A stretch of DNA of 64,000 bases, from assembly GCF_900105785.1 (NCBI RefSeq), contig NZ_LT629799.1:2046001-2110000 (forward strand). The letters run 5' to 3'. A model generated the notes under the pieces. The model searched no databases. It was not told where the DNA came from and was given only the letters and a program-made list of their open reading frames with translations. Below are positions 1 to 64,000 of this stretch, piece by piece. Origin of the DNA: Microlunatus sagamiharensis (lineage in GTDB: Bacteria; Actinomycetota; Actinomycetes; Propionibacteriales; Propionibacteriaceae). Both the position numbers and the translations under genes were made by a program. The number at the start of each line of letters is the position of its first letter. Within the stretch, counting starts at the first letter, position 1.

Positions 1-485
1 CAGTCCAGGCCGGCCTCCGCGGTCACCCCGAGCTCGGCCCGGAGGTCGGCCTCGCCGAGCGCCAGGCCGGTGACGGCCGGGTGGGAGGCGACCGCGTACG
101 CCTGCTCGACGCCGAGCGCGGACTCCAGCAGGCAGACCAGCTCCGCCGGCGCCGACCCCAGCCGCTCCAGCACCCGCTCGACGTCGCCGGGTCCCTCGAC
201 CTTGGGCAGGCGCAGCGCGGGCCGGGAGGCGGCTGCGGCGAGCATCGCCAGGTCCTCCTCGTGCCACGGCGTCCCGGCGCCGTTCGGCCGGACGGCGACC
301 CGTCCGGGCACCGGACCGGCCAGCAGGTCGGCGACCGCCTGCCGCGCACGCTGCTTGTACGCGGGCGTGACCGCGTCCTCGAGGTCGAGGATGACCTGGT
401 CGGCGCCCGCGGCGAAGGCCTTGGCGAAGCGTTCCGGCCGGTCGCCGGGCACGTAGAGCGCGACGAGGACGCCCGGCGCGCCCAT
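1..485 (-). CDS. HpcH/HpaI aldolase/citrate lyase beta-type (CitE-like) protein, 3' end cut by window
   Basis: The first 161 residues are visible; the gene runs off the left edge. After a short N-terminus it reads LYVPGDRPERFAKAF and then VILDLEDAV, the signature of CitE/HpcH-family TIM-barrel lyases, which cleave or form C-C bonds in malyl-, citramalyl- or citryl-CoA type substrates using Mg2+. PKVEGPGDVERV and LLESALGVEQAYAVA match the later strands carrying the metal-binding Glu. The ATG at 485-483 overlaps the TGA of the CoA transferase by one base, so the two are translationally coupled. Pairing a class III CoA transferase with a CitE-type lyase suggests an acid is activated to its CoA ester and then cleaved. 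The substrate cannot be read from sequence. It is the last visible gene of the LacI-headed operon. Confidence 0.82.
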   Translation of the reverse strand, partial: MGAPGVLVALYVPGDRPERFAKAFAAGADQVILDLEDAVTPAYKQRARQAVADLLAGPVPGRVAVRPNGAGTPWHEEDLAMLAAAASRPALRLPKVEGPGDVERVLERLGSAPAELVCLLESALGVEQAYAVASHPAVTGLALGEADLRAELGVTAEAGLD

Positions 486-1675
486 CAGAGCACGCCCTGC
501 TCGCGCAGCGCGGCCACCTCGTCGGGCCCGTACCCGTGGCGGGCGAGCACCGCGTCGGTGTCCGCGCCGTGGGGGCGGGCCGTCCAGCGGACGGAGCCCG
601 GGGTCTCCGAGAGCCGGAAGAGCACGTTCTGCATCTGCACCGGGCCGAGCACCGGGTCCGGCACCGTGAGGACGGTGCCGCGGGCCTGCACCTGCGGGTC
701 GGCGACGATCCCGCGCACGTCGTAGATCGGGGCGACCGCGGCCTGCGCCTCGGTGAAGGCCGTGAGCACCTCCTCGGTGCTGCGGGCCGCGATCCAGGAC
801 CCGACGGCCGCGTCGAGCTCGTCGGCGTGCGCGGCCCGCCCGGCGCCGGTGCCGAACCACGGCTCGTCGATGTGCTCCGGGTGCCCGACCAGGCGCAGCA
901 CCCGCTCCGCGATCGACTGCGAGCTGGTGGAGACCGCCACCCAGTTGTCGTCGGCGGTGCGGTAGCAGTTGCGCGGGGCGTTGTTGACCGAGCGGTTGCC
1001 GTGGCGCTCCTGCACCAGCCCCAGCTGGTCGTAGATCGTCAGCTGCCCGCCCAGCATCGACAGGATCGGCTCGAGGATGGCGAGGTCGACGACCTGGCCG
1101 TGCCCGGTCCGGTCCCGCTCACGCAGGGCGGCGAGCACGGCGAAGGCCGTGGCCAGCGAGGCGATGCCGTCGGCCAGGCCGAAGGGCGGCAGCGTGGGCG
1201 GACCGCCCTCCTCGCCGGTCACCGCCGCGAAGCCGCTCATCGCCTCGGCCAGCGAGCCGAAGCCGGGCCGCGGGGCGTACGGGCCGGTCTGGCCGAAGGC
1301 GGTCACGCGCGCGACGACGAGCCCCGGGTTCAGCGCGAGCAGGTCCTCCGGTGCGAGGCCCCAGCGCTCGAGCGTGCCGGGACGGAAGTTCTCCACCAGC
1401 ACGTCGGCGTCGGCGATCAGGCGGCGCAGGACCTCGGCGCCGGCGGGTGCGGACAGGTCGAGCGTGATGCTCTCCTTGTTGCGCCCGATCGTGGCGTACC
1501 AGAGCCCGACGCCGTCCTTGCTCGGACCGTGCCCGCGGGCGCCGTCGGGTCGGCGTGGGTGCTCGACCTTGATCACGTCGGCGCCGAAGTCGCCGAGCTG
1601 GGTCGCGGCCAGCGGGCCGGCGAACAGCGTGGCGACGTCGACCACCGTCAGCCCGGCGAGCGGTCCTGCGGTCAT
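485..1675 (-). CDS. CaiB/BaiF (class III) CoA transferase
   Basis: 396 aa, normal length for the family, which moves CoA between carboxylic acids. It opens with [19 protein letters not shown] and continues with [19 protein letters not shown] and [16 protein letters not shown], all family hallmarks. At the position where formyl-CoA transferase carries its nucleophilic Asp, this protein reads [11 protein letters not shown] (about residues 138-148); the two other transferases in the window read GQDLLAQS. It therefore belongs to a different subgroup, and the usual catalytic Asp seems absent there (my alignment by eye). The start ATG overlaps the stop of the FGE-like fusion gene by 4 nt. Substrate unknown; context is a sugar importer operon followed by a CitE-type lyase. 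Confidence 0.88.
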
Positions 1676-3645
1676 GAGGTCTCCTGGTCCCAGGCGAGTC
1701 GGAAGCCGATCGTGCTCGACCGCGCCAGGCCCAGGCCCGGCAGCAGCAGCTTGGCGGTCACCTCCGGCGGCTGCGGGCCGCCGTCGAAGTACCACTCGGA
1801 GCCCTCGGCGAGGTAGGCGCTGCCGCCCTTGAGCTGCACGTAGCGCGTCCGGCCGTCGCTGTGCTCGCTCTCGGTCCAGTTCCAGACCGCGCCGTGCTCC
1901 CAGCCGGGCGCACCGCTGCGGGCGGCCAGCTGCCACTCGTCCTCGGTCGGCAGGCGCGCGCCGGCCCAGGCCGCGTACGCACGGGCGTCGGCGAGGTCGA
2001 CGTGGGTGACGGGGTCCTCGGGCGCGGCGGGCCCGGCGAGGAGGCGGTGCGTGGTGCGCGGGCGCCAGCCCGAGGTCGCGAGGAAGCGGTCGAAGTCGGC
2101 CCGGGTGACCTCGCGCGGGGCGACGGCGACGAGGCGGTCGAGGACCACGTCCCGCTCGAGCGTGCGCAGGTCGTGCAGGCGCGGCGGCAGCGGCTTCCAC
2201 TCCTCGACGAAGGGGGCGTCGTCGTAGAGCCCGGTCTCGCGCATCCGGTAGCGCACGGTCAGCCGGTGCCGGCCGGCGGCGACCGGGACCGCGCCGGCGG
2301 GTGCCCGCCCCGCGCTGGTCGGGACCGGGACCCGTGTCGAGGTCCGGGCGGGGAAGGACGCGTCGTCGGTGACGCCCACGCCGGCCAGCGCGTCGGCCAG
2401 CGGGGCGAGCCAGTCCGGTGCGGAGGTGCCGGGGGTCAGCGTGACGAGGGCGGCGACCCCGGATGCCGGTACGCCCGTCGTGTCGAGGGCCACCGTGCCG
2501 CCGTGCCCCTCGGGCAGCAGCACGCCGTCGTAGGTGGTCGGCCCACGGTTCGCGAGCGCCCACAGGGTGACGCCGTCGGCGGACCACGTCGAGGCCGAGA
2601 CGCCGGCCCGCGTCGCCGCCGGGTGGAGGTCGGCGAGCGGGGTCCACTCCCCCGCCACGAGCAGGTCGGAGCAGGCCCGCTGCACGGCGAGCACGCGACG
2701 CAGGGTGCCCGCGTCGCGGGCGTTCCAGCCGACCCAGACGCCGAAGACGACCTCCCAGACCATGACCCCGCACCCGTTGAGGAAGGCCGACGTCAGCTCC
2801 TCGGCGTGGTCGCGGTTCCAGCGGCGGACGTGGTGCTGCAGGTGACGGCGCTCCACGGCGTGGGTGCGCACGACCCCGGGCACGGCCGAGTCGGCGAACC
2901 ACTGCGCCCAGGAGAGGCGGTGCTCCCCGAGCCGGGCCAGCGGGAGCGTCGACTCGCTCTCCAGCGCGATCCCGGGGCGGGCCTCCTCCAGCGCGGCGAC
3001 GAGCTCCGGGTCGCCCTCCTTGAGGGTGTCGAGGAAGACGCCGTCGATGCCGAGCTCGCGCACCAGCGCGGTCAGCTCGGTGCCGTCGTCGTCGCCGCGG
3101 CGCGTCCCGGTGTCCCACGGGTTGTAGTCGACGAACACGGCGACACCGGCCGCGTGCAGCGCGTCGACGAGCCCGGGCAGGCCCGGCACGTCGCGGTAGA
3201 AGTCCCACTGGTTGCGCTCGTCGATGCCGATGACCGGGTAGGCGTGCCAGAGCACGACCCCGTCGAAGCCACCGAGGCGGGCGTCGGCGTCGGCCAGCAA
3301 CCGCTCCGGGGTGAAGCGGCCCTCCGCGACGTCGTAGAGCAGCTCGTCCCACAACCAGACCTGGGCGACGGAGAAGCAGCGCTGCGCCCAGCGGCCCTCG
3401 GGCGCGTCGTACGCGGCCGTCGAGAAGCCCTGGCGCTCGGCGGCCCCGGCACGCCACTCGGCGAGCACCGCCCGCCAGCGCGGCCGGTCGGCCGGGTCGT
3501 CCGGCGCCGCGATGATCTTGGCCGCGTCCATCGCCGCCCAGTCCGGCGCATCGAGGTCGACCACGGTCGGGCGGTCGAGGGGACGCGGGACCAGCGGGTC
3601 CATCCCCCGCGCGCCGACGACGAAGGTGGCGCTCTCGGTCCTCAT
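1672..3645 (-). CDS. TIM-barrel glycosidase-like protein fused to a C-terminal FGE/SUMF1-like domain
   Basis: 657 aa. Residues about 30-330 look like a (beta/alpha)8 glycoside-hydrolase-type barrel, with [27 protein letters not shown] (about 169-180) and [13 protein letters not shown] (about 200-212). A beta-rich middle part follows. Residues about 508-655 are an FGE-sulfatase/SUMF1-fold domain: [38 protein letters not shown] and IGFRLAWD. That domain contains no cysteine, so the copper-binding Cys pair of true formylglycine-generating enzymes is missing and sulfatase maturation is very unlikely. ATG at 3645 overlaps the upstream stop by 4 nt. No signal peptide, so cytoplasmic. It probably processes a glycoside or glycosylamine imported by the operon's ABC system; the exact reaction is unknown. 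Confidence 0.72.
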
Positions 3646-5000
3646 GCGCCGGCCCCGGACAGGGCGAGGGTCCGCCGCACGAGGTCGTCGACCCGCTGCT
3701 CCCCGCCGGGCAGGCTCGTGGCGATCCGCCCGTCCAGGGGTGCGGTACACGCCTCCGGCAGCCGGTCGGCCCCGAGCAGCCCGCCGAGCACCGAGCCGAC
3801 GGTCGCGCCGGTGGAGTCGGTGTCCCAGCCGGTCATCACGGCGAGGCCGACCCCGCTGACGAAGTCGCCCTCCGACGCCGCGAGCGCGCACGCGATCGTT
3901 GCCGCGTTGTTGAGGACGTGCACCCAGTGCAGGTGGCCGTACCGGGCGTGCAGGGCGTCCAGGCGCTCGTCGAGGCCCAGGTCCCGCCGGCCGAGGTCGG
4001 CACCGAAGCGCACCGCGTCGGCGAGGGCGGAGCGGGGCGGCACCACGGCCGCCGCGCGCTCCAGGACCTCCTCGACGTCGTCGGCGACCAGGCTCGCCGA
4101 GGCGAGCGCGGCCGCCCAGAGCTCGCCGTACACGCCGTTGCGGGTGTGGCTCAGCACCGCGTCGGGCCAGGCGAGCCGGGCCGCCGCGTACGGGTCGCCC
4201 GGCCGCGCCCAGCCGAAGACGTCGCCGCGGATGAGCGCGCCGATCCACTCGCGGAAGGGGTTGCGGCGCACCGGTACCTCGTCCAGGGGCAGGGCCAGCA
4301 GCAGGTTGCGGTAGGCGGCGCGCTCGGCGGTGAACACGCGCCCGGCCGGCAGGTCGGCGAGCCAGGCCGTCGCCACGTCCTCGGTGGTCGGCGCCCCCTG
4401 CCGCTCGAGCAGGGCGAGGTCGAGCAGCGGGTAGTTGAGGTCGTCGTCCTCGGGCATCCCGTCGATGTTCTCGACCAGGCTGGTGGGTGCCGAGCGGCGG
4501 TTCCAGGGCCAGGCGGCGGCGGTCGCGGCGCTCAGGCCGACCGCGGTGAAGTAGCGCCGCACCGGCCAGTTGCCGGTCTCCTCGGCGATCGCGCGGATGC
4601 CCGCCCGCGGGATCTTCTCCACCGGCTTGCCGAGCAGGCAGCCGGCGGAGCGGCCGAGCCAGGCCCCGGCGACGCGGTCGGCGAGGTCGGCCCCGGGAGC
4701 GCGGACCGCCGGACCGCCCGCCCAGCCGGCCTCGACCGCGGCCAGGGTCGCCGGGTGGGCGGGGTCGCCGGGACGCGGGAGCTCGTCGAGCTCGTCCAGC
4801 AGCCGCCCCGCGAGGCGGCGCAGGTCCGGGTCAGCGGGGACGGCGGCCGCCCCGCTCACCGGGGGCTCGAGCGAGGTGCCGCCCGCGTCCAGCCAGCGCC
4901 GCCCGGCCGCGTCGAGCGCCTCCGGGTCGACACCCTCGGCGCGGGCCTGCACGAGCTCGTGGAGGAGCAGGTCCTCGGCCTGGGCCCAGGTCAGCCGCAC
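3642..5000 (-). CDS. ADP-ribosylglycohydrolase-family protein (first of two paralogues)
   Basis: 452 aa with a roughly 100-residue N-terminal helical extension before the ADP-ribosylglycohydrolase (ARH/DraG-like) core. The core begins [20 protein letters not shown] (about 108-127). Metal-binding motifs appear as EDDDLNY (184-190), replacing the usual TDDT, and [17 protein letters not shown] (DTDS at 393-396). The family hydrolyses N- or O-glycosidic bonds to ribose using two Mg2+ ions. GTG at 5000 is chosen because it gives a 10-nt overlap with the preceding gene and no better start exists; its stop overlaps the next ATG by 4 nt. Being next to a second family member and a sugar ABC importer, it more likely attacks an imported ribosyl or glycosylamine compound than a modified protein (inference). 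Confidence 0.85.
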
Positions 5001-6151
5001 AGCGCGGCCACCCGTCGCCGGTGGGCCTCGGCCTCGTCGAGGTCGGCCGTGATGATCTCCGACGCCGCCGTGGCGAGCGCCTTGGCCACCGGGCCCAGGT
5101 CGAGACGGCTGGCCACCTCGACGTCGTGCACCCAGGCGGCCGGGACGGCGTCGGGCCCGCCGAGCGCGGCGCAGACCGCGCCCGCCATGGTGGCGATGGA
5201 GTCGGCGTCGCGCCCGTAGTTCACCGCACCGAGCACGGCCCGGGTGAGGTCGCCGCCCGCGGCGAGGCAGAAGCCGAGCGCGACGGGCAGCTCCTCGATC
5301 GCCCGGGTGCGGCTGGGCAGGCGGGCGTCCATCGCCGGCTTGCGGTAGTCGTCGCCGACCGTGTCGTAGGGCCGGATCGCGGCGCGCAGGGCGTCGCGCA
5401 CCGTCGCGTCGTCCGCGTCGGGCGCGAGTCCGCGGGCGGCCTCGGCGACCGCGACCAGCGCGGCCCGGGTGCCGTCGTGGGCGACGTCGAGGGCCGCGTC
5501 CAGCACGTCCTCGACGGTGGCACCCGGGGTGAGGGCCGCCGCCACCGCCGCCGCGAACACGCCCGCCGCCTCCCGGCCGTAGCTGGACTGGTGGGCGCCG
5601 GCCATGTCGATCGCCTCGGCGTACGCGGCGCGCGGGTTGGCCGCGTTCACGACGCCGACCGGCGCCATGTACATGGCGGCGCCGCAGTTGACGATGTTGC
5701 CGACCCCGGCCTCGCGGGGGTCGACGTGGCCGTAGTGGAGCCGGGCGACGAGCCACTTCTCGGCGAGGAAGACCCGCTGGAGGATCAGCGCCTCGCTCTC
5801 GAGCTCGGGGATCCACACCTGCTCCCCGATCAGCAGCGGGACCAGGTCGCTGGCCATCGCGTACGCGTCGAGGTGGGTGCGCCGGGCCGCGTACACGTGG
5901 ACCAGCGCGTGCGTCATCAAGGTGTCGTCGGTGATGTGCCCGTCGCCCTTGTGGTACGGCGCGATCGGGCGGGCGTGGCGCCAGTCGGCGTTGTACGGCC
6001 CGACGATCCCGGTGACGGGGCCGCCGTGGCGGGCCTGGATCTGCTCGGGCGTCCAGCCCTCGGTGGCGCCGCCCAGCGCGTCGCCGACCGCCGCCCCCGC
6101 GAGCACGGCCCAGACCCGGGCCTCCAGGGTGCCCGTCTCAGGCGTGTCCAT
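4991..6151 (-). CDS. ADP-ribosylglycohydrolase-family protein (second paralogue)
   Basis: 386 aa, a complete canonical member: WAVLAGAAVGDALGGATEG near the N-terminus, DGHITDDTLM (TDDT at 74-77) for the first metal site, and NYGRDADSIATMAGAVCAAL (DADS at 315-318) for the second. Both dinuclear-metal motifs are intact, so hydrolysis of a ribosyl-type glycosidic bond is expected. The ATG is preceded by a purine-rich GAGCAGAGGAGCAGAGG tract, a good ribosome site. Compared with its downstream neighbour it is shorter and closer to textbook family members; the two are divergent paralogues, not a recent duplication. Cytoplasmic, no signal peptide. The natural substrate is not predictable from sequence. 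Confidence 0.88.
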   Translation of the reverse strand: MDTPETGTLEARVWAVLAGAAVGDALGGATEGWTPEQIQARHGGPVTGIVGPYNADWRHARPIAPYHKGDGHITDDTLMTHALVHVYAARRTHLDAYAMASDLVPLLIGEQVWIPELESEALILQRVFLAEKWLVARLHYGHVDPREAGVGNIVNCGAAMYMAPVGVVNAANPRAAYAEAIDMAGAHQSSYGREAAGVFAAAVAAALTPGATVEDVLDAALDVAHDGTRAALVAVAEAARGLAPDADDATVRDALRAAIRPYDTVGDDYRKPAMDARLPSRTRAIEELPVALGFCLAAGGDLTRAVLGAVNYGRDADSIATMAGAVCAALGGPDAVPAAWVHDVEVASRLDLGPVAKALATAASEIITADLDEAEAHRRRVAALCG

Positions 6152-6199
6152 CCTCTGCTCCTCTGCTCCGTGCTGCGTGCTGCGTGCTGCGGGGGGTCG

Positions 6200-6214
6200 G
6201 TCGGGCCGGCCGAC
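6200..6214 (-). terminator. Small GC-rich hairpin just after the substrate-binding-protein gene
   Basis: GTCGG-GCCGG-CCGAC forms a 5-bp stem 3 nt past the stop of the upstream ABC substrate-binding protein. It has no U-tract, so it is more likely a processing/attenuation or 3'-stabilising hairpin than a full terminator. This would help make the binding protein more abundant than the enzymes downstream. Weak evidence. Confidence 0.3.
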
Positions 6215-6217
6215 GGG

Positions 6218-7501
6218 TCAGCGGTTGACCGTGGCCCAGCCGTCGGTGAGCGCCTTCTGCAGACCGGCGGCGTCGGTCTTGCCCGCGAGGAACTGCTGGA
6301 AGGCCGGCGTGGCGATCTGGTCCTTCCACTGCGGGTAGTTGTCGACGCTCTGGAAGGGCGCCTTCTGCAGCGCGTCGCCCGAGGCCACGATCTGCTTCCA
6401 GCCGTCCTTGCCGTCCGTCTTGGTGATCACGGCCTGCTGGGCGTCCTTCGTCGCCGGGTAGAGGGTCTCGCCCTCGGCGATCGAGGCCAGGTTCTCGGCC
6501 TTCATGTAGAAGTTCACGAAGCTGGTCGCCTCGGCCACGTGCTTGGAGTCGGCCGAGACCGACAGCGTCTGCGGGTTGGCGGCCTGGGCGGCACCCGCGC
6601 TGCCGGCGAGGGCGGGGAGCGCGACCCAGTCGAAGCCCTGGGGGGCGTCGGTGCCGAAGGAGCCGGCGGCGTACGAGCCCTGGACGGTCATCGCGAACTT
6701 GCCCGCGTACCAGGCCGGGAGGACGTCGCTGCCGGACTGGGTCAGCGTGGCCTTGTCGAGGCTGCCGTCGGCGGCCATCGCGGCGATGCGCTTCGGCACC
6801 TCGAGCTCGGGGTCGCCGACCTTGATCGTGGCGTCCTTGCCCGAGCCGTCGAAGTAGGTGCCGTCGAAGCCGAGGCCCAGGTTCATGAACGTGGCGGTCG
6901 GGCTCTTGAGCCCCCACCCGACGCCGGGCTTGCCCGTCTTGGACTCCACCTGCTGCGCGAGCGCGGCGAACTGGTCCCAGGTCATCGTCGGGCCGCTCGG
7001 CACGGTCACGCCCGCGTCGTCGAGCGGCTTCTTGTTGGCGAAGACGAGGTAGGACTGCAGCACCGTCGGCGCGGCGATGACCTTGCCGTCCACGGTCACG
7101 GCGTCCAGCACGCCGGGGCTGATCGCGCTCTTGACCGCGGGGTCCATCCCCTCGCCCAGGTCGGCGAGGTAGCCGCCCTGCGCGAAGCCGGTCATGTCGG
7201 CCGACTCGTCGTGGATGATGTCCGGCGCGGTGCCGCCGGCGAACTGCGTGACCAGCTGGTCGTGGACGTTGTCCCAGCTCCCCTGGACCAGGTCGACCTT
7301 CACGTCCGGGTTGGCGGCGTTGAAGTCGTCGACGATCTTCTTGGTGGCCGTCTGCGTCTCGGGCAGGAAGGCCAGCGACTGGAACTTCAGGGTGACGGGG
7401 CCGGAGTCGGAGGAGCTCCCCGATCCCCCGCCCCCGCAGGCGGCGAGGGAGGCGAACAGGACCGTGGTCAGGCCCGCGGCGGCGATGCGGCGGAGGTTCA
7501 T
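6218..7501 (-). CDS. Carbohydrate ABC transporter substrate-binding lipoprotein
   Basis: 427 aa. The N-terminus MNLRRIAAAGLTTVLFASLAAC is a lipoprotein signal peptide with lipobox LAAC, followed by a Gly/Ser linker (CGGGGSGSSSDSG). The mature part is an extracellular solute-binding protein family 1 domain: ATKKIVDDFNAANPDVKVD, LVTQFAGGTAPDIIHDES, GKVIAAPTVLQSYLVFANK and FAMTVQGSYAAGSFG. It is anchored outside the membrane and delivers a sugar or glycoside to the two permeases encoded immediately upstream. The intergenic gap on each side (about 60 nt) is larger than elsewhere in the operon, consistent with its own translation signal (GAAAGAAGAACC before the ATG). Ligand unknown. Confidence 0.92.
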   Translation of the reverse strand: MNLRRIAAAGLTTVLFASLAACGGGGSGSSSDSGPVTLKFQSLAFLPETQTATKKIVDDFNAANPDVKVDLVQGSWDNVHDQLVTQFAGGTAPDIIHDESADMTGFAQGGYLADLGEGMDPAVKSAISPGVLDAVTVDGKVIAAPTVLQSYLVFANKKPLDDAGVTVPSGPTMTWDQFAALAQQVESKTGKPGVGWGLKSPTATFMNLGLGFDGTYFDGSGKDATIKVGDPELEVPKRIAAMAADGSLDKATLTQSGSDVLPAWYAGKFAMTVQGSYAAGSFGTDAPQGFDWVALPALAGSAGAAQAANPQTLSVSADSKHVAEATSFVNFYMKAENLASIAEGETLYPATKDAQQAVITKTDGKDGWKQIVASGDALQKAPFQSVDNYPQWKDQIATPAFQQFLAGKTDAAGLQKALTDGWATVNR

Positions 7502-7560
7502 GGTTCTTCTTTCGTTCGGTGCGGGTGGGACGGGTGGAGCGGGACGGCGGGTGGTCGGGC

Positions 7561-8403
7561 TCAGCCCTTGACGGCGCCGGTGAGCAGCCCGCCGGTGAGG
7601 CGGCGCTGCAGGATCGCGAAGAACACGAAGCTGGGGATGGACGCCAGGACCGCGCCGGCGGCCAGCGGGCCGAGGCGCACCTGCCCCTCGGCGCCGACGA
7701 AGAGGGCGAGCGAGCGCGACAGGGTGAAGTTCTCCGGGCTCTGCAGCAGCACGAGGGCGAAGAAGAACTCGTTCCAGGCCGAGACGAAGGTGAACATGGC
7801 CGTCGCCACCACCCCGGGCACGAGCAGCGGGAAGACCACGGTGCGCAGCATCGTGAAGCGGCTGGCCCCGTCCATCGCCGCGGCCTCCTCGAGCGAGACC
7901 GGCACCGCCGCGACGAAGCCCTGCAGCATCCACAGCGCGAAGGGCAGGCAGAACGTCACGTAGACGAGCGTCAGGCCGAGCAGCGAGTCGTTGAGGTTGA
8001 TCGTCCGCAGGATCAGGAACAGCGGGATGATGATCAGGATCACCGGGAAGACCTGGCTGACGAGGATGTAGCCGGTGCCGATCATGCGCAGCCGACCGCG
8101 GAAGCGGGCCATCGCGTACGAGGCCGGCAGGGCCACGACCGTGACGACGAGCGTCGTGATCAACGAGACGACCGCGGTGTTGGCCGTCGCGCGCACGATG
8201 CCCTGGCTGGCCAGGGCCTCGGAGAAGTTCGACCAGGTGAGCGTCCGCGGGAAGATCCAGACGTCGAGCGAGGCGAGCTGCTGGGTCGACTTGAGGGAGG
8301 CCATCAGCAGGTAGAACAGCGGGAAGCCGAGGAAGACCATGTAGCCGGCGAGCGCGACGTACTGCGCGCCGCGGGCGACGGGGCGGGTGCGGACGATCGC
8401 CAT
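7561..8403 (-). CDS. Carbohydrate ABC transporter permease, MalG/AraQ type
   Basis: 280 aa, about six membrane helices. The EAA loop coupling the permease to the ATPase is seen as VPVSLEEAAAMDGASRFTML; the sequence ends in the typical ILQRRLTGGLLTGAVKG. The ATG overlaps the stop of the upstream permease by one base (TGATG), so the two permease subunits are coupled for 1:1 synthesis. With the upstream permease and the downstream lipoprotein it forms a CUT1-type importer. No ATPase gene is present in the operon, so a shared MsmK/MsiK-type ATPase elsewhere is presumably used. Confidence 0.93.
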   Translation of the reverse strand: MAIVRTRPVARGAQYVALAGYMVFLGFPLFYLLMASLKSTQQLASLDVWIFPRTLTWSNFSEALASQGIVRATANTAVVSLITTLVVTVVALPASYAMARFRGRLRMIGTGYILVSQVFPVILIIIPLFLILRTINLNDSLLGLTLVYVTFCLPFALWMLQGFVAAVPVSLEEAAAMDGASRFTMLRTVVFPLLVPGVVATAMFTFVSAWNEFFFALVLLQSPENFTLSRSLALFVGAEGQVRLGPLAAGAVLASIPSFVFFAILQRRLTGGLLTGAVKG

Positions 8404-9356
8404 CAGTCGCGCTCCCCTCGGACCTGGGTCCAGAGGTAGAACATCAGCAGCACCACCACGACCAGCACCATCACGTTGCCCATGGCGGCGGCGTAGGCGA
8501 TGTCGCGGTACTTGAAGGCCTCGTTGTAGGCGAAGAGCATCGGCAGCATGGTCTGGCCTCCCGGCCCGCCCTCGGTCAGCACGTAGACCAGGCCGAACGA
8601 GTTGAAGTTCCAGATGAAGTTGAGCGACGTGATCGAGGTGATCACCGGGCGCAGGGCCGGCAGCGTGACGTGCGCGAAGCGCGACCAGGTCCCGGCACCG
8701 TCCATCTCGGCGGCCTCGACCAGCTCGTCGGGGATCTGCTGCAGGCCGGCGAGCAGGGTGATCGAGGTCTGCGGCATCCCCACCCAGACCCCGACGACGA
8801 TCGCGGCCGGCAGGGCGGTGCCGAAGCTGCCCAGCCAGTCGAGCGCGAAGCCGGGGTCGAAGAGCCGGACGACGCCGTTCAGGGGCCCCGAGTTGGGGTT
8901 GTAGAGCATCTTCCACATGATCGCTACGACGACCGGCGGCATCGCCCACGGGATCAGGGCCAGCAGGCGGGTGACGCCCTGTAGCCGCAGGTTGGCGTTG
9001 AGCAGCAGCGCGAGGCCCAGGCCCGCGACGAGCTGGAGCAGCGTCACGCTGAACGCCCAGATCATCCCGATCTTGAACGACTGCAGGAACAGCGTGTCGC
9101 CGAGCAGCTTGCCGAACTGCCCGAAGCCGGTGAACGCGTTGCTGGAGTTGCGCGACAGCGTGGCGTCGGTGAAGGCGAGGTAGACGCCGTTCAGCAGCGG
9201 CGCGACGCTGAAGACCAGGATCGGGATCAGCGAGGGGATGACCAGCGCGGCCACCTCCTTGCGCCGGGCGACGACCCGTCGGGAGGTGCGGCGGCGCGAC
9301 GGCGGGGTCGCCACCGGCAGCGGCACCGGCGGCGGCGTCTGGGTCACGGTGGTCAC
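8403..9356 (-). CDS. Carbohydrate ABC transporter permease, MalF/UgpA type
   Basis: 317 aa. A basic N-terminal tail (SRRRTSRRVVARRKE) precedes six predicted membrane helices. The EAA loop reads IPDELVEAAEMDGAGTWSRF, and the C-terminus has the typical GGPGGQTMLPMLFAYNEAF segment. Starts at GTG 9356, whose GTGA overlaps the stop of the LacI gene. It forms the transmembrane channel with the MalG-type partner. Its position directly behind the regulator shows that importer expression is tied to the LacI operator upstream. Confidence 0.93.
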   Translation of the reverse strand: MTTVTQTPPPVPLPVATPPSRRRTSRRVVARRKEVAALVIPSLIPILVFSVAPLLNGVYLAFTDATLSRNSSNAFTGFGQFGKLLGDTLFLQSFKIGMIWAFSVTLLQLVAGLGLALLLNANLRLQGVTRLLALIPWAMPPVVVAIMWKMLYNPNSGPLNGVVRLFDPGFALDWLGSFGTALPAAIVVGVWVGMPQTSITLLAGLQQIPDELVEAAEMDGAGTWSRFAHVTLPALRPVITSITSLNFIWNFNSFGLVYVLTEGGPGGQTMLPMLFAYNEAFKYRDIAYAAAMGNVMVLVVVVLLMFYLWTQVRGERD

Positions 9357-10375
9357 GACGGGTCCCCTGCTTCCTGCGACGGTGCGGTCGACGAGCGGAC
9401 GACGAGGGTGGGTTCGACGACGACGGCCTGGGCCGGGCGGCCGGGCTCGCGGAGCCGGGCCAGCAGCAGCTCGGCGGCGTGCCGGCCACGGTCGGCCGCG
9501 CCGAGGTCGACGCTGGTGAGCGTCGGCAGCAGCTGGGCGGCGAGCGCGGAGTCGTCCATCCCCACCACGGCCAGGTCGGTGCCGATCCGCAGCCCCCGCT
9601 CCGCCGCGGCGTGGTAGACGCCGGCGGCGATGAGGTCGTTGGCGGCCACGACCGCGTCCAGCGGCGCGCCGCCCGCGCCGGGCCGGTCGAGCAGCTCGCG
9701 AGCGGCGTCGAGGCCGGCGGCGAAGGTGAAGTCGGCGGCCACGACGCGGTGCTCGTCCATCCCCGAGCGACGGCAGGCGTCGGTGAAGGCCTCTCCGCGC
9801 ACGCGCCCCGGCGTGGTGTCCTCGGGCCCGTTGACGAACCCGATGCGTTCCCGACCGGTCACGAGCAGGTGCTCCACGGCGAGCGCGACCCCGGCGGCCG
9901 AGTTGGCGCGGACGTTGTCGAAGCCCCCGGGGTGCGGCAGCAGCCCGACCACGACGACCGGGACCCGCAGCTGGGCCAGCTCGGCGAGCAGCTCGTCGTC
10001 GACCCGCAGCGGGCTGATCACCAGTCCGTCCACGTAGCCGCTCGCCAGGCTGCGGAGCAGGGCCACCTCGGTCTCGACCGTGGACCCGACCGAGGAGATC
10101 AGCACGCGGTAGCCGGCCGTGCCCACGGTGGCCTCCACCGCGCGCATCATCTCGACGTAGACGTGGTTGCCGACGTCGGCCACCCCGAAGGCGAGCTGCC
10201 CGGTCGAGCCACGCTTGAGGCCCCGGGCGCGGGCGTCCGGCACGTACGCCAGCTCGCGCGCGGCCCGCTCGACGAGCTCGACGGTCCGCGGGCTGGCGGA
10301 CTCCCCGTTCAGCGCGCGCGACGCCGACGCGATCGAGACGCCGGCGCGGCGCGCGACCTCCATCAACGTCGTCAT
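9353..10375 (-). CDS. LacI-family transcriptional regulator of the ADP-ribosylglycohydrolase/ABC operon
   Basis: 340 aa. The N-terminal helix-turn-helix is MEVARRAGVSIASASRALNG, followed by the hinge ARELAYVPDARARGLKRG and a periplasmic-binding-protein-like effector domain (GQLAFGVADVGNHVYVEMM to the end). It most likely represses its own operon in the absence of the imported ligand or a derivative. ATG at 10375 is used; an in-frame ATG at 10363 is an alternative that would start right at the HTH. It is the first gene of a minus-strand operon reaching the left window edge, and a perfect LacI-type palindrome lies 18-33 nt upstream. Confidence 0.93.
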   Translation of the reverse strand: MTTLMEVARRAGVSIASASRALNGESASPRTVELVERAARELAYVPDARARGLKRGSTGQLAFGVADVGNHVYVEMMRAVEATVGTAGYRVLISSVGSTVETEVALLRSLASGYVDGLVISPLRVDDELLAELAQLRVPVVVVGLLPHPGGFDNVRANSAAGVALAVEHLLVTGRERIGFVNGPEDTTPGRVRGEAFTDACRRSGMDEHRVVAADFTFAAGLDAARELLDRPGAGGAPLDAVVAANDLIAAGVYHAAAERGLRIGTDLAVVGMDDSALAAQLLPTLTSVDLGAADRGRHAAELLLARLREPGRPAQAVVVEPTLVVRSSTAPSQEAGDPS

Positions 10376-10392
10376 CGTGCGGTCCCCCGACT

Positions 10393-10408
10393 TTGTAAAC
10401 GTTTACAA
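10393..10408. promoter_or_regulatory. LacI-family operator, perfect 16-bp palindrome
   Basis: TTGTAAACGTTTACAA is a perfect inverted repeat centred on CG, the standard architecture of LacI-family operators (central CpG bound by the hinge helices). It lies 18-33 nt upstream of the lacI-type start codon and is one of very few AT-rich spots in this region. It should be bound by the adjacent regulator and control the whole nine-gene operon, including autoregulation. Confidence 0.85.
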
Positions 10409-10474
10409 CAACAGGCGACCACTCAACCTGCCGGACGGACGGATGTCAAGGAGGCCGGTCGGAGGGGGCCGCGG

Positions 10475-11704
10475 TCAGCCCCGGCGCACGGCCGCGTCGA
10501 GGGCCTCGGCGAGGTCTCCGCGCGGGAGCACCTCGACCGCGGAGAGGCCCTGCCAGGCGGCCATCGAGGCCAGCTCGGCCGCGAGCTCCTCGGCCACCTC
10601 GACGCTCTCCCGGCCGTGCAGGGCCGGGTCCTCCGCCCAGGCGGACACGACGCGCAGGACCCCGCGCGCCCGGTCGGCCTTGAGGTCGACGCGGGCCACG
10701 AACCGGTCCCCGAGCAGGAACGGGTAGACGTAGTAGCCGTACGCGCGCCTGGGCTCGGGCACGTAGATCTCGATGCGGTAGGCGAAGTCGAAGAGCGCCT
10801 CGAGCCGTGCCCGCTCGAAGACGAGCGAGTCGAAGGGGCTCAGCAGCGCGCGGGCCTCCAGCCGCCGCGGGAGGCGCGCCTCGTGCCACAGGTACCAGGA
10901 CCCCTTCGCCACGCCGACCTGGACGGGCACCAGCTCGCCGGAGGAGACGAGCTCGGCCACGGCCTGCTGGGTCGCGGCCGGACGGGTCCGGAAGTAGTCG
11001 CGCAGGGCGGGTTCGGTGGCCACGCCGAGCGCGGCCGCGGCCCGCCGGACGAGGCCGCGGACCGACTCCTCCACCGTCGGCGTCGGCTGCGCCAGGACGT
11101 GGGCGGGCAGCACCCGCTCGGGCAGGTCGTAGACGCGCTCGAACTGCGCGTTGCGGCGGGCGGAGGTCACCTCGCCGACGTAGAAGAGCCACTCGAGCAC
11201 GGTCTTGGCCGCCGACCAGTTCCAGCCCCAGTGGCTGCGGTCGCGGTCACCCTGCTGCTCGGCCTCGAGCTGCCGGGCGCTCACCGGGCCGCGATCGGCG
11301 ACCTCGCGGCGCACGTGCTCGACCAGCGCCGGGTTCTCCCGGGCGACCCGGTCGACCCCGCCCCACGAGTGCGCACCCTCGTTCATCCGGAAGCGCAGCA
11401 GCGGCTGCAGCTCGACGTCGAGCAGGCTCGCCGCGTGCCCCCAGTACTCGAACATCTGGCGGGGCGCGGCGAACGCGGCGCGCTCCAGCAGCGCCGGGTC
11501 GTACGGCCCGAGGCGCGAGTACGCGGGGACGAAGTGCGCGCGGGTCACGACGTTGATCGAGTCGATCTGGAACTGCCCGAGCCGCCTCGCCAGCCCAGCC
11601 ACGTCGCGCAGCCCCACGGGCCGCTCGAGCGGGCGTCGCCCGAAGCCCTGCGCGGCCAGGACGACCCGGCGGGCGAGGGCGGGGCTCAGACGTTCCGGCG
11701 GCAC
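10475..11704 (-). CDS. Winged-helix crosslink-repair DNA glycosylase, YcaQ/AlkX-like (HTH_42)
   Basis: 409 aa, the usual size for the YcaQ/DUF1006 family. Recognisable segments are LGQFQIDSINVVTRAHFVPAYSRLGPYD (given here only as a region, about residues 31-58), FEYWGHAASLL, SHWGWNWSAAKTVLEWLFYVGEV and SPFDSLVFERARLEALFDF. The QIDSINVV region is near the catalytic QxQ/QxD-type motif of these interstrand-crosslink glycosylases. The GTG at 11704 is chosen because a TAGCCT -10 element ends 7 nt before it, the spacing of an actinobacterial leaderless transcript. It stands alone between the LacI operon and hpf. Role in interstrand-crosslink repair is by family. Confidence 0.82.
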   Translation of the reverse strand: MPPERLSPALARRVVLAAQGFGRRPLERPVGLRDVAGLARRLGQFQIDSINVVTRAHFVPAYSRLGPYDPALLERAAFAAPRQMFEYWGHAASLLDVELQPLLRFRMNEGAHSWGGVDRVARENPALVEHVRREVADRGPVSARQLEAEQQGDRDRSHWGWNWSAAKTVLEWLFYVGEVTSARRNAQFERVYDLPERVLPAHVLAQPTPTVEESVRGLVRRAAAALGVATEPALRDYFRTRPAATQQAVAELVSSGELVPVQVGVAKGSWYLWHEARLPRRLEARALLSPFDSLVFERARLEALFDFAYRIEIYVPEPRRAYGYYVYPFLLGDRFVARVDLKADRARGVLRVVSAWAEDPALHGRESVEVAEELAAELASMAAWQGLSAVEVLPRGDLAEALDAAVRRG

Positions 11705-11744
11705 CCGCGTGAGGCTAGTGGTCGGCTCCGATAGCCGGGCGAGG

Positions 11745-11779
11745 GCGCGTCCCGGCCGGGTGACCCGGCCGGGACGCGC
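11745..11779 (-). terminator. Strong rho-independent-type hairpin after hpf
   Basis: A perfect 16-bp inverted repeat (GCGCGTCCCGGCCGGG / CCCGGCCGGGACGCGC) with a TGA loop begins 6 nt past the hpf stop. There is no T-run, as is common in high-GC actinobacteria. It separates hpf from the leaderless glycosylase gene downstream. Confidence 0.75.
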
Positions 11780-11784
11780 GACGC

Positions 11785-12426
11785 TCAGCCGGCGTGCGCG
11801 ACGGCCTCGGACGTCTCGAGGCGGATCACGCCGTAGTCGTAGCCGTGGCGGCGGTAGACGACGCTCGGGCGGTGCTCGTGGTCGGCGTCGACGTAGAGGA
11901 AGAAGTCGTGCCCCACCAGCTCCATGGCGAGCAACGCCTGGTCGAGCGTCATCGGCTCGGCGGCGTGCTGCTTCTCCCGCACGACGAGGGGCCCGTCGCC
12001 CTGGACCTGCATGCCGGCGACGACGCGGGTGTCGCTCTCGTCCTCGGGGCCGTCCTGGTCGGGCCCCGACCCGAGGTCGGGCGGCGTGGCCACGCGGAGC
12101 GAGGCGGGGGCGTGCTGGCCGCGGTGGACCTTCTTGCGGTCGGCGGCCTTGCGCAGCTGGGCCATCACGCGGTCCAGCGCCATGTCCAGCGCGGCGGTCT
12201 TGTCGGTGCTGGCCGCCTCGGCCCGGACGACCGGGCCCTTGCTCCTCAGGGTGATCTCGACGCAGTGCGCCTGGTCGTGCTGCCGCTTGTTCCGTTCCTC
12301 GGTGACCTCGACCTCGACCCGGATGACCCGGTCGTCGAGCTTCTCGAGCCGGGCGAGCTTTTCCTCGACCAGCGCGCGGAACTCGTCCGCCACCGTGCAG
12401 TGCCGGCTCTTCACGACAACATCCAT
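11785..12426 (-). CDS. hpf: Ribosome hibernation-promoting factor, long form (HPF/S30AE family)
   Basis: 213 aa. Residues about 1-105 are the S30AE fold (MDVVVKSRHCTVADEFRALV, VEEKLARLEKLD, CVEITLRSKGPVVRAEAAS). After a charged linker comes the short C-terminal dimerisation domain (about 150-205: EPMTLDQALLAMELVGHDFF, YRRHGYDYGVIRL). Long-form HPFs dimerise 70S ribosomes into inactive 100S particles in starvation or hypoxia; the mycobacterial/streptomycete homologues are dormancy-regulated. The ATG has AGGAGAGGCGAAG just upstream as ribosome site. It sits downstream of comF and is followed by a strong hairpin, so it is probably an independent unit with its own promoter in the 170-nt gap upstream. 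Confidence 0.95.
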   Translation of the reverse strand: MDVVVKSRHCTVADEFRALVEEKLARLEKLDDRVIRVEVEVTEERNKRQHDQAHCVEITLRSKGPVVRAEAASTDKTAALDMALDRVMAQLRKAADRKKVHRGQHAPASLRVATPPDLGSGPDQDGPEDESDTRVVAGMQVQGDGPLVVREKQHAAEPMTLDQALLAMELVGHDFFLYVDADHEHRPSVVYRRHGYDYGVIRLETSEAVAHAG

Positions 12427-12542
12427 CAGACTTCGCCTCTCCTCGGGGACACGGACTGGCGGTGGCTGGGCTGGCCCGTCGCCGCGGGCTCGGTCCGGCC
12501 ACGGTGCCGGGCAGCACGAAGCCCCCGCATCCAGGAGCACGG

Positions 12543-12560
12543 ACCGACCTGGCGGTCGGT
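12543..12560 (-). terminator. Hairpin downstream of comF
   Basis: ACCGACC-TGGC-GGTCGGT forms a perfect 7-bp stem with a 4-nt loop about 40 nt past the comF-like stop and about 115 nt before hpf. It plausibly ends the mtrA-to-comF transcript. No other clear element was recognised in the 12427-12599 gap. Confidence 0.4.
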
Positions 12561-12599
12561 TCCGGTGCCGTTCTGGAGCAGGGGCGCCATGAACAGACG

Positions 12600-13385
12600 T
12601 TAGACCCATCCGGAGACCGCCCAGGAGGTGGGGGCGTCCGGACCGCTCGCCCGGTGGCGCCGCACGGTCGCGGCCACGGTGGCCGCCCCGAGCACCTCGA
12701 CCCCGCCCGCCTCCAGCGCGCGGACGGCCTCGACCAGGCTCGCGCCGCTGGTCACGACGTCGTCGACGACCACCACGACGCCCCGTCCGGCGGCCGGACC
12801 ACGACGGTCCGGGTGCGACCACCAGCGGCGCCGCAGTCGGAACGCACCGGCGAGGTTCGCGTGCCTCTCGAGCGCCCCGAGGCCGCTCTGGTCGGCCACC
12901 CGGCGCGCCGGCACCAGCAGCGGCGCCGCCCGTGCCCGCGGGAGCCGACGGGCCGCCGCCCGGGCCAGTGCGAGCCCAGCGTCGAAGCCGCGCGCCCGGA
13001 CCGCGCTCCGCGCCGACGGGACCGGCACCAGGTGGACGGGCGCGGCGTCGCCTCCCCCGCCGTCGAGCAGCCCGCTCTCGTCGAGCAGCCCCAGCACGGC
13101 GAGGGCGAGCGCCTCCCCGAGCAGCGTGGTCAGCCCGAGCGCCGAGCGCTCCTTGTGCGCGCTCACCAGGTTGCGGGCGAGCCGGCCGTACGGTCCCGCC
13201 GACCAGGTGCGCGGGAAGCCGTCCGGGCAGGGGTCGGGCGCCCGCGGGGCCGGTCGCAGGGCCGCCAGGTCGGCGCGGCAGCCGTCGCACAGGGTCCAGG
13301 CCGGACGGCCGCAGCCGTGGCAGCGCGCGCCGAGGAGGAGGTCGCCGGCGGCGTCGCGCCAGCCGGCGGCGGTCGGGTGGGTCAC
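12600..13385 (-). CDS. ComF-family phosphoribosyltransferase-like protein
   Basis: 261 aa. The N-terminal double CxxC zinc motif is CHGCGRPAWTLCDGC. The C-terminal phosphoribosyltransferase domain has the PRPP loop GVVVVVDDVVTSGASL and the preceding ARRVADQSGLGALERHANL. ComF proteins are linked to DNA uptake/processing during transformation, and many actinobacterial homologues sit next to lpqB, as here. GTG at 13385 is preferred over upstream in-frame starts because it leaves a short N-terminus before the zinc motif, as in homologues. It lies 130 nt downstream of lpqB on the same strand, within the mtrA-mtrB-lpqB neighbourhood. Confidence 0.85.
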   Translation of the reverse strand: MTHPTAAGWRDAAGDLLLGARCHGCGRPAWTLCDGCRADLAALRPAPRAPDPCPDGFPRTWSAGPYGRLARNLVSAHKERSALGLTTLLGEALALAVLGLLDESGLLDGGGGDAAPVHLVPVPSARSAVRARGFDAGLALARAAARRLPRARAAPLLVPARRVADQSGLGALERHANLAGAFRLRRRWWSHPDRRGPAAGRGVVVVVDDVVTSGASLVEAVRALEAGGVEVLGAATVAATVRRHRASGPDAPTSWAVSGWV

Positions 13386-13517
13386 ACGAGGAGCATCGGG
13401 ACGCGGACCCGCGACAGGCCGGTCCCCGCCCGCCCTGTGGACGGCGCGCAGCCCCGCCGGGCCCGCCCTGTGGACGTCCGGCACGGCCTCGTCCTCAGCA
13501 GGGCTGCTCAGCGGGCG

Positions 13518-15293
13518 TCAGCCCGGGTAGGCGACCGCGTCCACGTCCTTGACGAACGGCACCCACGTGGTCCCCTGGTCGCGCCAGGTCTGCCCGTTCT
13601 GGCTGCGGACGATCGCCGACTGCGTCCGCAGCAGCACGGCGACCTCGACCGGGTTCCAGGCCAGGGCCTCCCCCTGCCCGACGACCGACGAGGCGTCCTC
13701 GCTGACCGCGTACGGCCCCGCGGTGTCCTTGGCCGTCGCCGCGCCCAGGACCATCACGTGGGTGGCGTCGAGCCAGGCCAGGTCCTTGAGCTGGGTCAGC
13801 TGCGGGCTGTCGGACTGGCGGGTGTCGAGCTCGCGCACCCCCTTGACCTCCACCCCGTCGCCGCGGTCGACGTGGCCGACGAGCAGCCGCTGGCCGCCCC
13901 GGACCCGCTCGATGAAGGCCACCCGTACGCCGTCGGGCGAGAAGCTGAACGCGGTGATGTCGCGGCCGTCGAGGTCGGGGGCGAGCACCGGCTTGGCGCC
14001 GTCGGCGATGCGCCACAGCTGCTGGCGCCCGCCCTGGCGCCCCAGCGCCCACAGCTCGCCGAACCGCGTGAACTGCGGACGGCTCAGGTCGGTGACGCCG
14101 GACAGCACCGTGCGGGCCTTGGTGCCGGCCCCGGCCGTCGTCGCCTCCACGAGCCGCGTCCGCCCGTCGGTGACCGCGGCCAGGTCGGTGTCGGTGACCG
14201 ACACCGCCAGCGAGGAGATCGAGGTGCTGCCGAGGTCGCCGCTGAAGGGACGCAGCTCGCCGGTGGAGCCGTCGGCCAGGGCGACCTTGCCGGCCTGGAC
14301 GACGTAGAGCTGGTTGCCCGCGTTGGGGCTCACCGGGTCGAGCTGGCTGGAGATCGCCGTCGTCGGCACCACGAGCGTCGTCGGGTCGCTCTCCGGCACC
14401 CGGAACCCCTGCTGGTTGACCGTGATGAGCACGCCGCGCACGGCCAGGGCGTCCTTGAGCGTGTAGACGATCTGCGCCGCGAGCAGCGAGCGCTGCGCGT
14501 CGGGCAGGGAGAGCACCGCGTCGCTGAGCGCGACGGAGGCGACGCCGTCGGTGATGGTCACCGAGTCGACGCTGAGCGTGGTGCCCGGCGGGATCGCGGT
14601 CGTCACCGCGGGCGCCAGCCAGGAGGTGGGCCCGGTCAGCAGCGCCTTGACCAGGGCCGACGCCACGCGACCGGGGTTGCGGAACTGGGGCAGCCAGATC
14701 GGGTCCGGCACCAGGACCGGGCTCTGCACCGCGCCCGGCTGGTCGCTCGGACGCCCGTTGGCGAGGAAGTAGAGGTCGTAGGTGGCGTAGCTGCGGTCGA
14801 AGGCGTAGTCGGCGACGAGCAGCCCCGCCGGCGGGGTGGCGATGCGCCACTCCCCGTCCTGGCGGGAGACGGTGAAGGTCTGCGCGAAGTCCCCGCCGCG
14901 CGCCTGGTACGAGCGGTCCGCGGCCAGGGTGCCGAGCGTGCGGCCGCTGAGGCTGACCTGGTCGTCCTTGACGCTCACCGCGTCGAGGTCGTAGACCGTG
15001 GCGCCCGTCTCCGGCTTCCAGTCCTGCGCCGCCTCGCGGGTGAGGTACTGCTTGGCGACGGAGTAGCCCGACTGGTAGTAGGCGTTCGCGCGCAGGAAGC
15101 CCTCCACGACCTGGCGCGGGTCGTCGCCCGGCGAGGGCGGCGAGACCTCGACGTTCACGCAGTTCTGGCAGGCCTGCTCCTGGCCCTGCACCCGCTCGAC
15201 CCGGCCCGAGGTCGGCACGCCGACGCAGCCGGCGAGCAGCAGCGTCAAGGCCACGACCAGCCCGGTCAGCCCGGTCCGGCCCGTGCGCCTCAC
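13518..15293 (-). CDS. lpqB: Lipoprotein LpqB, accessory to the MtrAB two-component system
   Basis: 591 aa. Signal peptide and lipobox are TGLVVALTLLLAGC, with Cys about residue 23. A GerMN domain follows (RQVVEGFLRANAYYQSGYSV), then a C-terminal beta-propeller-like region (GRDITAFSFSPDGVRVAFI, LKDLAWLDATHVMVL). In actinobacteria LpqB is on the outer face of the membrane and modulates the MtrB sensor kinase. GTG 15293 overlaps the mtrB stop as GTGA, the standard mtrB-lpqB coupling. Length and gene order match the family. Confidence 0.94.
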   Translation of the reverse strand: MRRTGRTGLTGLVVALTLLLAGCVGVPTSGRVERVQGQEQACQNCVNVEVSPPSPGDDPRQVVEGFLRANAYYQSGYSVAKQYLTREAAQDWKPETGATVYDLDAVSVKDDQVSLSGRTLGTLAADRSYQARGGDFAQTFTVSRQDGEWRIATPPAGLLVADYAFDRSYATYDLYFLANGRPSDQPGAVQSPVLVPDPIWLPQFRNPGRVASALVKALLTGPTSWLAPAVTTAIPPGTTLSVDSVTITDGVASVALSDAVLSLPDAQRSLLAAQIVYTLKDALAVRGVLITVNQQGFRVPESDPTTLVVPTTAISSQLDPVSPNAGNQLYVVQAGKVALADGSTGELRPFSGDLGSTSISSLAVSVTDTDLAAVTDGRTRLVEATTAGAGTKARTVLSGVTDLSRPQFTRFGELWALGRQGGRQQLWRIADGAKPVLAPDLDGRDITAFSFSPDGVRVAFIERVRGGQRLLVGHVDRGDGVEVKGVRELDTRQSDSPQLTQLKDLAWLDATHVMVLGAATAKDTAGPYAVSEDASSVVGQGEALAWNPVEVAVLLRTQSAIVRSQNGQTWRDQGTTWVPFVKDVDAVAYPG

Positions 15294-17077
15294 GACGGCC
15301 CCCGTCCGGGCTGCCAGCCGGTCCCGGCGAGCGCGCCGACCGAGCTCGGGCCGTCCACGGGGACCTGGTCCTCGACCGGCTCCTCGTCCTCGAGGACGGG
15401 CACCGGGACGAGGGGCAGGTCGCGCGGCGCCATGGGCAGCGGCGACGTCTGCAGCACCCCGCCGGCCTGGCGCGGCACCGTCAACCGGAACTGCGCCCCC
15501 AGGCCCGGGCGCCCCCACGCGGTCAGCCAGCCGCCGTGCAGGTTGGCGTCCTCCATGGAGATGGCCAGGCCCAGGCCGGTGCCGCCGACGGTGCGCGCCC
15601 GGGCCGGGTCGGCCCGCCAGAAGCGGAGGAAGACCTGCTTGGCCTGGCTGGCCTCGAAGCCGACGCCGTGGTCGCGGACGGCCACGGCGACCGCCTCCTC
15701 GTCGCCGGCCAGCAGCACGTCGACGGGGCGGCCCTCGCTGTGCTCGATGGCGTTCGTCATCAGGTTGCGCAGGATGCGCTCGATCCGGCGGACGTCCACC
15801 TCGGCGGTCGTGTCGCCCTCGGCGTGGATGCCGACGCGGACCGCGTACGCCCGCGCGAGCGGCTCCTGCGCGTCGACCACGCGCTCGACGATGCTGCGCA
15901 GGTCGGTCCCCACCGGCGTGAGCGTCGCCGCGCCGGCGTCGAAGCGGGAGATCTCGAGCAGGTCGTTGAGCAGCAGCTCGAAGCGGTCCAGCTCGGTCTG
16001 CAGCAGCTCCGCCGAGCGGGCGGCGATCGGGTCGAAGTCGTCGCGCGCGTCGTGCAGCACCTCCGCGGCCATCCGCACCGTCGTCAAGGGGGTGCGGAGC
16101 TCGTGGCTGACGTCGGAGACGAAGCGCTGCTGCACCTGCGACAGCTCCGACAGCGTGGTGATCTGCTTCTCCATCTCCGCGGCCATGTTGTTCATCGACG
16201 TGGCGAGCAGCGCGACGTCGTCCTGGCCGCGGACGCGCATGCGGTCGTGCAGGTTGCCCGAGGCGAGGTTCTCCGCCGCGCGGGCCGCCTCGCGGACCGG
16301 GGTGACGACCTGGCGCGCGACCAGGGCGGCGATGAGGGTCAGCATGAGCACCAGCACCGCACCCGTGCTGACCACGGCGGTCTGCAGCACCGCGAGGGTC
16401 GAGACCTCCTGGGTCAGCGGGAAGACGAGGTAGATGGCGTAGCGGCCGGTGCCGGGCAGCGTGAGCCCCGAGCCCGCGGCGAGGCCCGCCACCGGCGGGC
16501 GGCCGTCGTCGTAGAACACCTGGGTCGGGGTGATGAGCAGGTCGGAGGAGCCGGCGTCGACCTGCGCGCGCAAGGCGGTCGGGATGCTGTCCGACGTGGC
16601 GCTGCCGGCGGTGATCGTCTGGCCGCGCGCCAGGATGATCACCTGGTACTGCTCGCTGCCCCCGGAGCGGCCCGCGAAGCCGTACGCCAGGTCGTAGAGC
16701 AGCTTGTCGACGTTGACCTCCCCGGACAGGTCGGTCGCGTTGAGCTGGGCCTGGGCGGTGTTGACGGCCTGGCGGGCCTCGTTGGCCGCGCTCTCGCGCT
16801 TGCCGTTGAGCACGCCGCTCGTCGCCTGCTGCATGAGCAGCAGCCCGCCGAGCACGAGCACCACGACCGAGGCGAGGAAGACCGTCGAGGTCACGCGCAG
16901 CGGGAGGGAGCGCGACCACAGCCCCAGCGGGCTGCGCCACCAGCCCCCGCGGGCGACAGCGCGGAGGCGCCCGGCGAGCTGCGTCCCCGGACCGCCCTGG
17001 AGGGTATCGCCGACGGCACCGAGCCCGGCCGGCACCTCAGGCGCGGACGGGCTCGCCGGCCTTGTAACCGATGCCAC
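15290..17077 (-). CDS. mtrB: Sensor histidine kinase MtrB
   Basis: 595 aa from GTG 17077. An in-frame GTG at 17035, two bases after the mtrA stop, is an equally possible start giving 581 aa and avoiding a 41-nt overlap. Two membrane helices (TSTVFLASVVVLVLGGLLLM near the N-terminus and VVSTGAVLVLMLTLIAALVA) flank an extracytoplasmic sensor domain. HAMP, HisKA (SDVSHELRTPLTTVRMA, phospho-His) and HATPase_c boxes (LRNLMTNAIEH, DHGVGFEASQ, VGGTGLGLAIS) follow. It phosphorylates MtrA and controls cell-wall homeostasis and division genes. The C-terminal tail after the kinase is Pro/acid-rich and likely disordered. Confidence 0.95.
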   Translation of the reverse strand: MASVTRPASPSAPEVPAGLGAVGDTLQGGPGTQLAGRLRAVARGGWWRSPLGLWSRSLPLRVTSTVFLASVVVLVLGGLLLMQQATSGVLNGKRESAANEARQAVNTAQAQLNATDLSGEVNVDKLLYDLAYGFAGRSGGSEQYQVIILARGQTITAGSATSDSIPTALRAQVDAGSSDLLITPTQVFYDDGRPPVAGLAAGSGLTLPGTGRYAIYLVFPLTQEVSTLAVLQTAVVSTGAVLVLMLTLIAALVARQVVTPVREAARAAENLASGNLHDRMRVRGQDDVALLATSMNNMAAEMEKQITTLSELSQVQQRFVSDVSHELRTPLTTVRMAAEVLHDARDDFDPIAARSAELLQTELDRFELLLNDLLEISRFDAGAATLTPVGTDLRSIVERVVDAQEPLARAYAVRVGIHAEGDTTAEVDVRRIERILRNLMTNAIEHSEGRPVDVLLAGDEEAVAVAVRDHGVGFEASQAKQVFLRFWRADPARARTVGGTGLGLAISMEDANLHGGWLTAWGRPGLGAQFRLTVPRQAGGVLQTSPLPMAPRDLPLVPVPVLEDEEPVEDQVPVDGPSSVGALAGTGWQPGRGPS

Positions 17078-17798
17078 GGACCGTCACCACGATCTCGGGG
17101 TGCTCGGGGTCGCGCTCGATCTTGGAGCGCAGCCGCTGCACGTGCACGTTGACCAGCCGGGTGTCCGCGGCGTGCCGGTAGCCCCAGACCTGCTCGAGCA
17201 GGACCTCGCGGCTGAATACCTGCCACGGGCGGCGGGCCAGCGCCAGCAGCAGGTCGAACTCCAGCGGCGTCAGGGCGATCTGCGTCCCGTCGCGCTTGAC
17301 GGAGTGGCCGTCCACGCTGATCGTCAGGTCGCCGACGGGGAGGGTGTCGGCCTCGCCCTCCTCCACCGCGGTCGGCAGGCGGCGCAGCCGGGTGCGGATG
17401 CGGGCGACGAGCTCCTTGGCCTTGAAGGGCTTGGAGACGTAGTCGTCCGCGCCGGCCTCGAGCCCGGCGACGACGTCGACGGTGTCGGTCTTGGCCGTGA
17501 GCATGACGATCGGGACGCCGGACTCGGCGCGGATGTCGCGGCAGACGTCGACCCCCTCACGCCCGGGGAGCATCACGTCGAGGAGCACGAGGTCGGGGTG
17601 GTTCTCCCGGAACGACGCGAGCGCCTTGTCCCCGTACGCGCACCAGAACGGCTCGAAGCCCTCGTTGCGCAGCACGATCGACAGCATCTCGGCCAGCGCG
17701 GCGTCGTCGTCGACCACCAGCACCCGTGGGCGCGCGGACCCCGGCTCGTTCTGGTCGGTCGAACCTGCGGTCGAGCCGCCTGCCACGCCCTCGAACAC
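17037..17798 (-). CDS. mtrA: Response regulator MtrA
   Basis: 253 aa OmpR/PhoB-family regulator. The receiver domain shows VLVVDDDAALAEML, phospho-acceptor Asp in LVLLDVMLPG, Thr in IVMLTAKTDT and Lys in YVSKPFKAKEL. The winged-helix output domain ends VNVHVQRLRSKIERDPEHP and IVVTVRGIGYK, characteristic of MtrA. The GTG start has AAAGGG 8 nt upstream. An N-terminal extension of about 22 residues (GGSTAGSTDQNEPGS) precedes the receiver and is longer than in mycobacterial MtrA. First gene of the mtrA-mtrB-lpqB operon. A TAGGAT at 17877-17872 is a possible -10 element. Confidence 0.96.
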   Translation of the reverse strand: MFEGVAGGSTAGSTDQNEPGSARPRVLVVDDDAALAEMLSIVLRNEGFEPFWCAYGDKALASFRENHPDLVLLDVMLPGREGVDVCRDIRAESGVPIVMLTAKTDTVDVVAGLEAGADDYVSKPFKAKELVARIRTRLRRLPTAVEEGEADTLPVGDLTISVDGHSVKRDGTQIALTPLEFDLLLALARRPWQVFSREVLLEQVWGYRHAADTRLVNVHVQRLRSKIERDPEHPEIVVTVRGIGYKAGEPVRA

Positions 17799-17909
17799 TC
17801 ACAGCCCTTTCTGAGCGTCACCAGCCCGGCCCAGCTTGGGCGCCCCGTCGCGCCCGGCCGGCTGCGCGCTCATCCTACGTGCGGCGCCTCGCGCCAGGCC
17901 CGTCGACGC

Positions 17910-18473
17910 TCAGTTCTGCGCCGGGTCCTCGCTCCAGGTGGAGAAGACGGCCAGGGGACCGCGCTGGCGGCGGAGCACGGCCCGCCAGAGCTCGAGGGGC
18001 TCCTCGCCGAAGACGTCACCGGCCTCGGCGTCGACCACGTGCCACATGCCCTCCTCGATCTCCGCCTCGAGCTGACCGGCGCCCCAGCCCGCGTACCCCG
18101 CGAAGATGCGGAGGTCGTCGTACGCGCCCGTGACGATCTCGACGGGCGTGTCCAGGTGCAGCAGCCCCACGTCGCCGAACAGCCGCCGCCAGCCGGGCGG
18201 CTCCTCGCCGCTGGTGCGCACCTTGGCCAGGCAGATGGCCCCGTTGGGCGAGACGGGGCCGCCGTGGAAGAGCAGCCGGGGCTCGGAGACGACGGAGACC
18301 CAGTCGGGCAGCACCGCGTCGAGCGCGGTCGGTGACACCTCGTTCAGCACCACGCCGAGCGCGCCGTCGCCGTCGGCGTCGAGGACGAGCACGACGGTGG
18401 CGTTGAAGACGCCGTCGGCCAGGAGCACGCTCGCGACCAGGAGGTCGCCCGGCCGCGGCCGGCGCTCAGCCAC
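17910..18473 (-). CDS. YqgE/AlgH family protein (UPF0301)
   Basis: 187 aa, typical length. Family hallmarks are RPGDLLVASVLL, VVLVLDADGDGALGVVLNEV, LFHGGPVSPNGAICLA and IFAGYAGWGAGQLEAEIEEG. Cytosolic protein of unresolved biochemical role; the family is known structurally and a few members act in transcriptional regulation. GTG start at 18473 overlaps the upstream VanZ-like gene by 8 nt. A small GGCGC-CTC-GCGCC hairpin at 17883-17895 follows the stop. Confidence 0.92.
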   Translation of the reverse strand: MAERRPRPGDLLVASVLLADGVFNATVVLVLDADGDGALGVVLNEVSPTALDAVLPDWVSVVSEPRLLFHGGPVSPNGAICLAKVRTSGEEPPGWRRLFGDVGLLHLDTPVEIVTGAYDDLRIFAGYAGWGAGQLEAEIEEGMWHVVDAEAGDVFGEEPLELWRAVLRRQRGPLAVFSTWSEDPAQN

Positions 18474-18906
18474 GGCGTCCTCCCCGCCGCCGGACCAGCA
18501 GGTGGCCGAGCAGCCCGAGCGCGGTGCCGGCGAGGTCGGCCAGCGCGTCGTACGGGTCGCCCGAGCGGGTCGTGTACGCGACGCCCTGGACCACCTCGCT
18601 GACCACCGCGTGCAGGACGAACAGCCCGACGACGAGGGCGATGGTGCGCCCGCGCAGCCGGCGCCCGGCCGCGAGGGCGTGCAGGTGCAGCGCGAGCAGG
18701 ACGAGGAAGCAGGGCAGCCCGAAGCCCACCAGGTGCTCGGCCTTGTCCGCGTTCGGGAACCACGGCGCCGACGGCGGGCCGGCGTCGCGGTAGAGCCCCC
18801 ACAGGTGCACGGCGACCGCGACGACCGCCGCGCCGGTCACGGCGGCACGCGCGGCCCGGCCCGCTGGTGCCCGCGACGGTCCGGTCAGCGTGGGGGCCGC
18901 GGTCAC
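18466..18906 (-). CDS. VanZ-like family membrane protein
   Basis: 146 aa, about four membrane helices: VTGAAVVAVAVHLWGLY, VGFGLPCFLVLLALHLHAL, TIALVVGLFVLHAVVSEVVQ and a C-terminal segment ALADLAGTALGLLGHLLV. NADKAEHLVGF and SEVVQ are the conserved VanZ positions. Family members include the teicoplanin-resistance accessory VanZ, but most genomic copies have no shown role in resistance, and nothing here suggests one. GTG 18906 overlaps the malic enzyme stop (GTGA), so it is co-translated with it. Confidence 0.85.
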   Translation of the reverse strand: MTAAPTLTGPSRAPAGRAARAAVTGAAVVAVAVHLWGLYRDAGPPSAPWFPNADKAEHLVGFGLPCFLVLLALHLHALAAGRRLRGRTIALVVGLFVLHAVVSEVVQGVAYTTRSGDPYDALADLAGTALGLLGHLLVRRRGGRRG

Positions 18907-20348
18907 ACCGTGACTTCGGCGTCCGCGGCGTCGGGGTCGACCGGGAGCTCGGCCGGGCCGCCGGCGGCCTTGCGCACGGCGGCGGCCACCGCCGTGTGCA
19001 CGTCGGGGTTGAAGACGCTCGGGGTGATGTAGGCGGCGTTCAGCTCCGCGTCGGAGACCACGCCCGCCAGCGCGCGGGCGGCGGCCAGGAGCATCGTCTC
19101 GGTGATCTCGGAGGACTGCGCGTCGAGCAGGCCGCGGAAGACGCCGGGGAAGGCCAGGACGTTGTTGATCTGGTTGGGGAAGTCCGAGCGGCCGGTGGCG
19201 ACCACCGCGGCGTGGCGGGCCGCCTCGGCGGGGTCGACCTCGGGCTCGGGGTTGGCCAGCGCGAAGACGATGGCCTGGTCGGCCATGGTCGCGACGTCCT
19301 CGCCGCGGAGCACGTTGGGCGCGGACACGCCGATGAACACGTCCGCCCCGGCCACGGCCTCGCGCAGCGAGCCGGTGACGTCGAGGCGGTTGGTGTGCTC
19401 GGCGAGCCAGAGCAGCTCCCCCACCAGGCCGTCGCGGCTGCGGTGCACGACGCCCTCGATGTCGGCCACGACGATGTCGCCCGCGCCGGCGGCGAGCAGG
19501 AGCTTGATGATGGCCGTGCCCGCCGCGCCGGCGCCCGACATGACGATGCGGACGTCGGTGATGTGCTTGCCGACGACGCGCAGGGCGTTGTAGAGCGCGG
19601 CCAGGACGACGATCGCGGTGCCGTGCTGGTCGTCGTGGAAGACGGGGATGTCCAGCTGCTCGCGCAGCCGGCGCTCGACCTCGAAGCAGCGCGGCGCGGA
19701 GATGTCCTCGAGGTTGATCCCGGCGAAGCCCGGCGCGACCGCCTTCGCCACGGTGATGATCTCGTCGACGTCCTGGGTGTCGAGGACCAGCGGCCAGGCG
19801 TCGATGCCGGCGAACCGCTTGAACAGCGCCGCCTTGCCCTCCATCACCGGCAGCGCGGCCTCCGGACCGATGTTGCCGAGACCGAGGACCGCCGAGCCGT
19901 CGGAGATGACCGCGATCGAGTTGCGCTTGACCGTCAGGCGCCGGGCGTCGTCCTTGTTCTTGGCGATCGCCAGGCACACCCGGGCCACGCCGGGGGTGTA
20001 GATCATCGACAGGTCGTCGCGGTTGCGGATCGGGTGCTTGGTCTGCATCTCGATCTTGCCGCCGAGGTGCATGAGGAAGGTCCGGTCGCTGACCTTGCCG
20101 ATGACGACGCCGGGGACCGCCGCCATCACGTCGACGATCTCGTCGGCGTGGTTGGTGTCGCGCGCGGCCACGGTGACGTCCATCCGGAGCCGCTCGTGGC
20201 CCGAGGCGGTGACGTCGAGGGCGGTCACGATGCCGCCCGCCTGCTCCACGGCGGTGGTCAGCTGGCTGACCGACGTGCCGCCCGCGGGCACCTCCAGCCG
20301 GACGGTGATCGAGTACGACACAGAGGGGACGGCGCTCACGCCCTGCAT
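18903..20348 (-). CDS. NAD(P)-dependent malic enzyme with N-terminal ACT domain
   Basis: 481 aa. Residues about 8-85 are an ACT-like regulatory domain (YSITVRLEVPAGGTSVSQLT). The malic domain follows (KHPIRNRDDLSMIYTPGVAR, VISDGSAVLGLGNIGPEAAL, EDISAPRCFEVE, FHDDQHGTAIVVLAAL), then the NAD-binding domain (DVRIVMSGAGAAGTAIIKLL). It decarboxylates malate to pyruvate. The catalytic Tyr (MIYTPGVA), Lys (AALPVMEGKAALFK) and metal ligands Glu-Asp (NLEDI) and Asp (FHDD) are present. ACT fusion is common in actinobacterial and firmicute enzymes and suggests amino-acid control. Confidence 0.94.
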   Translation of the reverse strand: MQGVSAVPSVSYSITVRLEVPAGGTSVSQLTTAVEQAGGIVTALDVTASGHERLRMDVTVAARDTNHADEIVDVMAAVPGVVIGKVSDRTFLMHLGGKIEMQTKHPIRNRDDLSMIYTPGVARVCLAIAKNKDDARRLTVKRNSIAVISDGSAVLGLGNIGPEAALPVMEGKAALFKRFAGIDAWPLVLDTQDVDEIITVAKAVAPGFAGINLEDISAPRCFEVERRLREQLDIPVFHDDQHGTAIVVLAALYNALRVVGKHITDVRIVMSGAGAAGTAIIKLLLAAGAGDIVVADIEGVVHRSRDGLVGELLWLAEHTNRLDVTGSLREAVAGADVFIGVSAPNVLRGEDVATMADQAIVFALANPEPEVDPAEAARHAAVVATGRSDFPNQINNVLAFPGVFRGLLDAQSSEITETMLLAAARALAGVVSDAELNAAYITPSVFNPDVHTAVAAAVRKAAGGPAELPVDPDAADAEVTV

Positions 20349-20404
20349 GCTCTCACGCGCCCTCGGTGGTCAGGCCGGTGTCGGCGCGTGCCGGAGAGCC
20401 CGTC

Positions 20405-21184
20405 TCAGGGCACCGCCAGCGACCACCGGCCGCCGCAGGTGACCGCGAGCACCCGCCGGTCGGCGCCGGCCACGGCGGCCACCTCCTGCGGTCCCCCGTC
20501 GTGCCGCTCGTCGGCGACCACCACGTACGCCGCCGTCTTCGACGCCCGCGCGAGCACCGTCACCCGCGACGGACCCGGGCACGTGACGAGCAGCAGGCCC
20601 GGCGCCTGGACGGCGACCACGTCGTCACCCAGGCTGTCGAAGCCCGCCGTGTGGACCGGCACCTCGTCGAAGGGCGTCAGCGTCACCGTCCACTCCGCCG
20701 TCGACGGGGCCCTGACCAGCAGCCGGCTCCCCCGGTCGGCCCCGGCCACCGGTGCCGTGTCGAGCGCCGCCGTCGCGTACGCCGGGTCGTCGAGGCGCCC
20801 GGGCCCGGCGGCACGCCCGTCCACCAGGGCCGAGAGCCAGGTGTCGGCGTCGCAGCCGGTGCAGATGAAGTGCAGCCGCGTCGCGCCGCCGGGCGCGCGG
20901 CCGTAGCGCAGCTCGGCGTTCCCGCGGAGGGTGACGAGGTGGCTGCGGTCGCCCAGCGGACCCAGGTCACGGACCGGGTACGCGCGACCCGGTCGCGGTG
21001 CGGTGGGCTGCGCCGCGGTCGGGCCCGGCGTCGGCGCCGGGCTCGGGGTCACGACGACCGCCGGCGCGGGCACCTCGCCGGGGCCGCGCAGCTGCGCGGA
21101 GGCGACCCAACCGCCCACGAGCAGCACCGCGAGCAGGGCGCCGGCCAGCGCGGTGGCCCGTCGGGGGTGCGCCGCGGACCGCAC
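20405..21184 (-). CDS. Membrane-anchored or secreted protein of unknown function, sigma-factor operon member
   Basis: 259 aa. A single N-terminal hydrophobic segment (ALAGALLAVLLVGGWVASA) is followed by a Pro/Thr-rich linker (VVVTPSPAPTPGPTAAQPTA) and a globular beta-rich domain. Four cysteines (FICTGCDAD, VTCPGP, VTCGGRW) could form disulfides outside the membrane. I do not recognise the family. GTG at 21184 lies 7 nt past the anti-sigma stop, so it is the third gene of the ECF-sigma/anti-sigma operon and likely a target or signal-related component of that system (inference). It might monitor or respond to envelope stress. Confidence 0.75.
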   Translation of the reverse strand: MRSAAHPRRATALAGALLAVLLVGGWVASAQLRGPGEVPAPAVVVTPSPAPTPGPTAAQPTAPRPGRAYPVRDLGPLGDRSHLVTLRGNAELRYGRAPGGATRLHFICTGCDADTWLSALVDGRAAGPGRLDDPAYATAALDTAPVAGADRGSRLLVRAPSTAEWTVTLTPFDEVPVHTAGFDSLGDDVVAVQAPGLLLVTCPGPSRVTVLARASKTAAYVVVADERHDGGPQEVAAVAGADRRVLAVTCGGRWSLAVP

Positions 21185-21190
21185 GCCGGC

Positions 21191-21766
21191 TCAGGCGGCG
21201 GGGACGAGCTCGCCGCGGACGATCGAGTCGCCCGAGTGCTCCGTGCTCCCGAAGCTCTGCTGGGAGATGTCGAGGATCGCGAACTGGGTCAGGTCGATCG
21301 CGTGGGCGACCGTCCACAGCCCGTGCCGGCCGTCGAGCACGCCCAGCGTCTGGCGCTGCCGCGGGTCGTCGCGGTGCACGAGCCAGGCCTGGCGCAGACC
21401 GGAGTCGGGCAGGTCGGCGTCGAGCGTCACCTGCAGGACGCGGCGCCCGTGCTCGTCGGTCTCGAGCGAGGCGTCGGCCGAGGCCCGCGCCCACGCCTCC
21501 CCGACCCCACGGAGGTGCGTGCGCACGCTGAGCTCGTCGCGGCCGTCCGTCCCGCTGCGGATCTCGCTGCGGATCGCGTCCCAGACCCGGGGGTCGGGGT
21601 CGCTGATCGCTACGTCGGCGGCCTCGCGGGCGAGGACCACGACGTGGCGCAGCTCCTCGAGCTCGGCGGCGCAGACGCGGCACGACGCCACGTGGGCCCG
21701 GTCGGCCTCGGTGCCGCCCTCCTCGCCGAGCGCGAGCAGGGCGAGCAGCTCCGGGTCAGTGTGCAT
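21191..21766 (-). CDS. Zinc-binding (ZAS) RskA-like anti-sigma factor, no membrane helix
   Basis: 191 aa. The zinc anti-sigma motif is H-x3-C-x2-C in AHVASCRVCAAEL (His25, Cys29, Cys32). The C-terminal half resembles the RskA domain (LGVLDGRHGLWTVAHAIDL, FAILDISQQSFGSTEHSGDS). RskA-type anti-sigmas usually have a membrane helix between these parts; none is visible here, so this copy appears cytosolic and may sense an intracellular or redox signal. ATG 21766 lies inside the sigma gene end (11-nt overlap), ensuring coupled synthesis with its partner. Confidence 0.82.
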   Translation of the reverse strand: MHTDPELLALLALGEEGGTEADRAHVASCRVCAAELEELRHVVVLAREAADVAISDPDPRVWDAIRSEIRSGTDGRDELSVRTHLRGVGEAWARASADASLETDEHGRRVLQVTLDADLPDSGLRQAWLVHRDDPRQRQTLGVLDGRHGLWTVAHAIDLTQFAILDISQQSFGSTEHSGDSIVRGELVPAA

Positions 21767-22304
21767 CGCCCGCCACCTCCCACCGCTGCCTGAGCTGGAC
21801 CAGGCTGCTGGCCACCTGGCTCTTCACGTCCTCGAGCGACATCCCTGTCCGTTCCGCGATCTCGGCCGGGCTCACGTCGTCGAGCACGAGCCGCAGCACC
21901 CGCTGGGGCTCCGGGTCGAGGTGTCCCAGCTCGTCCGCCAACAACAACCGTTCGGCCAGAGCCATCGATCCAGACTCTCCTTCGGACAACTTCTCCACGC
22001 TACCCGGGCCGACCGGCGCCGTGGAGCCCCCTTGCTCGAGCTCGCCGATCCGGGCGCAGGCCAGCTCGACCAGCCAGGCCGAGAAGGACGAGCGGGCGGG
22101 GTCGAAGGTCCCGCGGGACGTCCAGAGCTGGGTGAAGACGCGCTTGGTGACGTCCTCGGCGGCGGCGACGTCGCCGAGCGAGCGGAGGGCCAGGCTGTAG
22201 ACCAGCGGCGACCAGCGGTCGTAGAGCTCCGACAGCGCGTCGGCGTCGCCGTCGCGCAGCGCCTCGACGACGGAGGGGCCGTCGTCCACCCGTCCTGCTG
22301 CCAC
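21756..22304 (-). CDS. ECF (SigK/RpoE-type) RNA polymerase sigma factor
   Basis: 182 aa. Region 2 is seen in VVEALRDGDADALSELYDRW, SLALRSLGDVAAAEDVTKRV and FTQLWTSRGTFD; region 4 in DPEPQRVLRLVLDDVSPAEI and AERTGMSLEDVKSQVASSLV. The start is set at GTG 22304 because GAGGAG sits 5 nt upstream; the longer frame from TTG 22361 has no ribosome site. Region 2.4 is atypical: FSAWLVELACARIGELEQ replaces the usual arginine-rich WL.tIarnr. Paired with the anti-sigma factor immediately downstream. A TACTCT at 22354-22349 might be the -10. Confidence 0.88.
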   Translation of the reverse strand: MAAGRVDDGPSVVEALRDGDADALSELYDRWSPLVYSLALRSLGDVAAAEDVTKRVFTQLWTSRGTFDPARSSFSAWLVELACARIGELEQGGSTAPVGPGSVEKLSEGESGSMALAERLLLADELGHLDPEPQRVLRLVLDDVSPAEIAERTGMSLEDVKSQVASSLVQLRQRWEVAGDAH

Positions 22305-22407
22305 CTCGGCTCCTCGATCGTCGTCCTGCCCCGGAACGGACCCGGAGAAGAGTAGGCGCAATCCGCGCCGTCCACAGGTCCGGCGCGCGATCGGTGCCCG
22401 ACGTCGG

Positions 22408-23604
22408 TCAGGTCGCGCGCGCCGCCTGCTGCGCGGCCGCCCACGCCGCGACGTCGCCGCGGCGCAGGGCGACGGCGAGCATGTCGGGAAAGGCGTCGGG
22501 GGTGCACGCGAAGGCGGGGACGCCGAGCGCCTCGAACGCCGCCGCGTGGTCGTGGTCGTACGCGGGGGTGCCGGAGTCGCTGAGCGCCAGGAGCACCACG
22601 AGCGTCACGCCGCTGCGGACCAGCGAGGCGGCCCGGCGCAGCAGCTGCTCGGCGTCGCCGCCCTCGAAGAGGTCGGTGACGAGGACCAGGAGCGTGTCCT
22701 CGGGCTGGCGGACCAGCCCGGCGGCGTACGCGAGCCCCCGGTTGATGTCGGTGCCGCCGCCGAGCTGGCAGCCGAAGAGCACGTCCACGGCGTCGTCGAG
22801 GTGCGGGGTCAGGTCCACCACCTCGGTGTCGAAGACGACCAGCGACGTGCGCAGCGAGCGGACCGAGGCGAGCACGGCGGCGAAGACCGCGCCGAAGACG
22901 ACCGACTCGGCCATCGAGCCGGACTGGTCGAGCACCACGACGACGTCGCGGGTCACCGCCGGTGACGCCCGGGCGTAGCCGACGAGCCGCTCGGGCACGA
23001 CGGTGCGGTGCTCGGGGAGGTAGTGGCGCAGGTTCGCGGCGATGGTCGCGCCCCAGTCGATGTCGCGCGGGCGCGGCCGCCGGGTGCGGGCCGCCCGGTT
23101 GACCGCGCCGTGCACGGCGCTGCGGGTCGGCTGGGCGATGCGCCGCTCGATCTCGGCGACGACCCGCGCGACGACCACGCGTGCGGTCCGACGGGTGGTC
23201 TCGGGCATGACGCGGTTGAGCCCGACCAGCGTCGCGGCCAGGTGCACGTCGGGCTGCACGGAGTCGAGCAGCTCGGGCTCCAGCAGCATCGAGGCGAGGT
23301 CGAGCCGCTCGATGGCGTCGCGCTGCAGGACCTGCACCACCGAGGTCGGGAAGTAGGTGCGGATGTCGCCGAGCCAGCGCGCGACCGAGGGGGCCGAGGC
23401 CCCCAGGCCGCCGCGCCGTCGGACCCGGCCGTCCTCGCCGGGGTCGTCGGCGTCGTAGAGCGCGGCCAGCGCCCGGTCCATCTGGGCCTCGTCGGCGCTC
23501 AGGCCGGGGTCGAGCGCCTCGTCGGCCGGCTCGCCGAGCAGCAGCCGCCAGCGCCGGTCGCGGGTGTCCCGCGCGTCCTGGCCCGCTGCCCCGTCCTCAG
23601 CCAC
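22408..23604 (-). CDS. VWA-domain (MIDAS) protein of the MoxR/DUF5682 cassette
   Basis: 398 aa. A basic N-terminal region (RYARASP preceded by RRPRPRDIDWGATIAANLRH) leads into a C-terminal von Willebrand A domain. Its MIDAS motif is VVVVLDQSGSM (DQSGS at 226-230), with the Thr/Asp partners in GGGTDINRGL and LVTDLFEGGD. VWA proteins encoded beside MoxR AAA+ ATPases typically work as an ATPase-substrate adaptor pair in cofactor insertion or complex remodelling. GTG 23604 overlaps the DUF5682 stop by 8 nt. Last gene of a five-gene overlapping cassette. Confidence 0.87.
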   Translation of the reverse strand: MAEDGAAGQDARDTRDRRWRLLLGEPADEALDPGLSADEAQMDRALAALYDADDPGEDGRVRRRGGLGASAPSVARWLGDIRTYFPTSVVQVLQRDAIERLDLASMLLEPELLDSVQPDVHLAATLVGLNRVMPETTRRTARVVVARVVAEIERRIAQPTRSAVHGAVNRAARTRRPRPRDIDWGATIAANLRHYLPEHRTVVPERLVGYARASPAVTRDVVVVLDQSGSMAESVVFGAVFAAVLASVRSLRTSLVVFDTEVVDLTPHLDDAVDVLFGCQLGGGTDINRGLAYAAGLVRQPEDTLLVLVTDLFEGGDAEQLLRRAASLVRSGVTLVVLLALSDSGTPAYDHDHAAAFEALGVPAFACTPDAFPDMLAVALRRGDVAAWAAAQQAARAT

Positions 23605-25906
23605 GGGCCGCCTCCAGGATCGCCTCGACGGTGGCCAGGGCCGGGGCCGCGAGCTCGACGAACCGTTCCCCGGCCGGAGCCGCGACCGCGGGGTCGCCGT
23701 GCGCCAGGCGCTGGGCGAGCGAGCGGCGCTGCACCGGGGAGAACGTGCCGAAGGTCCGGCGCACGAGCGGCAGCACGTCGACGAACTCTGCGTCGCCCAG
23801 CCCGGCGACCCAGCCGTCGAGCAGGCCGCGCAGCGCCGGGTCGTGCACGAGCAGGACCGCGCCGTCGGTGAAGAACCCCTCCACCCAGGCCGCCTTGGCC
23901 GCCGCGGGGCTCCCGTACGACAGCGCCCGGTGCAGGCGGTCCGGCGCGTCGGCCACGAGCTCGGCGTCGACCAGGAGCCGAGTGAGCCGGCCCTGGAGCA
24001 GCGGGGCGAGGTCCGCCCGCCCGACCAGGGCGAGCAGCGTCTCCAGCCACTCCCGGCGTACGTCGTCCGCGCCCTCCTGCGCGAGGAGCCCGACCGCCGC
24101 GTGCACGGCGTCGACCAGGTCGCGCACCCGGACGGCGCTGTCGTCGTCGAGGCCCGCGGTCGCGCGGCCGAGCCCGGCGCAGGTGCGCCGCACGAGCACC
24201 TCCGACGTCTGGCGCAGCGTCGTGGTGTCGGTGCCGCGCACGTCGCCGTAGCGGGCCGCGCGGGCGAGCGCCGGCAGGGCCTCCATGAGGTGCAGCACGT
24301 CGGCGTCGCGCGCGGCCTGGTCGGCGCAGGCGCCCAGCAGCCGCTCGAGCGCCTCCGGCAGCGCGGCCAGCAGGCAGCGCTCGACGGTCCGGGCGAGCTC
24401 GACCAGGCTCTGCCCGGCGACCACGGAGTCGATCTTGGCCGTCGCCGCCGCCTCGACCGTGGTGCCCCAGACGGCCGCCTCGACCACCGTGATCGCGAGC
24501 TCGGGGTGCCACTGCAGCCGCCAGGTCTCGCGGAACGTGCCGGTGGCCTGCACCTCGCTCGTGGCCGGCGCGGCCCAGCCCAGCTCGAGCAGCCGCAGGC
24601 GGTGGAAGAGCTGCGAGCGCTCGCGGTCGATGCCGCGGCGCAGGTCGAGGTCGAGCGCGCGGGCGGCGGGCTCGCGCTTGAGCCGCAGCCGCCGCGTCGT
24701 CGCGGCCAGGTCGGCCTCGAGCGGGACGGTCGGGACGGCCGGCGGGACCTCCCCCAGCCGCTCCCCGACGACCAGGCGGTCGGTGACGAAGCGCAGGGCC
24801 AGCTCGTCGCCGTCGCAGAGCACCGAACGGGTCGCGTCGGTGACCTCCGCGAGCCCGGCCAGCGGTCGCCCGCGCAGGGTGGCGAGCGTCTCGGTCAGCC
24901 GGACCGCCTCGATCACCGAGGCGCTCGACACGGGCAGGTCGCGCCCGCGCAGCTCGCCGGCGACCGCGGTCAGCCAGCGCACGACCGGGGCGTCGGGGGT
25001 CTCGAAGAGGTGGGCGTACCAGCCCGGCGAGGTGATCCCGGCGCCGTAGCCGCTCGAGGCGGCCAGCCGCCGGTGCGTCCACGGCACCCAGGTGCAGACG
25101 ACCTTGCGCTTCACGGCCCCGCGCAGCACCCGGGCGTCCGGCGCCGCCGGGCCGAGCGGCTCGGCGAGGACGGGGGCGTGCCAGGCCCCGCACACCACCG
25201 CCACGCGCTCGCGCCCGCGCTTGCCCGCGGCCCGGATCGTCTGGCGCATCGTGGCCTCCCGCCGCGCCTCGCCCTCGGCGCGGCGGCCCTGGCGCTGCCC
25301 GACCAGCCGGCGCAGCTCGCCCATCGCCTCGAGGACGAGCGGGAAGGGCGAGGAGGAGTCGGTCCGGCCCTCGACCACGTCCTCCCACCAGCGCTCGGCG
25401 TCGTCGTAGCCACCGGCCTGGGCGAGCGCGGCGAGCGGGTCGCGGCTCGCGAGGCGTCGGCGGGCGGCGGCGTCGGCGCCGCGGGGCGCGGGACCGCCGA
25501 GCAGCACGTCGACCGCGGACGGACCCTCCTCGGCCGCGTCGGCCTCCGGCTCCTCCTCCAGGGCGTCGTCGAGGAGCGTCGTCGCCTGCGCCGCGAGCGT
25601 GACGGCCGCGGGCAGGTCGCAGAAGCCGACCTCGACGTCGCGCCGGCGCGCCCAGAGGACCGCCTGCCACTCGGGCGAGAACACCGCGAAGGGCCAGAAG
25701 GCCGCGGTGCGGGGCTCCTCCGGCGCGTACGCGAGCAGCGCGACGGGCGGCACCAGGCCGGGGTCGCCGACGAAGCGCAGCAGCGGGTCGGCGTCGGGCG
25801 GGCCCTCCACGAGGACGCAGTCGGGGTCGTACGCGTCGAGGGCCGCGACGAGCGAGCGGGCCGAGCCCGGCCCGTGGTGGCGGACGCCGAAGACCGCGTG
25901 GCTCAC
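23597..25906 (-). CDS. DUF5682 family protein
   Basis: 769 aa, large cytosolic protein with no membrane segments. It starts SHAVFGVRHHGPGSARSL with a following DCVLVEGPPDADPLL, a TraB/ChaN-like opening (the HHGPGS and EGP motifs resemble heme-binding or hydrolase-like TraB folds; inference). Other conserved pieces are VAVVCGAWHAPVL, CTWVPWTHRRLAASSGYGAG and SPGWYAHLFETP. The function is unknown. GTG 25906 lies 7 nt past the MoxR stop. It is always expected with MoxR and VWA partners in actinobacteria, so it is probably a core component of that machine. Confidence 0.8.
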   Translation of the reverse strand: MSHAVFGVRHHGPGSARSLVAALDAYDPDCVLVEGPPDADPLLRFVGDPGLVPPVALLAYAPEEPRTAAFWPFAVFSPEWQAVLWARRRDVEVGFCDLPAAVTLAAQATTLLDDALEEEPEADAAEEGPSAVDVLLGGPAPRGADAAARRRLASRDPLAALAQAGGYDDAERWWEDVVEGRTDSSSPFPLVLEAMGELRRLVGQRQGRRAEGEARREATMRQTIRAAGKRGRERVAVVCGAWHAPVLAEPLGPAAPDARVLRGAVKRKVVCTWVPWTHRRLAASSGYGAGITSPGWYAHLFETPDAPVVRWLTAVAGELRGRDLPVSSASVIEAVRLTETLATLRGRPLAGLAEVTDATRSVLCDGDELALRFVTDRLVVGERLGEVPPAVPTVPLEADLAATTRRLRLKREPAARALDLDLRRGIDRERSQLFHRLRLLELGWAAPATSEVQATGTFRETWRLQWHPELAITVVEAAVWGTTVEAAATAKIDSVVAGQSLVELARTVERCLLAALPEALERLLGACADQAARDADVLHLMEALPALARAARYGDVRGTDTTTLRQTSEVLVRRTCAGLGRATAGLDDDSAVRVRDLVDAVHAAVGLLAQEGADDVRREWLETLLALVGRADLAPLLQGRLTRLLVDAELVADAPDRLHRALSYGSPAAAKAAWVEGFFTDGAVLLVHDPALRGLLDGWVAGLGDAEFVDVLPLVRRTFGTFSPVQRRSLAQRLAHGDPAVAAPAGERFVELAAPALATVEAILEAARG

Positions 25907-25913
25907 CGGGCGC

Positions 25914-27044
25914 TCACCCGGGGTCCTGGCACGCCTCGTAGAAGGCGCCCCAGCCCGGCCGCTCGCGGACCACGACGTCGAGGTACTCCTGCCAGGCCTG
26001 CTGGTCGGCGACCGGGTCCTTGACAACCGCGCCGACGATGCCCGAGGCGACGTCGGCCGGGCGCAGGACGCCGTCGCCGAAGTGCGCGGCCAGCGCGATG
26101 CCGTTGGTGACGACCGAGATCGCCTCGGCGGCCGAGAGCGTCGCCGTGGGTGAGCGCACCGCCGTGCGCCCGTCGGCGGTCACGCCCGAGCGGAGCTCGC
26201 GGAACACCGTCACCACCCGCTCGATCTCCTCGGCCGCGGTGCTGACCGGGGGCAGCGACAGCGAGGCGGTCAGGTCGGCGACGCGCGTCGTGACGATGCG
26301 GACCTCGTCCTCGACGTCGGTCGGGAGCGGCAGGACCACCGTGTTGAACCGCCGCCGCAGGGCCGAGGACAGGTCGTTGACGCCCTTGTCTCGGTCGTTC
26401 GCGGTGGCGATGACGTTGAAGCCGGGCCGCGCCGCGACCTCGCGGCCCAGCTCGGGAACCGGCAGGACCTTCTCCGACAGGACGGTGATCAGCGCGTCCT
26501 GCACGTCGGAGGGGATGCGGGTCAGCTCCTCGACCCGGGCCAGCGCGCCGCGCTCCATGGCGACCATCACCGGCGAGGCGACGAGCGCCTCCGGCGTCGG
26601 CCCCTCGGCCAGCAGCCGGGCGTAGTTCCAGCCGTAGCGGATCGACTCCTCGGCCGTGCCCGAGGTGCCCTGGACGAGCAGGGTCGAGTCGCCCGACACC
26701 GCCGCCGCCAGGTGCTCCGAGACCCAGGACTTGGCCGTCCCCGGCAGCCCGAGCAGCAGCAGCGCCCGGTCGGTGACGAGGGTGGCGACGGCGACCTCCA
26801 TGAGGCGTCGCGAGCCGATGTACTTGGGGACGACGACCGTGCCGTCACCGAGCGTGCCACCGACGAGGTAGGTGACGACCGACCACGGGGACAGCCGCCA
26901 GCGAGGCGGGCGCGGGCGGCCCTCCTCCGCGTCGTGCGCCTCCAGCGCCGCCAGCTCGGCGGCGAAGGCGACCTCGGCGTGCGGCCGCAGCACCGCCGGC
27001 CCGCCTGCCGCGGCGCTCGCCGGGTCGGTCGCGGTGTCGGTCAT
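25914..27044 (-). CDS. MoxR-type AAA+ ATPase
   Basis: 376 aa. Walker A is LLGLPGTAKSWVSEHL (about 98-113). Walker B lies in ALARVEELTRIPSDVQDAL, and the sensor 1 Asn in FNVIATANDRDKGV. The arginine finger is in SSALRRRFNTVVLPLP. MoxR proteins act as ATP-driven chaperones together with VWA partners, one of which is encoded two genes downstream. ATG at 27044 shares ATGA with the DUF5691 stop. The N-terminal extension of about 45 residues is acidic/Arg-rich and specific to this cassette's ATPases. Confidence 0.9.
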   Translation of the reverse strand: MTDTATDPASAAAGGPAVLRPHAEVAFAAELAALEAHDAEEGRPRPPRWRLSPWSVVTYLVGGTLGDGTVVVPKYIGSRRLMEVAVATLVTDRALLLLGLPGTAKSWVSEHLAAAVSGDSTLLVQGTSGTAEESIRYGWNYARLLAEGPTPEALVASPVMVAMERGALARVEELTRIPSDVQDALITVLSEKVLPVPELGREVAARPGFNVIATANDRDKGVNDLSSALRRRFNTVVLPLPTDVEDEVRIVTTRVADLTASLSLPPVSTAAEEIERVVTVFRELRSGVTADGRTAVRSPTATLSAAEAISVVTNGIALAAHFGDGVLRPADVASGIVGAVVKDPVADQQAWQEYLDVVVRERPGWGAFYEACQDPG

Positions 27045-27847
27045 CGGCGCTCCTGGAGGGCGTGGGGACGGGTCTGGACGTGGTCGGGCGCGAGGGGCAC
27101 GGCCCGCCGCTCGGGCGGGACCCGGTCGGGGTCGAAGGCGTGCGCGAGGTCCCAGCGCACCCAGAGGACCTCCTCGGCCGCGGACAGCCCCGCCCGGGCC
27201 GACGGGACCTCCGCGGCCAGACCGGCGTCCGCCACCGCGTCGTACGCGTCGAGCGGCAGGCGGGTGCCGACGCCCTGGCCCTGCGCGCGCGCCGCGGCGG
27301 GGCCGAGCGCGCCGGTCGCGAGCGCCGCGATCTCCCGCCGCGCGGCGTCGGGCGTCAGCCGGTCGTCCGCGGGCTCGGACCCGGGGTCGGCCACCGCCGC
27401 CTCGGCCGCCCGCACGAGGGCGGACCAGGCGGGGTTGTGCCGGGCGAACCACAGCCCGCCCGGCCCGAGCGCGGCGCCGACCCGGCGGCGGTCGAGGCGG
27501 GAGGCGCGCCGGGCGCTGTCGAGCACCCGCGTCCAGTGCTCGGGCGCCAGCCCGGTGCCCGCGTCGAGCGCCTCGCGCAGCCAGAGGTCGACCAGCGGCT
27601 CCGAGCCGCTCGCCAGCAGCTCGTCGAGCACGGCCCGGGCGGCCTCGCTCGGGAGGGGTCGGTCGAGGGCGGGACCGGGTGCGGGCGGTGCGACGCTCGC
27701 CGTGCCCGCCGCGACGAGGGTCAGGGCGCGCCGACGCCCGGCGCCGGCGAGCAGCCAGGCGGCGGGGTCGTCGCCGTCGGGAGCCGGGACCGGACGTCGG
27801 TCGGTGCCGAGCAGGGCGGCGTTGACGAGGTCGACCGCGGTGCTCAC
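27041..27847 (-). CDS. DUF5691 family protein
   Basis: 268 aa, Ala/Leu-rich and probably all-helical. It begins STAVDLVNAALLGTDRRPVP, a conserved opening of this family, and carries PEHWTRVLDSARRASRLDRR and LWVRWDLAHAF. The overall pattern resembles HEAT-like or scaffold helical proteins (inference). No enzymatic motif is seen. GTG 27847 overlaps the SWIM-protein stop by 4 nt, and its own stop overlaps the MoxR ATG by 4 nt, so the products are likely made in fixed ratio. Confidence 0.8.
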   Translation of the reverse strand: MSTAVDLVNAALLGTDRRPVPAPDGDDPAAWLLAGAGRRRALTLVAAGTASVAPPAPGPALDRPLPSEAARAVLDELLASGSEPLVDLWLREALDAGTGLAPEHWTRVLDSARRASRLDRRRVGAALGPGGLWFARHNPAWSALVRAAEAAVADPGSEPADDRLTPDAARREIAALATGALGPAAARAQGQGVGTRLPLDAYDAVADAGLAAEVPSARAGLSAAEEVLWVRWDLAHAFDPDRVPPERRAVPLAPDHVQTRPHALQERR

Positions 27848-29175
27848 GCGACCTCCAGCAGCCGCGGTGCGGCGAGCGCCGAGCCCGGCTGGAGGACGCG
27901 CACGGCGAGGAAGCCGCTCGGGCCCCACTCCCCGAACACGTCGACCGGACGTCCGCCCGAGGCCGCGAGCAGCGGCCACGGCTCCGTGGCGCCGGGCAGG
28001 AGGCGGACCGCCGTGCCGTCGGCGTCGGCGAGGTGCCAGGGCTCGCCCGGGCGGGTGGGCACGACGGGCACCGCCCTCAGCACCGCCGGCATCCGGGTCG
28101 ACCAGGGGTCGGCCGCGAGCTGTGCGGCCCAGGCCCGCTGCGTCTCGACGACCCCCGCCTGCGGCCAGTCCGGCGAGGTGTCGTCGGCCTCGCGCCGCTC
28201 CTCCAGCAGCACGCGGTGCTCGGCGGCGCCGGGGTAGCGGTGCGCGGTGGCGTCGAGGACCTGCCCGACGGCCACGCTGTCGTCGAGGCCGGAGCCGGGC
28301 ACCGCGAAGCTCAGCAGCAGGGCCCAGCGGCGGCTCGCGCTCCCCCACAGCCACACCCGGCGCGACTCCAGCCGTCCCTCCAGGCTGTCGACCGCGCCGA
28401 GCGCTGACCAGCGGTCGGCGACCGACGGGCCGCCGAGCCCGTCCAGCACGGCCGCCCTGGCCACGGGGTAGCCGATGCGGGACCGGACGGTGGCGGCGAG
28501 GTCGGCGGGCAGGGCGTCGAGGCCGCGGTGCGCGAGGACGAGCAGGTGGAGCCCGGCCAGCGCCTCGAGCAGCCGGGCCGGCCAGGCCGACTGGTCGGTG
28601 CGCGCGAGCAGGCCCGGCAGGCCGCGCAGCAGCCCGGCGACCCCGGGGGCCTGGGCGTCGACCATGCGGGCGGCCACGCCCTCGACGCGGGCCCAGGGCT
28701 GCCGCTCCCAGGCCGACAGCCCGGTGCGCACCTGGTCGAGCAGCCACCGGTCGAGCTCGTCCAGCCCGGCCGCGACCTTGGCGCGGCGCTCGGCGGCGCG
28801 CGCGGCGGCCGCGGCGGCGTCGGGCACCCGGTCCGCGTCGCCGGTCCCCGGCCCGTCGGCGGTCGCCGGCACCTGCGCCCAGCCGGGTCGCTCACCGGGC
28901 GGGAGCAGGCCGTCGGCCCAGCGCAGCAGCAGGGCGAGGGCGTGCTTGCAGGGCGACTTGCGGCTCGGGCAGGTGCAGGTCGCGCTCAGCGCGGGCGCCG
29001 GCCCGGGAGCGACGACGACGGCGTACGTCGCCGAGCCGCGGCAGCGACCCCAGAGCAGCGGTCCGCCCCGCCCCGACTCCGACCAGACGCGGCTCGACAC
29101 GAGCGGCAGCGCGGCCCGGCGGGACGCGTCGTCCGGCGCCGAGGCCACCACCTGGCCACGCGTCCAGACCTCCAC
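27844..29175 (-). CDS. SWIM zinc-finger protein, first gene of the MoxR/VWA cassette
   Basis: 443 aa from GTG 29175. The SWIM motif CxCx6CxH is CTCPSRKSPCKH (Cys67, Cys69, Cys76, His78), preceded by GRCRGSATYAVVVAPG. SWIM domains bind nucleic acid or protein. The remaining 350 residues are helical with no known catalytic motif. GTG 29175 is chosen because TACTGT (29188-29183) ends 7 nt upstream, the layout of a leaderless actinobacterial promoter, and homologues begin a few residues before the W-T-R-G-Q segment; in-frame GTGs at 29184 and 29199 are alternatives. Heads the SWIM-DUF5691-MoxR-DUF5682-VWA unit. Confidence 0.82.
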   Translation of the reverse strand: MEVWTRGQVVASAPDDASRRAALPLVSSRVWSESGRGGPLLWGRCRGSATYAVVVAPGPAPALSATCTCPSRKSPCKHALALLLRWADGLLPPGERPGWAQVPATADGPGTGDADRVPDAAAAAARAAERRAKVAAGLDELDRWLLDQVRTGLSAWERQPWARVEGVAARMVDAQAPGVAGLLRGLPGLLARTDQSAWPARLLEALAGLHLLVLAHRGLDALPADLAATVRSRIGYPVARAAVLDGLGGPSVADRWSALGAVDSLEGRLESRRVWLWGSASRRWALLLSFAVPGSGLDDSVAVGQVLDATAHRYPGAAEHRVLLEERREADDTSPDWPQAGVVETQRAWAAQLAADPWSTRMPAVLRAVPVVPTRPGEPWHLADADGTAVRLLPGATEPWPLLAASGGRPVDVFGEWGPSGFLAVRVLQPGSALAAPRLLEVA

Positions 29176-29249
29176 GCCCGACACAGTAGTGAGGGCCACC
29201 GACAATCCCGGGTGCTCGCGGGCCCGGCCAGGGCCGCCCGTACGCGTGG

Positions 29250-30140
29250 TCAGTCCACGTTGTGCCGGAGCTCCTCCGGCTCGCGCAGGCCGAGGACGGC
29301 CTCGAGCATCCGCGCGGCCGCGACCGACGCCGCGACGTCGTGCATCCGCAGCACCCGCGCCCCGCCCAGCACGCAGGCCGAGGCGGCGGCCAGCGAGGGC
29401 GCGAGCCGCTCCGGCTTGGCGAGCCCGGTCGACTCGCCCACGAAGTCCTTGTTGGAGACCGCGGCGAGCAGCGGCAGCCCCAGGTCGGCGATCTCGGGCA
29501 GCCGCCGGGTGAGCTCCAGGCTGTGGCGGGTGTTCTTGTTCAGGTCGTGGCCGGGGTCGATCACGATGCGGTCCTCGGCCACCCCGCGGTCGCACGCCGC
29601 CTGGACCCGGGAGGCCAGGTGGGCCTTGACCTCGTCCACGACGTCGTCGTAGCGGGGCCGGCGCAGGTGCGTCCGCGGCGCGGCCAGGCTGTGCGTGATC
29701 ACCACGCCCGCCCCGGTCGCCGCGACGACGTCGGCGAGCTCGGGGTCGCGCAGGCCCGTGGTGTCGTTGACGACCAGCGCACCCGCCGCGATCGCCTCGC
29801 GCGCCACCTCGGGCCGGTAGGTGTCGACGGAGATCACGACATCGCTGCGGGCGGTCGCCCCGGCGACCACGGGGACGACCCGGTCGACCTCCTCGGCCAC
29901 CGGCACGTCGGCCGCGTCCGGCGAGAAGGGCACCCCGCCGACGTCCACCCAGTCGGCACCGGCCTCCGCCGCGGCGAGCACGGCGTCGACCGCGCGCTCG
30001 AGGCCGTAGGTGCGGCCCGCGTCGAAGAAGGAGTCCGGGGTGCGGTTGACGATCCCCATGACGAGCACGCGCCGCGAGAAGTCCGTCGACCACGGGCCCC
30101 ACGTCACCCGCGGGTGCCGCAGCGGGGGCAGGTAGACCAC
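29250..30140 (-). CDS. Dihydropteroate synthase paralogue (FolP2-like)
   Basis: 296 aa. A DHPS TIM barrel is clear: VLVMGIVNRTPDSFFDAG, RVVPVVAGATARSDVVISVDTYRPEVA, VVNDTTGLRD, VIDPGHDLNKN and RVLRMHDVAAS. However, the pterin-loop motif that normally reads G-G-E-S-T-R-P-G is GGVPFSPDA here, and SRK reads SNKDF. Such departures typify actinobacterial FolP2-type paralogues, whose activity in folate synthesis is doubtful. GTG at 30140 is the only sensible start before the conserved region. It lies 65 nt upstream of the SWIM gene and is divergent from the GH3-like gene. A canonical folP is expected elsewhere. Confidence 0.82.
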   Translation of the reverse strand: MVYLPPLRHPRVTWGPWSTDFSRRVLVMGIVNRTPDSFFDAGRTYGLERAVDAVLAAAEAGADWVDVGGVPFSPDAADVPVAEEVDRVVPVVAGATARSDVVISVDTYRPEVAREAIAAGALVVNDTTGLRDPELADVVAATGAGVVITHSLAAPRTHLRRPRYDDVVDEVKAHLASRVQAACDRGVAEDRIVIDPGHDLNKNTRHSLELTRRLPEIADLGLPLLAAVSNKDFVGESTGLAKPERLAPSLAAASACVLGGARVLRMHDVAASVAAARMLEAVLGLREPEELRHNVD

Positions 30141-30194
30141 CCGCCCAGTCTCCACAGGGCCGTCGGCGGCGCCCCGAGCGCCTATCGTCACCGG

Positions 30195-31478
30195 GTGCGC
30201 CGCCTCGCCCTCGTCGCTGCCGCCCTGGTCCCGCTGACCTCGCTGGCGACCGCCACCGCCTGCTCGAGCCCGGCCGCCACGACGAGCGCGGCGAGCACCG
30301 CGGCGCCCGTGCCCTCCAGCGCGACCCCGACCGCGAGCCGGACCCCGAGCCCGACCGCGAGCCCCGCCGCGACCCCGTCGACGAGCGCGACGCCCTCGCC
30401 GAGCGGCTCCCCGGCCGCCTCGCCCGGGGCCCGGAGCTGCGCGGACGTCGTCGCCCGGATGAGCCTGGCCGAGCAGGTCGGCCAGGTGGTCATGGTCGCG
30501 CAGAGCTCGACGCAGGCGAGCCGGTCGGGACGGGCGACGATCCGCCGCCTGCACCTCGGGTCGGTCGTCCTGCTCGGCAACAGCACGGCCGGCCGGTCGA
30601 GGACCGCGCGCCTGACGAGCTCGCTGCGCCGCGACGTGGGCCGGGTCGACGGCGTCGGCCTGCTCGTCGCGGTCGACCAGGAGGGCGGCCTCGTCCAGCG
30701 GCTGCAAGGCCCGGGCTTCACCCGCGTGCCGAGCGCGGAGGTCCAGTCCGGCTGGTCGGACAAGACCCTGCGCACGCGCGCCGCGACCTGGTCGAAGGAG
30801 CTCCACGAGGCCGGCGTCGACCTCGACCTCGCACCGGTGGCCGACGTGGTGCCGCGCTCGGTCGGCACGCGCAACGCCCCCGTCGGGGCGCTGCACCGCG
30901 GCTACGGCGCCGACCCGGTGGTGGTCGCCCGCAAGGACGTCGCGTTCGTCGAGGGCATGCACGCCGGCGGCACGGCCACGACCCTCAAGCACTTCCCCGG
31001 CCTCGGCCGCGTGCGCGGGAACACCGACTTCGCCGCGGAGGTCGTCGACGGCACGACCACCCGGCGCGACGCGCTCCTCGCCGGCTTCCGGTCCGGGGTG
31101 CAGCACGGCACCGAGGCCGTGATGCTCTCCTCGGCCACCTACCGCCGCATCGACCCCGACCACCCGGCGACCTACTCGCGCACCGTGGTGACGACGATGC
31201 TGCGCGGCGACCTCGGCTTCTCCGGCGTCGTCGTGTCGGACGACCTGCTGGGCGAGGCGCTGGCGAGCACGCCGGTCGGGACCCGGGGGGTGCGCTTCGT
31301 GCAGGCCGGTGGCGACCTCGCCCTCGTCGGCAGCGTGGGCGCGGCCGCCCAGGTCCACCGCGGCCTGCTCGACCGGGCCCGCTCCGACCGCGCTTTCCGG
31401 ACCCGGGTCCAGCAGAGCGCGACGCGGGTCCTCGAGCTCAAGAGCGGGCAGGGCCTGGTGAGCTGCTCAGGCTCGTGA
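30195..31478 (+). CDS. Secreted GH3-family (NagZ-like) lipoprotein glycosidase
   Basis: 427 aa. N-terminal signal with a lipobox-like stretch (ATATAC), then a long Thr/Ser/Pro-rich linker (residues about 25-75). The GH3 domain shows LLVAVDQEGGLVQRLQGPGF, GVDLDLAPVADVVP, TLKHFPGLGRVRGNTD and FSGVVVSDDLLGEAL, with the nucleophile Asp in VSDD. In NagZ enzymes the acid/base His lies in a KHFPGHG..DSH loop; here that loop is KHFPGLGRVRGNTD with no His. Peptidoglycan N-acetylglucosaminidase activity is therefore plausible but modified. TATCGT (30183-30188) ends 6 nt before GTG, suggesting a leaderless transcript. Confidence 0.84.
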   Translation: MRRLALVAAALVPLTSLATATACSSPAATTSAASTAAPVPSSATPTASRTPSPTASPAATPSTSATPSPSGSPAASPGARSCADVVARMSLAEQVGQVVMVAQSSTQASRSGRATIRRLHLGSVVLLGNSTAGRSRTARLTSSLRRDVGRVDGVGLLVAVDQEGGLVQRLQGPGFTRVPSAEVQSGWSDKTLRTRAATWSKELHEAGVDLDLAPVADVVPRSVGTRNAPVGALHRGYGADPVVVARKDVAFVEGMHAGGTATTLKHFPGLGRVRGNTDFAAEVVDGTTTRRDALLAGFRSGVQHGTEAVMLSSATYRRIDPDHPATYSRTVVTTMLRGDLGFSGVVVSDDLLGEALASTPVGTRGVRFVQAGGDLALVGSVGAAAQVHRGLLDRARSDRAFRTRVQQSATRVLELKSGQGLVSCSGS

Positions 31479-31616
31479 GGGACGTCCGCAGCACATCGGT
31501 TCCGTGCCGGAAAATGACGTGAAGACGTACTGAGAAGACTCTGGTGGACGCTCAGCAGTTGTCGTAACTTCCCTCTCACCCCGCCCGGGGGGACAGATCA
31601 GAGTCAAGGGGGATGC

Positions 31617-32771
31617 ATGATCGTACGGAAGCGGCTGACGCTCGTCGCCGCAGCAGCGCTCGCCTGCGCAGGGCTGGTCGGCACGGCGCCGGCGTCGGCG
31701 GGGAGCCCCGCCGAGGCACCCGCCGCGCAGCCCGGGGTGACGGTGCTCGCGACCGGCCTGAACGGGCCCCGCCAGGTGAGCGGCACCAGCAAGTACCTCT
31801 ACGTGGCCGAGTCCGACGCCGCCCAGGTGTCGCGGGTCAGCAAGGCCTCCGGGGCCGTCAAGCTCCAGGTCAGCGGCGCGGCCCTCGCCCAGGGCGTCGT
31901 CCGGACCAACGACCGCTTCTACATCGCCTCCGGCGAGCAGGCCCCCGACGACGCGCGCGCGGTCAACGGCTCCTCGGAGATCCTCGTCGCGAAGACCGGC
32001 CGGCGGCCGAGCACCTTCGCCGACCTGCTCGCGTACGAGCTGAAGCACAACCCGGACAACCAGACCCAGTTCGGGGAGGACGGCAACCCGCTGGACGCCC
32101 TGTCCAACCCGTACTTCGTGGTCAGGAGCCAGGTCAGGGGCGGCTTCCTGCTCGCCGCCGACGCGGGCGGCAACGACGTCCTGGCGATCTCGAGGTCCGG
32201 CAAGGTCTCGACGTTCTTCGTGCCGCCGTCGGTGACGACCGGGCCGTGCGCGGGGGCCGAGCAGAACTCCGACGCCGGCCCGAGCTGCGACGCGGTCCCG
32301 ACCGGCCTCGCCTGGGGCCCGGACGGCAACCTCTACGTCTCGGCCGCGACGGGCCTGGCGCCGGGTGAGGGCCGGGTCTACGTGGTCAACAAGAACGGCA
32401 GGCTCGTGCGCACCTGGACGGGCTTCGACGGCCCGACCGGCGTGGCGGTCGGCGCCGATGGCGCGGTCTACGTCTCCGAGCTGCTCGAGGGTTTGCCCGG
32501 CGAGCCCGGTGCGGCGGCCGGCTCGGTCGTGCCCTCGGCGAGGGCCGCGGAAGCGGCGGCGGCCGAGCCCGCGTTCGACCCGGCCACGGTCGGGCGGGTC
32601 GTCAAGGTCGCGCCGAACGGCGACCGGACCTTCGCCCAGGTGACGATGCCGGCGGGCCTGCTGTACGCCGACGGGACGCTCTACGCCTCGGCGTGGGCCG
32701 TCGCCGGAGAGTTCGGGATCGCGGACGCGGGCCAGGTCGTCAAGGTCGACGCGTCGGCCTTCTCGAAGTAG
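31617..32771 (+). CDS. Secreted ScyD/ScyE-family beta-propeller protein
   Basis: 384 aa. A Sec signal peptide (VRKRLTLVAAAALACAGLVG, cleavage near TAPASA) precedes an NHL/SMP-30-like propeller: GVTVLATGLNGPRQVS, VPTGLAWGPDGNLYVSAAT, FDGPTGVAVGADGAVYVSEL and AGLLYADGTLYASAW. ScyD/ScyE proteins are named from the cyanobacterial scytonemin cluster, but homologues are widespread secreted proteins of unknown role, and no scytonemin genes are nearby. AAGGGGG sits just before the ATG. The 138-nt upstream gap contains TAACTT (31565-31570) as a possible -10. Confidence 0.85.
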   Translation: MIVRKRLTLVAAAALACAGLVGTAPASAGSPAEAPAAQPGVTVLATGLNGPRQVSGTSKYLYVAESDAAQVSRVSKASGAVKLQVSGAALAQGVVRTNDRFYIASGEQAPDDARAVNGSSEILVAKTGRRPSTFADLLAYELKHNPDNQTQFGEDGNPLDALSNPYFVVRSQVRGGFLLAADAGGNDVLAISRSGKVSTFFVPPSVTTGPCAGAEQNSDAGPSCDAVPTGLAWGPDGNLYVSAATGLAPGEGRVYVVNKNGRLVRTWTGFDGPTGVAVGADGAVYVSELLEGLPGEPGAAAGSVVPSARAAEAAAAEPAFDPATVGRVVKVAPNGDRTFAQVTMPAGLLYADGTLYASAWAVAGEFGIADAGQVVKVDASAFSK

Positions 32772-32775
32772 GGCC

Positions 32776-33105
32776 TCAGCGCTTCGGCCGCTTGCCCCGC
32801 CAGGCGAGCGACCGGGCGTCGAGCTCGCGGAGCAAGGGGTCGCCCTCGGTGAGCAGCCGCTCGCCGAGGGCGACCGCCCCCTGCAGCTGGTCGTCGTCGA
32901 GCTGCCGGTACGCCGCCCCGGCCCGGCGGTCGAGGTGGTCGTACCAGCAGCCGCCGACCGCGTCGTCGAGCAGCACCCGGCCGAAGCAGTGGTTGAGCCG
33001 CAGCACCCACCCGTCCCGGCGTGCGGCCTCGGGCAGGTCGCCGTCCACGAGCGCGCGGTAGCGCTCCAGCAGCGCGGCGCGCCGCGCGGGCTCCAGCCCG
33101 CTCAC
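32776..33105 (-). CDS. Small conserved hypothetical protein
   Basis: 109 aa, helical. Segments such as ERYRALVDGDLPEAARRDGW, RLNHCFGRVLLDDAVGGCWY and AYRQLDDDQLQGAVALGER look conserved and I have the impression of a common actinobacterial family, but I cannot name its function. Two Cys and a His occur around HCFGRVLLDDAVGGCWYDHL. GTG 33105 overlaps the DUF3224 stop by 4 nt, so the two are co-translated. No membrane segments. The product ends with a basic tail (WRGKRPKR). Confidence 0.7.
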   Translation of the reverse strand: MSGLEPARRAALLERYRALVDGDLPEAARRDGWVLRLNHCFGRVLLDDAVGGCWYDHLDRRAGAAYRQLDDDQLQGAVALGERLLTEGDPLLRELDARSLAWRGKRPKR

Positions 33106-33518
33106 GCGGTGCGCAGCGACCAGTCGAACCAGACGCGGTGCGTGCCGTCCTCGTCGACGCTCATCCCGCCGCCGCCCGCGATGCCGGCCAGCTCGCCCGT
33201 GCCGCTGCCCTCGGCGATCGCGAAGTGCTCGGCGTAGCGGTCCTCCCCGTGCGTGGAGGCGGCGTGCACGAAGACGAAGGAGCCGCCGCGCCCGGACAGC
33301 CGGCCGGCGAAGGACTCGACCGCGACGTAGGTGCCGGTGCCGTCCGGCGCCTGCCCGCCGCTGAAGAGCGTGGCCGAGACGCCGTCGACGTCGCCGGAGT
33401 AGCGCTTCTCCATCGTGGCCAGCCCGACCGGCATGGCCGTGGTCACCGCGACCGCCGCCTCGACGTCGACCGGGACGAAGCCCGCCACCGCGAAGGTCCC
33501 CTCGGACCGTGTGCTCAT
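33102..33518 (-). CDS. DUF3224 domain-containing protein
   Basis: 138 aa, a small beta-barrel protein of the allene-oxide-cyclase/dirigent-like superfamily. GLATMEKRYSGDVDGVSATL, YVAVESFAGRLSGRGGSFVF and HFAIAEGSGTGELAGIAGGG are the family's repeated strands. Ligand and role are unknown. ATG at 33518 is selected because GGAG lies 7 nt upstream; a GTG two codons earlier (33524) also exists. It is divergent from gabT across a 160-nt gap. Confidence 0.84.
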   Translation of the reverse strand: MSTRSEGTFAVAGFVPVDVEAAVAVTTAMPVGLATMEKRYSGDVDGVSATLFSGGQAPDGTGTYVAVESFAGRLSGRGGSFVFVHAASTHGEDRYAEHFAIAEGSGTGELAGIAGGGGMSVDEDGTHRVWFDWSLRTA

Positions 33519-33682
33519 GGGCACTCCTCTCCTGACGCGCCCAGCGTGGCAGACGGCGCCGACGGCCTCCCGGGCTGCGGAGGAGGCGGGTCAGGGCCCG
33601 TGCCGCGAGCGACACCGAGCAGCAGGCACCGAGCCCTACAGTGGCGGCACAGGGCGAGACGCTCGACGCCGCAGGAGGAACC

Positions 33683-35047
33683 GTGTCCGTGACCGACGAC
33701 CAGGCTGACCAGCGCACGGCGCTCGGCGGACCGGGGCTGCCCCAGGAGCGCCGGCTCGTCACGAGCATCCCCGGCCCGCGCTCGCGGGAGCTCGCGGACA
33801 GGCGTACGGCGGCGGTGGCGAGCGGGGTCAGCTCCTCGATGCCGGTGTACGCGGTCGCCGCGGGCGGCGGCGTGCTCGTCGACGCCGACGGCAACTCCCT
33901 GATCGACCTCGGCTCGGGCATCGCGGTCACCACCGTGGGCAACGCCGACCCGGCCGTCGCGGCCGCGGTCGCCGCGCAGGCCGCGCAGCTGACGCACACG
34001 TGCTTCACGATCACGCCGTACGAGGGTTACGTCGAGGTCGCCGAACGGCTCAACCGCCTCACGCCCGGCGACCACGCGAAGCGCAGCGCGCTGTTCAGCT
34101 CCGGCGCCGAGGCCGTCGAGAACGCGATCAAGATCGCCCGGCACCACACCGGCCGTACGGCCGTGGTCGCCTTCGACCACGCCTACCACGGCCGCACCAA
34201 CCTGACCATGGCGCTGACGGCCAAGTCGATGCCCTACAAGGCGGGGTTCGGGCCGTTCGCGAGCGAGGTCTACCGCGCGCCGATGTCCTACCCCTACCGC
34301 GACGGGCTCTCCGGTCCGGAGGCCGCCAAGCGCGCGATCACGGTGATCGAGAAGCAGGTCGGAGCCGCCGACCTCGCCGCGGTGATCATCGAGCCGGTGC
34401 AGGGCGAGGGCGGGTTCGTCGTGCCGGCCGAGGGCTTCCTGCCCGCGCTCCAGGAGTGGTGCACGGCCAACCGGGTCGTGTTCATCGTCGACGAGATCCA
34501 GTCCGGCTTCGCCCGCACCGGCGACCTCTTCGCCAGCGAGCACGAGGGCCTGGTCCCCGACCTGATCACCACGGCCAAGGGCATCGCGGGCGGGATGCCG
34601 CTGTCGGCGGTCACCGGCCGCACCGAGATCATGGACGCCCCGCACGCCGGCGGGCTCGGCGGCACGTACGCCGGCAACCCCGTCGCCTGCGCGGCGGCGC
34701 TGGCCTCGCTGGACCACTTCGAGCACGGCGGGCTCGTCGAGCGGGCCCGGGAGATCGGCACGCTGCTGCTCGACCGACTGCACGCCGCCCAGGCGTCCGA
34801 CCCCCGCGTCGGCGACGTCCGCGGCCGCGGAGCGATGGTCGCGATCGAGCTCGTCGACCCCGCGTCGGGCGAGCCGGACGCGGCCCTCACCGCCGCGGTC
34901 GCCAGGCGCGCCGCGCGCGAGGGCGTGATCGTGCTGACCTGCGGCACGTACGGCAACGTGATCCGCCTGCTCCCGCCGCTCGCCATCGGCGACGACCTGC
35001 TCTCCGAGGGCATCGACGTGCTCCTCGGCGCGCTGGCCGACAGCTGA
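33683..35047 (+). CDS. gabT: 4-aminobutyrate (GABA) transaminase
   Basis: 454 aa class III PLP aminotransferase. GTG 33683 follows a near-perfect AGGAGGAA ribosome site. Cofactor and substrate segments are ALFSSGAEAVENAIKIARHH, AYHGRTNLTMALT, VIIEPVQGEGGFVVPAEGFL, VFIVDEIQSGFARTGDLFA and the PLP lysine in TTAKGIAGGMPLSAVTG. The pattern IQSGFARTG and GGTYAGNPVACAAAL are typical of actinobacterial GabT. Converts GABA plus 2-oxoglutarate to succinate semialdehyde and glutamate. Next to a putrescine-type aminotransferase, an Lrp regulator and an APC permease, it belongs to a polyamine/GABA utilisation set. TACAGT at 33637-33642 may be the -10. Confidence 0.92.
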   Translation: MSVTDDQADQRTALGGPGLPQERRLVTSIPGPRSRELADRRTAAVASGVSSSMPVYAVAAGGGVLVDADGNSLIDLGSGIAVTTVGNADPAVAAAVAAQAAQLTHTCFTITPYEGYVEVAERLNRLTPGDHAKRSALFSSGAEAVENAIKIARHHTGRTAVVAFDHAYHGRTNLTMALTAKSMPYKAGFGPFASEVYRAPMSYPYRDGLSGPEAAKRAITVIEKQVGAADLAAVIIEPVQGEGGFVVPAEGFLPALQEWCTANRVVFIVDEIQSGFARTGDLFASEHEGLVPDLITTAKGIAGGMPLSAVTGRTEIMDAPHAGGLGGTYAGNPVACAAALASLDHFEHGGLVERAREIGTLLLDRLHAAQASDPRVGDVRGRGAMVAIELVDPASGEPDAALTAAVARRAAREGVIVLTCGTYGNVIRLLPPLAIGDDLLSEGIDVLLGALADS

Positions 35048-35051
35048 TCGC

Positions 35052-35447
35052 GTGGACCTCAAGCTCGAGCTCGTCCAGGTCCCCGCGAGCGACGTCGACC
35101 GGTCCCTGGCCTTCTACCGCGACCGGCTGGGCTTCGTCCTCGACGTCGACGTCACCCCGATGGACGGCATGCGCGTCGTCCAGCTGACGCCGCCCGGGTC
35201 GGCGTGCTCGATCCTGCTCGGCACGGGCATGGGCGAGGCGTCGTCCATGACCCCGGGCACCCAGCGGGCGCTGCACCTCGTGGTCGCCGACGTCCGCGCC
35301 GCGCGCGAGGAGCTCGTCGGCCGGGGCGTGGACGTCGACGAGGTCGTCGACGTCGGCGGCGGCGTGCTCTACGCCTGGTTCCGCGACCCCGACGGCAACT
35401 CCCTCGCCCTCCAGGAGATGCCCTGGCGCACCGGCGAGAACTTCTGA
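35052..35447 (+). CDS. VOC-family (glyoxalase/bleomycin-resistance fold) protein
   Basis: 131 aa with the two paired beta-alpha-beta modules of the vicinal-oxygen-chelate fold: VPASDVDRSLAFYRDRLGF, RALHLVVADVRAAREELV and the C-terminal YAWFRDPDGNSLALQEMPW. The metal-ligand Glu (near LQE) and His (LHL) are present. Function could be lyase, isomerase or detoxification. GTG 35052 lies 4 nt past the gabT stop, so it is in the same transcript. No specific substrate can be read. Confidence 0.88.
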   Translation: MDLKLELVQVPASDVDRSLAFYRDRLGFVLDVDVTPMDGMRVVQLTPPGSACSILLGTGMGEASSMTPGTQRALHLVVADVRAAREELVGRGVDVDEVVDVGGGVLYAWFRDPDGNSLALQEMPWRTGENF

Positions 35448-35478
35448 GCGACGCTCACCTGTGGGCCGACCAAGGGGC

Positions 35479-35574
35479 GCTCCCTGAGCTCGTCGAAGGG
35501 CCCGGAACGGGTCGGCGTCCGTGAGCCGAGAAGGACGCCGACCTCTTCGAGGCCCTTCGACAGGCTCAGGGAGC
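35479..35574. terminator. Large composite inverted repeat between convergent genes, built from the CCCTGAGC...TCGAAGGG repeat
   Basis: An outer pair (35479-35502 forward, 35551-35574 inverted) pairs GCTCCCTGAGC..TCGAAGGGCC with GGCCCTTCGA..GCTCAGGGAGC. A nested perfect 11-bp pair, GGTCGGCGTCC at 35510-35520 and GGACGCCGACC at 35533-35543, closes a 12-nt loop. The structure lies exactly between the convergent VOC gene and the minus-strand aminotransferase, and would serve as a bidirectional terminator. The outer arms are copies of a dispersed repeat. Confidence 0.72.
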
Positions 35575-35584
35575 GTCCGCGTCC

Positions 35585-35632
35585 GTCGACAGGCTCAGAG
35601 ACGGTCCTCGCCCTTCGACAGGCTCAGGGAGC
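35585..35632. repeat. Two further inverted copies of the dispersed CTTCGACAGGCTCAGGGAGC repeat
   Basis: GTCGACAGGCTCAGAGA (35585-35601, degenerate) and CGCCCTTCGACAGGCTCAGGGAGC-like sequence (35610-35632) repeat the right arm of the neighbouring structure. They end 6 nt before the aminotransferase stop codon. The same unit returns at 39982-40035 and 48018-48108. Confidence 0.8.
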
Positions 35633-35638
35633 ATTCGC

Positions 35639-37069
35639 CTAGATCAGCGCCCAGGCACGGGCGAGGACGTCGCGGAGGATGCCCTCCATCTCGTCGAACT
35701 GCTCCTGGCCGCAGACCAGGGGCGGGGCGAGCTGGATGACGGGGTCGCCGCGGTCGTCGGCGCGGCAGTAGAGGCCGGACTCGAAGAGCGCGCCGGACAG
35801 GAACCCGCGCAGCATCCGCTCGCTCTCGTCGGCGTCGAAGGTCTCCTTGGTCGCCTTGTCCTTGACCAGCTCGATCCCGTAGAAGAAGCCCTCGCCGCGG
35901 ACGTCGCCGACGATCGGCAGGTCGAGCAGGCGCTCGAGCGTCCGGCGGAAGGCGGGCGCCTGCTCGTGCACGTGGTCGTTGAGCCGCTCGGTCTCGAAGA
36001 TGTCGAGGTTGGCCATCGCGACCGCGGCCGACACGGGGTGACCGCCGAACGTGTAGCCGTGGCTGAACGTGGTCGTCCCGTGCGCGAAGGGCTCGAAGAG
36101 CCGCTCGCTGGCTATCATGGCGCCGATCGGGCTGTAGCCCGAGGTCATGCCCTTGGCGCAGGTGATGATGTCGGGGACGTAGCCGAAGTCGTCGCAGGCG
36201 AACATCGACCCGATCCGCCCGAACGCGCAGATCACCTCGTCCGACACCAGCAGCACGTCGTGCTCGTCGCAGATCTCGCGCACCCGCTCGAAGTAGCCGG
36301 GCGGCGGCGGGAAGCAGCCGCCCGAGTTCTGCACCGGCTCGAGGAACACCGCCGCCACCGTGTCGGCGCCCTCGAAGAGGATCGCCTCCTCGATGCGGTC
36401 CGCGGCCCAGCGCCCGAACGCCTTCGCGTCGCCGGCGACCACGTCGGGCGCTCGGTAGGCGTTGGTGTTGGGAACCCGGAACGCCCCCGGCACGAGCGGC
36501 TCGTACGCGGCCTTGGCCGACGGGATGCCGGTGATCGACAGCGCGCCCGCGGTGGTGCCGTGGTAGGCCACCGAACGCGAGATGACCTTGGTCTTGCCCG
36601 GCTTGCCGGACAGCTTGAAGTACTGCTTGGCCAGCTTCCACGCGCTCTCCACGGCCTCGCCGCCGCCGGTGGTGAAGAAGACCCGGTTCAGGTCGCCGGG
36701 GGCCAGGTGCGCGAGCCGCTCGGCGAGGTCGATGGCCGCGGGGTGGGCGTACGACCACAGCGGGAAGAAGGCGAGGTCGGCCGCCTGCTTGGCCGCCGCC
36801 TCGGCGAGCACGCGACGCCCGTGGCCCGCCTGCACGACGAACAGCCCGGCGAGACCGTCGAGGTAGCGCCGGCCGCGGTCGTCGAAGACGTACGCCCCCT
36901 CGCCACGCACGATGATCGGGACCTCGTGGCCCTCGCCGTACGCCGACTCGCGGGTGAAGTGCTTCCACAGGTGCTTGCGCGCGGCGAGCCCGCGGTCGGT
37001 GCCGCGCGGCGTCGTCGTGCCCGCGGCGGCTGCGTGGTCGCTCGTGGCTTCCTGCGGGGTGGTGGTCAT
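35639..37069 (-). CDS. Class III (omega) aminotransferase, putrescine/beta-alanine type
   Basis: 476 aa PLP enzyme. Key segments are VFFTTGGGEAVESAWKLAKQ, SRSVAYHGTTAGALSITG, VAAVFLEPVQNSGGCFPPPP, VLLVSDEVICAFGRIGSMFA and IITCAKGMTSGYSPIGAMI (PLP Lys). The KVISRSVAYHGTT and GGCFPPPPGYF pattern is found in actinobacterial enzymes usually called putrescine- or taurine/omega-amino acid-pyruvate aminotransferases. It likely feeds amines imported by the upstream APC permease into the GABA route finished by GabT. Third gene of the APC-Lrp-aminotransferase operon, 62 nt after Lrp. Confidence 0.88.
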   Translation of the reverse strand: MTTTPQEATSDHAAAAGTTTPRGTDRGLAARKHLWKHFTRESAYGEGHEVPIIVRGEGAYVFDDRGRRYLDGLAGLFVVQAGHGRRVLAEAAAKQAADLAFFPLWSYAHPAAIDLAERLAHLAPGDLNRVFFTTGGGEAVESAWKLAKQYFKLSGKPGKTKVISRSVAYHGTTAGALSITGIPSAKAAYEPLVPGAFRVPNTNAYRAPDVVAGDAKAFGRWAADRIEEAILFEGADTVAAVFLEPVQNSGGCFPPPPGYFERVREICDEHDVLLVSDEVICAFGRIGSMFACDDFGYVPDIITCAKGMTSGYSPIGAMIASERLFEPFAHGTTTFSHGYTFGGHPVSAAVAMANLDIFETERLNDHVHEQAPAFRRTLERLLDLPIVGDVRGEGFFYGIELVKDKATKETFDADESERMLRGFLSGALFESGLYCRADDRGDPVIQLAPPLVCGQEQFDEMEGILRDVLARAWALI

Positions 37070-37131
37070 CAGCGGTGCTCCTTGCCGTGGTGCTCAGGGG
37101 TTGCGGGTGGTTCGAGGGGCCGGGACGCGGG

Positions 37132-37617
37132 CTAGCGCGTGCCCCAGTCGTAGCGCTGCCGGTGCAGCTTGAGGTAGAGGAAGGCCTCGGTGCTGCTCAC
37201 GCCGGGCAGGCGGCGGATGCGGGCCAGCAGGTCGAGCAAGTGCTCGTCGTCCTCGCAGACGACCTCGACGAGCAGGTCGAAGCTGCCGGCCGTGCTGACC
37301 AGGTACTCGACCTCGGGCAGCGCCTCGAGCCCTGCCAGCGGCGCCCCGGGGTCGCCGTCGACGCGGATGCCGATCATCGCCTGGCGCAGGAACCCGACCT
37401 GGGTCGGGTCGGTGACGGCGACGACCTGGATGACCCCCGCGTCGACGAGGCGTTGGACGCGCTGGCGGACCGTCGTCTCCGACAGCCCGACGGCCGTGGC
37501 CAGCGACGCGTACGACTGGCGGCCGTCGCGCTGCAGCATCTCGACGAGCCGGCGGGCGACGTCGTCGAGCGCCGGCGCCTGGGACCTCGGGCGGTCGGAC
37601 CCTCCGCGGGTGCTCAC
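37132..37617 (-). CDS. Lrp/AsnC-family transcriptional regulator
   Basis: 161 aa. N-terminal HTH: DDVARRLVEMLQRDGRQSYA, SLATAVGLSETTVRQRVQRL. C-terminal RAM ligand-binding domain: MIGIRVDGDPGAPLAGLEAL, YLVSTAGSFDLLVEVVCEDD and GVSSTEAFLYLKL. GTG 37617 overlaps the APC permease stop by 4 nt. Lrp-type regulators commonly respond to the amino acid or amine handled by neighbouring genes; this one should control the APC/aminotransferase operon, possibly through the inverted repeat upstream of the permease. Confidence 0.92.
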   Translation of the reverse strand: MSTRGGSDRPRSQAPALDDVARRLVEMLQRDGRQSYASLATAVGLSETTVRQRVQRLVDAGVIQVVAVTDPTQVGFLRQAMIGIRVDGDPGAPLAGLEALPEVEYLVSTAGSFDLLVEVVCEDDEHLLDLLARIRRLPGVSSTEAFLYLKLHRQRYDWGTR

Positions 37618-39293
37618 GGCTCCGGCTCGTCCTGCGGCCGGACGGCGGTCGCGCCGGGCGGAAGGTTGGACCGGTCGGGGCTGATCACGGTGGCCATCTC
37701 CCCGGAGTCGGGCAGGGCGACCCGCGGCTGCTGCGTGCCCCCGTGCGCGAGCACGAGCTCGTCGGCCGCGCGCTTGGGCAGGGTCTCCCCGCGGAAGTAG
37801 GCCGGGTGCAGGCGCTGCCAAACGATCATGAGGACGAGCCCGAGCACGAGCGAGCCGATGCCGAGCACGAAGACGCCGCCGACCCCGCCGATGGAGGTCT
37901 CGCCGAAGTCGGGCTGCGCGTACTGGTAGCAGGCGATCACGAAGGCGGCCAGCAGCGAGACCCCGCCCAGGAAGGGGAACAGCCCGCGCATCACGAAGTG
38001 GCGGGCGCTCGTGGTCAGCGTGCGGCGGTAGAACCACACGCACGCGAAGCCGGTGAGGCCGTAGTAGAAGGCGATGAGCAGCCCGACGGCGGCGATGGAG
38101 TCGGCCAGGATGTTCTCGCTGACCAGCGTCAGGCCGACGTAGAAGACGATCGAGACGACGCCCATCCAGACCGTCGAGCTGCTCGGGGTCAGGTGGGTCG
38201 GGTGGATCTTGGCGAACCGCGACGGGAGGGCCCGGTACGCGGCCATGGACAGCGACGTGCGCGCCGTGGGCAGGATCGTGGTCTGCGTCGAGGCCGAGGC
38301 CGAGGTGAGCACGGTGATCACGAGCAGGACCTCCATGACGTGGCCGAAGCCGCTGTCGCCGAAGACCTGGGTGCCCAGCGCGGCGAAGATGTCGTCGGCG
38401 TTCTCCGGGTTGCCCAGCCCGACGCCCGAGTCGCCGACGCCGGCGAAAGCCACCATGGCGATCGACACGATCGCGTACGTCGCGAGGAGCAGCAGGGTCG
38501 ACAGGATCGCGGCGCGGCCCGGCGTCTTCTCCGGGTCCTTGGTCTCCTCGTTGACCGCGACCGCGCTGTCCCAGCCCCAGTAGATGAAGACGGCGATCAG
38601 CACGGCCGTGACCAGGGCGTTCAGCGTCAGCCCCGAGGGCCACAGCCAGCCGAGCGAGGGCTGCAGCGAACCCTCCGGCGGCGACGCGCCGTAGACCTGG
38701 GCGAGCGCGTACACGGCGAAGATCACCAGCACGACGAGCTCGATGCCCAGCAGGCAGTACTGGATGCGGGCGCTCAGCTCGAGCCCGCGCCAGCAGACGT
38801 AGGTCATGACCGCGATCCACAGCACGCCGACGACGGTGGTCGCGAGGGTCGAGTCGGCGAGGTCGGAGCCGAAGAGCTCGAAGGTGTACTGACCGGCGAT
38901 CTGGGCCAGGTTCGCCATCACGATGATGTCGGCGACGATGATCCCCCAGCCGCCCATCCAGCCGGACCTCGGCCCGAAGGCGCGCGCCGCCCAGGTGAAC
39001 GTCGTCCCGCAGTCGGGCTCGGCGCGGTTCAGCTCGGCGTAGGCGACCGCGATGAAGTACATCGGCAGGAAGGCCAGGAGCATGATCGCCGGGGCCTTGA
39101 CCCCGACGATGCCGTCGCCGCTGGAGACCAGCACGACGTAGCCGAGGCTCGCGGCGAGGCTGTACGCCGGGGCGGTCGAGGCGACCCCCACGACGATGCT
39201 GGACACGAGTCCCAGCGCGCCCTCCTTGAGGCCCTTCTCGCCGGCACCGGCGCCACCCACCGGGCCCACCGTGTCCTCGACCGTGCTCGCCAT
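37614..39293 (-). CDS. APC-superfamily amino acid/amine permease
   Basis: 559 aa, 12-14 predicted membrane helices. EGALGLVSSIVVGVASTAPA, AYAELNRAEPDCGTTFTWAA and WDSAVAVNEETKDPEKTPGR are conserved APC-family segments, and the last pattern is typical of actinobacterial putrescine/GABA-type permeases. The C-terminus is cytoplasmic and Pro-rich. ATG 39293 has CAGGAGGCCCC upstream. First gene of the APC-Lrp-aminotransferase operon. Most likely substrate class is polyamine or GABA from context, not from motif. Confidence 0.9.
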   Translation of the reverse strand: MASTVEDTVGPVGGAGAGEKGLKEGALGLVSSIVVGVASTAPAYSLAASLGYVVLVSSGDGIVGVKAPAIMLLAFLPMYFIAVAYAELNRAEPDCGTTFTWAARAFGPRSGWMGGWGIIVADIIVMANLAQIAGQYTFELFGSDLADSTLATTVVGVLWIAVMTYVCWRGLELSARIQYCLLGIELVVLVIFAVYALAQVYGASPPEGSLQPSLGWLWPSGLTLNALVTAVLIAVFIYWGWDSAVAVNEETKDPEKTPGRAAILSTLLLLATYAIVSIAMVAFAGVGDSGVGLGNPENADDIFAALGTQVFGDSGFGHVMEVLLVITVLTSASASTQTTILPTARTSLSMAAYRALPSRFAKIHPTHLTPSSSTVWMGVVSIVFYVGLTLVSENILADSIAAVGLLIAFYYGLTGFACVWFYRRTLTTSARHFVMRGLFPFLGGVSLLAAFVIACYQYAQPDFGETSIGGVGGVFVLGIGSLVLGLVLMIVWQRLHPAYFRGETLPKRAADELVLAHGGTQQPRVALPDSGEMATVISPDRSNLPPGATAVRPQDEPEP

Positions 39294-39317
39294 GGGGCCT
39301 CCTGGGTGCCGACATCT

Positions 39318-39345
39318 TTCCGCCGCCGTCAGATATGGCGCGGAA
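39318..39345. promoter_or_regulatory. Inverted repeat upstream of the APC/Lrp operon
   Basis: TTCCGC (39318-39323) and GCGGAA (39340-39345) flank an AT-richer 16-nt spacer that contains TATCTG on the minus strand, a possible -10. The layout fits an Lrp/AsnC-type operator overlapping the promoter, 25-52 nt upstream of the permease ATG. Low-to-moderate evidence. Confidence 0.4.
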
Positions 39346-39367
39346 TCCGTGGTTTCTGGGAGTGTAG

Positions 39368-39988
39368 GTCGTCTACGAGCGCGACCGCGGCTGGTACACC
39401 CTCGAGCCCTTCAGCGAGCCGGAGGTCTTCGACTTCCCGGGCGGCATCGGGCCGGTCGAGTGCGTCCACGTGGAGCACGAGGAGGTGCTCCTCATGCCGC
39501 GCTGGCTCGACGTCGACAAGGTGACGTTCAAGTACGGGCTCGGCACCGAGTTCATCGACGTGCTCAAGGCGCTGCACAAGGTCGGGCTGGACAGGACGGA
39601 CCCGGTGGACGTCAAGGGCGTGCGGGTCAGCCCGCGGGACGTGGTCGCCGCCTGCCTGCCCGACCCGGCGACGCTGGGCGACGCGATGTCGGGCGCCACC
39701 TGCGCGGGGCTCCTGGTGACCGGCACCGGGAAGGACGGCCGGCCGCGCCGCGTCTACCTCTCCCACGTCGTCGACAACGCCGACTCGATGCGCCTCGACG
39801 GGGCGCAGTGCGTGGTCTGGCAGACCGCGATCAACCCCGTCGTCGCCCTCGAGCTCCTGGCGACCGGCGCCTGGACGGGCACCGGCGTCCTCGGCCCGGA
39901 GGCCTTCGACGCGGTCCCCTTCCTCGACCTCCTCGCCTCCCCCGACGGCTACGACTCCCCCTGGGAGCTCAACGAGCTGGAGCCCTGA
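39368..39988 (+). pseudogene. 5'-truncated remnant of a saccharopine-dehydrogenase-family gene
   Basis: The plus-strand frame runs from just after an in-frame TAG (39365-39367) through VVYERDRGWYTLEPFSEPEV, FDFPGGIGPVECVHVEHEEV and LLATGAWTGTGVLGPEAFDA to a stop at 39988. This is the C-terminal half (about 206 codons) of the roughly 400-residue saccharopine-dehydrogenase-like proteins that often accompany APC/GABA genes in actinobacteria. The N-terminal NAD-binding half is missing, and no start codon lies before the first conserved residues; internal GTG 39470 would give a 172-aa fragment only. The fragment begins 74 bp from the APC permease start, suggesting a deletion joining the two. Possibly still translated, but not as a dehydrogenase. 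Confidence 0.72.
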
Positions 39989-40035
39989 GCCTGTCGGAGG
40001 GACCGGCCAACGCCCCCTGAGCCAGTCGAAGGGCC
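39982..40035. repeat. Two direct copies of the dispersed CCCTGAGCCTGTCGAAGGG repeat
   Basis: GCCCTGAGCCTGTCGGAGGGA (39982-40002) overlaps the stop codon of the remnant, and CGCCCCCTGAGCCAGTCGAAGGGCC (40011-40035) follows in the same orientation. They lie in the 166-nt gap before the first CaiB gene. The gap also holds TAGCCT (40113-40118), a possible -10 for that gene. Confidence 0.8.
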
Positions 40036-40154
40036 TCGACGAGGTCGGCACTCTCCGCACGACCGGACGCGAACCTCCGCGAGCCCCGTCGACGAACCAC
40101 GACCAGCGCCCGTAGCCTGCTGCGCGTCGGACGCCCGTTGACGCTGGGAGGCCT

Positions 40155-41294
40155 GTGCTCGACCCCGAGGACCTCCCGCTGCACGGGACCGTCGTGCTCG
40201 ACTTCAGCCAGTTCCTCGCCGGACCGGTCGCGGCCCTCCGGCTCGCGGACCTCGGCGCGCGGGTGATCAAGGTCGAGCGGCCGGTGACCGGCGAGATCGG
40301 GCGCACGCTCGCCTTCGCGGGCCGCTGGATCGACGGCGACACCGCCTCCTTCCACGCGATGAACCGCAACAAGGAGGCCGTGGTCGCCGACCTCAAGGAC
40401 GCCCACGACCTCGCCCTCGTGCTCGACCTCGTCCGCCGTGCCGACGTGCTGCTCCACAACTTCCGCCCCGGCGTCATGGAACGCCTCGGGCTCGACCACC
40501 GCACGGTCGCCGCGCTCAACCCCGGCCTCGTGTACGCGAGCGCGTCCGGCTACGGCGCCGACGGGCCGTGGGCCGGCCGACCCGGCCAAGACCTGCTCGC
40601 CCAGTCGGTGTCCGCGCTCCCCTGGGTCAGCGCGCCGGCTGAGCGCCCGGTGCCGGTCGGGCTCTCGCTCGCCGACCACCTGCTCAGCTGCCACATCGCC
40701 CAGGGCGTCGTGGCGCTCCTCCTGCGTCGCGCCCGGACCGGCCTCGGCGGCCTCGTGGAGACGAGCCTCCTCGAGGGCATGCTCGACCTCCAGCTCGTCG
40801 GCCTGACCACCCGGCTCAACGCCACGACACCCACGCAAGAGCCGCAGGGCGAGGCCACGGACAGCAGCCCCACCACCGTCTCCGGCCTCTTCGCGACCGC
40901 CGACGGCTGGGTCGCCGTGACCGCGGCGCGCGACGCCCTCGTACGCCTGCTCGGCCCGTCGTCCGGCGGGGACGAGCAGCTGTCGGGGCTCCTGCGCGCC
41001 CGGACCACCGACGCGTGGGTCGAGGCGCTCGACGCCCCCGGGGTGTGGTGCTCGCCGGTGCTCACGCTCAAGGAGCTGCTCGCCCACGACGCGTTCGAGG
41101 CGGTCGGCATGACGCAGACCGTGCAGCGCGAACGCCCCGACGCGGAGCCCGTGCCGATCCGGACGACCCGCAGCCCGATCCGCATCGACGGCGAGCGGCT
41201 GCTCAGCACGCGCGGCGCGCCGCGGCTGGGCGCGCAGGGCCGGGTGGGCACGAGCACGGTGCTGACCGACGCCGAGGTGACCCGTGGAGGCTGA
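40155..41294 (+). CDS. CaiB/BaiF (class III) CoA transferase, first of a related pair
   Basis: 379 aa from GTG 40155, with GGGAGG 6 nt upstream. It opens LHGTVVLDFSQFLAGPVAAL and continues RLADLGARVIKVERP and NRNKEAVVADLKD, nearly identical to the CaiB gene 5 kb downstream. The likely nucleophilic Asp is Asp146 in GRPGQDLLAQS. The C-terminal part is about 25 residues shorter than in the paralogue and diverges around LFATADGWVAVTAARDALVR. It overlaps the LacI gene by 11 nt. CoA is moved between carboxylic acids; substrate unknown, but context is sugar-acid catabolism. The pair may form a heteromer or act on two sequential acids (inference). Confidence 0.87.
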   Translation: MLDPEDLPLHGTVVLDFSQFLAGPVAALRLADLGARVIKVERPVTGEIGRTLAFAGRWIDGDTASFHAMNRNKEAVVADLKDAHDLALVLDLVRRADVLLHNFRPGVMERLGLDHRTVAALNPGLVYASASGYGADGPWAGRPGQDLLAQSVSALPWVSAPAERPVPVGLSLADHLLSCHIAQGVVALLLRRARTGLGGLVETSLLEGMLDLQLVGLTTRLNATTPTQEPQGEATDSSPTTVSGLFATADGWVAVTAARDALVRLLGPSSGGDEQLSGLLRARTTDAWVEALDAPGVWCSPVLTLKELLAHDAFEAVGMTQTVQRERPDAEPVPIRTTRSPIRIDGERLLSTRGAPRLGAQGRVGTSTVLTDAEVTRGG

Positions 41295-42351
41295 GGGCGA
41301 GCCGGGGAGCGAGCGCAGGAGGACCAGCGCGACCGCCGCGGTGACCCTCTCCGAGGTCGCGAGCCGGGCCGGTGTCTCGGTCTCCGCGGTCTCCAAGGTC
41401 CTGCGCGGGACGGCGGCGATCCGCGTCAGCCCGGAGACGCGGCAGCGCATCCTCGACGCGGCCCAGGAGCTGCGCTACCGGCCCAACTTCGCCGCCCGGG
41501 CGCTCCAGGCGGCGCGCACCCAGGTGCTGGGGCTGGTGGTCCCCGACCTGACCAACGCCCTCTTCACCGAGCTCATGCACGGCGTGGAGGACGGTGCCGC
41601 GGCCCACGGCTACACGGTGCTGCTCGGCCGGCTCGACACCGACCGCCCCCAGACCGAGGTCATCGCCCGGCTGCTCGGCGAGGGCCGCGTCGACGGCCTG
41701 GTCCTGCAGGCCACCGACGGGGTGGACCCCGACAGCCTCGACCAGCTGCTCGACCCGCGGGCCGCCGTGGTCCTCATCAACTCCGTCGCCTCCGGGCGCG
41801 CCTCCTCGGTCACCGTCGACGACGTCGGCGGCGCTCGGACCGCCACCGAGCACCTGGTCTCCCTCGGCCACACCCGCATCGCCCTGGCCGGCGGGCTGCC
41901 GACGTCGTACACGGCTCAGCGCCGGCGCCGCGGCCACCAGGAGGCGATGCGGGCGGCCGGGCTCGTGCCGCGCGAGGACCACGAGACGGCGCTCGGCTAC
42001 ACCGCGGAGCAGGGCCGCGAGGCGCTGCGGCGGCTGCTCCGGCTCGACCCGCGACCGACCGCCGTGGTCGTCGCCAACGTCAACGCCGCTATCGGCCTGC
42101 TCGCCGAGGCGCACGCGCAGGGCGTGGACGTGCCCGGGGAGCTGTCGGTCGCCACCGTCCTCGACTCCTGGACCGCGGAGAACACCTGGCCGCCCCTCAC
42201 CGCGGTGCGCATGCAGTTCTACGCGATGGGCGAGCGCGCGGTCGCCAGCGTGGTCCGGCGCCTCGAGGACGGGGCCATGACCGAGGAGGTGGTCCTCGAC
42301 CCGCCGCCCGAGCTGGTGGTCCGCGGCTCGACGGTGCCTCCGAGGACCTGA
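41284..42351 (+). CDS. LacI-family regulator of the CaiB/deoxysugar-acid operon
   Basis: 355 aa. HTH and hinge: TLSEVASRAGVSVSAVSKVL, RGTAAIRVSPETRQRILDAA, YRPNFAARALQ. Effector domain: LGLVVPDLTNALFTELMHGV, VDGLVLQATDGVDPDSLDQL and ELSVATVLDSWTAENTWPPL. GTG 41284 overlaps the preceding CaiB stop by 11 nt. A near-perfect LacI palindrome overlapping a promoter lies directly downstream (42398-42409), in front of the Gfo/Idh gene, so it should repress that operon until a pathway sugar acid appears. Confidence 0.92.
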   Translation: MEAEGEPGSERRRTSATAAVTLSEVASRAGVSVSAVSKVLRGTAAIRVSPETRQRILDAAQELRYRPNFAARALQAARTQVLGLVVPDLTNALFTELMHGVEDGAAAHGYTVLLGRLDTDRPQTEVIARLLGEGRVDGLVLQATDGVDPDSLDQLLDPRAAVVLINSVASGRASSVTVDDVGGARTATEHLVSLGHTRIALAGGLPTSYTAQRRRRGHQEAMRAAGLVPREDHETALGYTAEQGREALRRLLRLDPRPTAVVVANVNAAIGLLAEAHAQGVDVPGELSVATVLDSWTAENTWPPLTAVRMQFYAMGERAVASVVRRLEDGAMTEEVVLDPPPELVVRGSTVPPRT

Positions 42352-42375
42352 GGCGCTCGGCCGTCGTGGCGGTCG

Positions 42376-42414
42376 TTGACCTGGACCATCTGACCGGTCT
42401 AACGTTTGATCACG
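42376..42414 (+). promoter_or_regulatory. Promoter and overlapping LacI-type operator for the 42.5-51.5 kb operon
   Basis: TTGACC (42376-42381) and TCTAAC (42398-42403) are spaced 16 nt. The -10 is embedded in TCTAACGTTTGA (42398-42409), a palindrome with one mismatched pair centred on CG, typical for LacI-family operators. ACGTTTGATCACG (42402-42414) recurs exactly at 59116-59128 in the other sugar control region. Repressor binding here would block RNA polymerase. Confidence 0.6.
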
Positions 42415-42461
42415 TCGGCGCCGACCCTCGGTGCCGCCCGCGAACCCGCGAAGGAGCCACC

Positions 42462-43610
42462 GTGCCGCCGTCCAGCCCCGCGGGCCCGAGCGGCCTGCCG
42501 GAGCTCGAACCGCACCCCGGCTACCGCCTCGTCCTGCCGGACCACCCCCGGCCGGTCGTGCTCGTCGGCGCCGGGGGGATCGTCCGCGACGCGCACCTGC
42601 CGGCGTACGCGAAGGCGGGCTTCACCGTCGCCAGCCTCACCGACCTGGACCTCGACCGCGCCCACGCGCTCGCGGAGGCGTACGGGATCACCGAGACGTA
42701 CGGCTCGGTCGCCGACGCGGTCGCGCACGCCCCGGCCGACGCGGTCTACGACGTGGCGCTGCCGCCGGAGGCGCACGTCGGCGTGCTCGAGGCGCTGCCC
42801 GACGGCGCCGCCGTGCTGCTGCAGAAGCCGCTCGGCAACGACCTCGCCGACGGCGTCCGCACCCGCGAGGTCTGCCGTCGCAAGGGCCTCGTCGCCGCGG
42901 TCAACACCCAGCTGCGCTTCGCTCCGTACGTCGCCGCCGCGCGCGAGCTGATCGCGGCCGGGACGGTCGGCGAGCTCTACGACCTCGAGGTCCGGGTCTC
43001 GGTGAACACGCCGTGGGAGATGTTCCCCTACGTGCTCGACCTCCCCCGCCTCGAGATCAACATGCACAGCGTCCACTACCTCGACCTGGTCCGGTCGTTC
43101 CTGGGCGACCCGACCGGCGTCTCGGCGGTGACCGTCCGGCACCCGACCAAGACCGTCGCCAACACCCGCTCCGACATCGCGCTGACCTACGGCGACCGGC
43201 CGGTCCGCGTGGTCGTCTCGACCAACCACGACCACCACTTCGGCGAGCCGTACGAGGAGAGCTTCGTCAAGTGGGAGGGCACGCGCGGCGCCGTCCGCGC
43301 GCAGCTCGGCCTGCTGCTCGACTACCCGCGCGGCGGCGAGGACCGCCTCGAGGTCGTCACCGACGACCGGCTCGATCAGGGCTGGCGACCCGTGCCCTTC
43401 GAGGGATCGTGGTTCCCCGACGCGTTCATCGGCTCGATGAGCGTGCTGCAGCGCTACCTCGAGGGCTCGATCCCCTCGCTCCCGACGTCGGTCGACGACG
43501 TCTTCCGCACTATGGCCGTCGTCGAGGCGGCCTACCGCTCGGCCGCCTCCGGCGGCGAGCCACCCCCGTACGACGCTGATCGCATCACAGTCGAAGAAGG
43601 AGCACGATGA
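42462..43610 (+). CDS. Gfo/Idh/MocA-family oxidoreductase
   Basis: 382 aa. GTG 42462 is chosen for its AAGGAG ribosome site; the upstream frame has none. The Rossmann N-terminus is PVVLVGAGGIVRDAHLPAYA; the sugar-dehydrogenase EKP motif appears as LLQKPLGNDLADG (QKP instead of EKP, catalytic Lys kept). The C-terminal domain has EINMHSVHYLDLVRSFLGDP and FVKWEGTRGAVRAQLGLLLD. These enzymes oxidise or reduce sugars and sugar acids with NAD(P). Its substrate might be a deoxyhexose or an aldonic acid in the pathway. Its stop overlaps the FAH-gene ATG by 4 nt. Confidence 0.86.
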   Translation: MPPSSPAGPSGLPELEPHPGYRLVLPDHPRPVVLVGAGGIVRDAHLPAYAKAGFTVASLTDLDLDRAHALAEAYGITETYGSVADAVAHAPADAVYDVALPPEAHVGVLEALPDGAAVLLQKPLGNDLADGVRTREVCRRKGLVAAVNTQLRFAPYVAAARELIAAGTVGELYDLEVRVSVNTPWEMFPYVLDLPRLEINMHSVHYLDLVRSFLGDPTGVSAVTVRHPTKTVANTRSDIALTYGDRPVRVVVSTNHDHHFGEPYEESFVKWEGTRGAVRAQLGLLLDYPRGGEDRLEVVTDDRLDQGWRPVPFEGSWFPDAFIGSMSVLQRYLEGSIPSLPTSVDDVFRTMAVVEAAYRSAASGGEPPPYDADRITVEEGAR

Positions 43611-44479
43611 GACTCGCCCGCCTGGGAGCGCCCGGGGCCGAGAGGCCCACGGTCGTCGTCGACGGCACCCACCACGACCTGCGGCCGGTGCTGGACGAGC
43701 TCGGGGTGACCGACGTCGGCCCGGCCTTCTTCGCCGCCGGCGGGCTGGACCGGGTCGCCGCGGCGGTGGAGGCGGGCACGCTCACCAAGCTCGTCGGCGC
43801 CGCAGACCTGCGCGTCGGCGCCCCGCTGGCGCGCCCGGGCAAGGTCGTCTGCATCGGGGTCAACTACCGCGACCACGCGGCCGAGAGCGGCATGGCGACG
43901 CCGGACGAGCCGGTCGTGTTCATGAAGGACCCGAGCACCGTCGTCGGCCCGTTCGACGAGGTGCTCGTGCCCGTCGGCTCGACCAAGACCGACTGGGAGG
44001 TCGAGCTCGGCGCGGTGATCGGACGGACGGCGCGTTACCTCGGCTCGCCCGACGAGGCGAGGGCCTGCGTGGCCGGCTACGTCGTCTCGCACGACGTCTC
44101 CGAGCGCGAGTTCCAGCTCGAGCGCGGCGGGCAGTGGGACAAGGGCAAGAGCTGCGAGACCTTCAACCCGCTCGGGCCCGAGCTGGTCACGGCCGACGAG
44201 GTCGGCGACCCCCAGGCGCTGCGCCTGACGCTGTCGGTCAACGACGTCCTGCGCCAGGACGGCACCACCGCCGACATGGTCTTCGGCGTCGACCACATCG
44301 TCTGGTACCTGAGCCAGTTCATGGTCCTGGAGCCCGGCGACCTCATCAACACGGGCACGCCGGCGGGGGTCGCCCTCGGCCTGCCCGACAAGCCCTACCT
44401 CAGAGCAGGAGACGTCGTGGAGCTCGAGATCACCGGCCTCGGCCGCGCCCGCCAGACCTTCGCGCAGGCGACCCGATGA
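43607..44479 (+). CDS. Fumarylacetoacetate-hydrolase-family enzyme, probable 2,4-diketo-3-deoxy-L-fuconate hydrolase
   Basis: 290 aa. FAH-domain signatures are VVCIGVNYRDHAAESGM, the metal ligands Glu131/Glu133 in TDWEVELGAVIGR, VVSHDVSEREFQLERGGQW, GKSCETFNPLGPEL and LEPGDLINTGTPAGVALGL. The best-known homologues with this exact architecture hydrolyse 2,4-diketo-3-deoxy sugar acids (fuconate/rhamnonate) to pyruvate plus lactate. The neighbours (SDR, FucD-type dehydratase, lactonase) support that assignment over ureidoglycolate lyase. AGAAGGAG precedes the ATG. ATGA overlaps at both ends couple it to Gfo/Idh and SDR. Confidence 0.85.
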   Translation: MRLARLGAPGAERPTVVVDGTHHDLRPVLDELGVTDVGPAFFAAGGLDRVAAAVEAGTLTKLVGAADLRVGAPLARPGKVVCIGVNYRDHAAESGMATPDEPVVFMKDPSTVVGPFDEVLVPVGSTKTDWEVELGAVIGRTARYLGSPDEARACVAGYVVSHDVSEREFQLERGGQWDKGKSCETFNPLGPELVTADEVGDPQALRLTLSVNDVLRQDGTTADMVFGVDHIVWYLSQFMVLEPGDLINTGTPAGVALGLPDKPYLRAGDVVELEITGLGRARQTFAQATR

Positions 44480-45255
44480 GCCCCGTCGACCCGACCCGGG
44501 AGTACGCCGGGCTCGTCGCCGCGGTCACCGGCGGCGGCGCCGGCATCGGCCTGGCCGTCGTCGTGGAGCTCGTCGCGCGGGGCGCCCGGGTGGCCGCGCT
44601 CGACGTCGACCCGAGCGGAGCGCCCGACGGCGTGCTGGGGGTCCGCTGCGACGTGACCGACCGCGCGTCGGTCGACGCGGCGATCGCGACCGTCGTGCGC
44701 GAGCTCGGGCAGCTCGACGTCGTGGTCAACAACGCCGGGATCAGCGCGGTCGGCAGCGTGGAGGACCTCTCGGACGAGGACTGGAGGCGCGTCCTCGACG
44801 TCAATGTCGTCGGCATCGCCCGCGTCTCCGCGGCGGCCCTGCCCCACCTGCGCGACTCCGAGGCCGCGGCGATCGTCAACACCTGCTCCATCGCGGCCCA
44901 GGTCGGGCTCCCCCAGCGCGCCCTGTACGCCGCGTCGAAGGGCGCGGTGCTCGCGATGACCTTCGCCATGGCCACCGACCACGTCGGCGAGGGCGTCCGC
45001 GTCAACTGCGTGTGCCCGGGGACGGTGCACACCGGGTTCGTCGACCGGCTGCTGGCGACCTTCCCCGACCCGGAGAAGGAGCGCGCCGCCATGGGCGCGC
45101 GCCAGGCCATCGGCCGGATGGTGACGCCCGAGGAGGTCGCGTACGCGGTCGCGTACCTGGGCAGCCCGCGCGCCGGCTCCACCACGGGCACGGCGCTCGA
45201 CGTCGACGGCGGGGCCACCCACCTGCGTGCCCGCGCGGTGCAGAAGCGTGGCTGA
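44476..45255 (+). CDS. Short-chain dehydrogenase, probable 2-keto-3-deoxy-L-fuconate dehydrogenase
   Basis: 259 aa classical SDR. The cofactor motif is VTGGGAGIGLAV (TGGGAGIG at 18-25), with VVNNAGISAVGSVEDL. Catalytic Ser138-Tyr151-Lys155 lie in NTCSIAAQVGLPQRALYAASKG. The Asp at the end of strand 2 (ALDVDPSG) indicates NAD preference. The C-terminus has VNCVCPGTVHTGFVDRLLA and GTALDVDGGATHL, a pattern seen in 2-keto-3-deoxy-L-fuconate/rhamnonate 4-dehydrogenases. Located between the FAH hydrolase and CaiB, it would supply the diketo acid that FAH cleaves. Substrate assignment is by context and resemblance. Confidence 0.85.
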   Translation: MSPVDPTREYAGLVAAVTGGGAGIGLAVVVELVARGARVAALDVDPSGAPDGVLGVRCDVTDRASVDAAIATVVRELGQLDVVVNNAGISAVGSVEDLSDEDWRRVLDVNVVGIARVSAAALPHLRDSEAAAIVNTCSIAAQVGLPQRALYAASKGAVLAMTFAMATDHVGEGVRVNCVCPGTVHTGFVDRLLATFPDPEKERAAMGARQAIGRMVTPEEVAYAVAYLGSPRAGSTTGTALDVDGGATHLRARAVQKRG

Positions 45256-46408
45256 ACCGGCGCCGTCGGCGGTCCCCGCGCAGGACGAGCTCGACCTGCC
45301 CCTGGCGGGCGTGACGGTCCTCGACTTCAGCCAGTTCCTCGCCGGTCCCGTCGCCGCCCTGCGGCTGGCCGACCTCGGCGCCCGGGTGATCAAGGTCGAG
45401 CGCCCAGGCATCGGCGACCTGGGCCGCACCCTCGCCTTCGGCGGACGCATGGCCGGGGCGAGCTCGATGTCCTTCCACGCCATGAACCGCAACAAGGAGA
45501 GCATCACCGCCGACCTCAAGGACCCCGCCGACCTGGCGCGCGTCCGCGACCTGGTGGCCGACGCCGACGTGCTGATCCAGAACTTCCGGCCCGGGGTCAT
45601 GGAGCGCATCGGCCTCGATCACGCGTCCGTGGCGAAGATCAACCCGAAGATCGTCTACGGCAGCGTCAGCGGCTACGGCGACGCCGGCCCGTTCAAGGAC
45701 CGCCCGGGGCAGGACCTCCTCGCCCAGTCCATCGCCGGCCTGCCCTGGCTGAACGGCTCGCGCGACGACCCGCCCGTGCCCGTCGGGCTCTCGGTCGCCG
45801 ACCACCTGGCCAGCTGCCACCTCGCGCAGGGCATCACCGCCCTGCTCGTGCGCCGCTACCGAACCGGTCGCGGCGGGCTCGTGCAGACGAGCCTCTTCGA
45901 GTCGCTGCTCGACCTGCAGTTCGAGCTGCTCACGACGCGCCTGAACGACCCGACGGTCGCCGTGCAGCGCAAGGGCCCGCGCTCGGCGCACGCCTTCCTG
46001 CCCGCCCCGTACGGCATCTACCCCTGCTCCGACGGCTACCTCGCCATCGCGATGAACCCCGTCCCGACCATCGGCCGGCTGCTCGACCTGCACGTCCTGA
46101 CGTCGATGACCGACCCGAGCGCCTGGTGGGAGCGGCAGGAGGAGATCGAGGAGCTGATCGCCGAGCGGCTGCGCACGGACACGCGCGACGCGTGGCTCGC
46201 GGTCCTCGACGCCGAGGACGTGTGGTGCGCGCCCGTGCTGACGCTGGAGGAGCTGATCAGCCACGAGGGGTTCGCGGCGATCGCCATGACCCAGGAGATC
46301 AGCGCCGGCGACCTCACGCTCACCACGACGCGCAGCCCGATCCGCGTCGACGGCCAGCGGCTGACCAGTGCACGGCCGGGGCCGGAGCTCGGGCAGGACG
46401 ACCGATGA
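45248..46408 (+). CDS. CaiB/BaiF (class III) CoA transferase, second of the related pair
   Basis: 386 aa from GTG 45248 (8-nt overlap with the SDR gene; an in-frame GTG at 45227 is an alternative). Segments VTVLDFSQFLAGPVAALRLA and LGARVIKVERPG match the 40.2-kb paralogue closely. The probable nucleophile is Asp156 in DRPGQDLLAQS. Beyond residue 240 it keeps the full-length form (FLPAPYGIYPCSDGYLAIAM), unlike the shorter paralogue. Its stop overlaps the ATG of the signal-less SBP-like gene by 4 nt. Acceptor acid unknown; a product or side product of the sugar-acid pathway is possible (inference). Confidence 0.88.
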   Translation: MAEPAPSAVPAQDELDLPLAGVTVLDFSQFLAGPVAALRLADLGARVIKVERPGIGDLGRTLAFGGRMAGASSMSFHAMNRNKESITADLKDPADLARVRDLVADADVLIQNFRPGVMERIGLDHASVAKINPKIVYGSVSGYGDAGPFKDRPGQDLLAQSIAGLPWLNGSRDDPPVPVGLSVADHLASCHLAQGITALLVRRYRTGRGGLVQTSLFESLLDLQFELLTTRLNDPTVAVQRKGPRSAHAFLPAPYGIYPCSDGYLAIAMNPVPTIGRLLDLHVLTSMTDPSAWWERQEEIEELIAERLRTDTRDAWLAVLDAEDVWCAPVLTLEELISHEGFAAIAMTQEISAGDLTLTTTRSPIRVDGQRLTSARPGPELGQDDR

Positions 46409-47571
46409 CCACACCGTCGACCACGCTGCGCGGCATCACCTGGGAGCACGCCCGCGGCTACGACTGCCAGGTCGCGGCCGCCGCCGAGTACGAGCGCCGG
46501 ACCGGCGTGCGCGTGGAGTGGGAGGCCCGCTCGCTGCAGGCCTTCGCCGACGCGCCGCTCGAGGACCTCACGGCGCGCTACGACCTGCTCGTCATCGACC
46601 ACCCGCACGTCCCGCTGGCCGCGGAGGCCGGGCTCCTCGCCCGGCTCGACGGGGCCGGCCACGACGAGGAGCTCGCCGCGCTAGCCGCCGACTCGGTGGG
46701 CGCGAGCCACGCGACGTACGCGTACGCCGGCCACCAGTACGGGCTCGCGACGGACACGGCCACCCAGGTCGCGGTCCACCGGCCCGACCTGCTCCCCGAC
46801 CCCCCGACCGACTGGGACCGGGTGCTCGAGCTCGCCGACGAGGGCCGCGTCCTCTGGCCGGCCAAGCCGATCGACGCCTGGTCGAGCCTCTGCACGCTCG
46901 CGGCCGGACGCGGGACGCCGGTCGGCTCCGTCCCCGGCACGTTCCTCAGCGACGAGGACGCGGCACCGGTCCTCGACCTGCTCCACCGCCTGGCCGACCG
47001 CGTCCCGGACTGGTGCCTGTCGGCCAACCCGATCCAGGTCGCCGAGGCCCTCGCCGCCGACGACGGCGAGGTGTGGGCGTACGCGCCGCTGCTCTACGGC
47101 TACAGCAACTACTCGCGCGCCGGCTACCGCCCGCACCGGCTGCGCTACGTCGACATGCCGGCCGGGCCCCTCGGCCTCGCCGGCTCCCAGCTCGGCGGCG
47201 CGGGCGTCGCGGTGTCGAGCCGGGCGTCCGACGTCGACGCGGCCCGGGCGTACGCGCTGTGGGTCGCCTCGCCGGAGGTGCAGTCGGGCCTCTACTACGA
47301 CGCCGGCGGTCAGCCGGGCTACGGCGCCTCGTGGGACGACGACCGGCTCAACGCCGACTCGCTCGACTTCTTCCGCGGCACCCGCCGCACGGTCGAGCAG
47401 GCCTGGGTCCGCCCGCGCACAGCGGGTCTGATCGAGCTGCAGGACACGGTCTCGCCGTGGGTCACCGAGACCCTCCGCGGCGAGCTGGACGACGAGACGC
47501 TGCTGCGGCGCGCGAACGAGCTGGCCGCTCGCCTGCTCCTCGCCGAGGACGCGACAGGTGAGGACGCATGA
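46405..47571 (+). CDS. Cytoplasmic solute-binding-protein-like protein (no signal peptide), first copy
   Basis: 388 aa with the fold pattern of family-1/8 extracellular solute-binding proteins: [60 protein letters not shown] and [20 protein letters not shown]. The N-terminus [13 protein letters not shown] enters the fold directly: no basic-hydrophobic signal, no lipobox. It overlaps the CaiB stop and the MaoC start by 4 nt each, so a cytosolic role is likely. No permease is nearby. It may bind a pathway intermediate or CoA-transferase substrate and act as a carrier, sensor or enzyme subunit (speculation). Databases would call it an ABC binding protein, which may mislead. Confidence 0.78.
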
Positions 47572-48017
47572 GGACCGAGGACCGCTACTTCGAGGACTTC
47601 CGCGTCGGCGAGAGCCGCACGTCGGTCGGGCGGACGATCACCGAGACCGACGTCGTCATGCACGCCGGGCAGACGGGCGACTTCTTCCCGCACCACATGG
47701 ACGCGGAGTGGATGAAGACGCAGCCCGCCGGCCAGCGGATCGCCCACGGCACGTTGATCCTCGCCGTCGCCGTCGGCATGACCGCGACCGACATCAACCC
47801 GCAGGCGATGTCGTACGGCTACGACAAGATCAGGTTCATCAAGCCGGTCTTCATCGGCGACACGATCACGGTCACCGCGGAGATCACCGAGCTGAGTGAT
47901 CACAAGAAGAGGCCCGAGCAGTACGGCTACGTGCACGAGCTCGTCACCGTGACCAACCAGCGCGGCGAGACGGTCATGGTCCTGACCCACCTCTACCTGA
48001 CGAACAAGCGCGGATGA
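47568..48017 (+). CDS. MaoC-family (hot-dog fold) hydratase/dehydratase
   Basis: 149 aa, the single hot-dog form. The hydratase motif with the catalytic Asp and His is [17 protein letters not shown] (Asp38 and His42 or His43). [19 protein letters not shown] and [20 protein letters not shown] are conserved MaoC segments. Homologues include mesaconyl-CoA/(R)-enoyl-CoA hydratases. Placed between two SBP-like genes and behind CaiB, it probably hydrates an enoyl-CoA made by the transferase (inference). The start overlaps the SBP-like gene by 4 nt. Confidence 0.88.
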
Positions 48018-48108
48018 CGCTCCCTGAGCCGGAGGCGCTGCCTGAGCCTGTCGAAGGACGAGAAGCGCTCCCTGAGCCCAAGACGTTCCCTGAGCCTGTC
48101 GAAGGGCC
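48018..48108. repeat. Array of four direct copies of the dispersed CCCTGAGCCTGTCGAAGG repeat
   Basis: The unit occurs at 48018-48032 (truncated), 48035-48060, 48065-48079 (truncated) and 48084-48108. Copies alternate short and full, as if a two-unit block had duplicated. The array fills the MaoC/second SBP-like gap and begins right at the MaoC stop. All are in the same orientation, so they do not form the simple hairpin seen at 35.5 kb. Confidence 0.82.
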
Positions 48109-48113
48109 ACGAA

Positions 48114-49322
48114 GTGATTGACGTCGGAGACCACAGCGGCGCCCCGCTGCGCCTCCTCGGCCGCGACTTCGACGGCTTCCGCCGGGCGGTGTCCGCCCAC
48201 TCCGCCGCCTGGCCCGCCGGCACGGTCGACGCGACCTGGCTCGGCCTGCCCGGGCTCGAGGCCGCGGTCCTCGGTCCCGGACCCGCCGACGCCGACCTGC
48301 TCGTCGTCCCCGCCGACTGGCTGCCGGCCCTGGCCGCGAGCGGCCGCGTCCGGGCGCTGACGCCGTACGTCAGCGCGAACCCGCCCGAGGGCTGGCCCGA
48401 CGCGTGGTCGCCCTCGTTCCACGACGGGATCACGTGGGGCGACGACGTCTACGGCCTGCCGTTCCACGACGGCCCGCAGCTGCTGTTCACCCGCCCGTCG
48501 CTCCTCGAGGCGCACGGCCTGCGTCCGCCGTCGGCGTGGTCGGAGCTGCTGGCCGTGGCCGGAGCGCTATACGAGCCCGACGCCATTGCCGGAACGGTGC
48601 TCGCGGGTGCACCGGACGGCCACAACAACGTCTACGACCTGGTCCTGCACCTGCGCCGGTTCGGCGGCGACCTGGTCGACGCGGACGGTCGGATCACGCT
48701 CGACACCGACGCCATGCGGGCCGCGCTGACCTTCCTGCGCGAGGTCGTCACCACCCTCGTCAGCCCGGACGCCGCGCGGATGGACAGCAACGACAGCGGC
48801 TTCGCCTTCGCGGCCGGACGCGTGGCCGTCGCCGTGAACTGGGCCGGGTACGCCGCCCTCGCCGCGGCGGGCGCCGTGGCCGACGACTTCGCGTGCGCCG
48901 TCGCACCGACCCACGACGACGGCTCGCCGACCGTCACCGTGAACGCCTTCTGGGTCACCTGCGTCAGCGCGGCCTGCGCCGACCCGGACCGCGCCTGGGA
49001 CTACCTGCGCCACGCGGCTTCGGCGGCGATGGACCTCGAGACCACCCGCGCGGGCGCGTCCGGGGCGCGACGCAGCACCTGGGCCGACCCCGAGCTGCTC
49101 CGCGCACACCCCGAGCACGCGCTCTTCGAGCGGGCGCACGACCACTCCCGCCCGCTGCCCCGCGTGCCCGAGCTGCCCGCTCTCGTCGGCGTGCTCAACG
49201 AGCTCGTCGACGCCGTCGTCTGGCGCGGCGAACCGCTCGGACCCGCCCTCGCCGTCGCCGACGCGTCTGCGGCCGCCCTCGACCAGCACGCCCCCGTCCG
49301 TCCCTCCAGGAGCACCCCATGA
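48114..49322 (+). CDS. Cytoplasmic solute-binding-protein-like protein (no signal peptide), second copy
   Basis: 402 aa, SBP-like: [80 protein letters not shown] and [20 protein letters not shown]. The N-terminus [19 protein letters not shown] lacks a signal peptide or lipobox, so it stays in the cytosol. It differs from the first copy but plays the same role in gene order. GTG 48114 has no clear ribosome site and lies directly after the repeat array. Its stop overlaps the dehydratase ATG by 4 nt. Function unknown. Confidence 0.77.
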
Positions 49323-50659
49323 CCCGTATCGTCTCCGTCGACGTCGTCGACCTCCGCTTCCCGACCTCGCTGTCGCTGGACGGTTCGGACGCCATGAACA
49401 AGGACGCCGACTACTCCGCGGCGTACGTCGTCCTCCGCACCGACGAGCCCGGGCTCGCGGGCCACGGCTTCACCTTCACCATCGGGCGCGGCAACGACGT
49501 GTGCGTCCTCGCCGCGGAGCACCGCGCCGCGCCGCTGGTCGGACGGGACGTCGACGCGCTCGTCGGCGACCTCGGCGGCGTCTACCGCGAGCTGGCGTCG
49601 GACTCGCAGCTGCGCTGGCTCGGCCCGGACAAGGGCGTCGAGCACCTGGCCATGGCCGCGGTGATGAACGCCGTGTGGGACCTCGCCGCGCGCGTCGCCG
49701 GCAAGCCGCTGTGGCAGCTGCTCGTCGACATGGACCCCGAAGCGCTCGTCGACACCCTCGACCTCACCTACCTGAGCGACGTGCTGACGCGCGACGAGGC
49801 GATCGCCATGCTCGCGTCGTCGATGCCCCAGCGGGCGGAGCGCGTCGCCGACCTCCAGCGCACCGGCTACCCCTGCTACACGACTTCGGCGGGCTGGCTC
49901 GGCTACTCCGACGACAAGCTGCGCCGCCTCGCCACCGAGGCGCTCGAGCAGGGCTTCCGGCACGTCAAGCTCAAGGTCGGGGCCAACCTCGAGGACGACG
50001 TCCGCCGCTGCTCGATCGCGCGCGAGGTCATCGGCTGGGACGCCAACCTGATGATCGACGCCAACCAGGTGTGGGACGTCCCGCAGGCGATCGAGTGGGT
50101 GCAGGCGCTCGCGGAGTTCAAGCCGCTGTGGATCGAGGAGCCGACCAGCCCGGACGACGTGCTCGGCCACGCCGCGATCCGCAAGGCCGTCGCGCCGATC
50201 GGCGTCGCGACCGGCGAGCACGGCATGAACCGGGTGCTGTTCAAGCAGCTCTTCCAGGCCGAGGCGATCGACTTCTGCCAGCTCGACGCCGCCCGGCTCG
50301 CCTCGATCAACGAGATCGTCCCGGTCTACCTGATGGCTCTCAAGTTCGGCGTCCCCGTCTGCCCGCACGCCGGCGGCGTCGGGCTCTGCGAGCTCGTGCA
50401 GCACCTGTCGGTGTTCGACTACGTCGCCGTCTCCGGCACGACCGAGCACCGCGTGACCGAGTTCGTCGACCACCTGCACGAGCACTTCGCCGACCCGTGC
50501 ATCGTCTCCGACGGGGCGTACGTGCTGCCCTCGCAGCCCGGCTTCAGCGCCGAGATCCACGAGGCGTCGGTCGCCGAGTACGCGTTCCCGGACGGGTCGT
50601 TCTGGAAGGGACGCCAGGCGGCGGACGACGTCGTCGACGCCGCGGGGTCGATCCGGTGA
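49319..50659 (+). CDS. L-fuconate dehydratase-type enolase-superfamily enzyme
   Basis: 446 aa, full FucD length. The catalytic KxK is HVKLKV (Lys217, Lys219). Metal ligands are Asp247 (MIDANQVW), Glu273 ([10 protein letters not shown]) and Glu300 (ATGEHGMN), and the catalytic His350 is in [36 protein letters not shown] and [18 protein letters not shown] are specific to the fuconate-dehydratase group of the superfamily. It removes water from L-fuconate to give 2-keto-3-deoxy-L-fuconate; other six-carbon acid sugars are possible. Overlaps its neighbours by 4 nt at both ends. Confidence 0.92.
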
Positions 50660-51507
50660 TCATCGACACCCACCTGCACGTGTGGGACCTGGACCGCTCG
50701 CCCTACTCGTGGATCGACCGGGCCGTCCCGCCGTTCAACCGCACCTTCACGTTCGACGAGGTCGCTCCGCAGCTGGCGGAGAACGGCGTCGACGCCGTCA
50801 TCCTCGTGCAGGCCGACGACGACGACCGCGACACCGACCACATGCTCGAGGTCGCCGCGGAGCGGCCCGAGGTCGTCGGTGTGGTGGCGTTCGTCCCGCT
50901 GCACGAGCCGGCCCGGGCCGCGGTCCGCCTCGAGCAGCTGCTCGAGAACCCGTACGTCGTCGGCATCCGCAACCTCACTCACGACCGACCCGATCCCGAC
51001 TGGGTCCTCCGCCCGGACGTCGACGAAACCCTCGGACTCATCGAGCAGGCTGGCCTGCCCTGGGACCACGTCGCCGTGGTCCCCCGCCACCTCGAGCACG
51101 TGGCCACGATCAGCGAGCGCCACCCGGACCTGCGCATCGTGATCGACCACCTGGCCAAGCCGCCGATCGGCGAGGCATCGCGCGAGCCCTGGTGGAGCCT
51201 CATCGAGATCGCCGCGCAGAACCCGCTCGTCCACGCCAAGATCTCCGGCCTCTACCCGGGCGCAGACCCCGCGTCCTGGACCGTCGAGGGACTGCGACCC
51301 TTCGTCGACCGGGCGCTCGAGGTGTTCGGCCCGAGCCGGCTCATGTACGGCGGGGACTGGCCGGTGTCGGCACCGGCAGGCGGCTACGGAGCGGTCCTGA
51401 ACGGTCTGCACGAGGTGCTTACCGCGCTGCCGAGGCCGGAGACCGACGAGGTGTGGTCGGGTGCGGCTCGTCGCACCTACGGGCTACCGCGAGCTCTCCC
51501 GCTCTGA
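50656..51507 (+). CDS. Amidohydrolase-family L-fuconolactonase-type lactonase
   Basis: 283 aa. It starts [19 protein letters not shown] with the HxH metal motif (His6, His8). Other signatures are [26 protein letters not shown] and [17 protein letters not shown]. The COG3618 group contains L-fucono-, L-rhamnono- and 2-pyrone-4,6-dicarboxylate lactonases; context favours L-fuconolactone. GTG 50656 overlaps the dehydratase stop as GTGA. It opens the lactone made by the sugar dehydrogenase, supplying fuconate for FucD. Last gene of the operon. Confidence 0.88.
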
Positions 51508-51545
51508 GGCCGCGATGCCGAGGCGTGCGATGCCGAGGATTTCCG

Positions 51546-52076
51546 TCAGCTCGACGTGATCGGAGAGTTTGGCAGCGGTTCCGTGGTGCCGTCCGACTCA
51601 ACACCCACCCTCCCGTCGAGCCGCTCGGCAGGGGCTCTCGGCACCGTCAGAGCAAGAAGCGCGATACCGGCCACGCAGAGGGTGAGCATCGCTGTCGAGC
51701 GGTCTTGCCGAGCCGACGCCGCGTCGGACTGCTGTGCGAGCAGCCGGAGGTAGTCGATGGTGGTCCAGCCGTTGACGACCGCTTGCTGCGGCGCTCCTGA
51801 CGCGTTCGCGTTGTTCGCATCGTCGGTGCGCTCGATGACGGCGATCGTGGATGCAGGGTCCGGCGCTTCCGGCGCCATGCCGAACCAGACAGCCGCGGCC
51901 GCCAGCAGCAGGATCACCGCGCCGAGCTGACGGACGCGCGTCCTCGTCGCCACGGTCAAGGCCGTGGAGGACGTCCGCACGGAACCGGGTTGCCGAAGGA
52001 GACCACCGGCGCCAGCCTCCGCGGCGCCTACGGCGTCGACCTCTGTCGGCGGTGTCGGCTGGGACGGTGCGGTCAT
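51546..52076 (-). CDS. Small membrane protein of unknown function
   Basis: 176 aa. ATG 52076 has GAGGAG upstream. Two hydrophobic segments (QLGAVILLLAAAAVWFGM about 62-79 and LTLCVAGIALLALTVP about 134-149) flank a polar loop with NANASGAPQQAVVNG. The N-terminal 55 residues are Pro/Thr-rich and disordered. I do not recognise the family. It is convergent with the lactonase gene (39 nt apart) and divergent from a secreted-protein gene, so it is probably outside the sugar operon. Confidence 0.65.
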   Translation of the reverse strand: MTAPSQPTPPTEVDAVGAAEAGAGGLLRQPGSVRTSSTALTVATRTRVRQLGAVILLLAAAAVWFGMAPEAPDPASTIAVIERTDDANNANASGAPQQAVVNGWTTIDYLRLLAQQSDAASARQDRSTAMLTLCVAGIALLALTVPRAPAERLDGRVGVESDGTTEPLPNSPITSS

Positions 52077-52254
52077 CAGGGGCTCCTCGGAGTGAGTAGG
52101 CGTCGGGTAAGGATGCGGCAGCAGAAGCGCAGCCGCACGGCTTTCCAGGGAAGAACTGCGCCCGCCGCGAGGTCCTGCCAGCACGAGTGCCCCCTCTGGC
52201 GGCTACGGTCTGCCGACCGGGACCGCCTGGGTCCCCGCCCGACCAGGGAGCGAC

Positions 52255-52701
52255 ATGTTCAGACTTCTTCGAGCCGTGCTCGTGGGCGCCGCAGCGTCCG
52301 CGGTGGTGGTGGCCGGCGCCCAGACGGCGAGTGCCGAGAGCTACACGGCCAACTGCTACTCCGACGACGGCGGCAACGACTGCTACGGCTCGCCCCCGGC
52401 GACCTCCGGCCTCGACCTGGCGGCACGGGCTCGCTACACCGACGAGACGAACAAGTTGTGCGTGGCCGACACCCAGGCCGACGGACGCAGCAGCGTCGGC
52501 GTCTACTGGCCCGCCGGGGAGCCCGGGAAGAAGGTTCGGTACTGGAACCACTCAGGCTCCGGTTCGACGACCTGCGCAGGGCTCGGTGGTCTCCGCGAGA
52601 ACGCCGACTACCGCATCCAGGTCTGCCTCGGGGAGTGGGCGAAGCGGGCTGCGAACCGGGTCGTCATCGCCTGCGGACCCGCCACTGCGGTGAGGTTGTA
52701 G
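52255..52701 (+). CDS. Small secreted cysteine-containing protein
   Basis: 148 aa. A Sec signal (RLLRAVLVGAAASAVVVAGA, cleavage after TASA) precedes a mature domain of about 120 residues with six cysteines (NCYSDDGGNDCYG, LCVADT, TTCAGL, VCLGEW, IACGP). It is probably disulfide-bonded and extracellular. I cannot assign a family. AGGGAG lies 6 nt upstream of the ATG, and TACGGT at 52204-52209 is a possible -10. Found in an accessory stretch with low conservation expected. Confidence 0.7.
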   Translation: MFRLLRAVLVGAAASAVVVAGAQTASAESYTANCYSDDGGNDCYGSPPATSGLDLAARARYTDETNKLCVADTQADGRSSVGVYWPAGEPGKKVRYWNHSGSGSTTCAGLGGLRENADYRIQVCLGEWAKRAANRVVIACGPATAVRL

Positions 52702-52718
52702 CCGGAGGTGGACCGACC

Positions 52719-54188
52719 TCAGCGAACGCCCACCATCCGCCTGCTGATCCAGCGCCGACCCACGAGCAGCAATACCCCTACCGCGATCGAGGCGGCGCCG
52801 ATGATCAGGAAGTACGGGGTCTCGGACTCCGGGTCGTAGAAGCCGGCCAGCGTCCCGGCGGTCGCGGTGCCCACGGCGATCGAGAGGAAGTAGAGCGCGA
52901 TCATCTGGGTGTGGAAGGCGGCCGGCGCGAGCTTGGTCGACAGCGACTGCCCCACGGGTGACAGGCAGAGCTCGGCGAGGGTGAAGAAGAACAGGATCAG
53001 CACCAGCCAGAGCAGCGGCGTGCTGTTGGCGGCGCCGTTCGCGTACGGCAGGAACAGCAGGAACGCGACGCCCATGAAGAGGGTGCCGAGCGCGAACTTC
53101 ACGGGCGTCGGCGGCTGACGGTCCCCCAGCCGCGTCCACAGCGCCGCGAACACACCGGCGAAGACGATGATGAAGATCGGGTTGATCGACTGCACGAAGC
53201 TCGGCGGCATCGTCCAGCCGAAGACGTCCCGGTCCAGGCGCTGGTCGGCGTACACGGCGACGACGGTGCTCTGCTGCTGGAACAGCGACCAGAAGACCGC
53301 GCTCGCGACGAACATCGGGATGAACGAGACCACCCGGCTGCGCTCGTCGGCGGTGATCTTGTTCGAGGTCAGGATCACCGCGAACAGCGCGACGGTGGCC
53401 ACGACGGTCACGCCGACGACGATGGCCGAGAGCCGGTCGGCGGTGATGATGCCCGCGACGGAGAGCACGACGACCAGCAGCACGACGACGACCGCCGCGC
53501 TGCCGTACCTGACCTTGCCGCGGCGGTCGAGCGGGTTGGCGACCGTGTGGCCGACGCCGCCGAGGGTGCGCCGGCGCAGCAGCAGGTACTGGGTGAGGCC
53601 GAGCGCCATGCCGACGGCGGCCAGCCCGAAGCCCCAGTGGAAGCCCTTCATGCCCTGCAGCAGACCGGTGAGCAGCGGCCCGACCAGGGCACCGATGTTG
53701 ACGCCCATGTAGTAGATCGAGAAGCCGGCGTCGCGCCGCGTGTCCTCCGGCGAGTAAAGGTCGCCGAGCACCGAGCTGGTCGTCGTCTTCAGCGAACCTG
53801 AGCCGAGCGCGATGCACACCAGCCCGATCCCGACCCCGCCGAGCCCGGGGACGACGGCGAGCGAGATGTGGCCGAGCATGATCACGACGGCGGCGACGAG
53901 CAGGGTGCGTTCCGCGCCGAGGAGGCGGTCGGCGACCCAGGCGCCGAGGATCGCCGAGAGGTAGACGAGCCCGCCGTACGCGCCGACGATCGACGTCGCG
54001 GCGCCCTGCTCCAGCCCGAGCCCACCCTCGGTCAGGCTGTAGTACAGGTAGTAGACGAGGATGCCCTGCATCCCGTAGAAGCTGAACCGCTCCCACATCT
54101 CCACGCCGGCGAGGTTCGCCAGGCCCAGCGGGTGGCCGAAGAACGTACGCCCGGCGCTCGGCCGGTCCTGGTCGACGACGGTGCTCAT
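52719..54188 (-). CDS. POT/PTR2-family proton-dependent oligopeptide transporter
   Basis: 489 aa, 12-14 helices. The POT signature EMWERFSFYGMQGILVYYLY is present (ExxER type), with SSVLGDLYSPEDTRRDAGFS and IYYMGVNIGALVGPLLTGLL. The C-terminal helix FFTLAELCLSPVGQSLSTKL is also diagnostic. It imports di- and tripeptides by proton symport. ATG 54188 is followed upstream by a 90-nt divergent region to the glycosidase gene. It is probably unrelated to the sugar pathway around it. Confidence 0.92.
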   Translation of the reverse strand: MSTVVDQDRPSAGRTFFGHPLGLANLAGVEMWERFSFYGMQGILVYYLYYSLTEGGLGLEQGAATSIVGAYGGLVYLSAILGAWVADRLLGAERTLLVAAVVIMLGHISLAVVPGLGGVGIGLVCIALGSGSLKTTTSSVLGDLYSPEDTRRDAGFSIYYMGVNIGALVGPLLTGLLQGMKGFHWGFGLAAVGMALGLTQYLLLRRRTLGGVGHTVANPLDRRGKVRYGSAAVVVVLLVVVLSVAGIITADRLSAIVVGVTVVATVALFAVILTSNKITADERSRVVSFIPMFVASAVFWSLFQQQSTVVAVYADQRLDRDVFGWTMPPSFVQSINPIFIIVFAGVFAALWTRLGDRQPPTPVKFALGTLFMGVAFLLFLPYANGAANSTPLLWLVLILFFFTLAELCLSPVGQSLSTKLAPAAFHTQMIALYFLSIAVGTATAGTLAGFYDPESETPYFLIIGAASIAVGVLLLVGRRWISRRMVGVR

Positions 54189-54278
54189 CCGGGCAGAATC
54201 GCACGGTCGACACCGAGCCTGAGGGGCCACCCCGGCGGGTCGCCGGAACCGTCGGACGGCGCGGCTACGGTCGAGCGC

Positions 54279-55727
54279 GTGCCTCCTTCCCGGCCGGACC
54301 ACCGTCTCGACCTCACCCGCCTGCCGGAGCCCGTCCTCGACGCAGCACCGGACCTGGTCGCGCTCTACTGGACGGCCTGGGAGACGGCGTGGACCCACGT
54401 CGTCGAGCAGGCCGGCGTCCCGCGCTCGCCCTACATGGACGAGGGCTTCGACCCCGACGTCATCTGGATCTGGGACACCTGCCTGATGACCCACTTCTGC
54501 AAGTACGCGCCCGAGGACTTCCCGGGCATCGAGAGCCTGCAGAACTTCTACGGCCCGCTGCACGACGGCGCGCCCTCGGCGCTGCAGATCCAGCACCCCG
54601 ACAACCCGCCGCTCTTCGCCTGGGCCGAGGAGGAGTACGTCCGCCACACCGGCGACCTCGAGCACGTGGCCCGGCTGCTGGACGCCGGCTACCTGCAGCG
54701 GCACTTTGCCTGGTTCGACACGGTCGCCCCCAGGACGGTCCTGCCCGTCTCGGTCATGCCGACGACGATCGAACGGCGCCCGGAGGGCTACCGCTGGGGC
54801 GCCATCCAGAGCGGCATGGACAACACGCCCCGGGCCGGCGAGGCCACCTGGTACGGCAACTCCCGGGGCGGCATCCTGTGGCTCGACGCCCTGGCCCAGC
54901 AGGCGCTCTCCGCGCAGAGCATCGCCCGCCTCGCCCGGCTCGTCGACCGGCCTGCGCTGGCCGAGGAGTACGAGGCCCGGCACGCGTCGCTCTGCGCCGA
55001 GCTCCAGCACCACTGGGACGACGAGGACCAGACCTTCTACGACCGCGTGGAGACCGCGCCCTTCCCGTTCCGGCGCGTGGTCACGCCGGCGGCTTACTGG
55101 CCGTTGCTGGCCGGGGCCTGCAGCCCGGAGCAGGCGCACGCGCTGGCCGATCTCCTTGCTGACCCGGGCAAGTTGGGCGGCCCGGTGCCGTGGCCGTCGG
55201 TCGCCCGGGACGACCCGGCCTTCCGCGCCGACGGGCAGTACTGGCGCGGCGGCGTCTGGGTGCCGCTGGCGTACATGAGCGCTCGCGCCTTGGCCGACCA
55301 CGGCCACGCGGGGCTGGCGCGGACCGCGTCGCGGGCCCTGCTGGACCACATGGCCGCGACCTGGTCAGGCTGCTCCCCGCAGACGATCTGGGAGGCGTAT
55401 GCGCCCGTCGAAGCGAGGCCTGCGACGGACAAGGACGGTCGGACCACGGTGCGGCCGGCGTTCTGCGGCTGGTCGGCGCTCGGACCGATCTCGATGCTGA
55501 TCGAGCACGTGCTCGGCTTCCGCGTCGACGCCACCGCGCAGACGGTGCACTGGGACCCCGACGGGCCGGGTCGTCAGGGCATCCGTCGGCTGCGGTGCGG
55601 CCCCGCCACCCTCGACGCGGTGGCCGAGGGCGGCGAGGTCGTCCTCGACACGGACCGGTCGATCACGCTGGTGCTGTCCGGCTGCCGGATCGAGCTCGAC
55701 GCCGGGCACCACGTGCTCAGCCCTTGA
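54279..55727 (+). CDS. Cytoplasmic (alpha/alpha)6-barrel glycosidase, MGH1/GH63-like
   Basis: 482 aa, no signal peptide. PYMDEGFDPDVIWIWDTCLM, ESLQNFYGPLHDGAPSALQI, WGAIQSGMDNTPRAGEATWY, FRRVVTPAAYWPLLAGACSP and SGCSPQTIWEAYAPVEARPA match the mannosylglycerate-hydrolase-1/GH63-type barrel; the Asp in SGMDNTP and the Glu in WEAYAP are likely catalytic. It probably cleaves an oligosaccharide or glycoside delivered by the adjacent importer. GTG 54279 comes 7 nt after TACGGT (54266-54271), suggesting a leaderless transcript. Its 3' end overlaps the convergent permease gene by 11 nt. Confidence 0.8.
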   Translation: MPPSRPDHRLDLTRLPEPVLDAAPDLVALYWTAWETAWTHVVEQAGVPRSPYMDEGFDPDVIWIWDTCLMTHFCKYAPEDFPGIESLQNFYGPLHDGAPSALQIQHPDNPPLFAWAEEEYVRHTGDLEHVARLLDAGYLQRHFAWFDTVAPRTVLPVSVMPTTIERRPEGYRWGAIQSGMDNTPRAGEATWYGNSRGGILWLDALAQQALSAQSIARLARLVDRPALAEEYEARHASLCAELQHHWDDEDQTFYDRVETAPFPFRRVVTPAAYWPLLAGACSPEQAHALADLLADPGKLGGPVPWPSVARDDPAFRADGQYWRGGVWVPLAYMSARALADHGHAGLARTASRALLDHMAATWSGCSPQTIWEAYAPVEARPATDKDGRTTVRPAFCGWSALGPISMLIEHVLGFRVDATAQTVHWDPDGPGRQGIRRLRCGPATLDAVAEGGEVVLDTDRSITLVLSGCRIELDAGHHVLSP

Positions 55728-56667
55728 CCGCTCCCACCGTCTGGCCGCGCATCAGGAAGCGCTGCGCGCCGAGGAAGACGATCAGCAGCGGCAGCATGCT
55801 GAGGAACGTCGCCAGGGCGAGCTGGGGCATGTAGAGCTTGACGTTCAGCCCGGCCGCGACGGTCGGGTTGAACAGCGGGCTCGCGCCGATCAGCTGCTGC
55901 AGGCCGATCGAGACCGTGTTGTTGTTCTGGTTGGAGCTGAGCAGCGCGAGCGGCAGGAAGAAGTTCGTCCAGTTGGCCACGAAGGAGAAGAACGTGACCA
56001 GCGCGACGGCCTGCTTGGAGATCGGGACCGCGACCTTCGTGAAGATCGAGATCTCGTTCAGCCCGTCGATGCGCGCCGCCTCCACCAGCTCGGGCGGCAT
56101 GGTGGTCATGAAGTGGATGTAGGCGAGGTAGGTCCCGAAGGGGAAGAACCCCATGATCACCACGACCGGCCACAGCTGCCCGACCGCGCCGATGGCCGCG
56201 ACCTCGAGGAAGAGCGGGATGACCAGGACCGTGTTCGGCATGACCATCGCCAGCAGCGTCACGAAGAGCAGCACCCGCCGGCCGCGGAACCGCAGCCGGG
56301 CCATCGCGTAGCCGGCCGGGATCGCGGCGACGACCGCGATCAGGGCGCCGCCGACGGAGACGACCAGCGAGTTGGCCATCCAGCGGACGAACAGCCCGCC
56401 GCTGCCCGGCCCGAAGCCGTTGACCTGCGACCAGGAGTAGACGGCGTTGCTCCACGACACCCCGCCGAGCCCCAGGAAGCCGCCCTGCCCGGCCGCCACC
56501 TCGTCGGCGTCGCGGAAGGACATGGCGACGAAGCCGACGATCGGGAACACGAAGGCGGCCGCGACGAGGAGCATCGTGACGATGCGGGCCAGACGGTTCA
56601 GCGACATCGGACGACGACCGGCGCCCGTGCGCGCACTCGCCTCGGGAGTCGCTACGGCGACGGCCAT
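55717..56667 (-). CDS. Carbohydrate ABC transporter permease, MalG type
   Basis: 316 aa with six helices: VTMLLVAAAFVFPIVGFVAM, VVSVGGALIAVVAAIPAGYA, FVTLLAMVMPNTVLVIPLFL and others. EAA loop: MPPELVEAARIDGLNEISIF. C-terminus RFLMRGQTVGAVKG. ATG overlaps the partner permease stop by one base (TGATG). Part of a CUT1-type importer with the lipoprotein at 57.6-59.0 kb; no ATPase in the cluster. Confidence 0.93.
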   Translation of the reverse strand: MAVAVATPEASARTGAGRRPMSLNRLARIVTMLLVAAAFVFPIVGFVAMSFRDADEVAAGQGGFLGLGGVSWSNAVYSWSQVNGFGPGSGGLFVRWMANSLVVSVGGALIAVVAAIPAGYAMARLRFRGRRVLLFVTLLAMVMPNTVLVIPLFLEVAAIGAVGQLWPVVVIMGFFPFGTYLAYIHFMTTMPPELVEAARIDGLNEISIFTKVAVPISKQAVALVTFFSFVANWTNFFLPLALLSSNQNNNTVSIGLQQLIGASPLFNPTVAAGLNVKLYMPQLALATFLSMLPLLIVFLGAQRFLMRGQTVGAVKG

Positions 56668-57647
56668 CAGTTGGTCTCCTCGCTGAACAGCCCGCTCTTG
56701 AAGACGATGATCAGGCCGATCCCCAGCGTGATCGCGAGCAGGATGAGCGACATCGCGGCGGCGGCCGGGAAGTTGTAGTTCGAGAACGCGAACGCGTAGC
56801 CGAGCTGGCTCGGCGAGTACTGGTCGGGCAGCGCGTTGGACGCCACCTGGTCGAGCAGCTGCGGCTCCAGGAAGAGCTGGAAGCCGTACGCGAGGTTCAT
56901 CAGGGCGGCGTAGCCGATCCACGGCCGGATGATCGGCAGCTTGACGTCCCACGCCACCCGCCAGGGACCGGCGCCGTCGATCTGCGCGGCCTCGAGCACG
57001 GCGTCGTCGATGCCGTTCAGGCCGCCGTTGACGATCACGATCCAGGTGCCGACGCCCTGGAAGAAGAGCATCGCCGCGAGGATGAAGGACAGGTTGTTCC
57101 CCGAGACGACGACCGACTTGATGTCGGTCAGCCCGAGCGCGTTCCAGAAGCCCTGGATCGGCGACGAGCTCGGGTTGAGCAGGTAGACCCAGAGCACGAA
57201 GTTCGCCACGCCGGCCAGCGCACCGGGCACGTAGTAGATGAACCGCATGGCGTTGCCGAAGCGGCCCGGGCTCGCGTGCACGAGCAGCGCCAGGCCGACG
57301 ACGCCGATCATCATGATCGGCAGCCACACGACCAGGACGCTGGCGATGTTGCCGAAGGTCCGCAGGAAGCGGAAGTCGGTGACGACGGTCTCGAAGCTCT
57401 TGAGCCCGCCGAAGCCGACCGCCGGGTTGAGCGGGGTCGGCGGGGTCTGCAGCGCGGTCACGAAGGCGTAGCCGATCGGGATCACCCCCGCGATCAGCAG
57501 CAGGACGACGTACGGCGCGCAGAGCGTCCACGCGCCGGCCGTCTCGACGCGCCGCGAGGTGCGTCGAGACGGCTGCCCGGGCGGGCCCGTGGTGACGGCC
57601 TCGGCCGTCACCACGGAACCCGTCGAGGCCGAGGAGGCCACGGTCAT
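56667..57647 (-). CDS. Carbohydrate ABC transporter permease, MalF type
   Basis: 326 aa, N-terminal cytoplasmic tail then six helices (AGAWTLCAPYVVLLLIAGVI first). EAA loop: IDDAVLEAAQIDGAGPWRVA. MRFIYYVPGALAGVANFVLW and FQLFLEPQLLDQVASNALPD are typical. ATG 57647 overlaps the SBP stop by 4 nt. It pairs with the MalG-type protein. Substrate should be the sugar degraded by the neighbouring AKR/FucU enzymes. Confidence 0.93.
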   Translation of the reverse strand: MTVASSASTGSVVTAEAVTTGPPGQPSRRTSRRVETAGAWTLCAPYVVLLLIAGVIPIGYAFVTALQTPPTPLNPAVGFGGLKSFETVVTDFRFLRTFGNIASVLVVWLPIMMIGVVGLALLVHASPGRFGNAMRFIYYVPGALAGVANFVLWVYLLNPSSSPIQGFWNALGLTDIKSVVVSGNNLSFILAAMLFFQGVGTWIVIVNGGLNGIDDAVLEAAQIDGAGPWRVAWDVKLPIIRPWIGYAALMNLAYGFQLFLEPQLLDQVASNALPDQYSPSQLGYAFAFSNYNFPAAAAMSLILLAITLGIGLIIVFKSGLFSEETN

Positions 57648-59002
57648 GGGGTGGTCTTCACCTCGTAGCCCTGGGACTTGGCCTGGTTGTTCAGCTCGCT
57701 GCCGAAGTTCGTCCAGGCGTCGTCGAAGCTCTTGCCGGCGACGAGGTCCTTGGCGACGGTCTCGGTCCAGATGCCGCCGGTGTTGTAGAGCGTGTACGCG
57801 TGGTCGCCGGGGACGTAGGTGGCCGCGGTCTTGAAGGCCGAGAAGGTCGCGTCGTTGTCGGCGAAGTACTTCGCGGACTTCTGCTTGGCGATCCAGTCGT
57901 CCTGGACGGGCCCGTACGCCGGCAGCCCGGTGCTCAGCTCGACCTGCCAGCGCGGGTCGCTGACCACGAACTTGGCGAAGGTGAGCGTGTTGTCGAGCTG
58001 CTTGCCGGTGATGTGGCTGGAGACGCCCCACAGGCCGCCGCCCTCGTTGCCGGTGGAGGGCTTGGACTCGCCCTGCCAGGTCAGCGGCTCGGTCGCCGTC
58101 ATCGTGCCCGCGTCGATCTTCCAGGTCTGGTTGAACAGGTAGTCGCCCCACCAGAGCGCCCCGGGGCTCATGACCAGGTCCTTGCCGGTCTTGGCCGCGT
58201 CGGCGTCGAAGATGCCGAGGTTCGAGGCCGCCTTGCCCTGGACCATCTCGGCGACGAGCTTCTTGGCCCGCTGGCACTTGGCGTCGTCGAGGTTGATCAG
58301 CACCGAGGTCTCGGACAGGCGCTGGTTGGTCGGGCAGCCGCTCGCCCACAGGTAGCGGTCCGGCGCGTACGCGTCGCCGAGGAACGCGCTGACCTTGCCC
58401 GGGTGCTCGGAGGCGATCTTGACCGCGAGCGTCCCGTAGTCCTCCCACGTCTTCGGCGGGGTGTAGCCGTTGGCGTCGAAGAACTTCTTGTTGTACCAGA
58501 ACACGTCCGGGGCCGCGTCGTTGCGCAGGCACCGGATCTTGTCGTCGATGTTGCACGGGGCGAGGATCGCCGGGTCGTAGTTCTTGATCGTGTCGGGCAC
58601 CAGCGAGGTCAGGTCGGCGGCGTAGTTGATCTGCGCGCCGGCGGCCCAGGCGATGTCGTCGTTGGACGGGAAGAAGATCGCGTCCGGCCAGCCCTGCTTG
58701 GCCTGGTTGAACTGCGCGAACTGCTGCGAGAGCGCCTTGCTGCCGACCGTGCCGTCGATCTGGTTGATCGTCGTCGGGATCTCGGGGTGCGCCTTCTTGA
58801 ACGCCTCCGCCGCGGGCACGCGGGGCGGGTCGACCCACACGGTGATCGCGCCGCCGGAGTCCGTCTGCGCCGGCGCCGAGGCACCCGGCTGGCCCGGGAG
58901 CCCGCCCCCGCCGCCGCACGCCGAGGCCACGAGCAGCGCGAGCGCGGCGCCGACCAGGCCCAGCGTGGTCCGCGGCCGAGCCGCGATGTCCTTGGTCTTC
59001 AT
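57644..59002 (-). CDS. Carbohydrate ABC transporter substrate-binding lipoprotein
   Basis: 452 aa. Lipoprotein signal TLGLVGAALALLVASAC with lipobox ASAC and a Gly-rich linker (CGGGGGLPGQPG). SBP domain: ITVWVDPPRVPAAEAFKKAH, SQQFAQFNQAKQGWPDAIFF, DAAPDVFWYNKKFFDANGYT and MSPGALWWGDYLFNQTWKID. ATG at 59002 has AGGAGAGTCA upstream. First gene of the importer operon, controlled by a LacI operator at 59042-59055 in the divergent region. Confidence 0.92.
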   Translation of the reverse strand: MKTKDIAARPRTTLGLVGAALALLVASACGGGGGLPGQPGASAPAQTDSGGAITVWVDPPRVPAAEAFKKAHPEIPTTINQIDGTVGSKALSQQFAQFNQAKQGWPDAIFFPSNDDIAWAAGAQINYAADLTSLVPDTIKNYDPAILAPCNIDDKIRCLRNDAAPDVFWYNKKFFDANGYTPPKTWEDYGTLAVKIASEHPGKVSAFLGDAYAPDRYLWASGCPTNQRLSETSVLINLDDAKCQRAKKLVAEMVQGKAASNLGIFDADAAKTGKDLVMSPGALWWGDYLFNQTWKIDAGTMTATEPLTWQGESKPSTGNEGGGLWGVSSHITGKQLDNTLTFAKFVVSDPRWQVELSTGLPAYGPVQDDWIAKQKSAKYFADNDATFSAFKTAATYVPGDHAYTLYNTGGIWTETVAKDLVAGKSFDDAWTNFGSELNNQAKSQGYEVKTTP

Positions 59003-59041
59003 TGACTCTCCTGTCACGCGCCAGGTCGGCGAACCCGCCGG

Positions 59042-59101
59042 GCGAAACGTTTTGCGTTCTGGACGAGAGGGAACCTACTCACGCCGCTCCCGCACTGTCA
59101 A
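59042..59101 (-). promoter_or_regulatory. Minus-strand promoter and LacI operator for the ABC importer operon
   Basis: On the minus strand TTGACA (59101-59096) and TAGGTT (59077-59072) are spaced 18 nt. GCGAAACGTTTTGC (59042-59055), a palindrome with one mismatched pair centred on CG, lies just downstream of the predicted transcription start. It should be bound by the LacI regulator at 60.3 kb, whose second site is on the other side of this region. Confidence 0.68.
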
Positions 59102-59115
59102 CGACTCTGGTGCCG

Positions 59116-59185
59116 ACGTTTGATCACGATCGGAGATCGTTGACAGCGGTGCCACGCCCTCGTAGGGTCCGGTCGAATCGTTTCG
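59116..59185 (+). promoter_or_regulatory. Plus-strand promoter and LacI operator for the AKR-lacI-fucU operon, with shared 13-mer
   Basis: TTGACA (59140-59145) and TAGGGT (59163-59168) are spaced 17 nt. CGAATCGTTTCG (59174-59185), one mismatch from a perfect palindrome, covers the predicted start of transcription. Upstream of it, ACGTTTGATCACG (59116-59128) is identical to the site at 42402-42414. The two operators in this 221-nt region share the CGTTTCG half-site. Confidence 0.66.
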
Positions 59186-59223
59186 TCTTTGGGGAGCGCG
59201 CCTCTCCGCCCGAAGGAGTCCCT

Positions 59224-60306
59224 GTGAGTGCGAGCCCTGGCGTCAACGCCGACCTGACCGCCAGCGCTGTCGACCCGGCCTCGGTCCCCCTGCGCACGCT
59301 GGCCGACGGCAGCACCATGCCGGCCATCGGCATGGGCACCTTCGGCTCGGACCGCTACGGCTTCGCCCAGGTCGCCGAGGCGGTCCGTGGCGCGCTCAAG
59401 GTCGGCTACCGGCTCGTCGACTGCGCCTCGGTCTACGGCAACGAGCCCGACATCGGCCGCGTGCTGAGCGGGGCGTTCGGCGACGGCGTGGTCGCCCGCG
59501 ACGACCTCTTCGTCATGTCGAAGCTGTGGAACGACAGCCACGGCGCCGAGGGCGTGGCCCACTCGGTCCGCCGTACGCTCGCCGACCTCGGCCTGGACCA
59601 CCTCGACGGCTACTTCGTGCACTGGCCCTTCCCCAACCACCACGCGCCGGGCGTCGACACCGACGCCCGCGACCCGCACGCGCGGCCGTACCTGCACGAC
59701 GAGTTCATGGAGACCTGGCAGGCGATGGAGTCGCTCGTCGACGCCGGCCTCGTGCGCCACCTCGGCCTGTCGAACGTCACCGTGCCCAAGCTCGGGCTGA
59801 TCCTGCGCGACGCGCGGATCCGGCCCGCGCTGAACGAGATGGAGCTGCACCCCTGCTTCCAGCAGCCCGAGCTCTTCGACCTGTGCGTGGCGCAGGGCGT
59901 CCAGCCCGTCGGCTACTCCCCCCTCGGCTCCCCCTCGCGCCCCGAGCGCGACCGGACGCCGGGTGACCACGTCGACACCGAGCACCCGGCCGTCGTCGCG
60001 GCGGCGCAGGCGCACGGCGTCCACCCGGCACTCGTCTGCCTCAAGTGGGCCGTCGCCCGCGGGCAGGTCCCGATCCCCTTCTCGGTCAAGCGCGAGCAGT
60101 ACGTGGCCAACCTCCGCGCCGTCACCGAGGACCCGCTCTCGGAGCAGGAGCTGGCCGCGCTCGCCGACGCCGACGCCGGCGACCGGCTGATCAAGGGCCA
60201 GGTGTTCCTGTGGCCCGGCGCGCGCTCGTGGGAGGACCTCTGGGACGTCGACGGCACCGTCGCGACCGCGCCCGGCTTCGAGCGCTCGGTGCGCGCGGCA
60301 GGATGA
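59224..60306 (+). CDS. Aldo/keto reductase (AKR), operon with LacI and FucU
   Basis: 360 aa. GTG 59224 follows AAGGAG. The catalytic tetrad is visible: Asp in RLVDCASVYGNE, Tyr in the same stretch (VYGNE), Lys in FVMSKLWND and His in YFVHWPFPNHH. LKWAVARGQVPIPFSVKREQ is the NADP-binding C-terminal motif. A long insertion (DTDARDPHARPYLHDEF) is unusual for short AKRs. It could oxidise or reduce the imported sugar; the separate AKR at 61.9 kb is the better candidate for L-fucose dehydrogenase. Confidence 0.87.
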   Translation: MSASPGVNADLTASAVDPASVPLRTLADGSTMPAIGMGTFGSDRYGFAQVAEAVRGALKVGYRLVDCASVYGNEPDIGRVLSGAFGDGVVARDDLFVMSKLWNDSHGAEGVAHSVRRTLADLGLDHLDGYFVHWPFPNHHAPGVDTDARDPHARPYLHDEFMETWQAMESLVDAGLVRHLGLSNVTVPKLGLILRDARIRPALNEMELHPCFQQPELFDLCVAQGVQPVGYSPLGSPSRPERDRTPGDHVDTEHPAVVAAAQAHGVHPALVCLKWAVARGQVPIPFSVKREQYVANLRAVTEDPLSEQELAALADADAGDRLIKGQVFLWPGARSWEDLWDVDGTVATAPGFERSVRAAG

Positions 60307-60310
60307 GGAC

Positions 60311-61357
60311 GTGAGCGACCCGCGGACCAGGACCGGCAGACCGGGCCGTCCGTCGGTCACCTACAAGGACCTGCAGGAGCACACGGGCCTGTCGCTGTCG
60401 ACGATCTCGAAGTACTTCAACGGCCTGCCGCTGCGCGAGTCGAACCGCCTCGCCGTCGAGGCGGCCGTCAACGAGCTCGGCTACCGCGTCAACACCGTGG
60501 CCCGCAGCCTGCGCACGCAGCGCTCACGCACGGTCGGGGTGCTGCTGCCGGTGCTCGACAACAACTTCCACCTCAGCATCATCGCTGGGATCGAGGCGTC
60601 GCTGAGCGCCGCGGGCGTGGGGGTCGTGGTCAGCGCCAGCCGCGACGTCGAGGGCCAGCAGGGCAGCGTCGACGCGCTCGCCGACCGGATGGTCGACGGC
60701 ATCATCGCGGTCCCCTCCGCGCACGACGCCGCCCCGCTGACGCAGGTCTCCGCCCGCGGGCTGCCCGTGGTGCTCATCGACCGGCTCGTCGACGGGCTCG
60801 AGTGCGACGCCGTCGTGCTCGACAACGCCGACGCCGCGCAGCAGGCCGTGCGCCACCTGGCCGACCACGGGCACCGCCGGATCGCGGTGCTTGCCGGGCC
60901 GTCCGACATCTGGAGCCTGCGCGGGCGCTACGGGGGCTTCGCCGAGGCGCTGCGGCAGCGCGACCTCGACGCGGACCCCGCGATGGTGCGGACCGGACCC
61001 ATCACCGTCGAGTCCGGCGTCGTCGGGATGCGCAGCCTGCTCGCCGAGCCCGACCGGCCCACCGCGGTCGTCTGCCTCAACTACGAGCTCACCGTCGGGG
61101 CGCTCATCGCGCTGAACGAGTCCGGCCTCCGCGTCCCCGAGGACCTCTCCTTCGTCGGCTTCGACTCCCTCGTGCTCGCCCAGGTCACCAAGCCCCGGCT
61201 GTCGATGGTCGTCCAGCCCACCCACGAGATCGCCGTACGGGCCGCCGAGCTGATGCGCGAGCGGCTCGAGCAGGAGCCGGACACCCGGCCCGCCCGGCGG
61301 GTGGTGCTGCCCGCCGAGCTCGTGCCCGGCGGTTCCGTGGCGCGCCCGCGCGCCTGA
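60311..61357 (+). CDS. LacI-family regulator of the importer/FucU cluster
   Basis: 348 aa. HTH: SVTYKDLQEHTGLSLSTISK, hinge YFNGLPLRESNRLAVEAAVN and LGYRVNTVARSLRTQ. The sugar-binding domain follows (TVGVLLPVLDNNFHLSIIAG, VDGIIAVPSAHDAAPLTQVS, LSFVGFDSLVLAQVTKPRLS). GTG 60311 lies 4 nt after the AKR stop. It likely controls both divergent operons through the two CGAAACGTTTCG-like operators at 59042 and 59174. Confidence 0.93.
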   Translation: MSDPRTRTGRPGRPSVTYKDLQEHTGLSLSTISKYFNGLPLRESNRLAVEAAVNELGYRVNTVARSLRTQRSRTVGVLLPVLDNNFHLSIIAGIEASLSAAGVGVVVSASRDVEGQQGSVDALADRMVDGIIAVPSAHDAAPLTQVSARGLPVVLIDRLVDGLECDAVVLDNADAAQQAVRHLADHGHRRIAVLAGPSDIWSLRGRYGGFAEALRQRDLDADPAMVRTGPITVESGVVGMRSLLAEPDRPTAVVCLNYELTVGALIALNESGLRVPEDLSFVGFDSLVLAQVTKPRLSMVVQPTHEIAVRAAELMRERLEQEPDTRPARRVVLPAELVPGGSVARPRA

Positions 61358-61415
61358 CCCGCACCGCACGCCGCACCTCACCCGACCTCAGCAACCCACC
61401 CGCCAGGAGGCACCC

Positions 61416-61832
61416 GTGCTCAACTACACCCTCACCCACCCGCCTCTGCTGGGGGCGCTGGCCGCCGCCGGCCACGGCTCGCAGGTGCTGCTGGCCGACG
61501 GGAACTACCCCGCCGCGACCGCCAAGCCGCTCGGCGCCCCGGTGATCCACCTCAACCTGCAGCCCGGCCTGCTCAGCGTCACGCAGGTGCTCAGGCCGAT
61601 CCTCGAGGCCGTGAACGTCGAGGCGGCGCACGTGATGGCGCTGCCCGACAACGGCCACGTGCCGGCGCACGAGGAGTACCAGCAGCTGCTCGGCGAGTCG
61701 GTCGACTTCTCCGTCGTGGAGCGGTTCGCCTTCTACGAGGCCGCCCGCGGGCCGGACGTCGCCTTCGTCGTCGCGACCGGGGACCAGCGCATCTGCGCCA
61801 ACCTGCTGCTGACCATCGGCGTCCGGGCCTGA
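61416..61832 (+). CDS. fucU: RbsD/FucU-family sugar mutarotase, probable L-fucose mutarotase
   Basis: 138 aa, the length of FucU (RbsD is similar). TLTHPPLLGALAAAGHGSQV (His at the active site), LLADGNYPAATAKPLGAP and VERFAFYEAARGPDVAF are diagnostic; FAFYEAA is the FucU-type C-terminal motif. It interconverts anomers of the imported sugar so the dehydrogenase can use it. GTG 61416 follows CAGGAGG. Context with the fuconate pathway supports L-fucose over ribose. Confidence 0.88.
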   Translation: MLNYTLTHPPLLGALAAAGHGSQVLLADGNYPAATAKPLGAPVIHLNLQPGLLSVTQVLRPILEAVNVEAAHVMALPDNGHVPAHEEYQQLLGESVDFSVVERFAFYEAARGPDVAFVVATGDQRICANLLLTIGVRA

Positions 61833-61869
61833 CGTCCCCGGCTCCCCGGGCGGGTGTAGGAAGGCGCGC

Positions 61870-62868
61870 GTGGACGAGGCGCAGGAGATGCCGGTGCGCC
61901 GGCTGCGGACGGGGCTGGCGCTGACCGAGGTCGGCTTCGGCGGGGCGCAGCTCGGCAACTTGCCGACGGCCCTCGACGACGACGTCGCGCAGGCCGCGAT
62001 CGACGCGGCCTGGGACCACGGGATCCGCTACTTCGACACCGCACCGCACTACGGGCTCGGGCTCTCCGAACGCCGGCTCGGCGACGCGCTCGCCGGTCGC
62101 CCGCGCGACGCCTTCGCCGTGTCGACCAAGGTCGGGCGGCTGCTCGTGCCGACCCCGGGCCGGGCCGGCGAGCGGGACCCCGAGTTCGACGTGCCCGCGA
62201 CGCACGAGCGGGTCCGCGACTACAGCCGCGACGGCGTGCTGCGCAGCCTCGAGGGGAGCCTGGAGCGCCTCGGGCTCGACCACGTCGACATCGTCTACGT
62301 CCACGACCCCGACGACGAGTACGCCGAGGTCGCCTTCACCGAGGCGATCCCCGCGCTCGTCGAGCTGCGCGACCAGGGCGTGGTCGGCGCGGTCGGCGTC
62401 GGCATGAAGCACCCCGAGGTGCCGGCCGAGGCCATCCGGCGCACCGACCTCGACGTCGTGATGGTGGCGGGCCGCTACACGGTGCTGGAGCAGCAGTCGG
62501 CGGCCGAGCTGCTCCCGCTCGCGCTCGAGCGGGGCGTGGGCTACGTCGCCGCGGGCGTGTTCGGCTCAGGGCTGCTGAGCCGGCCGCGCCCCACCCCCGA
62601 CCTGACCTACGACCACGGGCCCGTGCCGCCCGGCCTGCTCTCCCGGGTGCACGCCCTCGCCGACCTCGCCGAGCGCCACGGCGTGACGTTGCCGGACGTC
62701 GCCGCCCAGTTCCCGCTGCGCCACCCGGCCGTGGTGTCGGTCCCCCTCGGCGTGCGGACCGCCGAGGAGGTCGCGCAGAACGCGGTGCGTTGCGCCGTGG
62801 CCGTTCCCGAGGAGCTCTGGGTGGAGCTGGAGGCCCTGCCGGGTCAGTCCGGGCGCACGGCGGGCTGA
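61870..62868 (+). CDS. D-threo-aldose 1-dehydrogenase-like aldo/keto reductase, probable L-fucose dehydrogenase
   Basis: 332 aa. The start GLALTEVGFGGAQLGNLPTA, then AWDHGIRYFDTAPHYGLGLS (Asp, Tyr), VSTKVGRLLVP (Lys) and HVDIVYVHDPDDEYAEVAF (His) follow the Pseudomonas L-fucose (D-threo-aldose) dehydrogenase/L-galactose dehydrogenase pattern. FPLRHPAVVSVPLGVRTAEE is the NAD(P) site. It oxidises the sugar at C1 to its lactone, the substrate of the lactonase at 50.7 kb. GTG 61870 lies 37 nt after fucU with a GGAAGG ribosome site. Confidence 0.88.
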   Translation: MDEAQEMPVRRLRTGLALTEVGFGGAQLGNLPTALDDDVAQAAIDAAWDHGIRYFDTAPHYGLGLSERRLGDALAGRPRDAFAVSTKVGRLLVPTPGRAGERDPEFDVPATHERVRDYSRDGVLRSLEGSLERLGLDHVDIVYVHDPDDEYAEVAFTEAIPALVELRDQGVVGAVGVGMKHPEVPAEAIRRTDLDVVMVAGRYTVLEQQSAAELLPLALERGVGYVAAGVFGSGLLSRPRPTPDLTYDHGPVPPGLLSRVHALADLAERHGVTLPDVAAQFPLRHPAVVSVPLGVRTAEEVAQNAVRCAVAVPEELWVELEALPGQSGRTAG

Positions 62869-62875
62869 CCTCCGC

Positions 62876-64000
62876 TCAGGCGTCGAGCGTGGCGCAGGGA
62901 CGCAGCGCGGTCGCCCGCTCCGCGCGGCGCGTGCGTACGGCCCCGACGACCAGGGCCACGAGCACCAGCGCGACGTCGAGCGCCCCGTACACGACGACGG
63001 TCGGCTCGAGCCCGAACCGCCCGACGGCCAGCCCGGCCGCGAGGGCCGGGACGCTGAAGGCGACGTAGCTGACGACGTACATCGACGCGAAGACCTGCCC
63101 GCGCGCACCCGCCGGAGCCGCCTCGCCGAGCGCGTGGACGGCGAAGCGGAAGGCCGCGCCGAAGCCGAGCCCGGCGACCACCGAGCCGACGACGTACAGC
63201 GGGGTCGAGCGCTCGACCAGGGCCCCGACGGTGACCAGGACGCCGAGGGCCAGGGCCGCGTTCCCGGACCACTGCTGCGGCCGCGGCGGCAGGGCGACCG
63301 ACACGGCGGTGCCGATCGCGCCGGAGACGAAGAAGACCCCGAGCACACCCCCGACGACGAAGTGGCTCCGCACGCCGAGGACGCTGCCGATGATCGACGA
63401 GCCGAGCGAGAGGTAGAGCCCCGAGAGCGCCCACGTGGCCACGAGCGTGGGTACGAGCGCGAGGAACGCCGGCCGCGTCTCCGCGGGCAGGCCGGCGCTC
63501 GGCAGCAGCGCGCGCCACAGCGGCGGGCGCTCCCCCGACGCGGGACGGACGGGCTCGTGGACGAACCACACCAGCACCGCGAGCACGAGGTACGCCGCGG
63601 CGAGCACCCAGAAGACGAGCTGGCGCGGCAGCGGCGCGAACTCGACGAGGGTGCCGGCGAGGACCGCGCCGAGCGCGATCCCCACCGCCGGGACGGCGCT
63701 GCTGACCACCGAGCCGGTCCGGCGGTCGGGCGCCGAGTCCATGATCATCGCCGTCCCGGTCCCGGCGGCGGCCCCGACCGCGATCCCCTGGACGACGCGC
63801 GCCAGGACCAGGTCGCCCGCTCCTCCGGCCCGGGCGAAGAGCACCATCCCCAGCGCGAGGAGCGCCAGCGCGGCGGAGGCGACCGGGCGGCGCCCGATGC
63901 GGTCCGACAGGGACCCGACCGTGAGCAACGAGGCGAGCAGCGCGACGACGTACACGGCGAAGACCACGGTCAGCGCGAAGGCCGACAGCCCCCACAGCCG
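62876..64000 (-). CDS. MFS transporter, 5' end beyond window
   Basis: 375 codons visible; the N-terminus runs off the right edge (the frame stays open through LWGLSAFALTVVFAVYVVAL). Helices and the MFS motif A-like loop SLSDRIGRRPVASAALALLA are clear; VQGIAVGAAAGTGTAMIMD and AGLGFGAAFRFAVHALGEAA are further conserved segments. At least 11 helices. It is convergent with the AKR gene (7 nt between stops). Substrate could be the sugar or an unrelated compound. Confidence 0.88.
   Translation of the reverse strand, partial: RLWGLSAFALTVVFAVYVVALLASLLTVGSLSDRIGRRPVASAALALLALGMVLFARAGGAGDLVLARVVQGIAVGAAAGTGTAMIMDSAPDRRTGSVVSSAVPAVGIALGAVLAGTLVEFAPLPRQLVFWVLAAAYLVLAVLVWFVHEPVRPASGERPPLWRALLPSAGLPAETRPAFLALVPTLVATWALSGLYLSLGSSIIGSVLGVRSHFVVGGVLGVFFVSGAIGTAVSVALPPRPQQWSGNAALALGVLVTVGALVERSTPLYVVGSVVAGLGFGAAFRFAVHALGEAAPAGARGQVFASMYVVSYVAFSVPALAAGLAVGRFGLEPTVVVYGALDVALVLVALVVGAVRTRRAERATALRPCATLDA

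Follow-up and report, generated by a model that had tools for sequence, protein, structure and literature searches.

The oxidative catabolism of L-fucose and L-rhamnose employs a dehydrogenase, a lactonase, a dehydratase of the MR_MLE superfamily, an SDR dehydrogenase and an FAH-family hydrolase, and to our knowledge it needs no CoA-transferase, hydratase or cytosolic solute-binding protein (SBP). Itaconate-type pairs (RipA/RipB, Ict/Ich) consist of a CaiB CoA-transferase and a MaoC hydratase, and we know of none that includes an SBP or sugar genes. The locus described here lies in a 64,000-nucleotide stretch of Microlunatus sagamiharensis DNA (the window, meaning the whole stretch analyzed), and its features are as follows:

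40155–41294, + strand: CaiB1, class III CoA-transferase family (nucleophile Asp column kept; Glu in place of the His233 equivalent)
41284–42351, + strand: LacI-family regulator
42366–43610, + strand: Gfo/Idh/MocA oxidoreductase (true start possibly more internal)
43607–44479, + strand: FAH-family hydrolase, 2,4-didehydro-3-deoxy-L-rhamnonate hydrolase-like (296 bits, under the NCBIfam cut-off of 500)
44476–45255, + strand: SDR dehydrogenase
45248–46408, + strand: CaiB2, class III CoA-transferase (CoA_transf_3/PF02515, 3.7e-97; Asp185, His248; clade signature Gln155 and Trp326)
46405–47571, + strand: SBP1, signal-less, with an SBP fold (Pfam SBP_bac_8, 4.3e-17; ATGA overlap at each end)
47568–48017, + strand: MaoC-type hydratase (active-site motif GDFFPHH)
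48018–48113, + strand: 96-nt gap between MaoC and SBP2, with two exact copies of the repeat CTGAGCCTGTCGAAGG
48114–49322, + strand: SBP2, a second signal-less SBP-fold protein (GTG start; Pfam SBP_bac_1, 3.9e-24)
49319–50659, + strand: enolase-superfamily (MR_MLE) dehydratase, called at superfamily level
50656–51507, + strand: Amidohydro_2 family, probable sugar lactonase by inferred role
55717–59002, − strand: ABC sugar importer (permeases 55717–56607 and 56667–57647; lipoprotein SBP 57644–59002)

All enzyme families of the oxidative pathway co-occur in the window, the lactonase and dehydrogenase roles being assumed, and FucU is also present. Neither the FAH hydrolase nor the dehydratase (at best 133 bits against 500) reached the NCBIfam equivalog cut-offs of that pathway. 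Like the itaconate-type pairs the locus couples a CoA-transferase to a MaoC hydratase, although the window MaoC matched RipB/Ich only weakly, at 56 bits against 340 and far under the equivalog cut-off. Elsewhere in the family, an annotated L-fuconate dehydratase adjoins the Martelella locus, and RhaM is present at one other (L100).

An earlier note on this DNA had described two SBP-like proteins coupled by ATGA overlaps to a class III CoA-transferase, a MaoC hydratase and a FucD-type dehydratase, with no permease in the operon. The Pfam matches bear out both SBP assignments as well as the CoA-transferase and MaoC partners. The overlaps were found at CaiB2/SBP1 (46405–46408), SBP1/MaoC (47568–47571) and SBP2/dehydratase (49319–49322), but MaoC and SBP2 are separated by the 96-nt gap; in the relative L048 these two genes overlap by 4 nt. 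The dehydratase belongs to MR_MLE, while its FucD-type identity fell short at the equivalog level. A permease is lacking strictly within the operon, yet the importer lies nearby on the opposite strand; it is 70–79% identical to the importer within the L048 operon and is its counterpart.

To place SBP1 in its family we examined 116 homologous loci (L031–L146). Leaving aside L074, whose reading frame ends after 33 residues, and L127, which lies at a contig edge, gave 114 SBP1s; five identical pairs (L050/L068, L052/L069, L054/L070, L056/L073 and L058/L094) reduce these to 109 distinct proteins. Loci L031–L066 came from a plain protein search. An N-terminal-motif pattern gave 316 matches in one-genome-per-species data, 313 of them SBP1 relatives, and the best 80 of these were kept as L067–L146, so that motif conservation among them is partly selected. 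Genomes were sampled within one order or class, mostly with six first-look candidates scored per genome, and genes in relatives were called with a simple purpose-made caller; related genomes are not independent in any of the counts.

Export signals are expected of importer SBPs, and neither SBP1 nor SBP2 of the window has a hydrophobic N-terminal stretch. SBP1 starts were set at the closest start codon preceding the motif or, for overlaps, at the best-fitting upstream start. No upstream start within 60 codons yielded a hydrophobic N-terminus in any of the 114 SBP1 homologues, whereas 55 of the 58 importer SBPs taken from these loci as a control do have one. In addition, the SBP1 start is pinned by overlap with an upstream stop in 99/114 cases. 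Mis-set starts and hidden signals, which we considered as explanations, were rejected on these two results, and the signal-less character proposed earlier holds for the whole set. The seven SBP2 family members also lack a signal, as judged by eye from their N-terminal contexts (no start codon was chosen in the L074 row). The absence of an export signal, as read from sequence, suggests that SBP1 itself is cytosolic.

The sugar-SBP fold is predicted to be complete in both proteins (AlphaFold pLDDT 96 for SBP1 and 86 for SBP2), which thus share the modelled fold of ABC importer SBPs, and the fold comparison that had been suggested for them found SBP1 complete and highly conserved. The fold matches listed (Foldseek, VIA) were binding proteins or tag fusions of them. 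Among 88 SBP1 sequences (alignment A2, some members of which were collected by the N-terminal-motif pattern), 25 columns were fully invariant; W13, H15, R17, W39, D60, D65, Y105, D117, Y233, Y236, Q303 and R336 were present in 88/88. Based on strand ends and topology, the invariant residues are probably located near strand ends, as cleft residues would be. At a conservation of ≥97% there were 52 columns in SBP1 and 5 in importer SBPs of the same loci, sets of unmatched divergence (mean identity 0.49 vs 0.37). No SBP1 was fused to a downstream domain among the 114 (276–433 aa from the start).

SBP1 differs from the SBPs of ABC sugar importers (SBP_bac_1/SBP_bac_8; e.g., the trehalose/maltose-binding protein 1eu8, LpqY, SmoF and MalE3) in being signal-less, in its linkage to a CoA-transferase and hydratase, with a separate SBP for the importer in 58 loci, and in having its own conserved motifs, W-x-H-x-R and Asp-His-Pro. 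Its widespread family extends over Actinomycetota and Alphaproteobacteria, and Sinorhizobium meliloti 1021 carries the gene on pSymB (732456–733583) with a CaiB gene beside it. In annotated records such proteins appear as extracellular solute-binding proteins or as substrate-binding proteins of ABC transporters, and we found no description of the family in the open-access literature.

A class III CoA-transferase was found within 400 nt of SBP1 in 96/114 loci and within 8 kb in 109; none was present at L061, L114 or L144, where ~8–9 kb on each side was covered. A MaoC or crotonase hydratase was found within 8 kb in 106/114 loci. The conserved CaiB-SBP-MaoC-SBP order that the earlier note proposed to look for holds across genera and phyla as a CaiB-SBP-hydratase module, but not for SBP2, which was found in seven family members only (7/287 genomes at E 1e-20, two of them weak and partial; 3/345 at E 1e-25). 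The divergence of SBP1 tracks that of the CoA-transferase (r 0.90) more closely than that of the permease (0.77). Co-divergence with the Amidohydro_2 gene is higher still (0.932, 54 loci), so CaiB is not singled out.

We take GDxxPxH to be the MaoC active-site motif; the window protein (GDFFPHH) fits it, as did 61 of the 85 nearest MaoC proteins per locus, the other 24 being mainly a second MaoC type and broken or distant matches. CaiB2 matches PF02515 (3.7e-97) and 9br7 (2.1e-52) and belongs to the class III family. The class III nucleophile is Asp173 in YfdE (PMC3720670), which maps to CaiB2 Asp185; Asp was present in 95/95 adjacent CaiBs with a residue at this position, one being gapped. 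CaiB2 shares the covalent Asp and a His233 equivalent with the class III enzymes (YfdE, UctC, formyl-CoA transferase, SUGCT). An apparent loss of the catalytic Asp in SBP1-linked CaiBs was rejected, as the Asp of "VDxS" had been mistaken for the nucleophile. The latter column is distinct from that of the nucleophile and varies both among the adjacent CaiBs (E in 43, Q in 42, K in 6, T in 3 and R in 1) and in CaiBs of 13 relatives' genomes (Asp in 10 of the 30 examined). SBP1-linked CaiBs have Gln155 and Trp326 where three reference class III enzymes have Tyr and Pro, and, unlike YfdE, UctC, formyl-CoA transferase and SUGCT, CaiB2 is partnered by an SBP-fold protein.

Some CoA-transferase operons do without SBP1. 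Six of 25 places with a second-type CaiB (Kribbella-type) had no SBP1 within 1.5 kb, and in the four of these that were covered over 20 kb none was found; three of the four otherwise have an SDR, CaiB, crotonase and lactonase-like gene in series. CaiB2 operons without SBP1 also occur in genomes G239 and G247, the former of which has in addition a CaiB-crotonase pair without it. In all eight such genomes SBP1 is located elsewhere, but related genomes are not independent. SBP1 is therefore not obligate in cis for the CoA-transferase operon.

Based on its predicted fold, conserved residues, operon linkage and co-divergence, as far as these can be read from sequence, we hypothesize, at roughly even odds (about 0.5), that SBP1, from an SBP family that left transport, binds a ligand in the cytosol as the partner of a CoA-transferase/hydratase step in the breakdown of deoxysugar acids. 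The importer would bring the sugar in, and the dehydrogenase and lactonase would convert it to the sugar acid. SBP1 may then bind this acid, or a product, in the conserved cleft and, through a presumed contact with CaiB2, deliver it to the enzyme or scavenge it on the enzyme's behalf. CaiB2 would form the CoA ester, from or to which MaoC (in the window) or a crotonase (in other lineages) would then remove or add water, and SBP2 may be a second, clade-restricted cytosolic SBP with a similar binding job. Several results speak against this proposal: SBP1 can be missing in cis, it co-diverges with the Amidohydro_2 gene even more than with CaiB, none of the 114 is fused to a downstream domain and 99 have an upstream stop at their start, the conservation comparison with importer SBPs is unmatched, and L061, L114 and L144 lack a CaiB. 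A more specific version, which we regard as doubtful, is that SBP1 and SBP2 are soluble subunits presenting the acid to the transferase, CaiB2 making an aldonyl-CoA and MaoC or crotonase, according to C3 stereochemistry, dehydrating it to a 2-keto-3-deoxy acyl-CoA. If true, this would be, as far as is known, the first SBP recruited to CoA-ester metabolism to carry a substrate in the cytosol.

That SBP1 is an ordinary importer SBP, exported without a recognizable signal or assigned a wrong start, is suggested by the permease-like genes found within 8 kb in 83/114 loci, in 25 of which no importer SBP was identified. The absence of a permease is thus not supported as a general feature of SBP1 loci, and adjacent permeases in most genomes, which the earlier note had named as evidence against its idea, were largely what we found. 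These neighbors do not refute the idea, however, because 58 of the 83 have a separate importer SBP, with a hydrophobic N-terminus in 55, and the signal-less SBP is therefore an additional protein in those loci. The window importer likewise has its own SBP, SBP1 co-diverges more with CaiB than with the permease, and the signal search and pinned starts also argue against export, making this explanation very improbable. Scarcely credible is that SBP1 and SBP2 are decaying importer SBPs whose signals were lost in this lineage; SBP2 is rare, as a remnant might be, but its family members share 36–80% identity with the window protein and have many invariant columns in common, and SBP1 is conserved in two phyla with its 25 invariant columns.

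It is possible, if on the unlikely side, that SBP1 is itself an enzyme, its fold reused for catalysis of one step near the CoA-transferase or hydratase. SBP-fold enzymes do exist in the cytosol, e.g., the chorismate dehydratase MqnA. SBP1 has many invariant polar and aromatic residues for an SBP (88/88 in the partly pattern-collected A2), probably placed like cleft residues, and its N-terminal motif was kept in 36/36 loci from the plain search. However, some CaiB-hydratase operons lack SBP1, and every fold match listed is a binding protein or a fusion with one, though a fold search cannot show that catalysis is absent. That dispensability in cis is compatible with a trans-acting role, such as a cytosolic sensor of an intermediate that adjusts the activity of a regulator, the importer or CaiB. 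LacI, GntR and IclR genes are frequent neighbors, and in L062 there is a 4-nt overlap between SBP1 and a LacI gene, but these regulators belong to several unrelated families and Pfam found no DNA-binding or output domain in SBP1, and we consider a sensor improbable.

The extracellular or ABC transporter annotation is misleading for a large family, with 313 relatives. If the proposed partner role is true, the SBP fold would have a cytosolic metabolic function besides transport, class III CoA-transferases would have an unrecognized partner, and CoA esters would be intermediates in part of deoxysugar catabolism. Since S. meliloti 1021 carries an SBP1 gene, the question is testable in a standard laboratory strain.

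SBP1 (Pfam SBP_bac_8) and SBP2 (SBP_bac_1), two window proteins of predicted solute-binding-protein fold, are encoded together with two class III CoA-transferases (CaiB1 and CaiB2) and a MaoC hydratase:

40155-51507, + strand: operon of CaiB1, LacI, Gfo/Idh/MocA, FAH hydrolase, SDR, CaiB2, SBP1, MaoC, SBP2, MR_MLE dehydratase and Amidohydro_2 protein

The earlier note had described both binding proteins as lacking a signal peptide, and their relatives bear this out. In none of the 114 SBP1 sequences did an in-frame start up to 60 codons upstream give a hydrophobic N-terminus, and no signal was apparent in seven SBP2 members (window, L047, L048, L055, L067, L074 and L059). Only the SBP1 of L129 barely reached the hydrophobicity threshold (1.61 vs. 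1.6), and did so in the first 30 residues of the protein itself. As a control, 55 of 58 importer SBPs from SBP1 loci had a hydrophobic N-terminus (33/35 in an earlier, smaller control). In 83/114 cases, an upstream frame (>=100 codons) ended with its stop overlapping the SBP1 start by exactly 4 nt, and such a stop lay within 9 nt in 99/114. The 114 sequences (109 distinct) came from 116 loci, two of which were excluded; a genome-contig scan gave 313 SBP1 relatives among 316 pattern matches, and the best 80 of the 313 were retained. SBP1 was present in 31/293 genomes of the order at E 1e-20. Named relatives include ones from Kribbella, Nocardioides, Microbacterium, Mesorhizobium, Shinella, Rhodobacteraceae and Alginatibacterium; plasmid-borne ones were seen in Sinorhizobium, Azospirillum, Roseibium and others.

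The ATGA overlaps behind the proposed translational coupling were seen, each of 4 nt, at CaiB2/SBP1, SBP1/MaoC and SBP2/dehydratase, but MaoC and SBP2 are separated by 96 nt; unlike in the window, these two genes share a 4-nt overlap at L048, a relative's locus. The 96-nt gap contains two copies of the repeat CTGAGCCTGTCGAAGG, of which seven (<=1 mismatch; none expected by chance) occur in the window in three clusters (35554-35627, 39985-40032 and 48042-48105), the last between MaoC and SBP2. Just 5' of the operon, a 172-aa open frame that may be a fragment (39470-39988) matches only the C-terminal part of PF16653 (saccharopine dehydrogenase C-terminal domain; profile positions 104-261).

A same-strand CaiB gene lay within 400 nt of SBP1 at 96/114 loci (80 upstream, 16 downstream) and a CaiB within 8 kb at 109/114. 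CaiB was absent over about 8-9 kb at L061, L114 and L144, and the remaining loci without it within 8 kb, L103 and L122, lie close to contig ends. The hydratase beside SBP1 is MaoC or crotonase (either within 8 kb at 106/114 loci), which are two unrelated folds; crotonase neighbours (ECH_1 in four examples tested) occur in Kribbella-type and some other loci. Other neighbours included RhaM, RraA-like aldolase, metallo-beta-lactamase-like and aldose-epimerase-like proteins. In Martelella, the genes run Gfo-CaiB-SBP-MaoC; next to them are a ugp-type importer, which has a separate SBP, and genes for an amidohydrolase, an L-rhamnose mutarotase and a protein annotated as L-fuconate dehydratase. A different MaoC-type protein without GDxxPxH, longer than the first (166-190 aa where loci were read), adjoins SBP1 or CaiB at L100 (7424-7996) and at comparable loci of Alphaproteobacteria. 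At L059, L060 and L062, the gene immediately after SBP1 encodes an AMP-forming ligase and the one after that an MFS transporter (by Pfam for L059 and L062); CaiB and crotonase lie at a distance of 3 kb.

The claim that the operon has no permease is correct for 40155-51507 itself, but an importer (lipoprotein SBP, two permeases) lies nearby on the minus strand (55717-59002), and permeases occur within 8 kb of SBP1 at 83/114 loci. This importer is 74% (lipoprotein SBP), 70% and 79% (permeases) identical to the one inside the L048 operon. It belongs to a second deoxysugar-like block (54279-62868) with an MGH1/GH63-like hydrolase, two aldo-keto reductases, a LacI-like regulator and FucU. A further importer-like set spans 6218-9356, with LacI at 9353-10375:

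6218-7501: lipoprotein-like 427-aa protein
7561-8403 and 8403-9356: permeases

A third CaiB-family gene lies at 485-1675, minus strand; with CaiB1 and CaiB2, it makes up the three that a genome search listed at E 1e-20.

Excerpts of PMC3720670 describe family catalysis via YfdE Asp173, with His233 opposite, and an inactive UctC D177A; those of PMC9813914 place the same aspartyl-CoA chemistry at Asp165 of Mct. Asp173 aligns with CaiB2 Asp185, kept in 95/95 CaiBs adjoining SBP1, and His233 with His248, kept in 88/95; the Asp185 column is also Asp in 30/30 CaiBs from relatives' genomes, some themselves of SBP1-linked type. Because these residues are kept and GDxxPxH is intact in the window MaoC, both enzymes look active, which supports a CoA-ester step. 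SBP1-linked CaiBs have Gln155 and Trp326, whereas three reference class III CoA-transferases have Tyr and Pro; the Gln/Trp pair also occurs in the L165 CaiB (no adjacent SBP1), CaiB1 and SBP1-less CaiB2 genes.

Pairwise distances of SBP1 correlated with those of CaiB (0.898) and permease (0.765) over 72 loci and, in other locus subsets, with Amidohydro_2 (0.932), MR_MLE (0.852), Gfo (0.801) and MaoC (0.686), so CaiB is not the sole gene co-diverging with SBP1. A close CaiB relative was found in 28/293 genomes (15 window type, 20 other type, seven in both lists), and SBP1 in 28/28 of these, a co-occurrence not independent of linkage because the genes concerned mostly lie side by side. In the three other genomes with SBP1, the CaiBs are more distant and lie about 3 kb away.

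Among 25 CaiB places belonging to the second type, six had no SBP1 within 1.5 kb, and at four of them (L259-L262, 20 kb read) tblastn found none. Three hold consecutive SDR, CaiB, crotonase and lactonase-like genes:

L259, 8550-12194: Kribbella-type SBP1-less operon
L260, 8646-12304: Kribbella-type SBP1-less operon
L262, 7265-10923: Kribbella-type SBP1-less operon

Such operons would reflect either a loss of SBP1 in nature or the situation before it was acquired; at L261, crotonase and the lactonase-like gene are absent along with SBP1. SBP1 is also missing from the CaiB2 operons of genomes G239 and G247, and from an additional CaiB-crotonase pair in G239 (L258). All these SBP1-less loci argue against SBP1 as an obligate cis subunit. 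SBP1 was present elsewhere in 8/8 genomes holding such loci, which would fit a diffusible protein in a comparison that ignores shared ancestry. That SBP1 is itself an enzyme is rather unlikely, and that it is a sensor more unlikely still; a carrier or presenter, though less likely than not, is the leading candidate for its exact role.

In the open-access literature, our search found no relevant account linking SBPs that lack a signal or are cytoplasmic to CaiB, MaoC or L-fuconate. An excerpt of PMC4207669 lists L-fucose among S. meliloti carbon sources, those of PMC3454389 identify its high-affinity L-fucose binder as another SBP, SMc02774, and those of PMC11378808 describe gene neighbourhoods of L-fucose transporters, centred on Herbaspirillum HSERO_RS05250, that include L-fucose dehydrogenase, lactonase and dehydratase. 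Beyond coding, predicted fold, linkage and conservation, which the analysis shows, we hypothesize, with a probability of about 0.5, that after import and oxidation a lactonase would yield a sugar acid, that SBP1 would bind this acid or a product in the cytosol, serving CaiB2, and that MaoC or crotonase would (de)hydrate the CoA ester.
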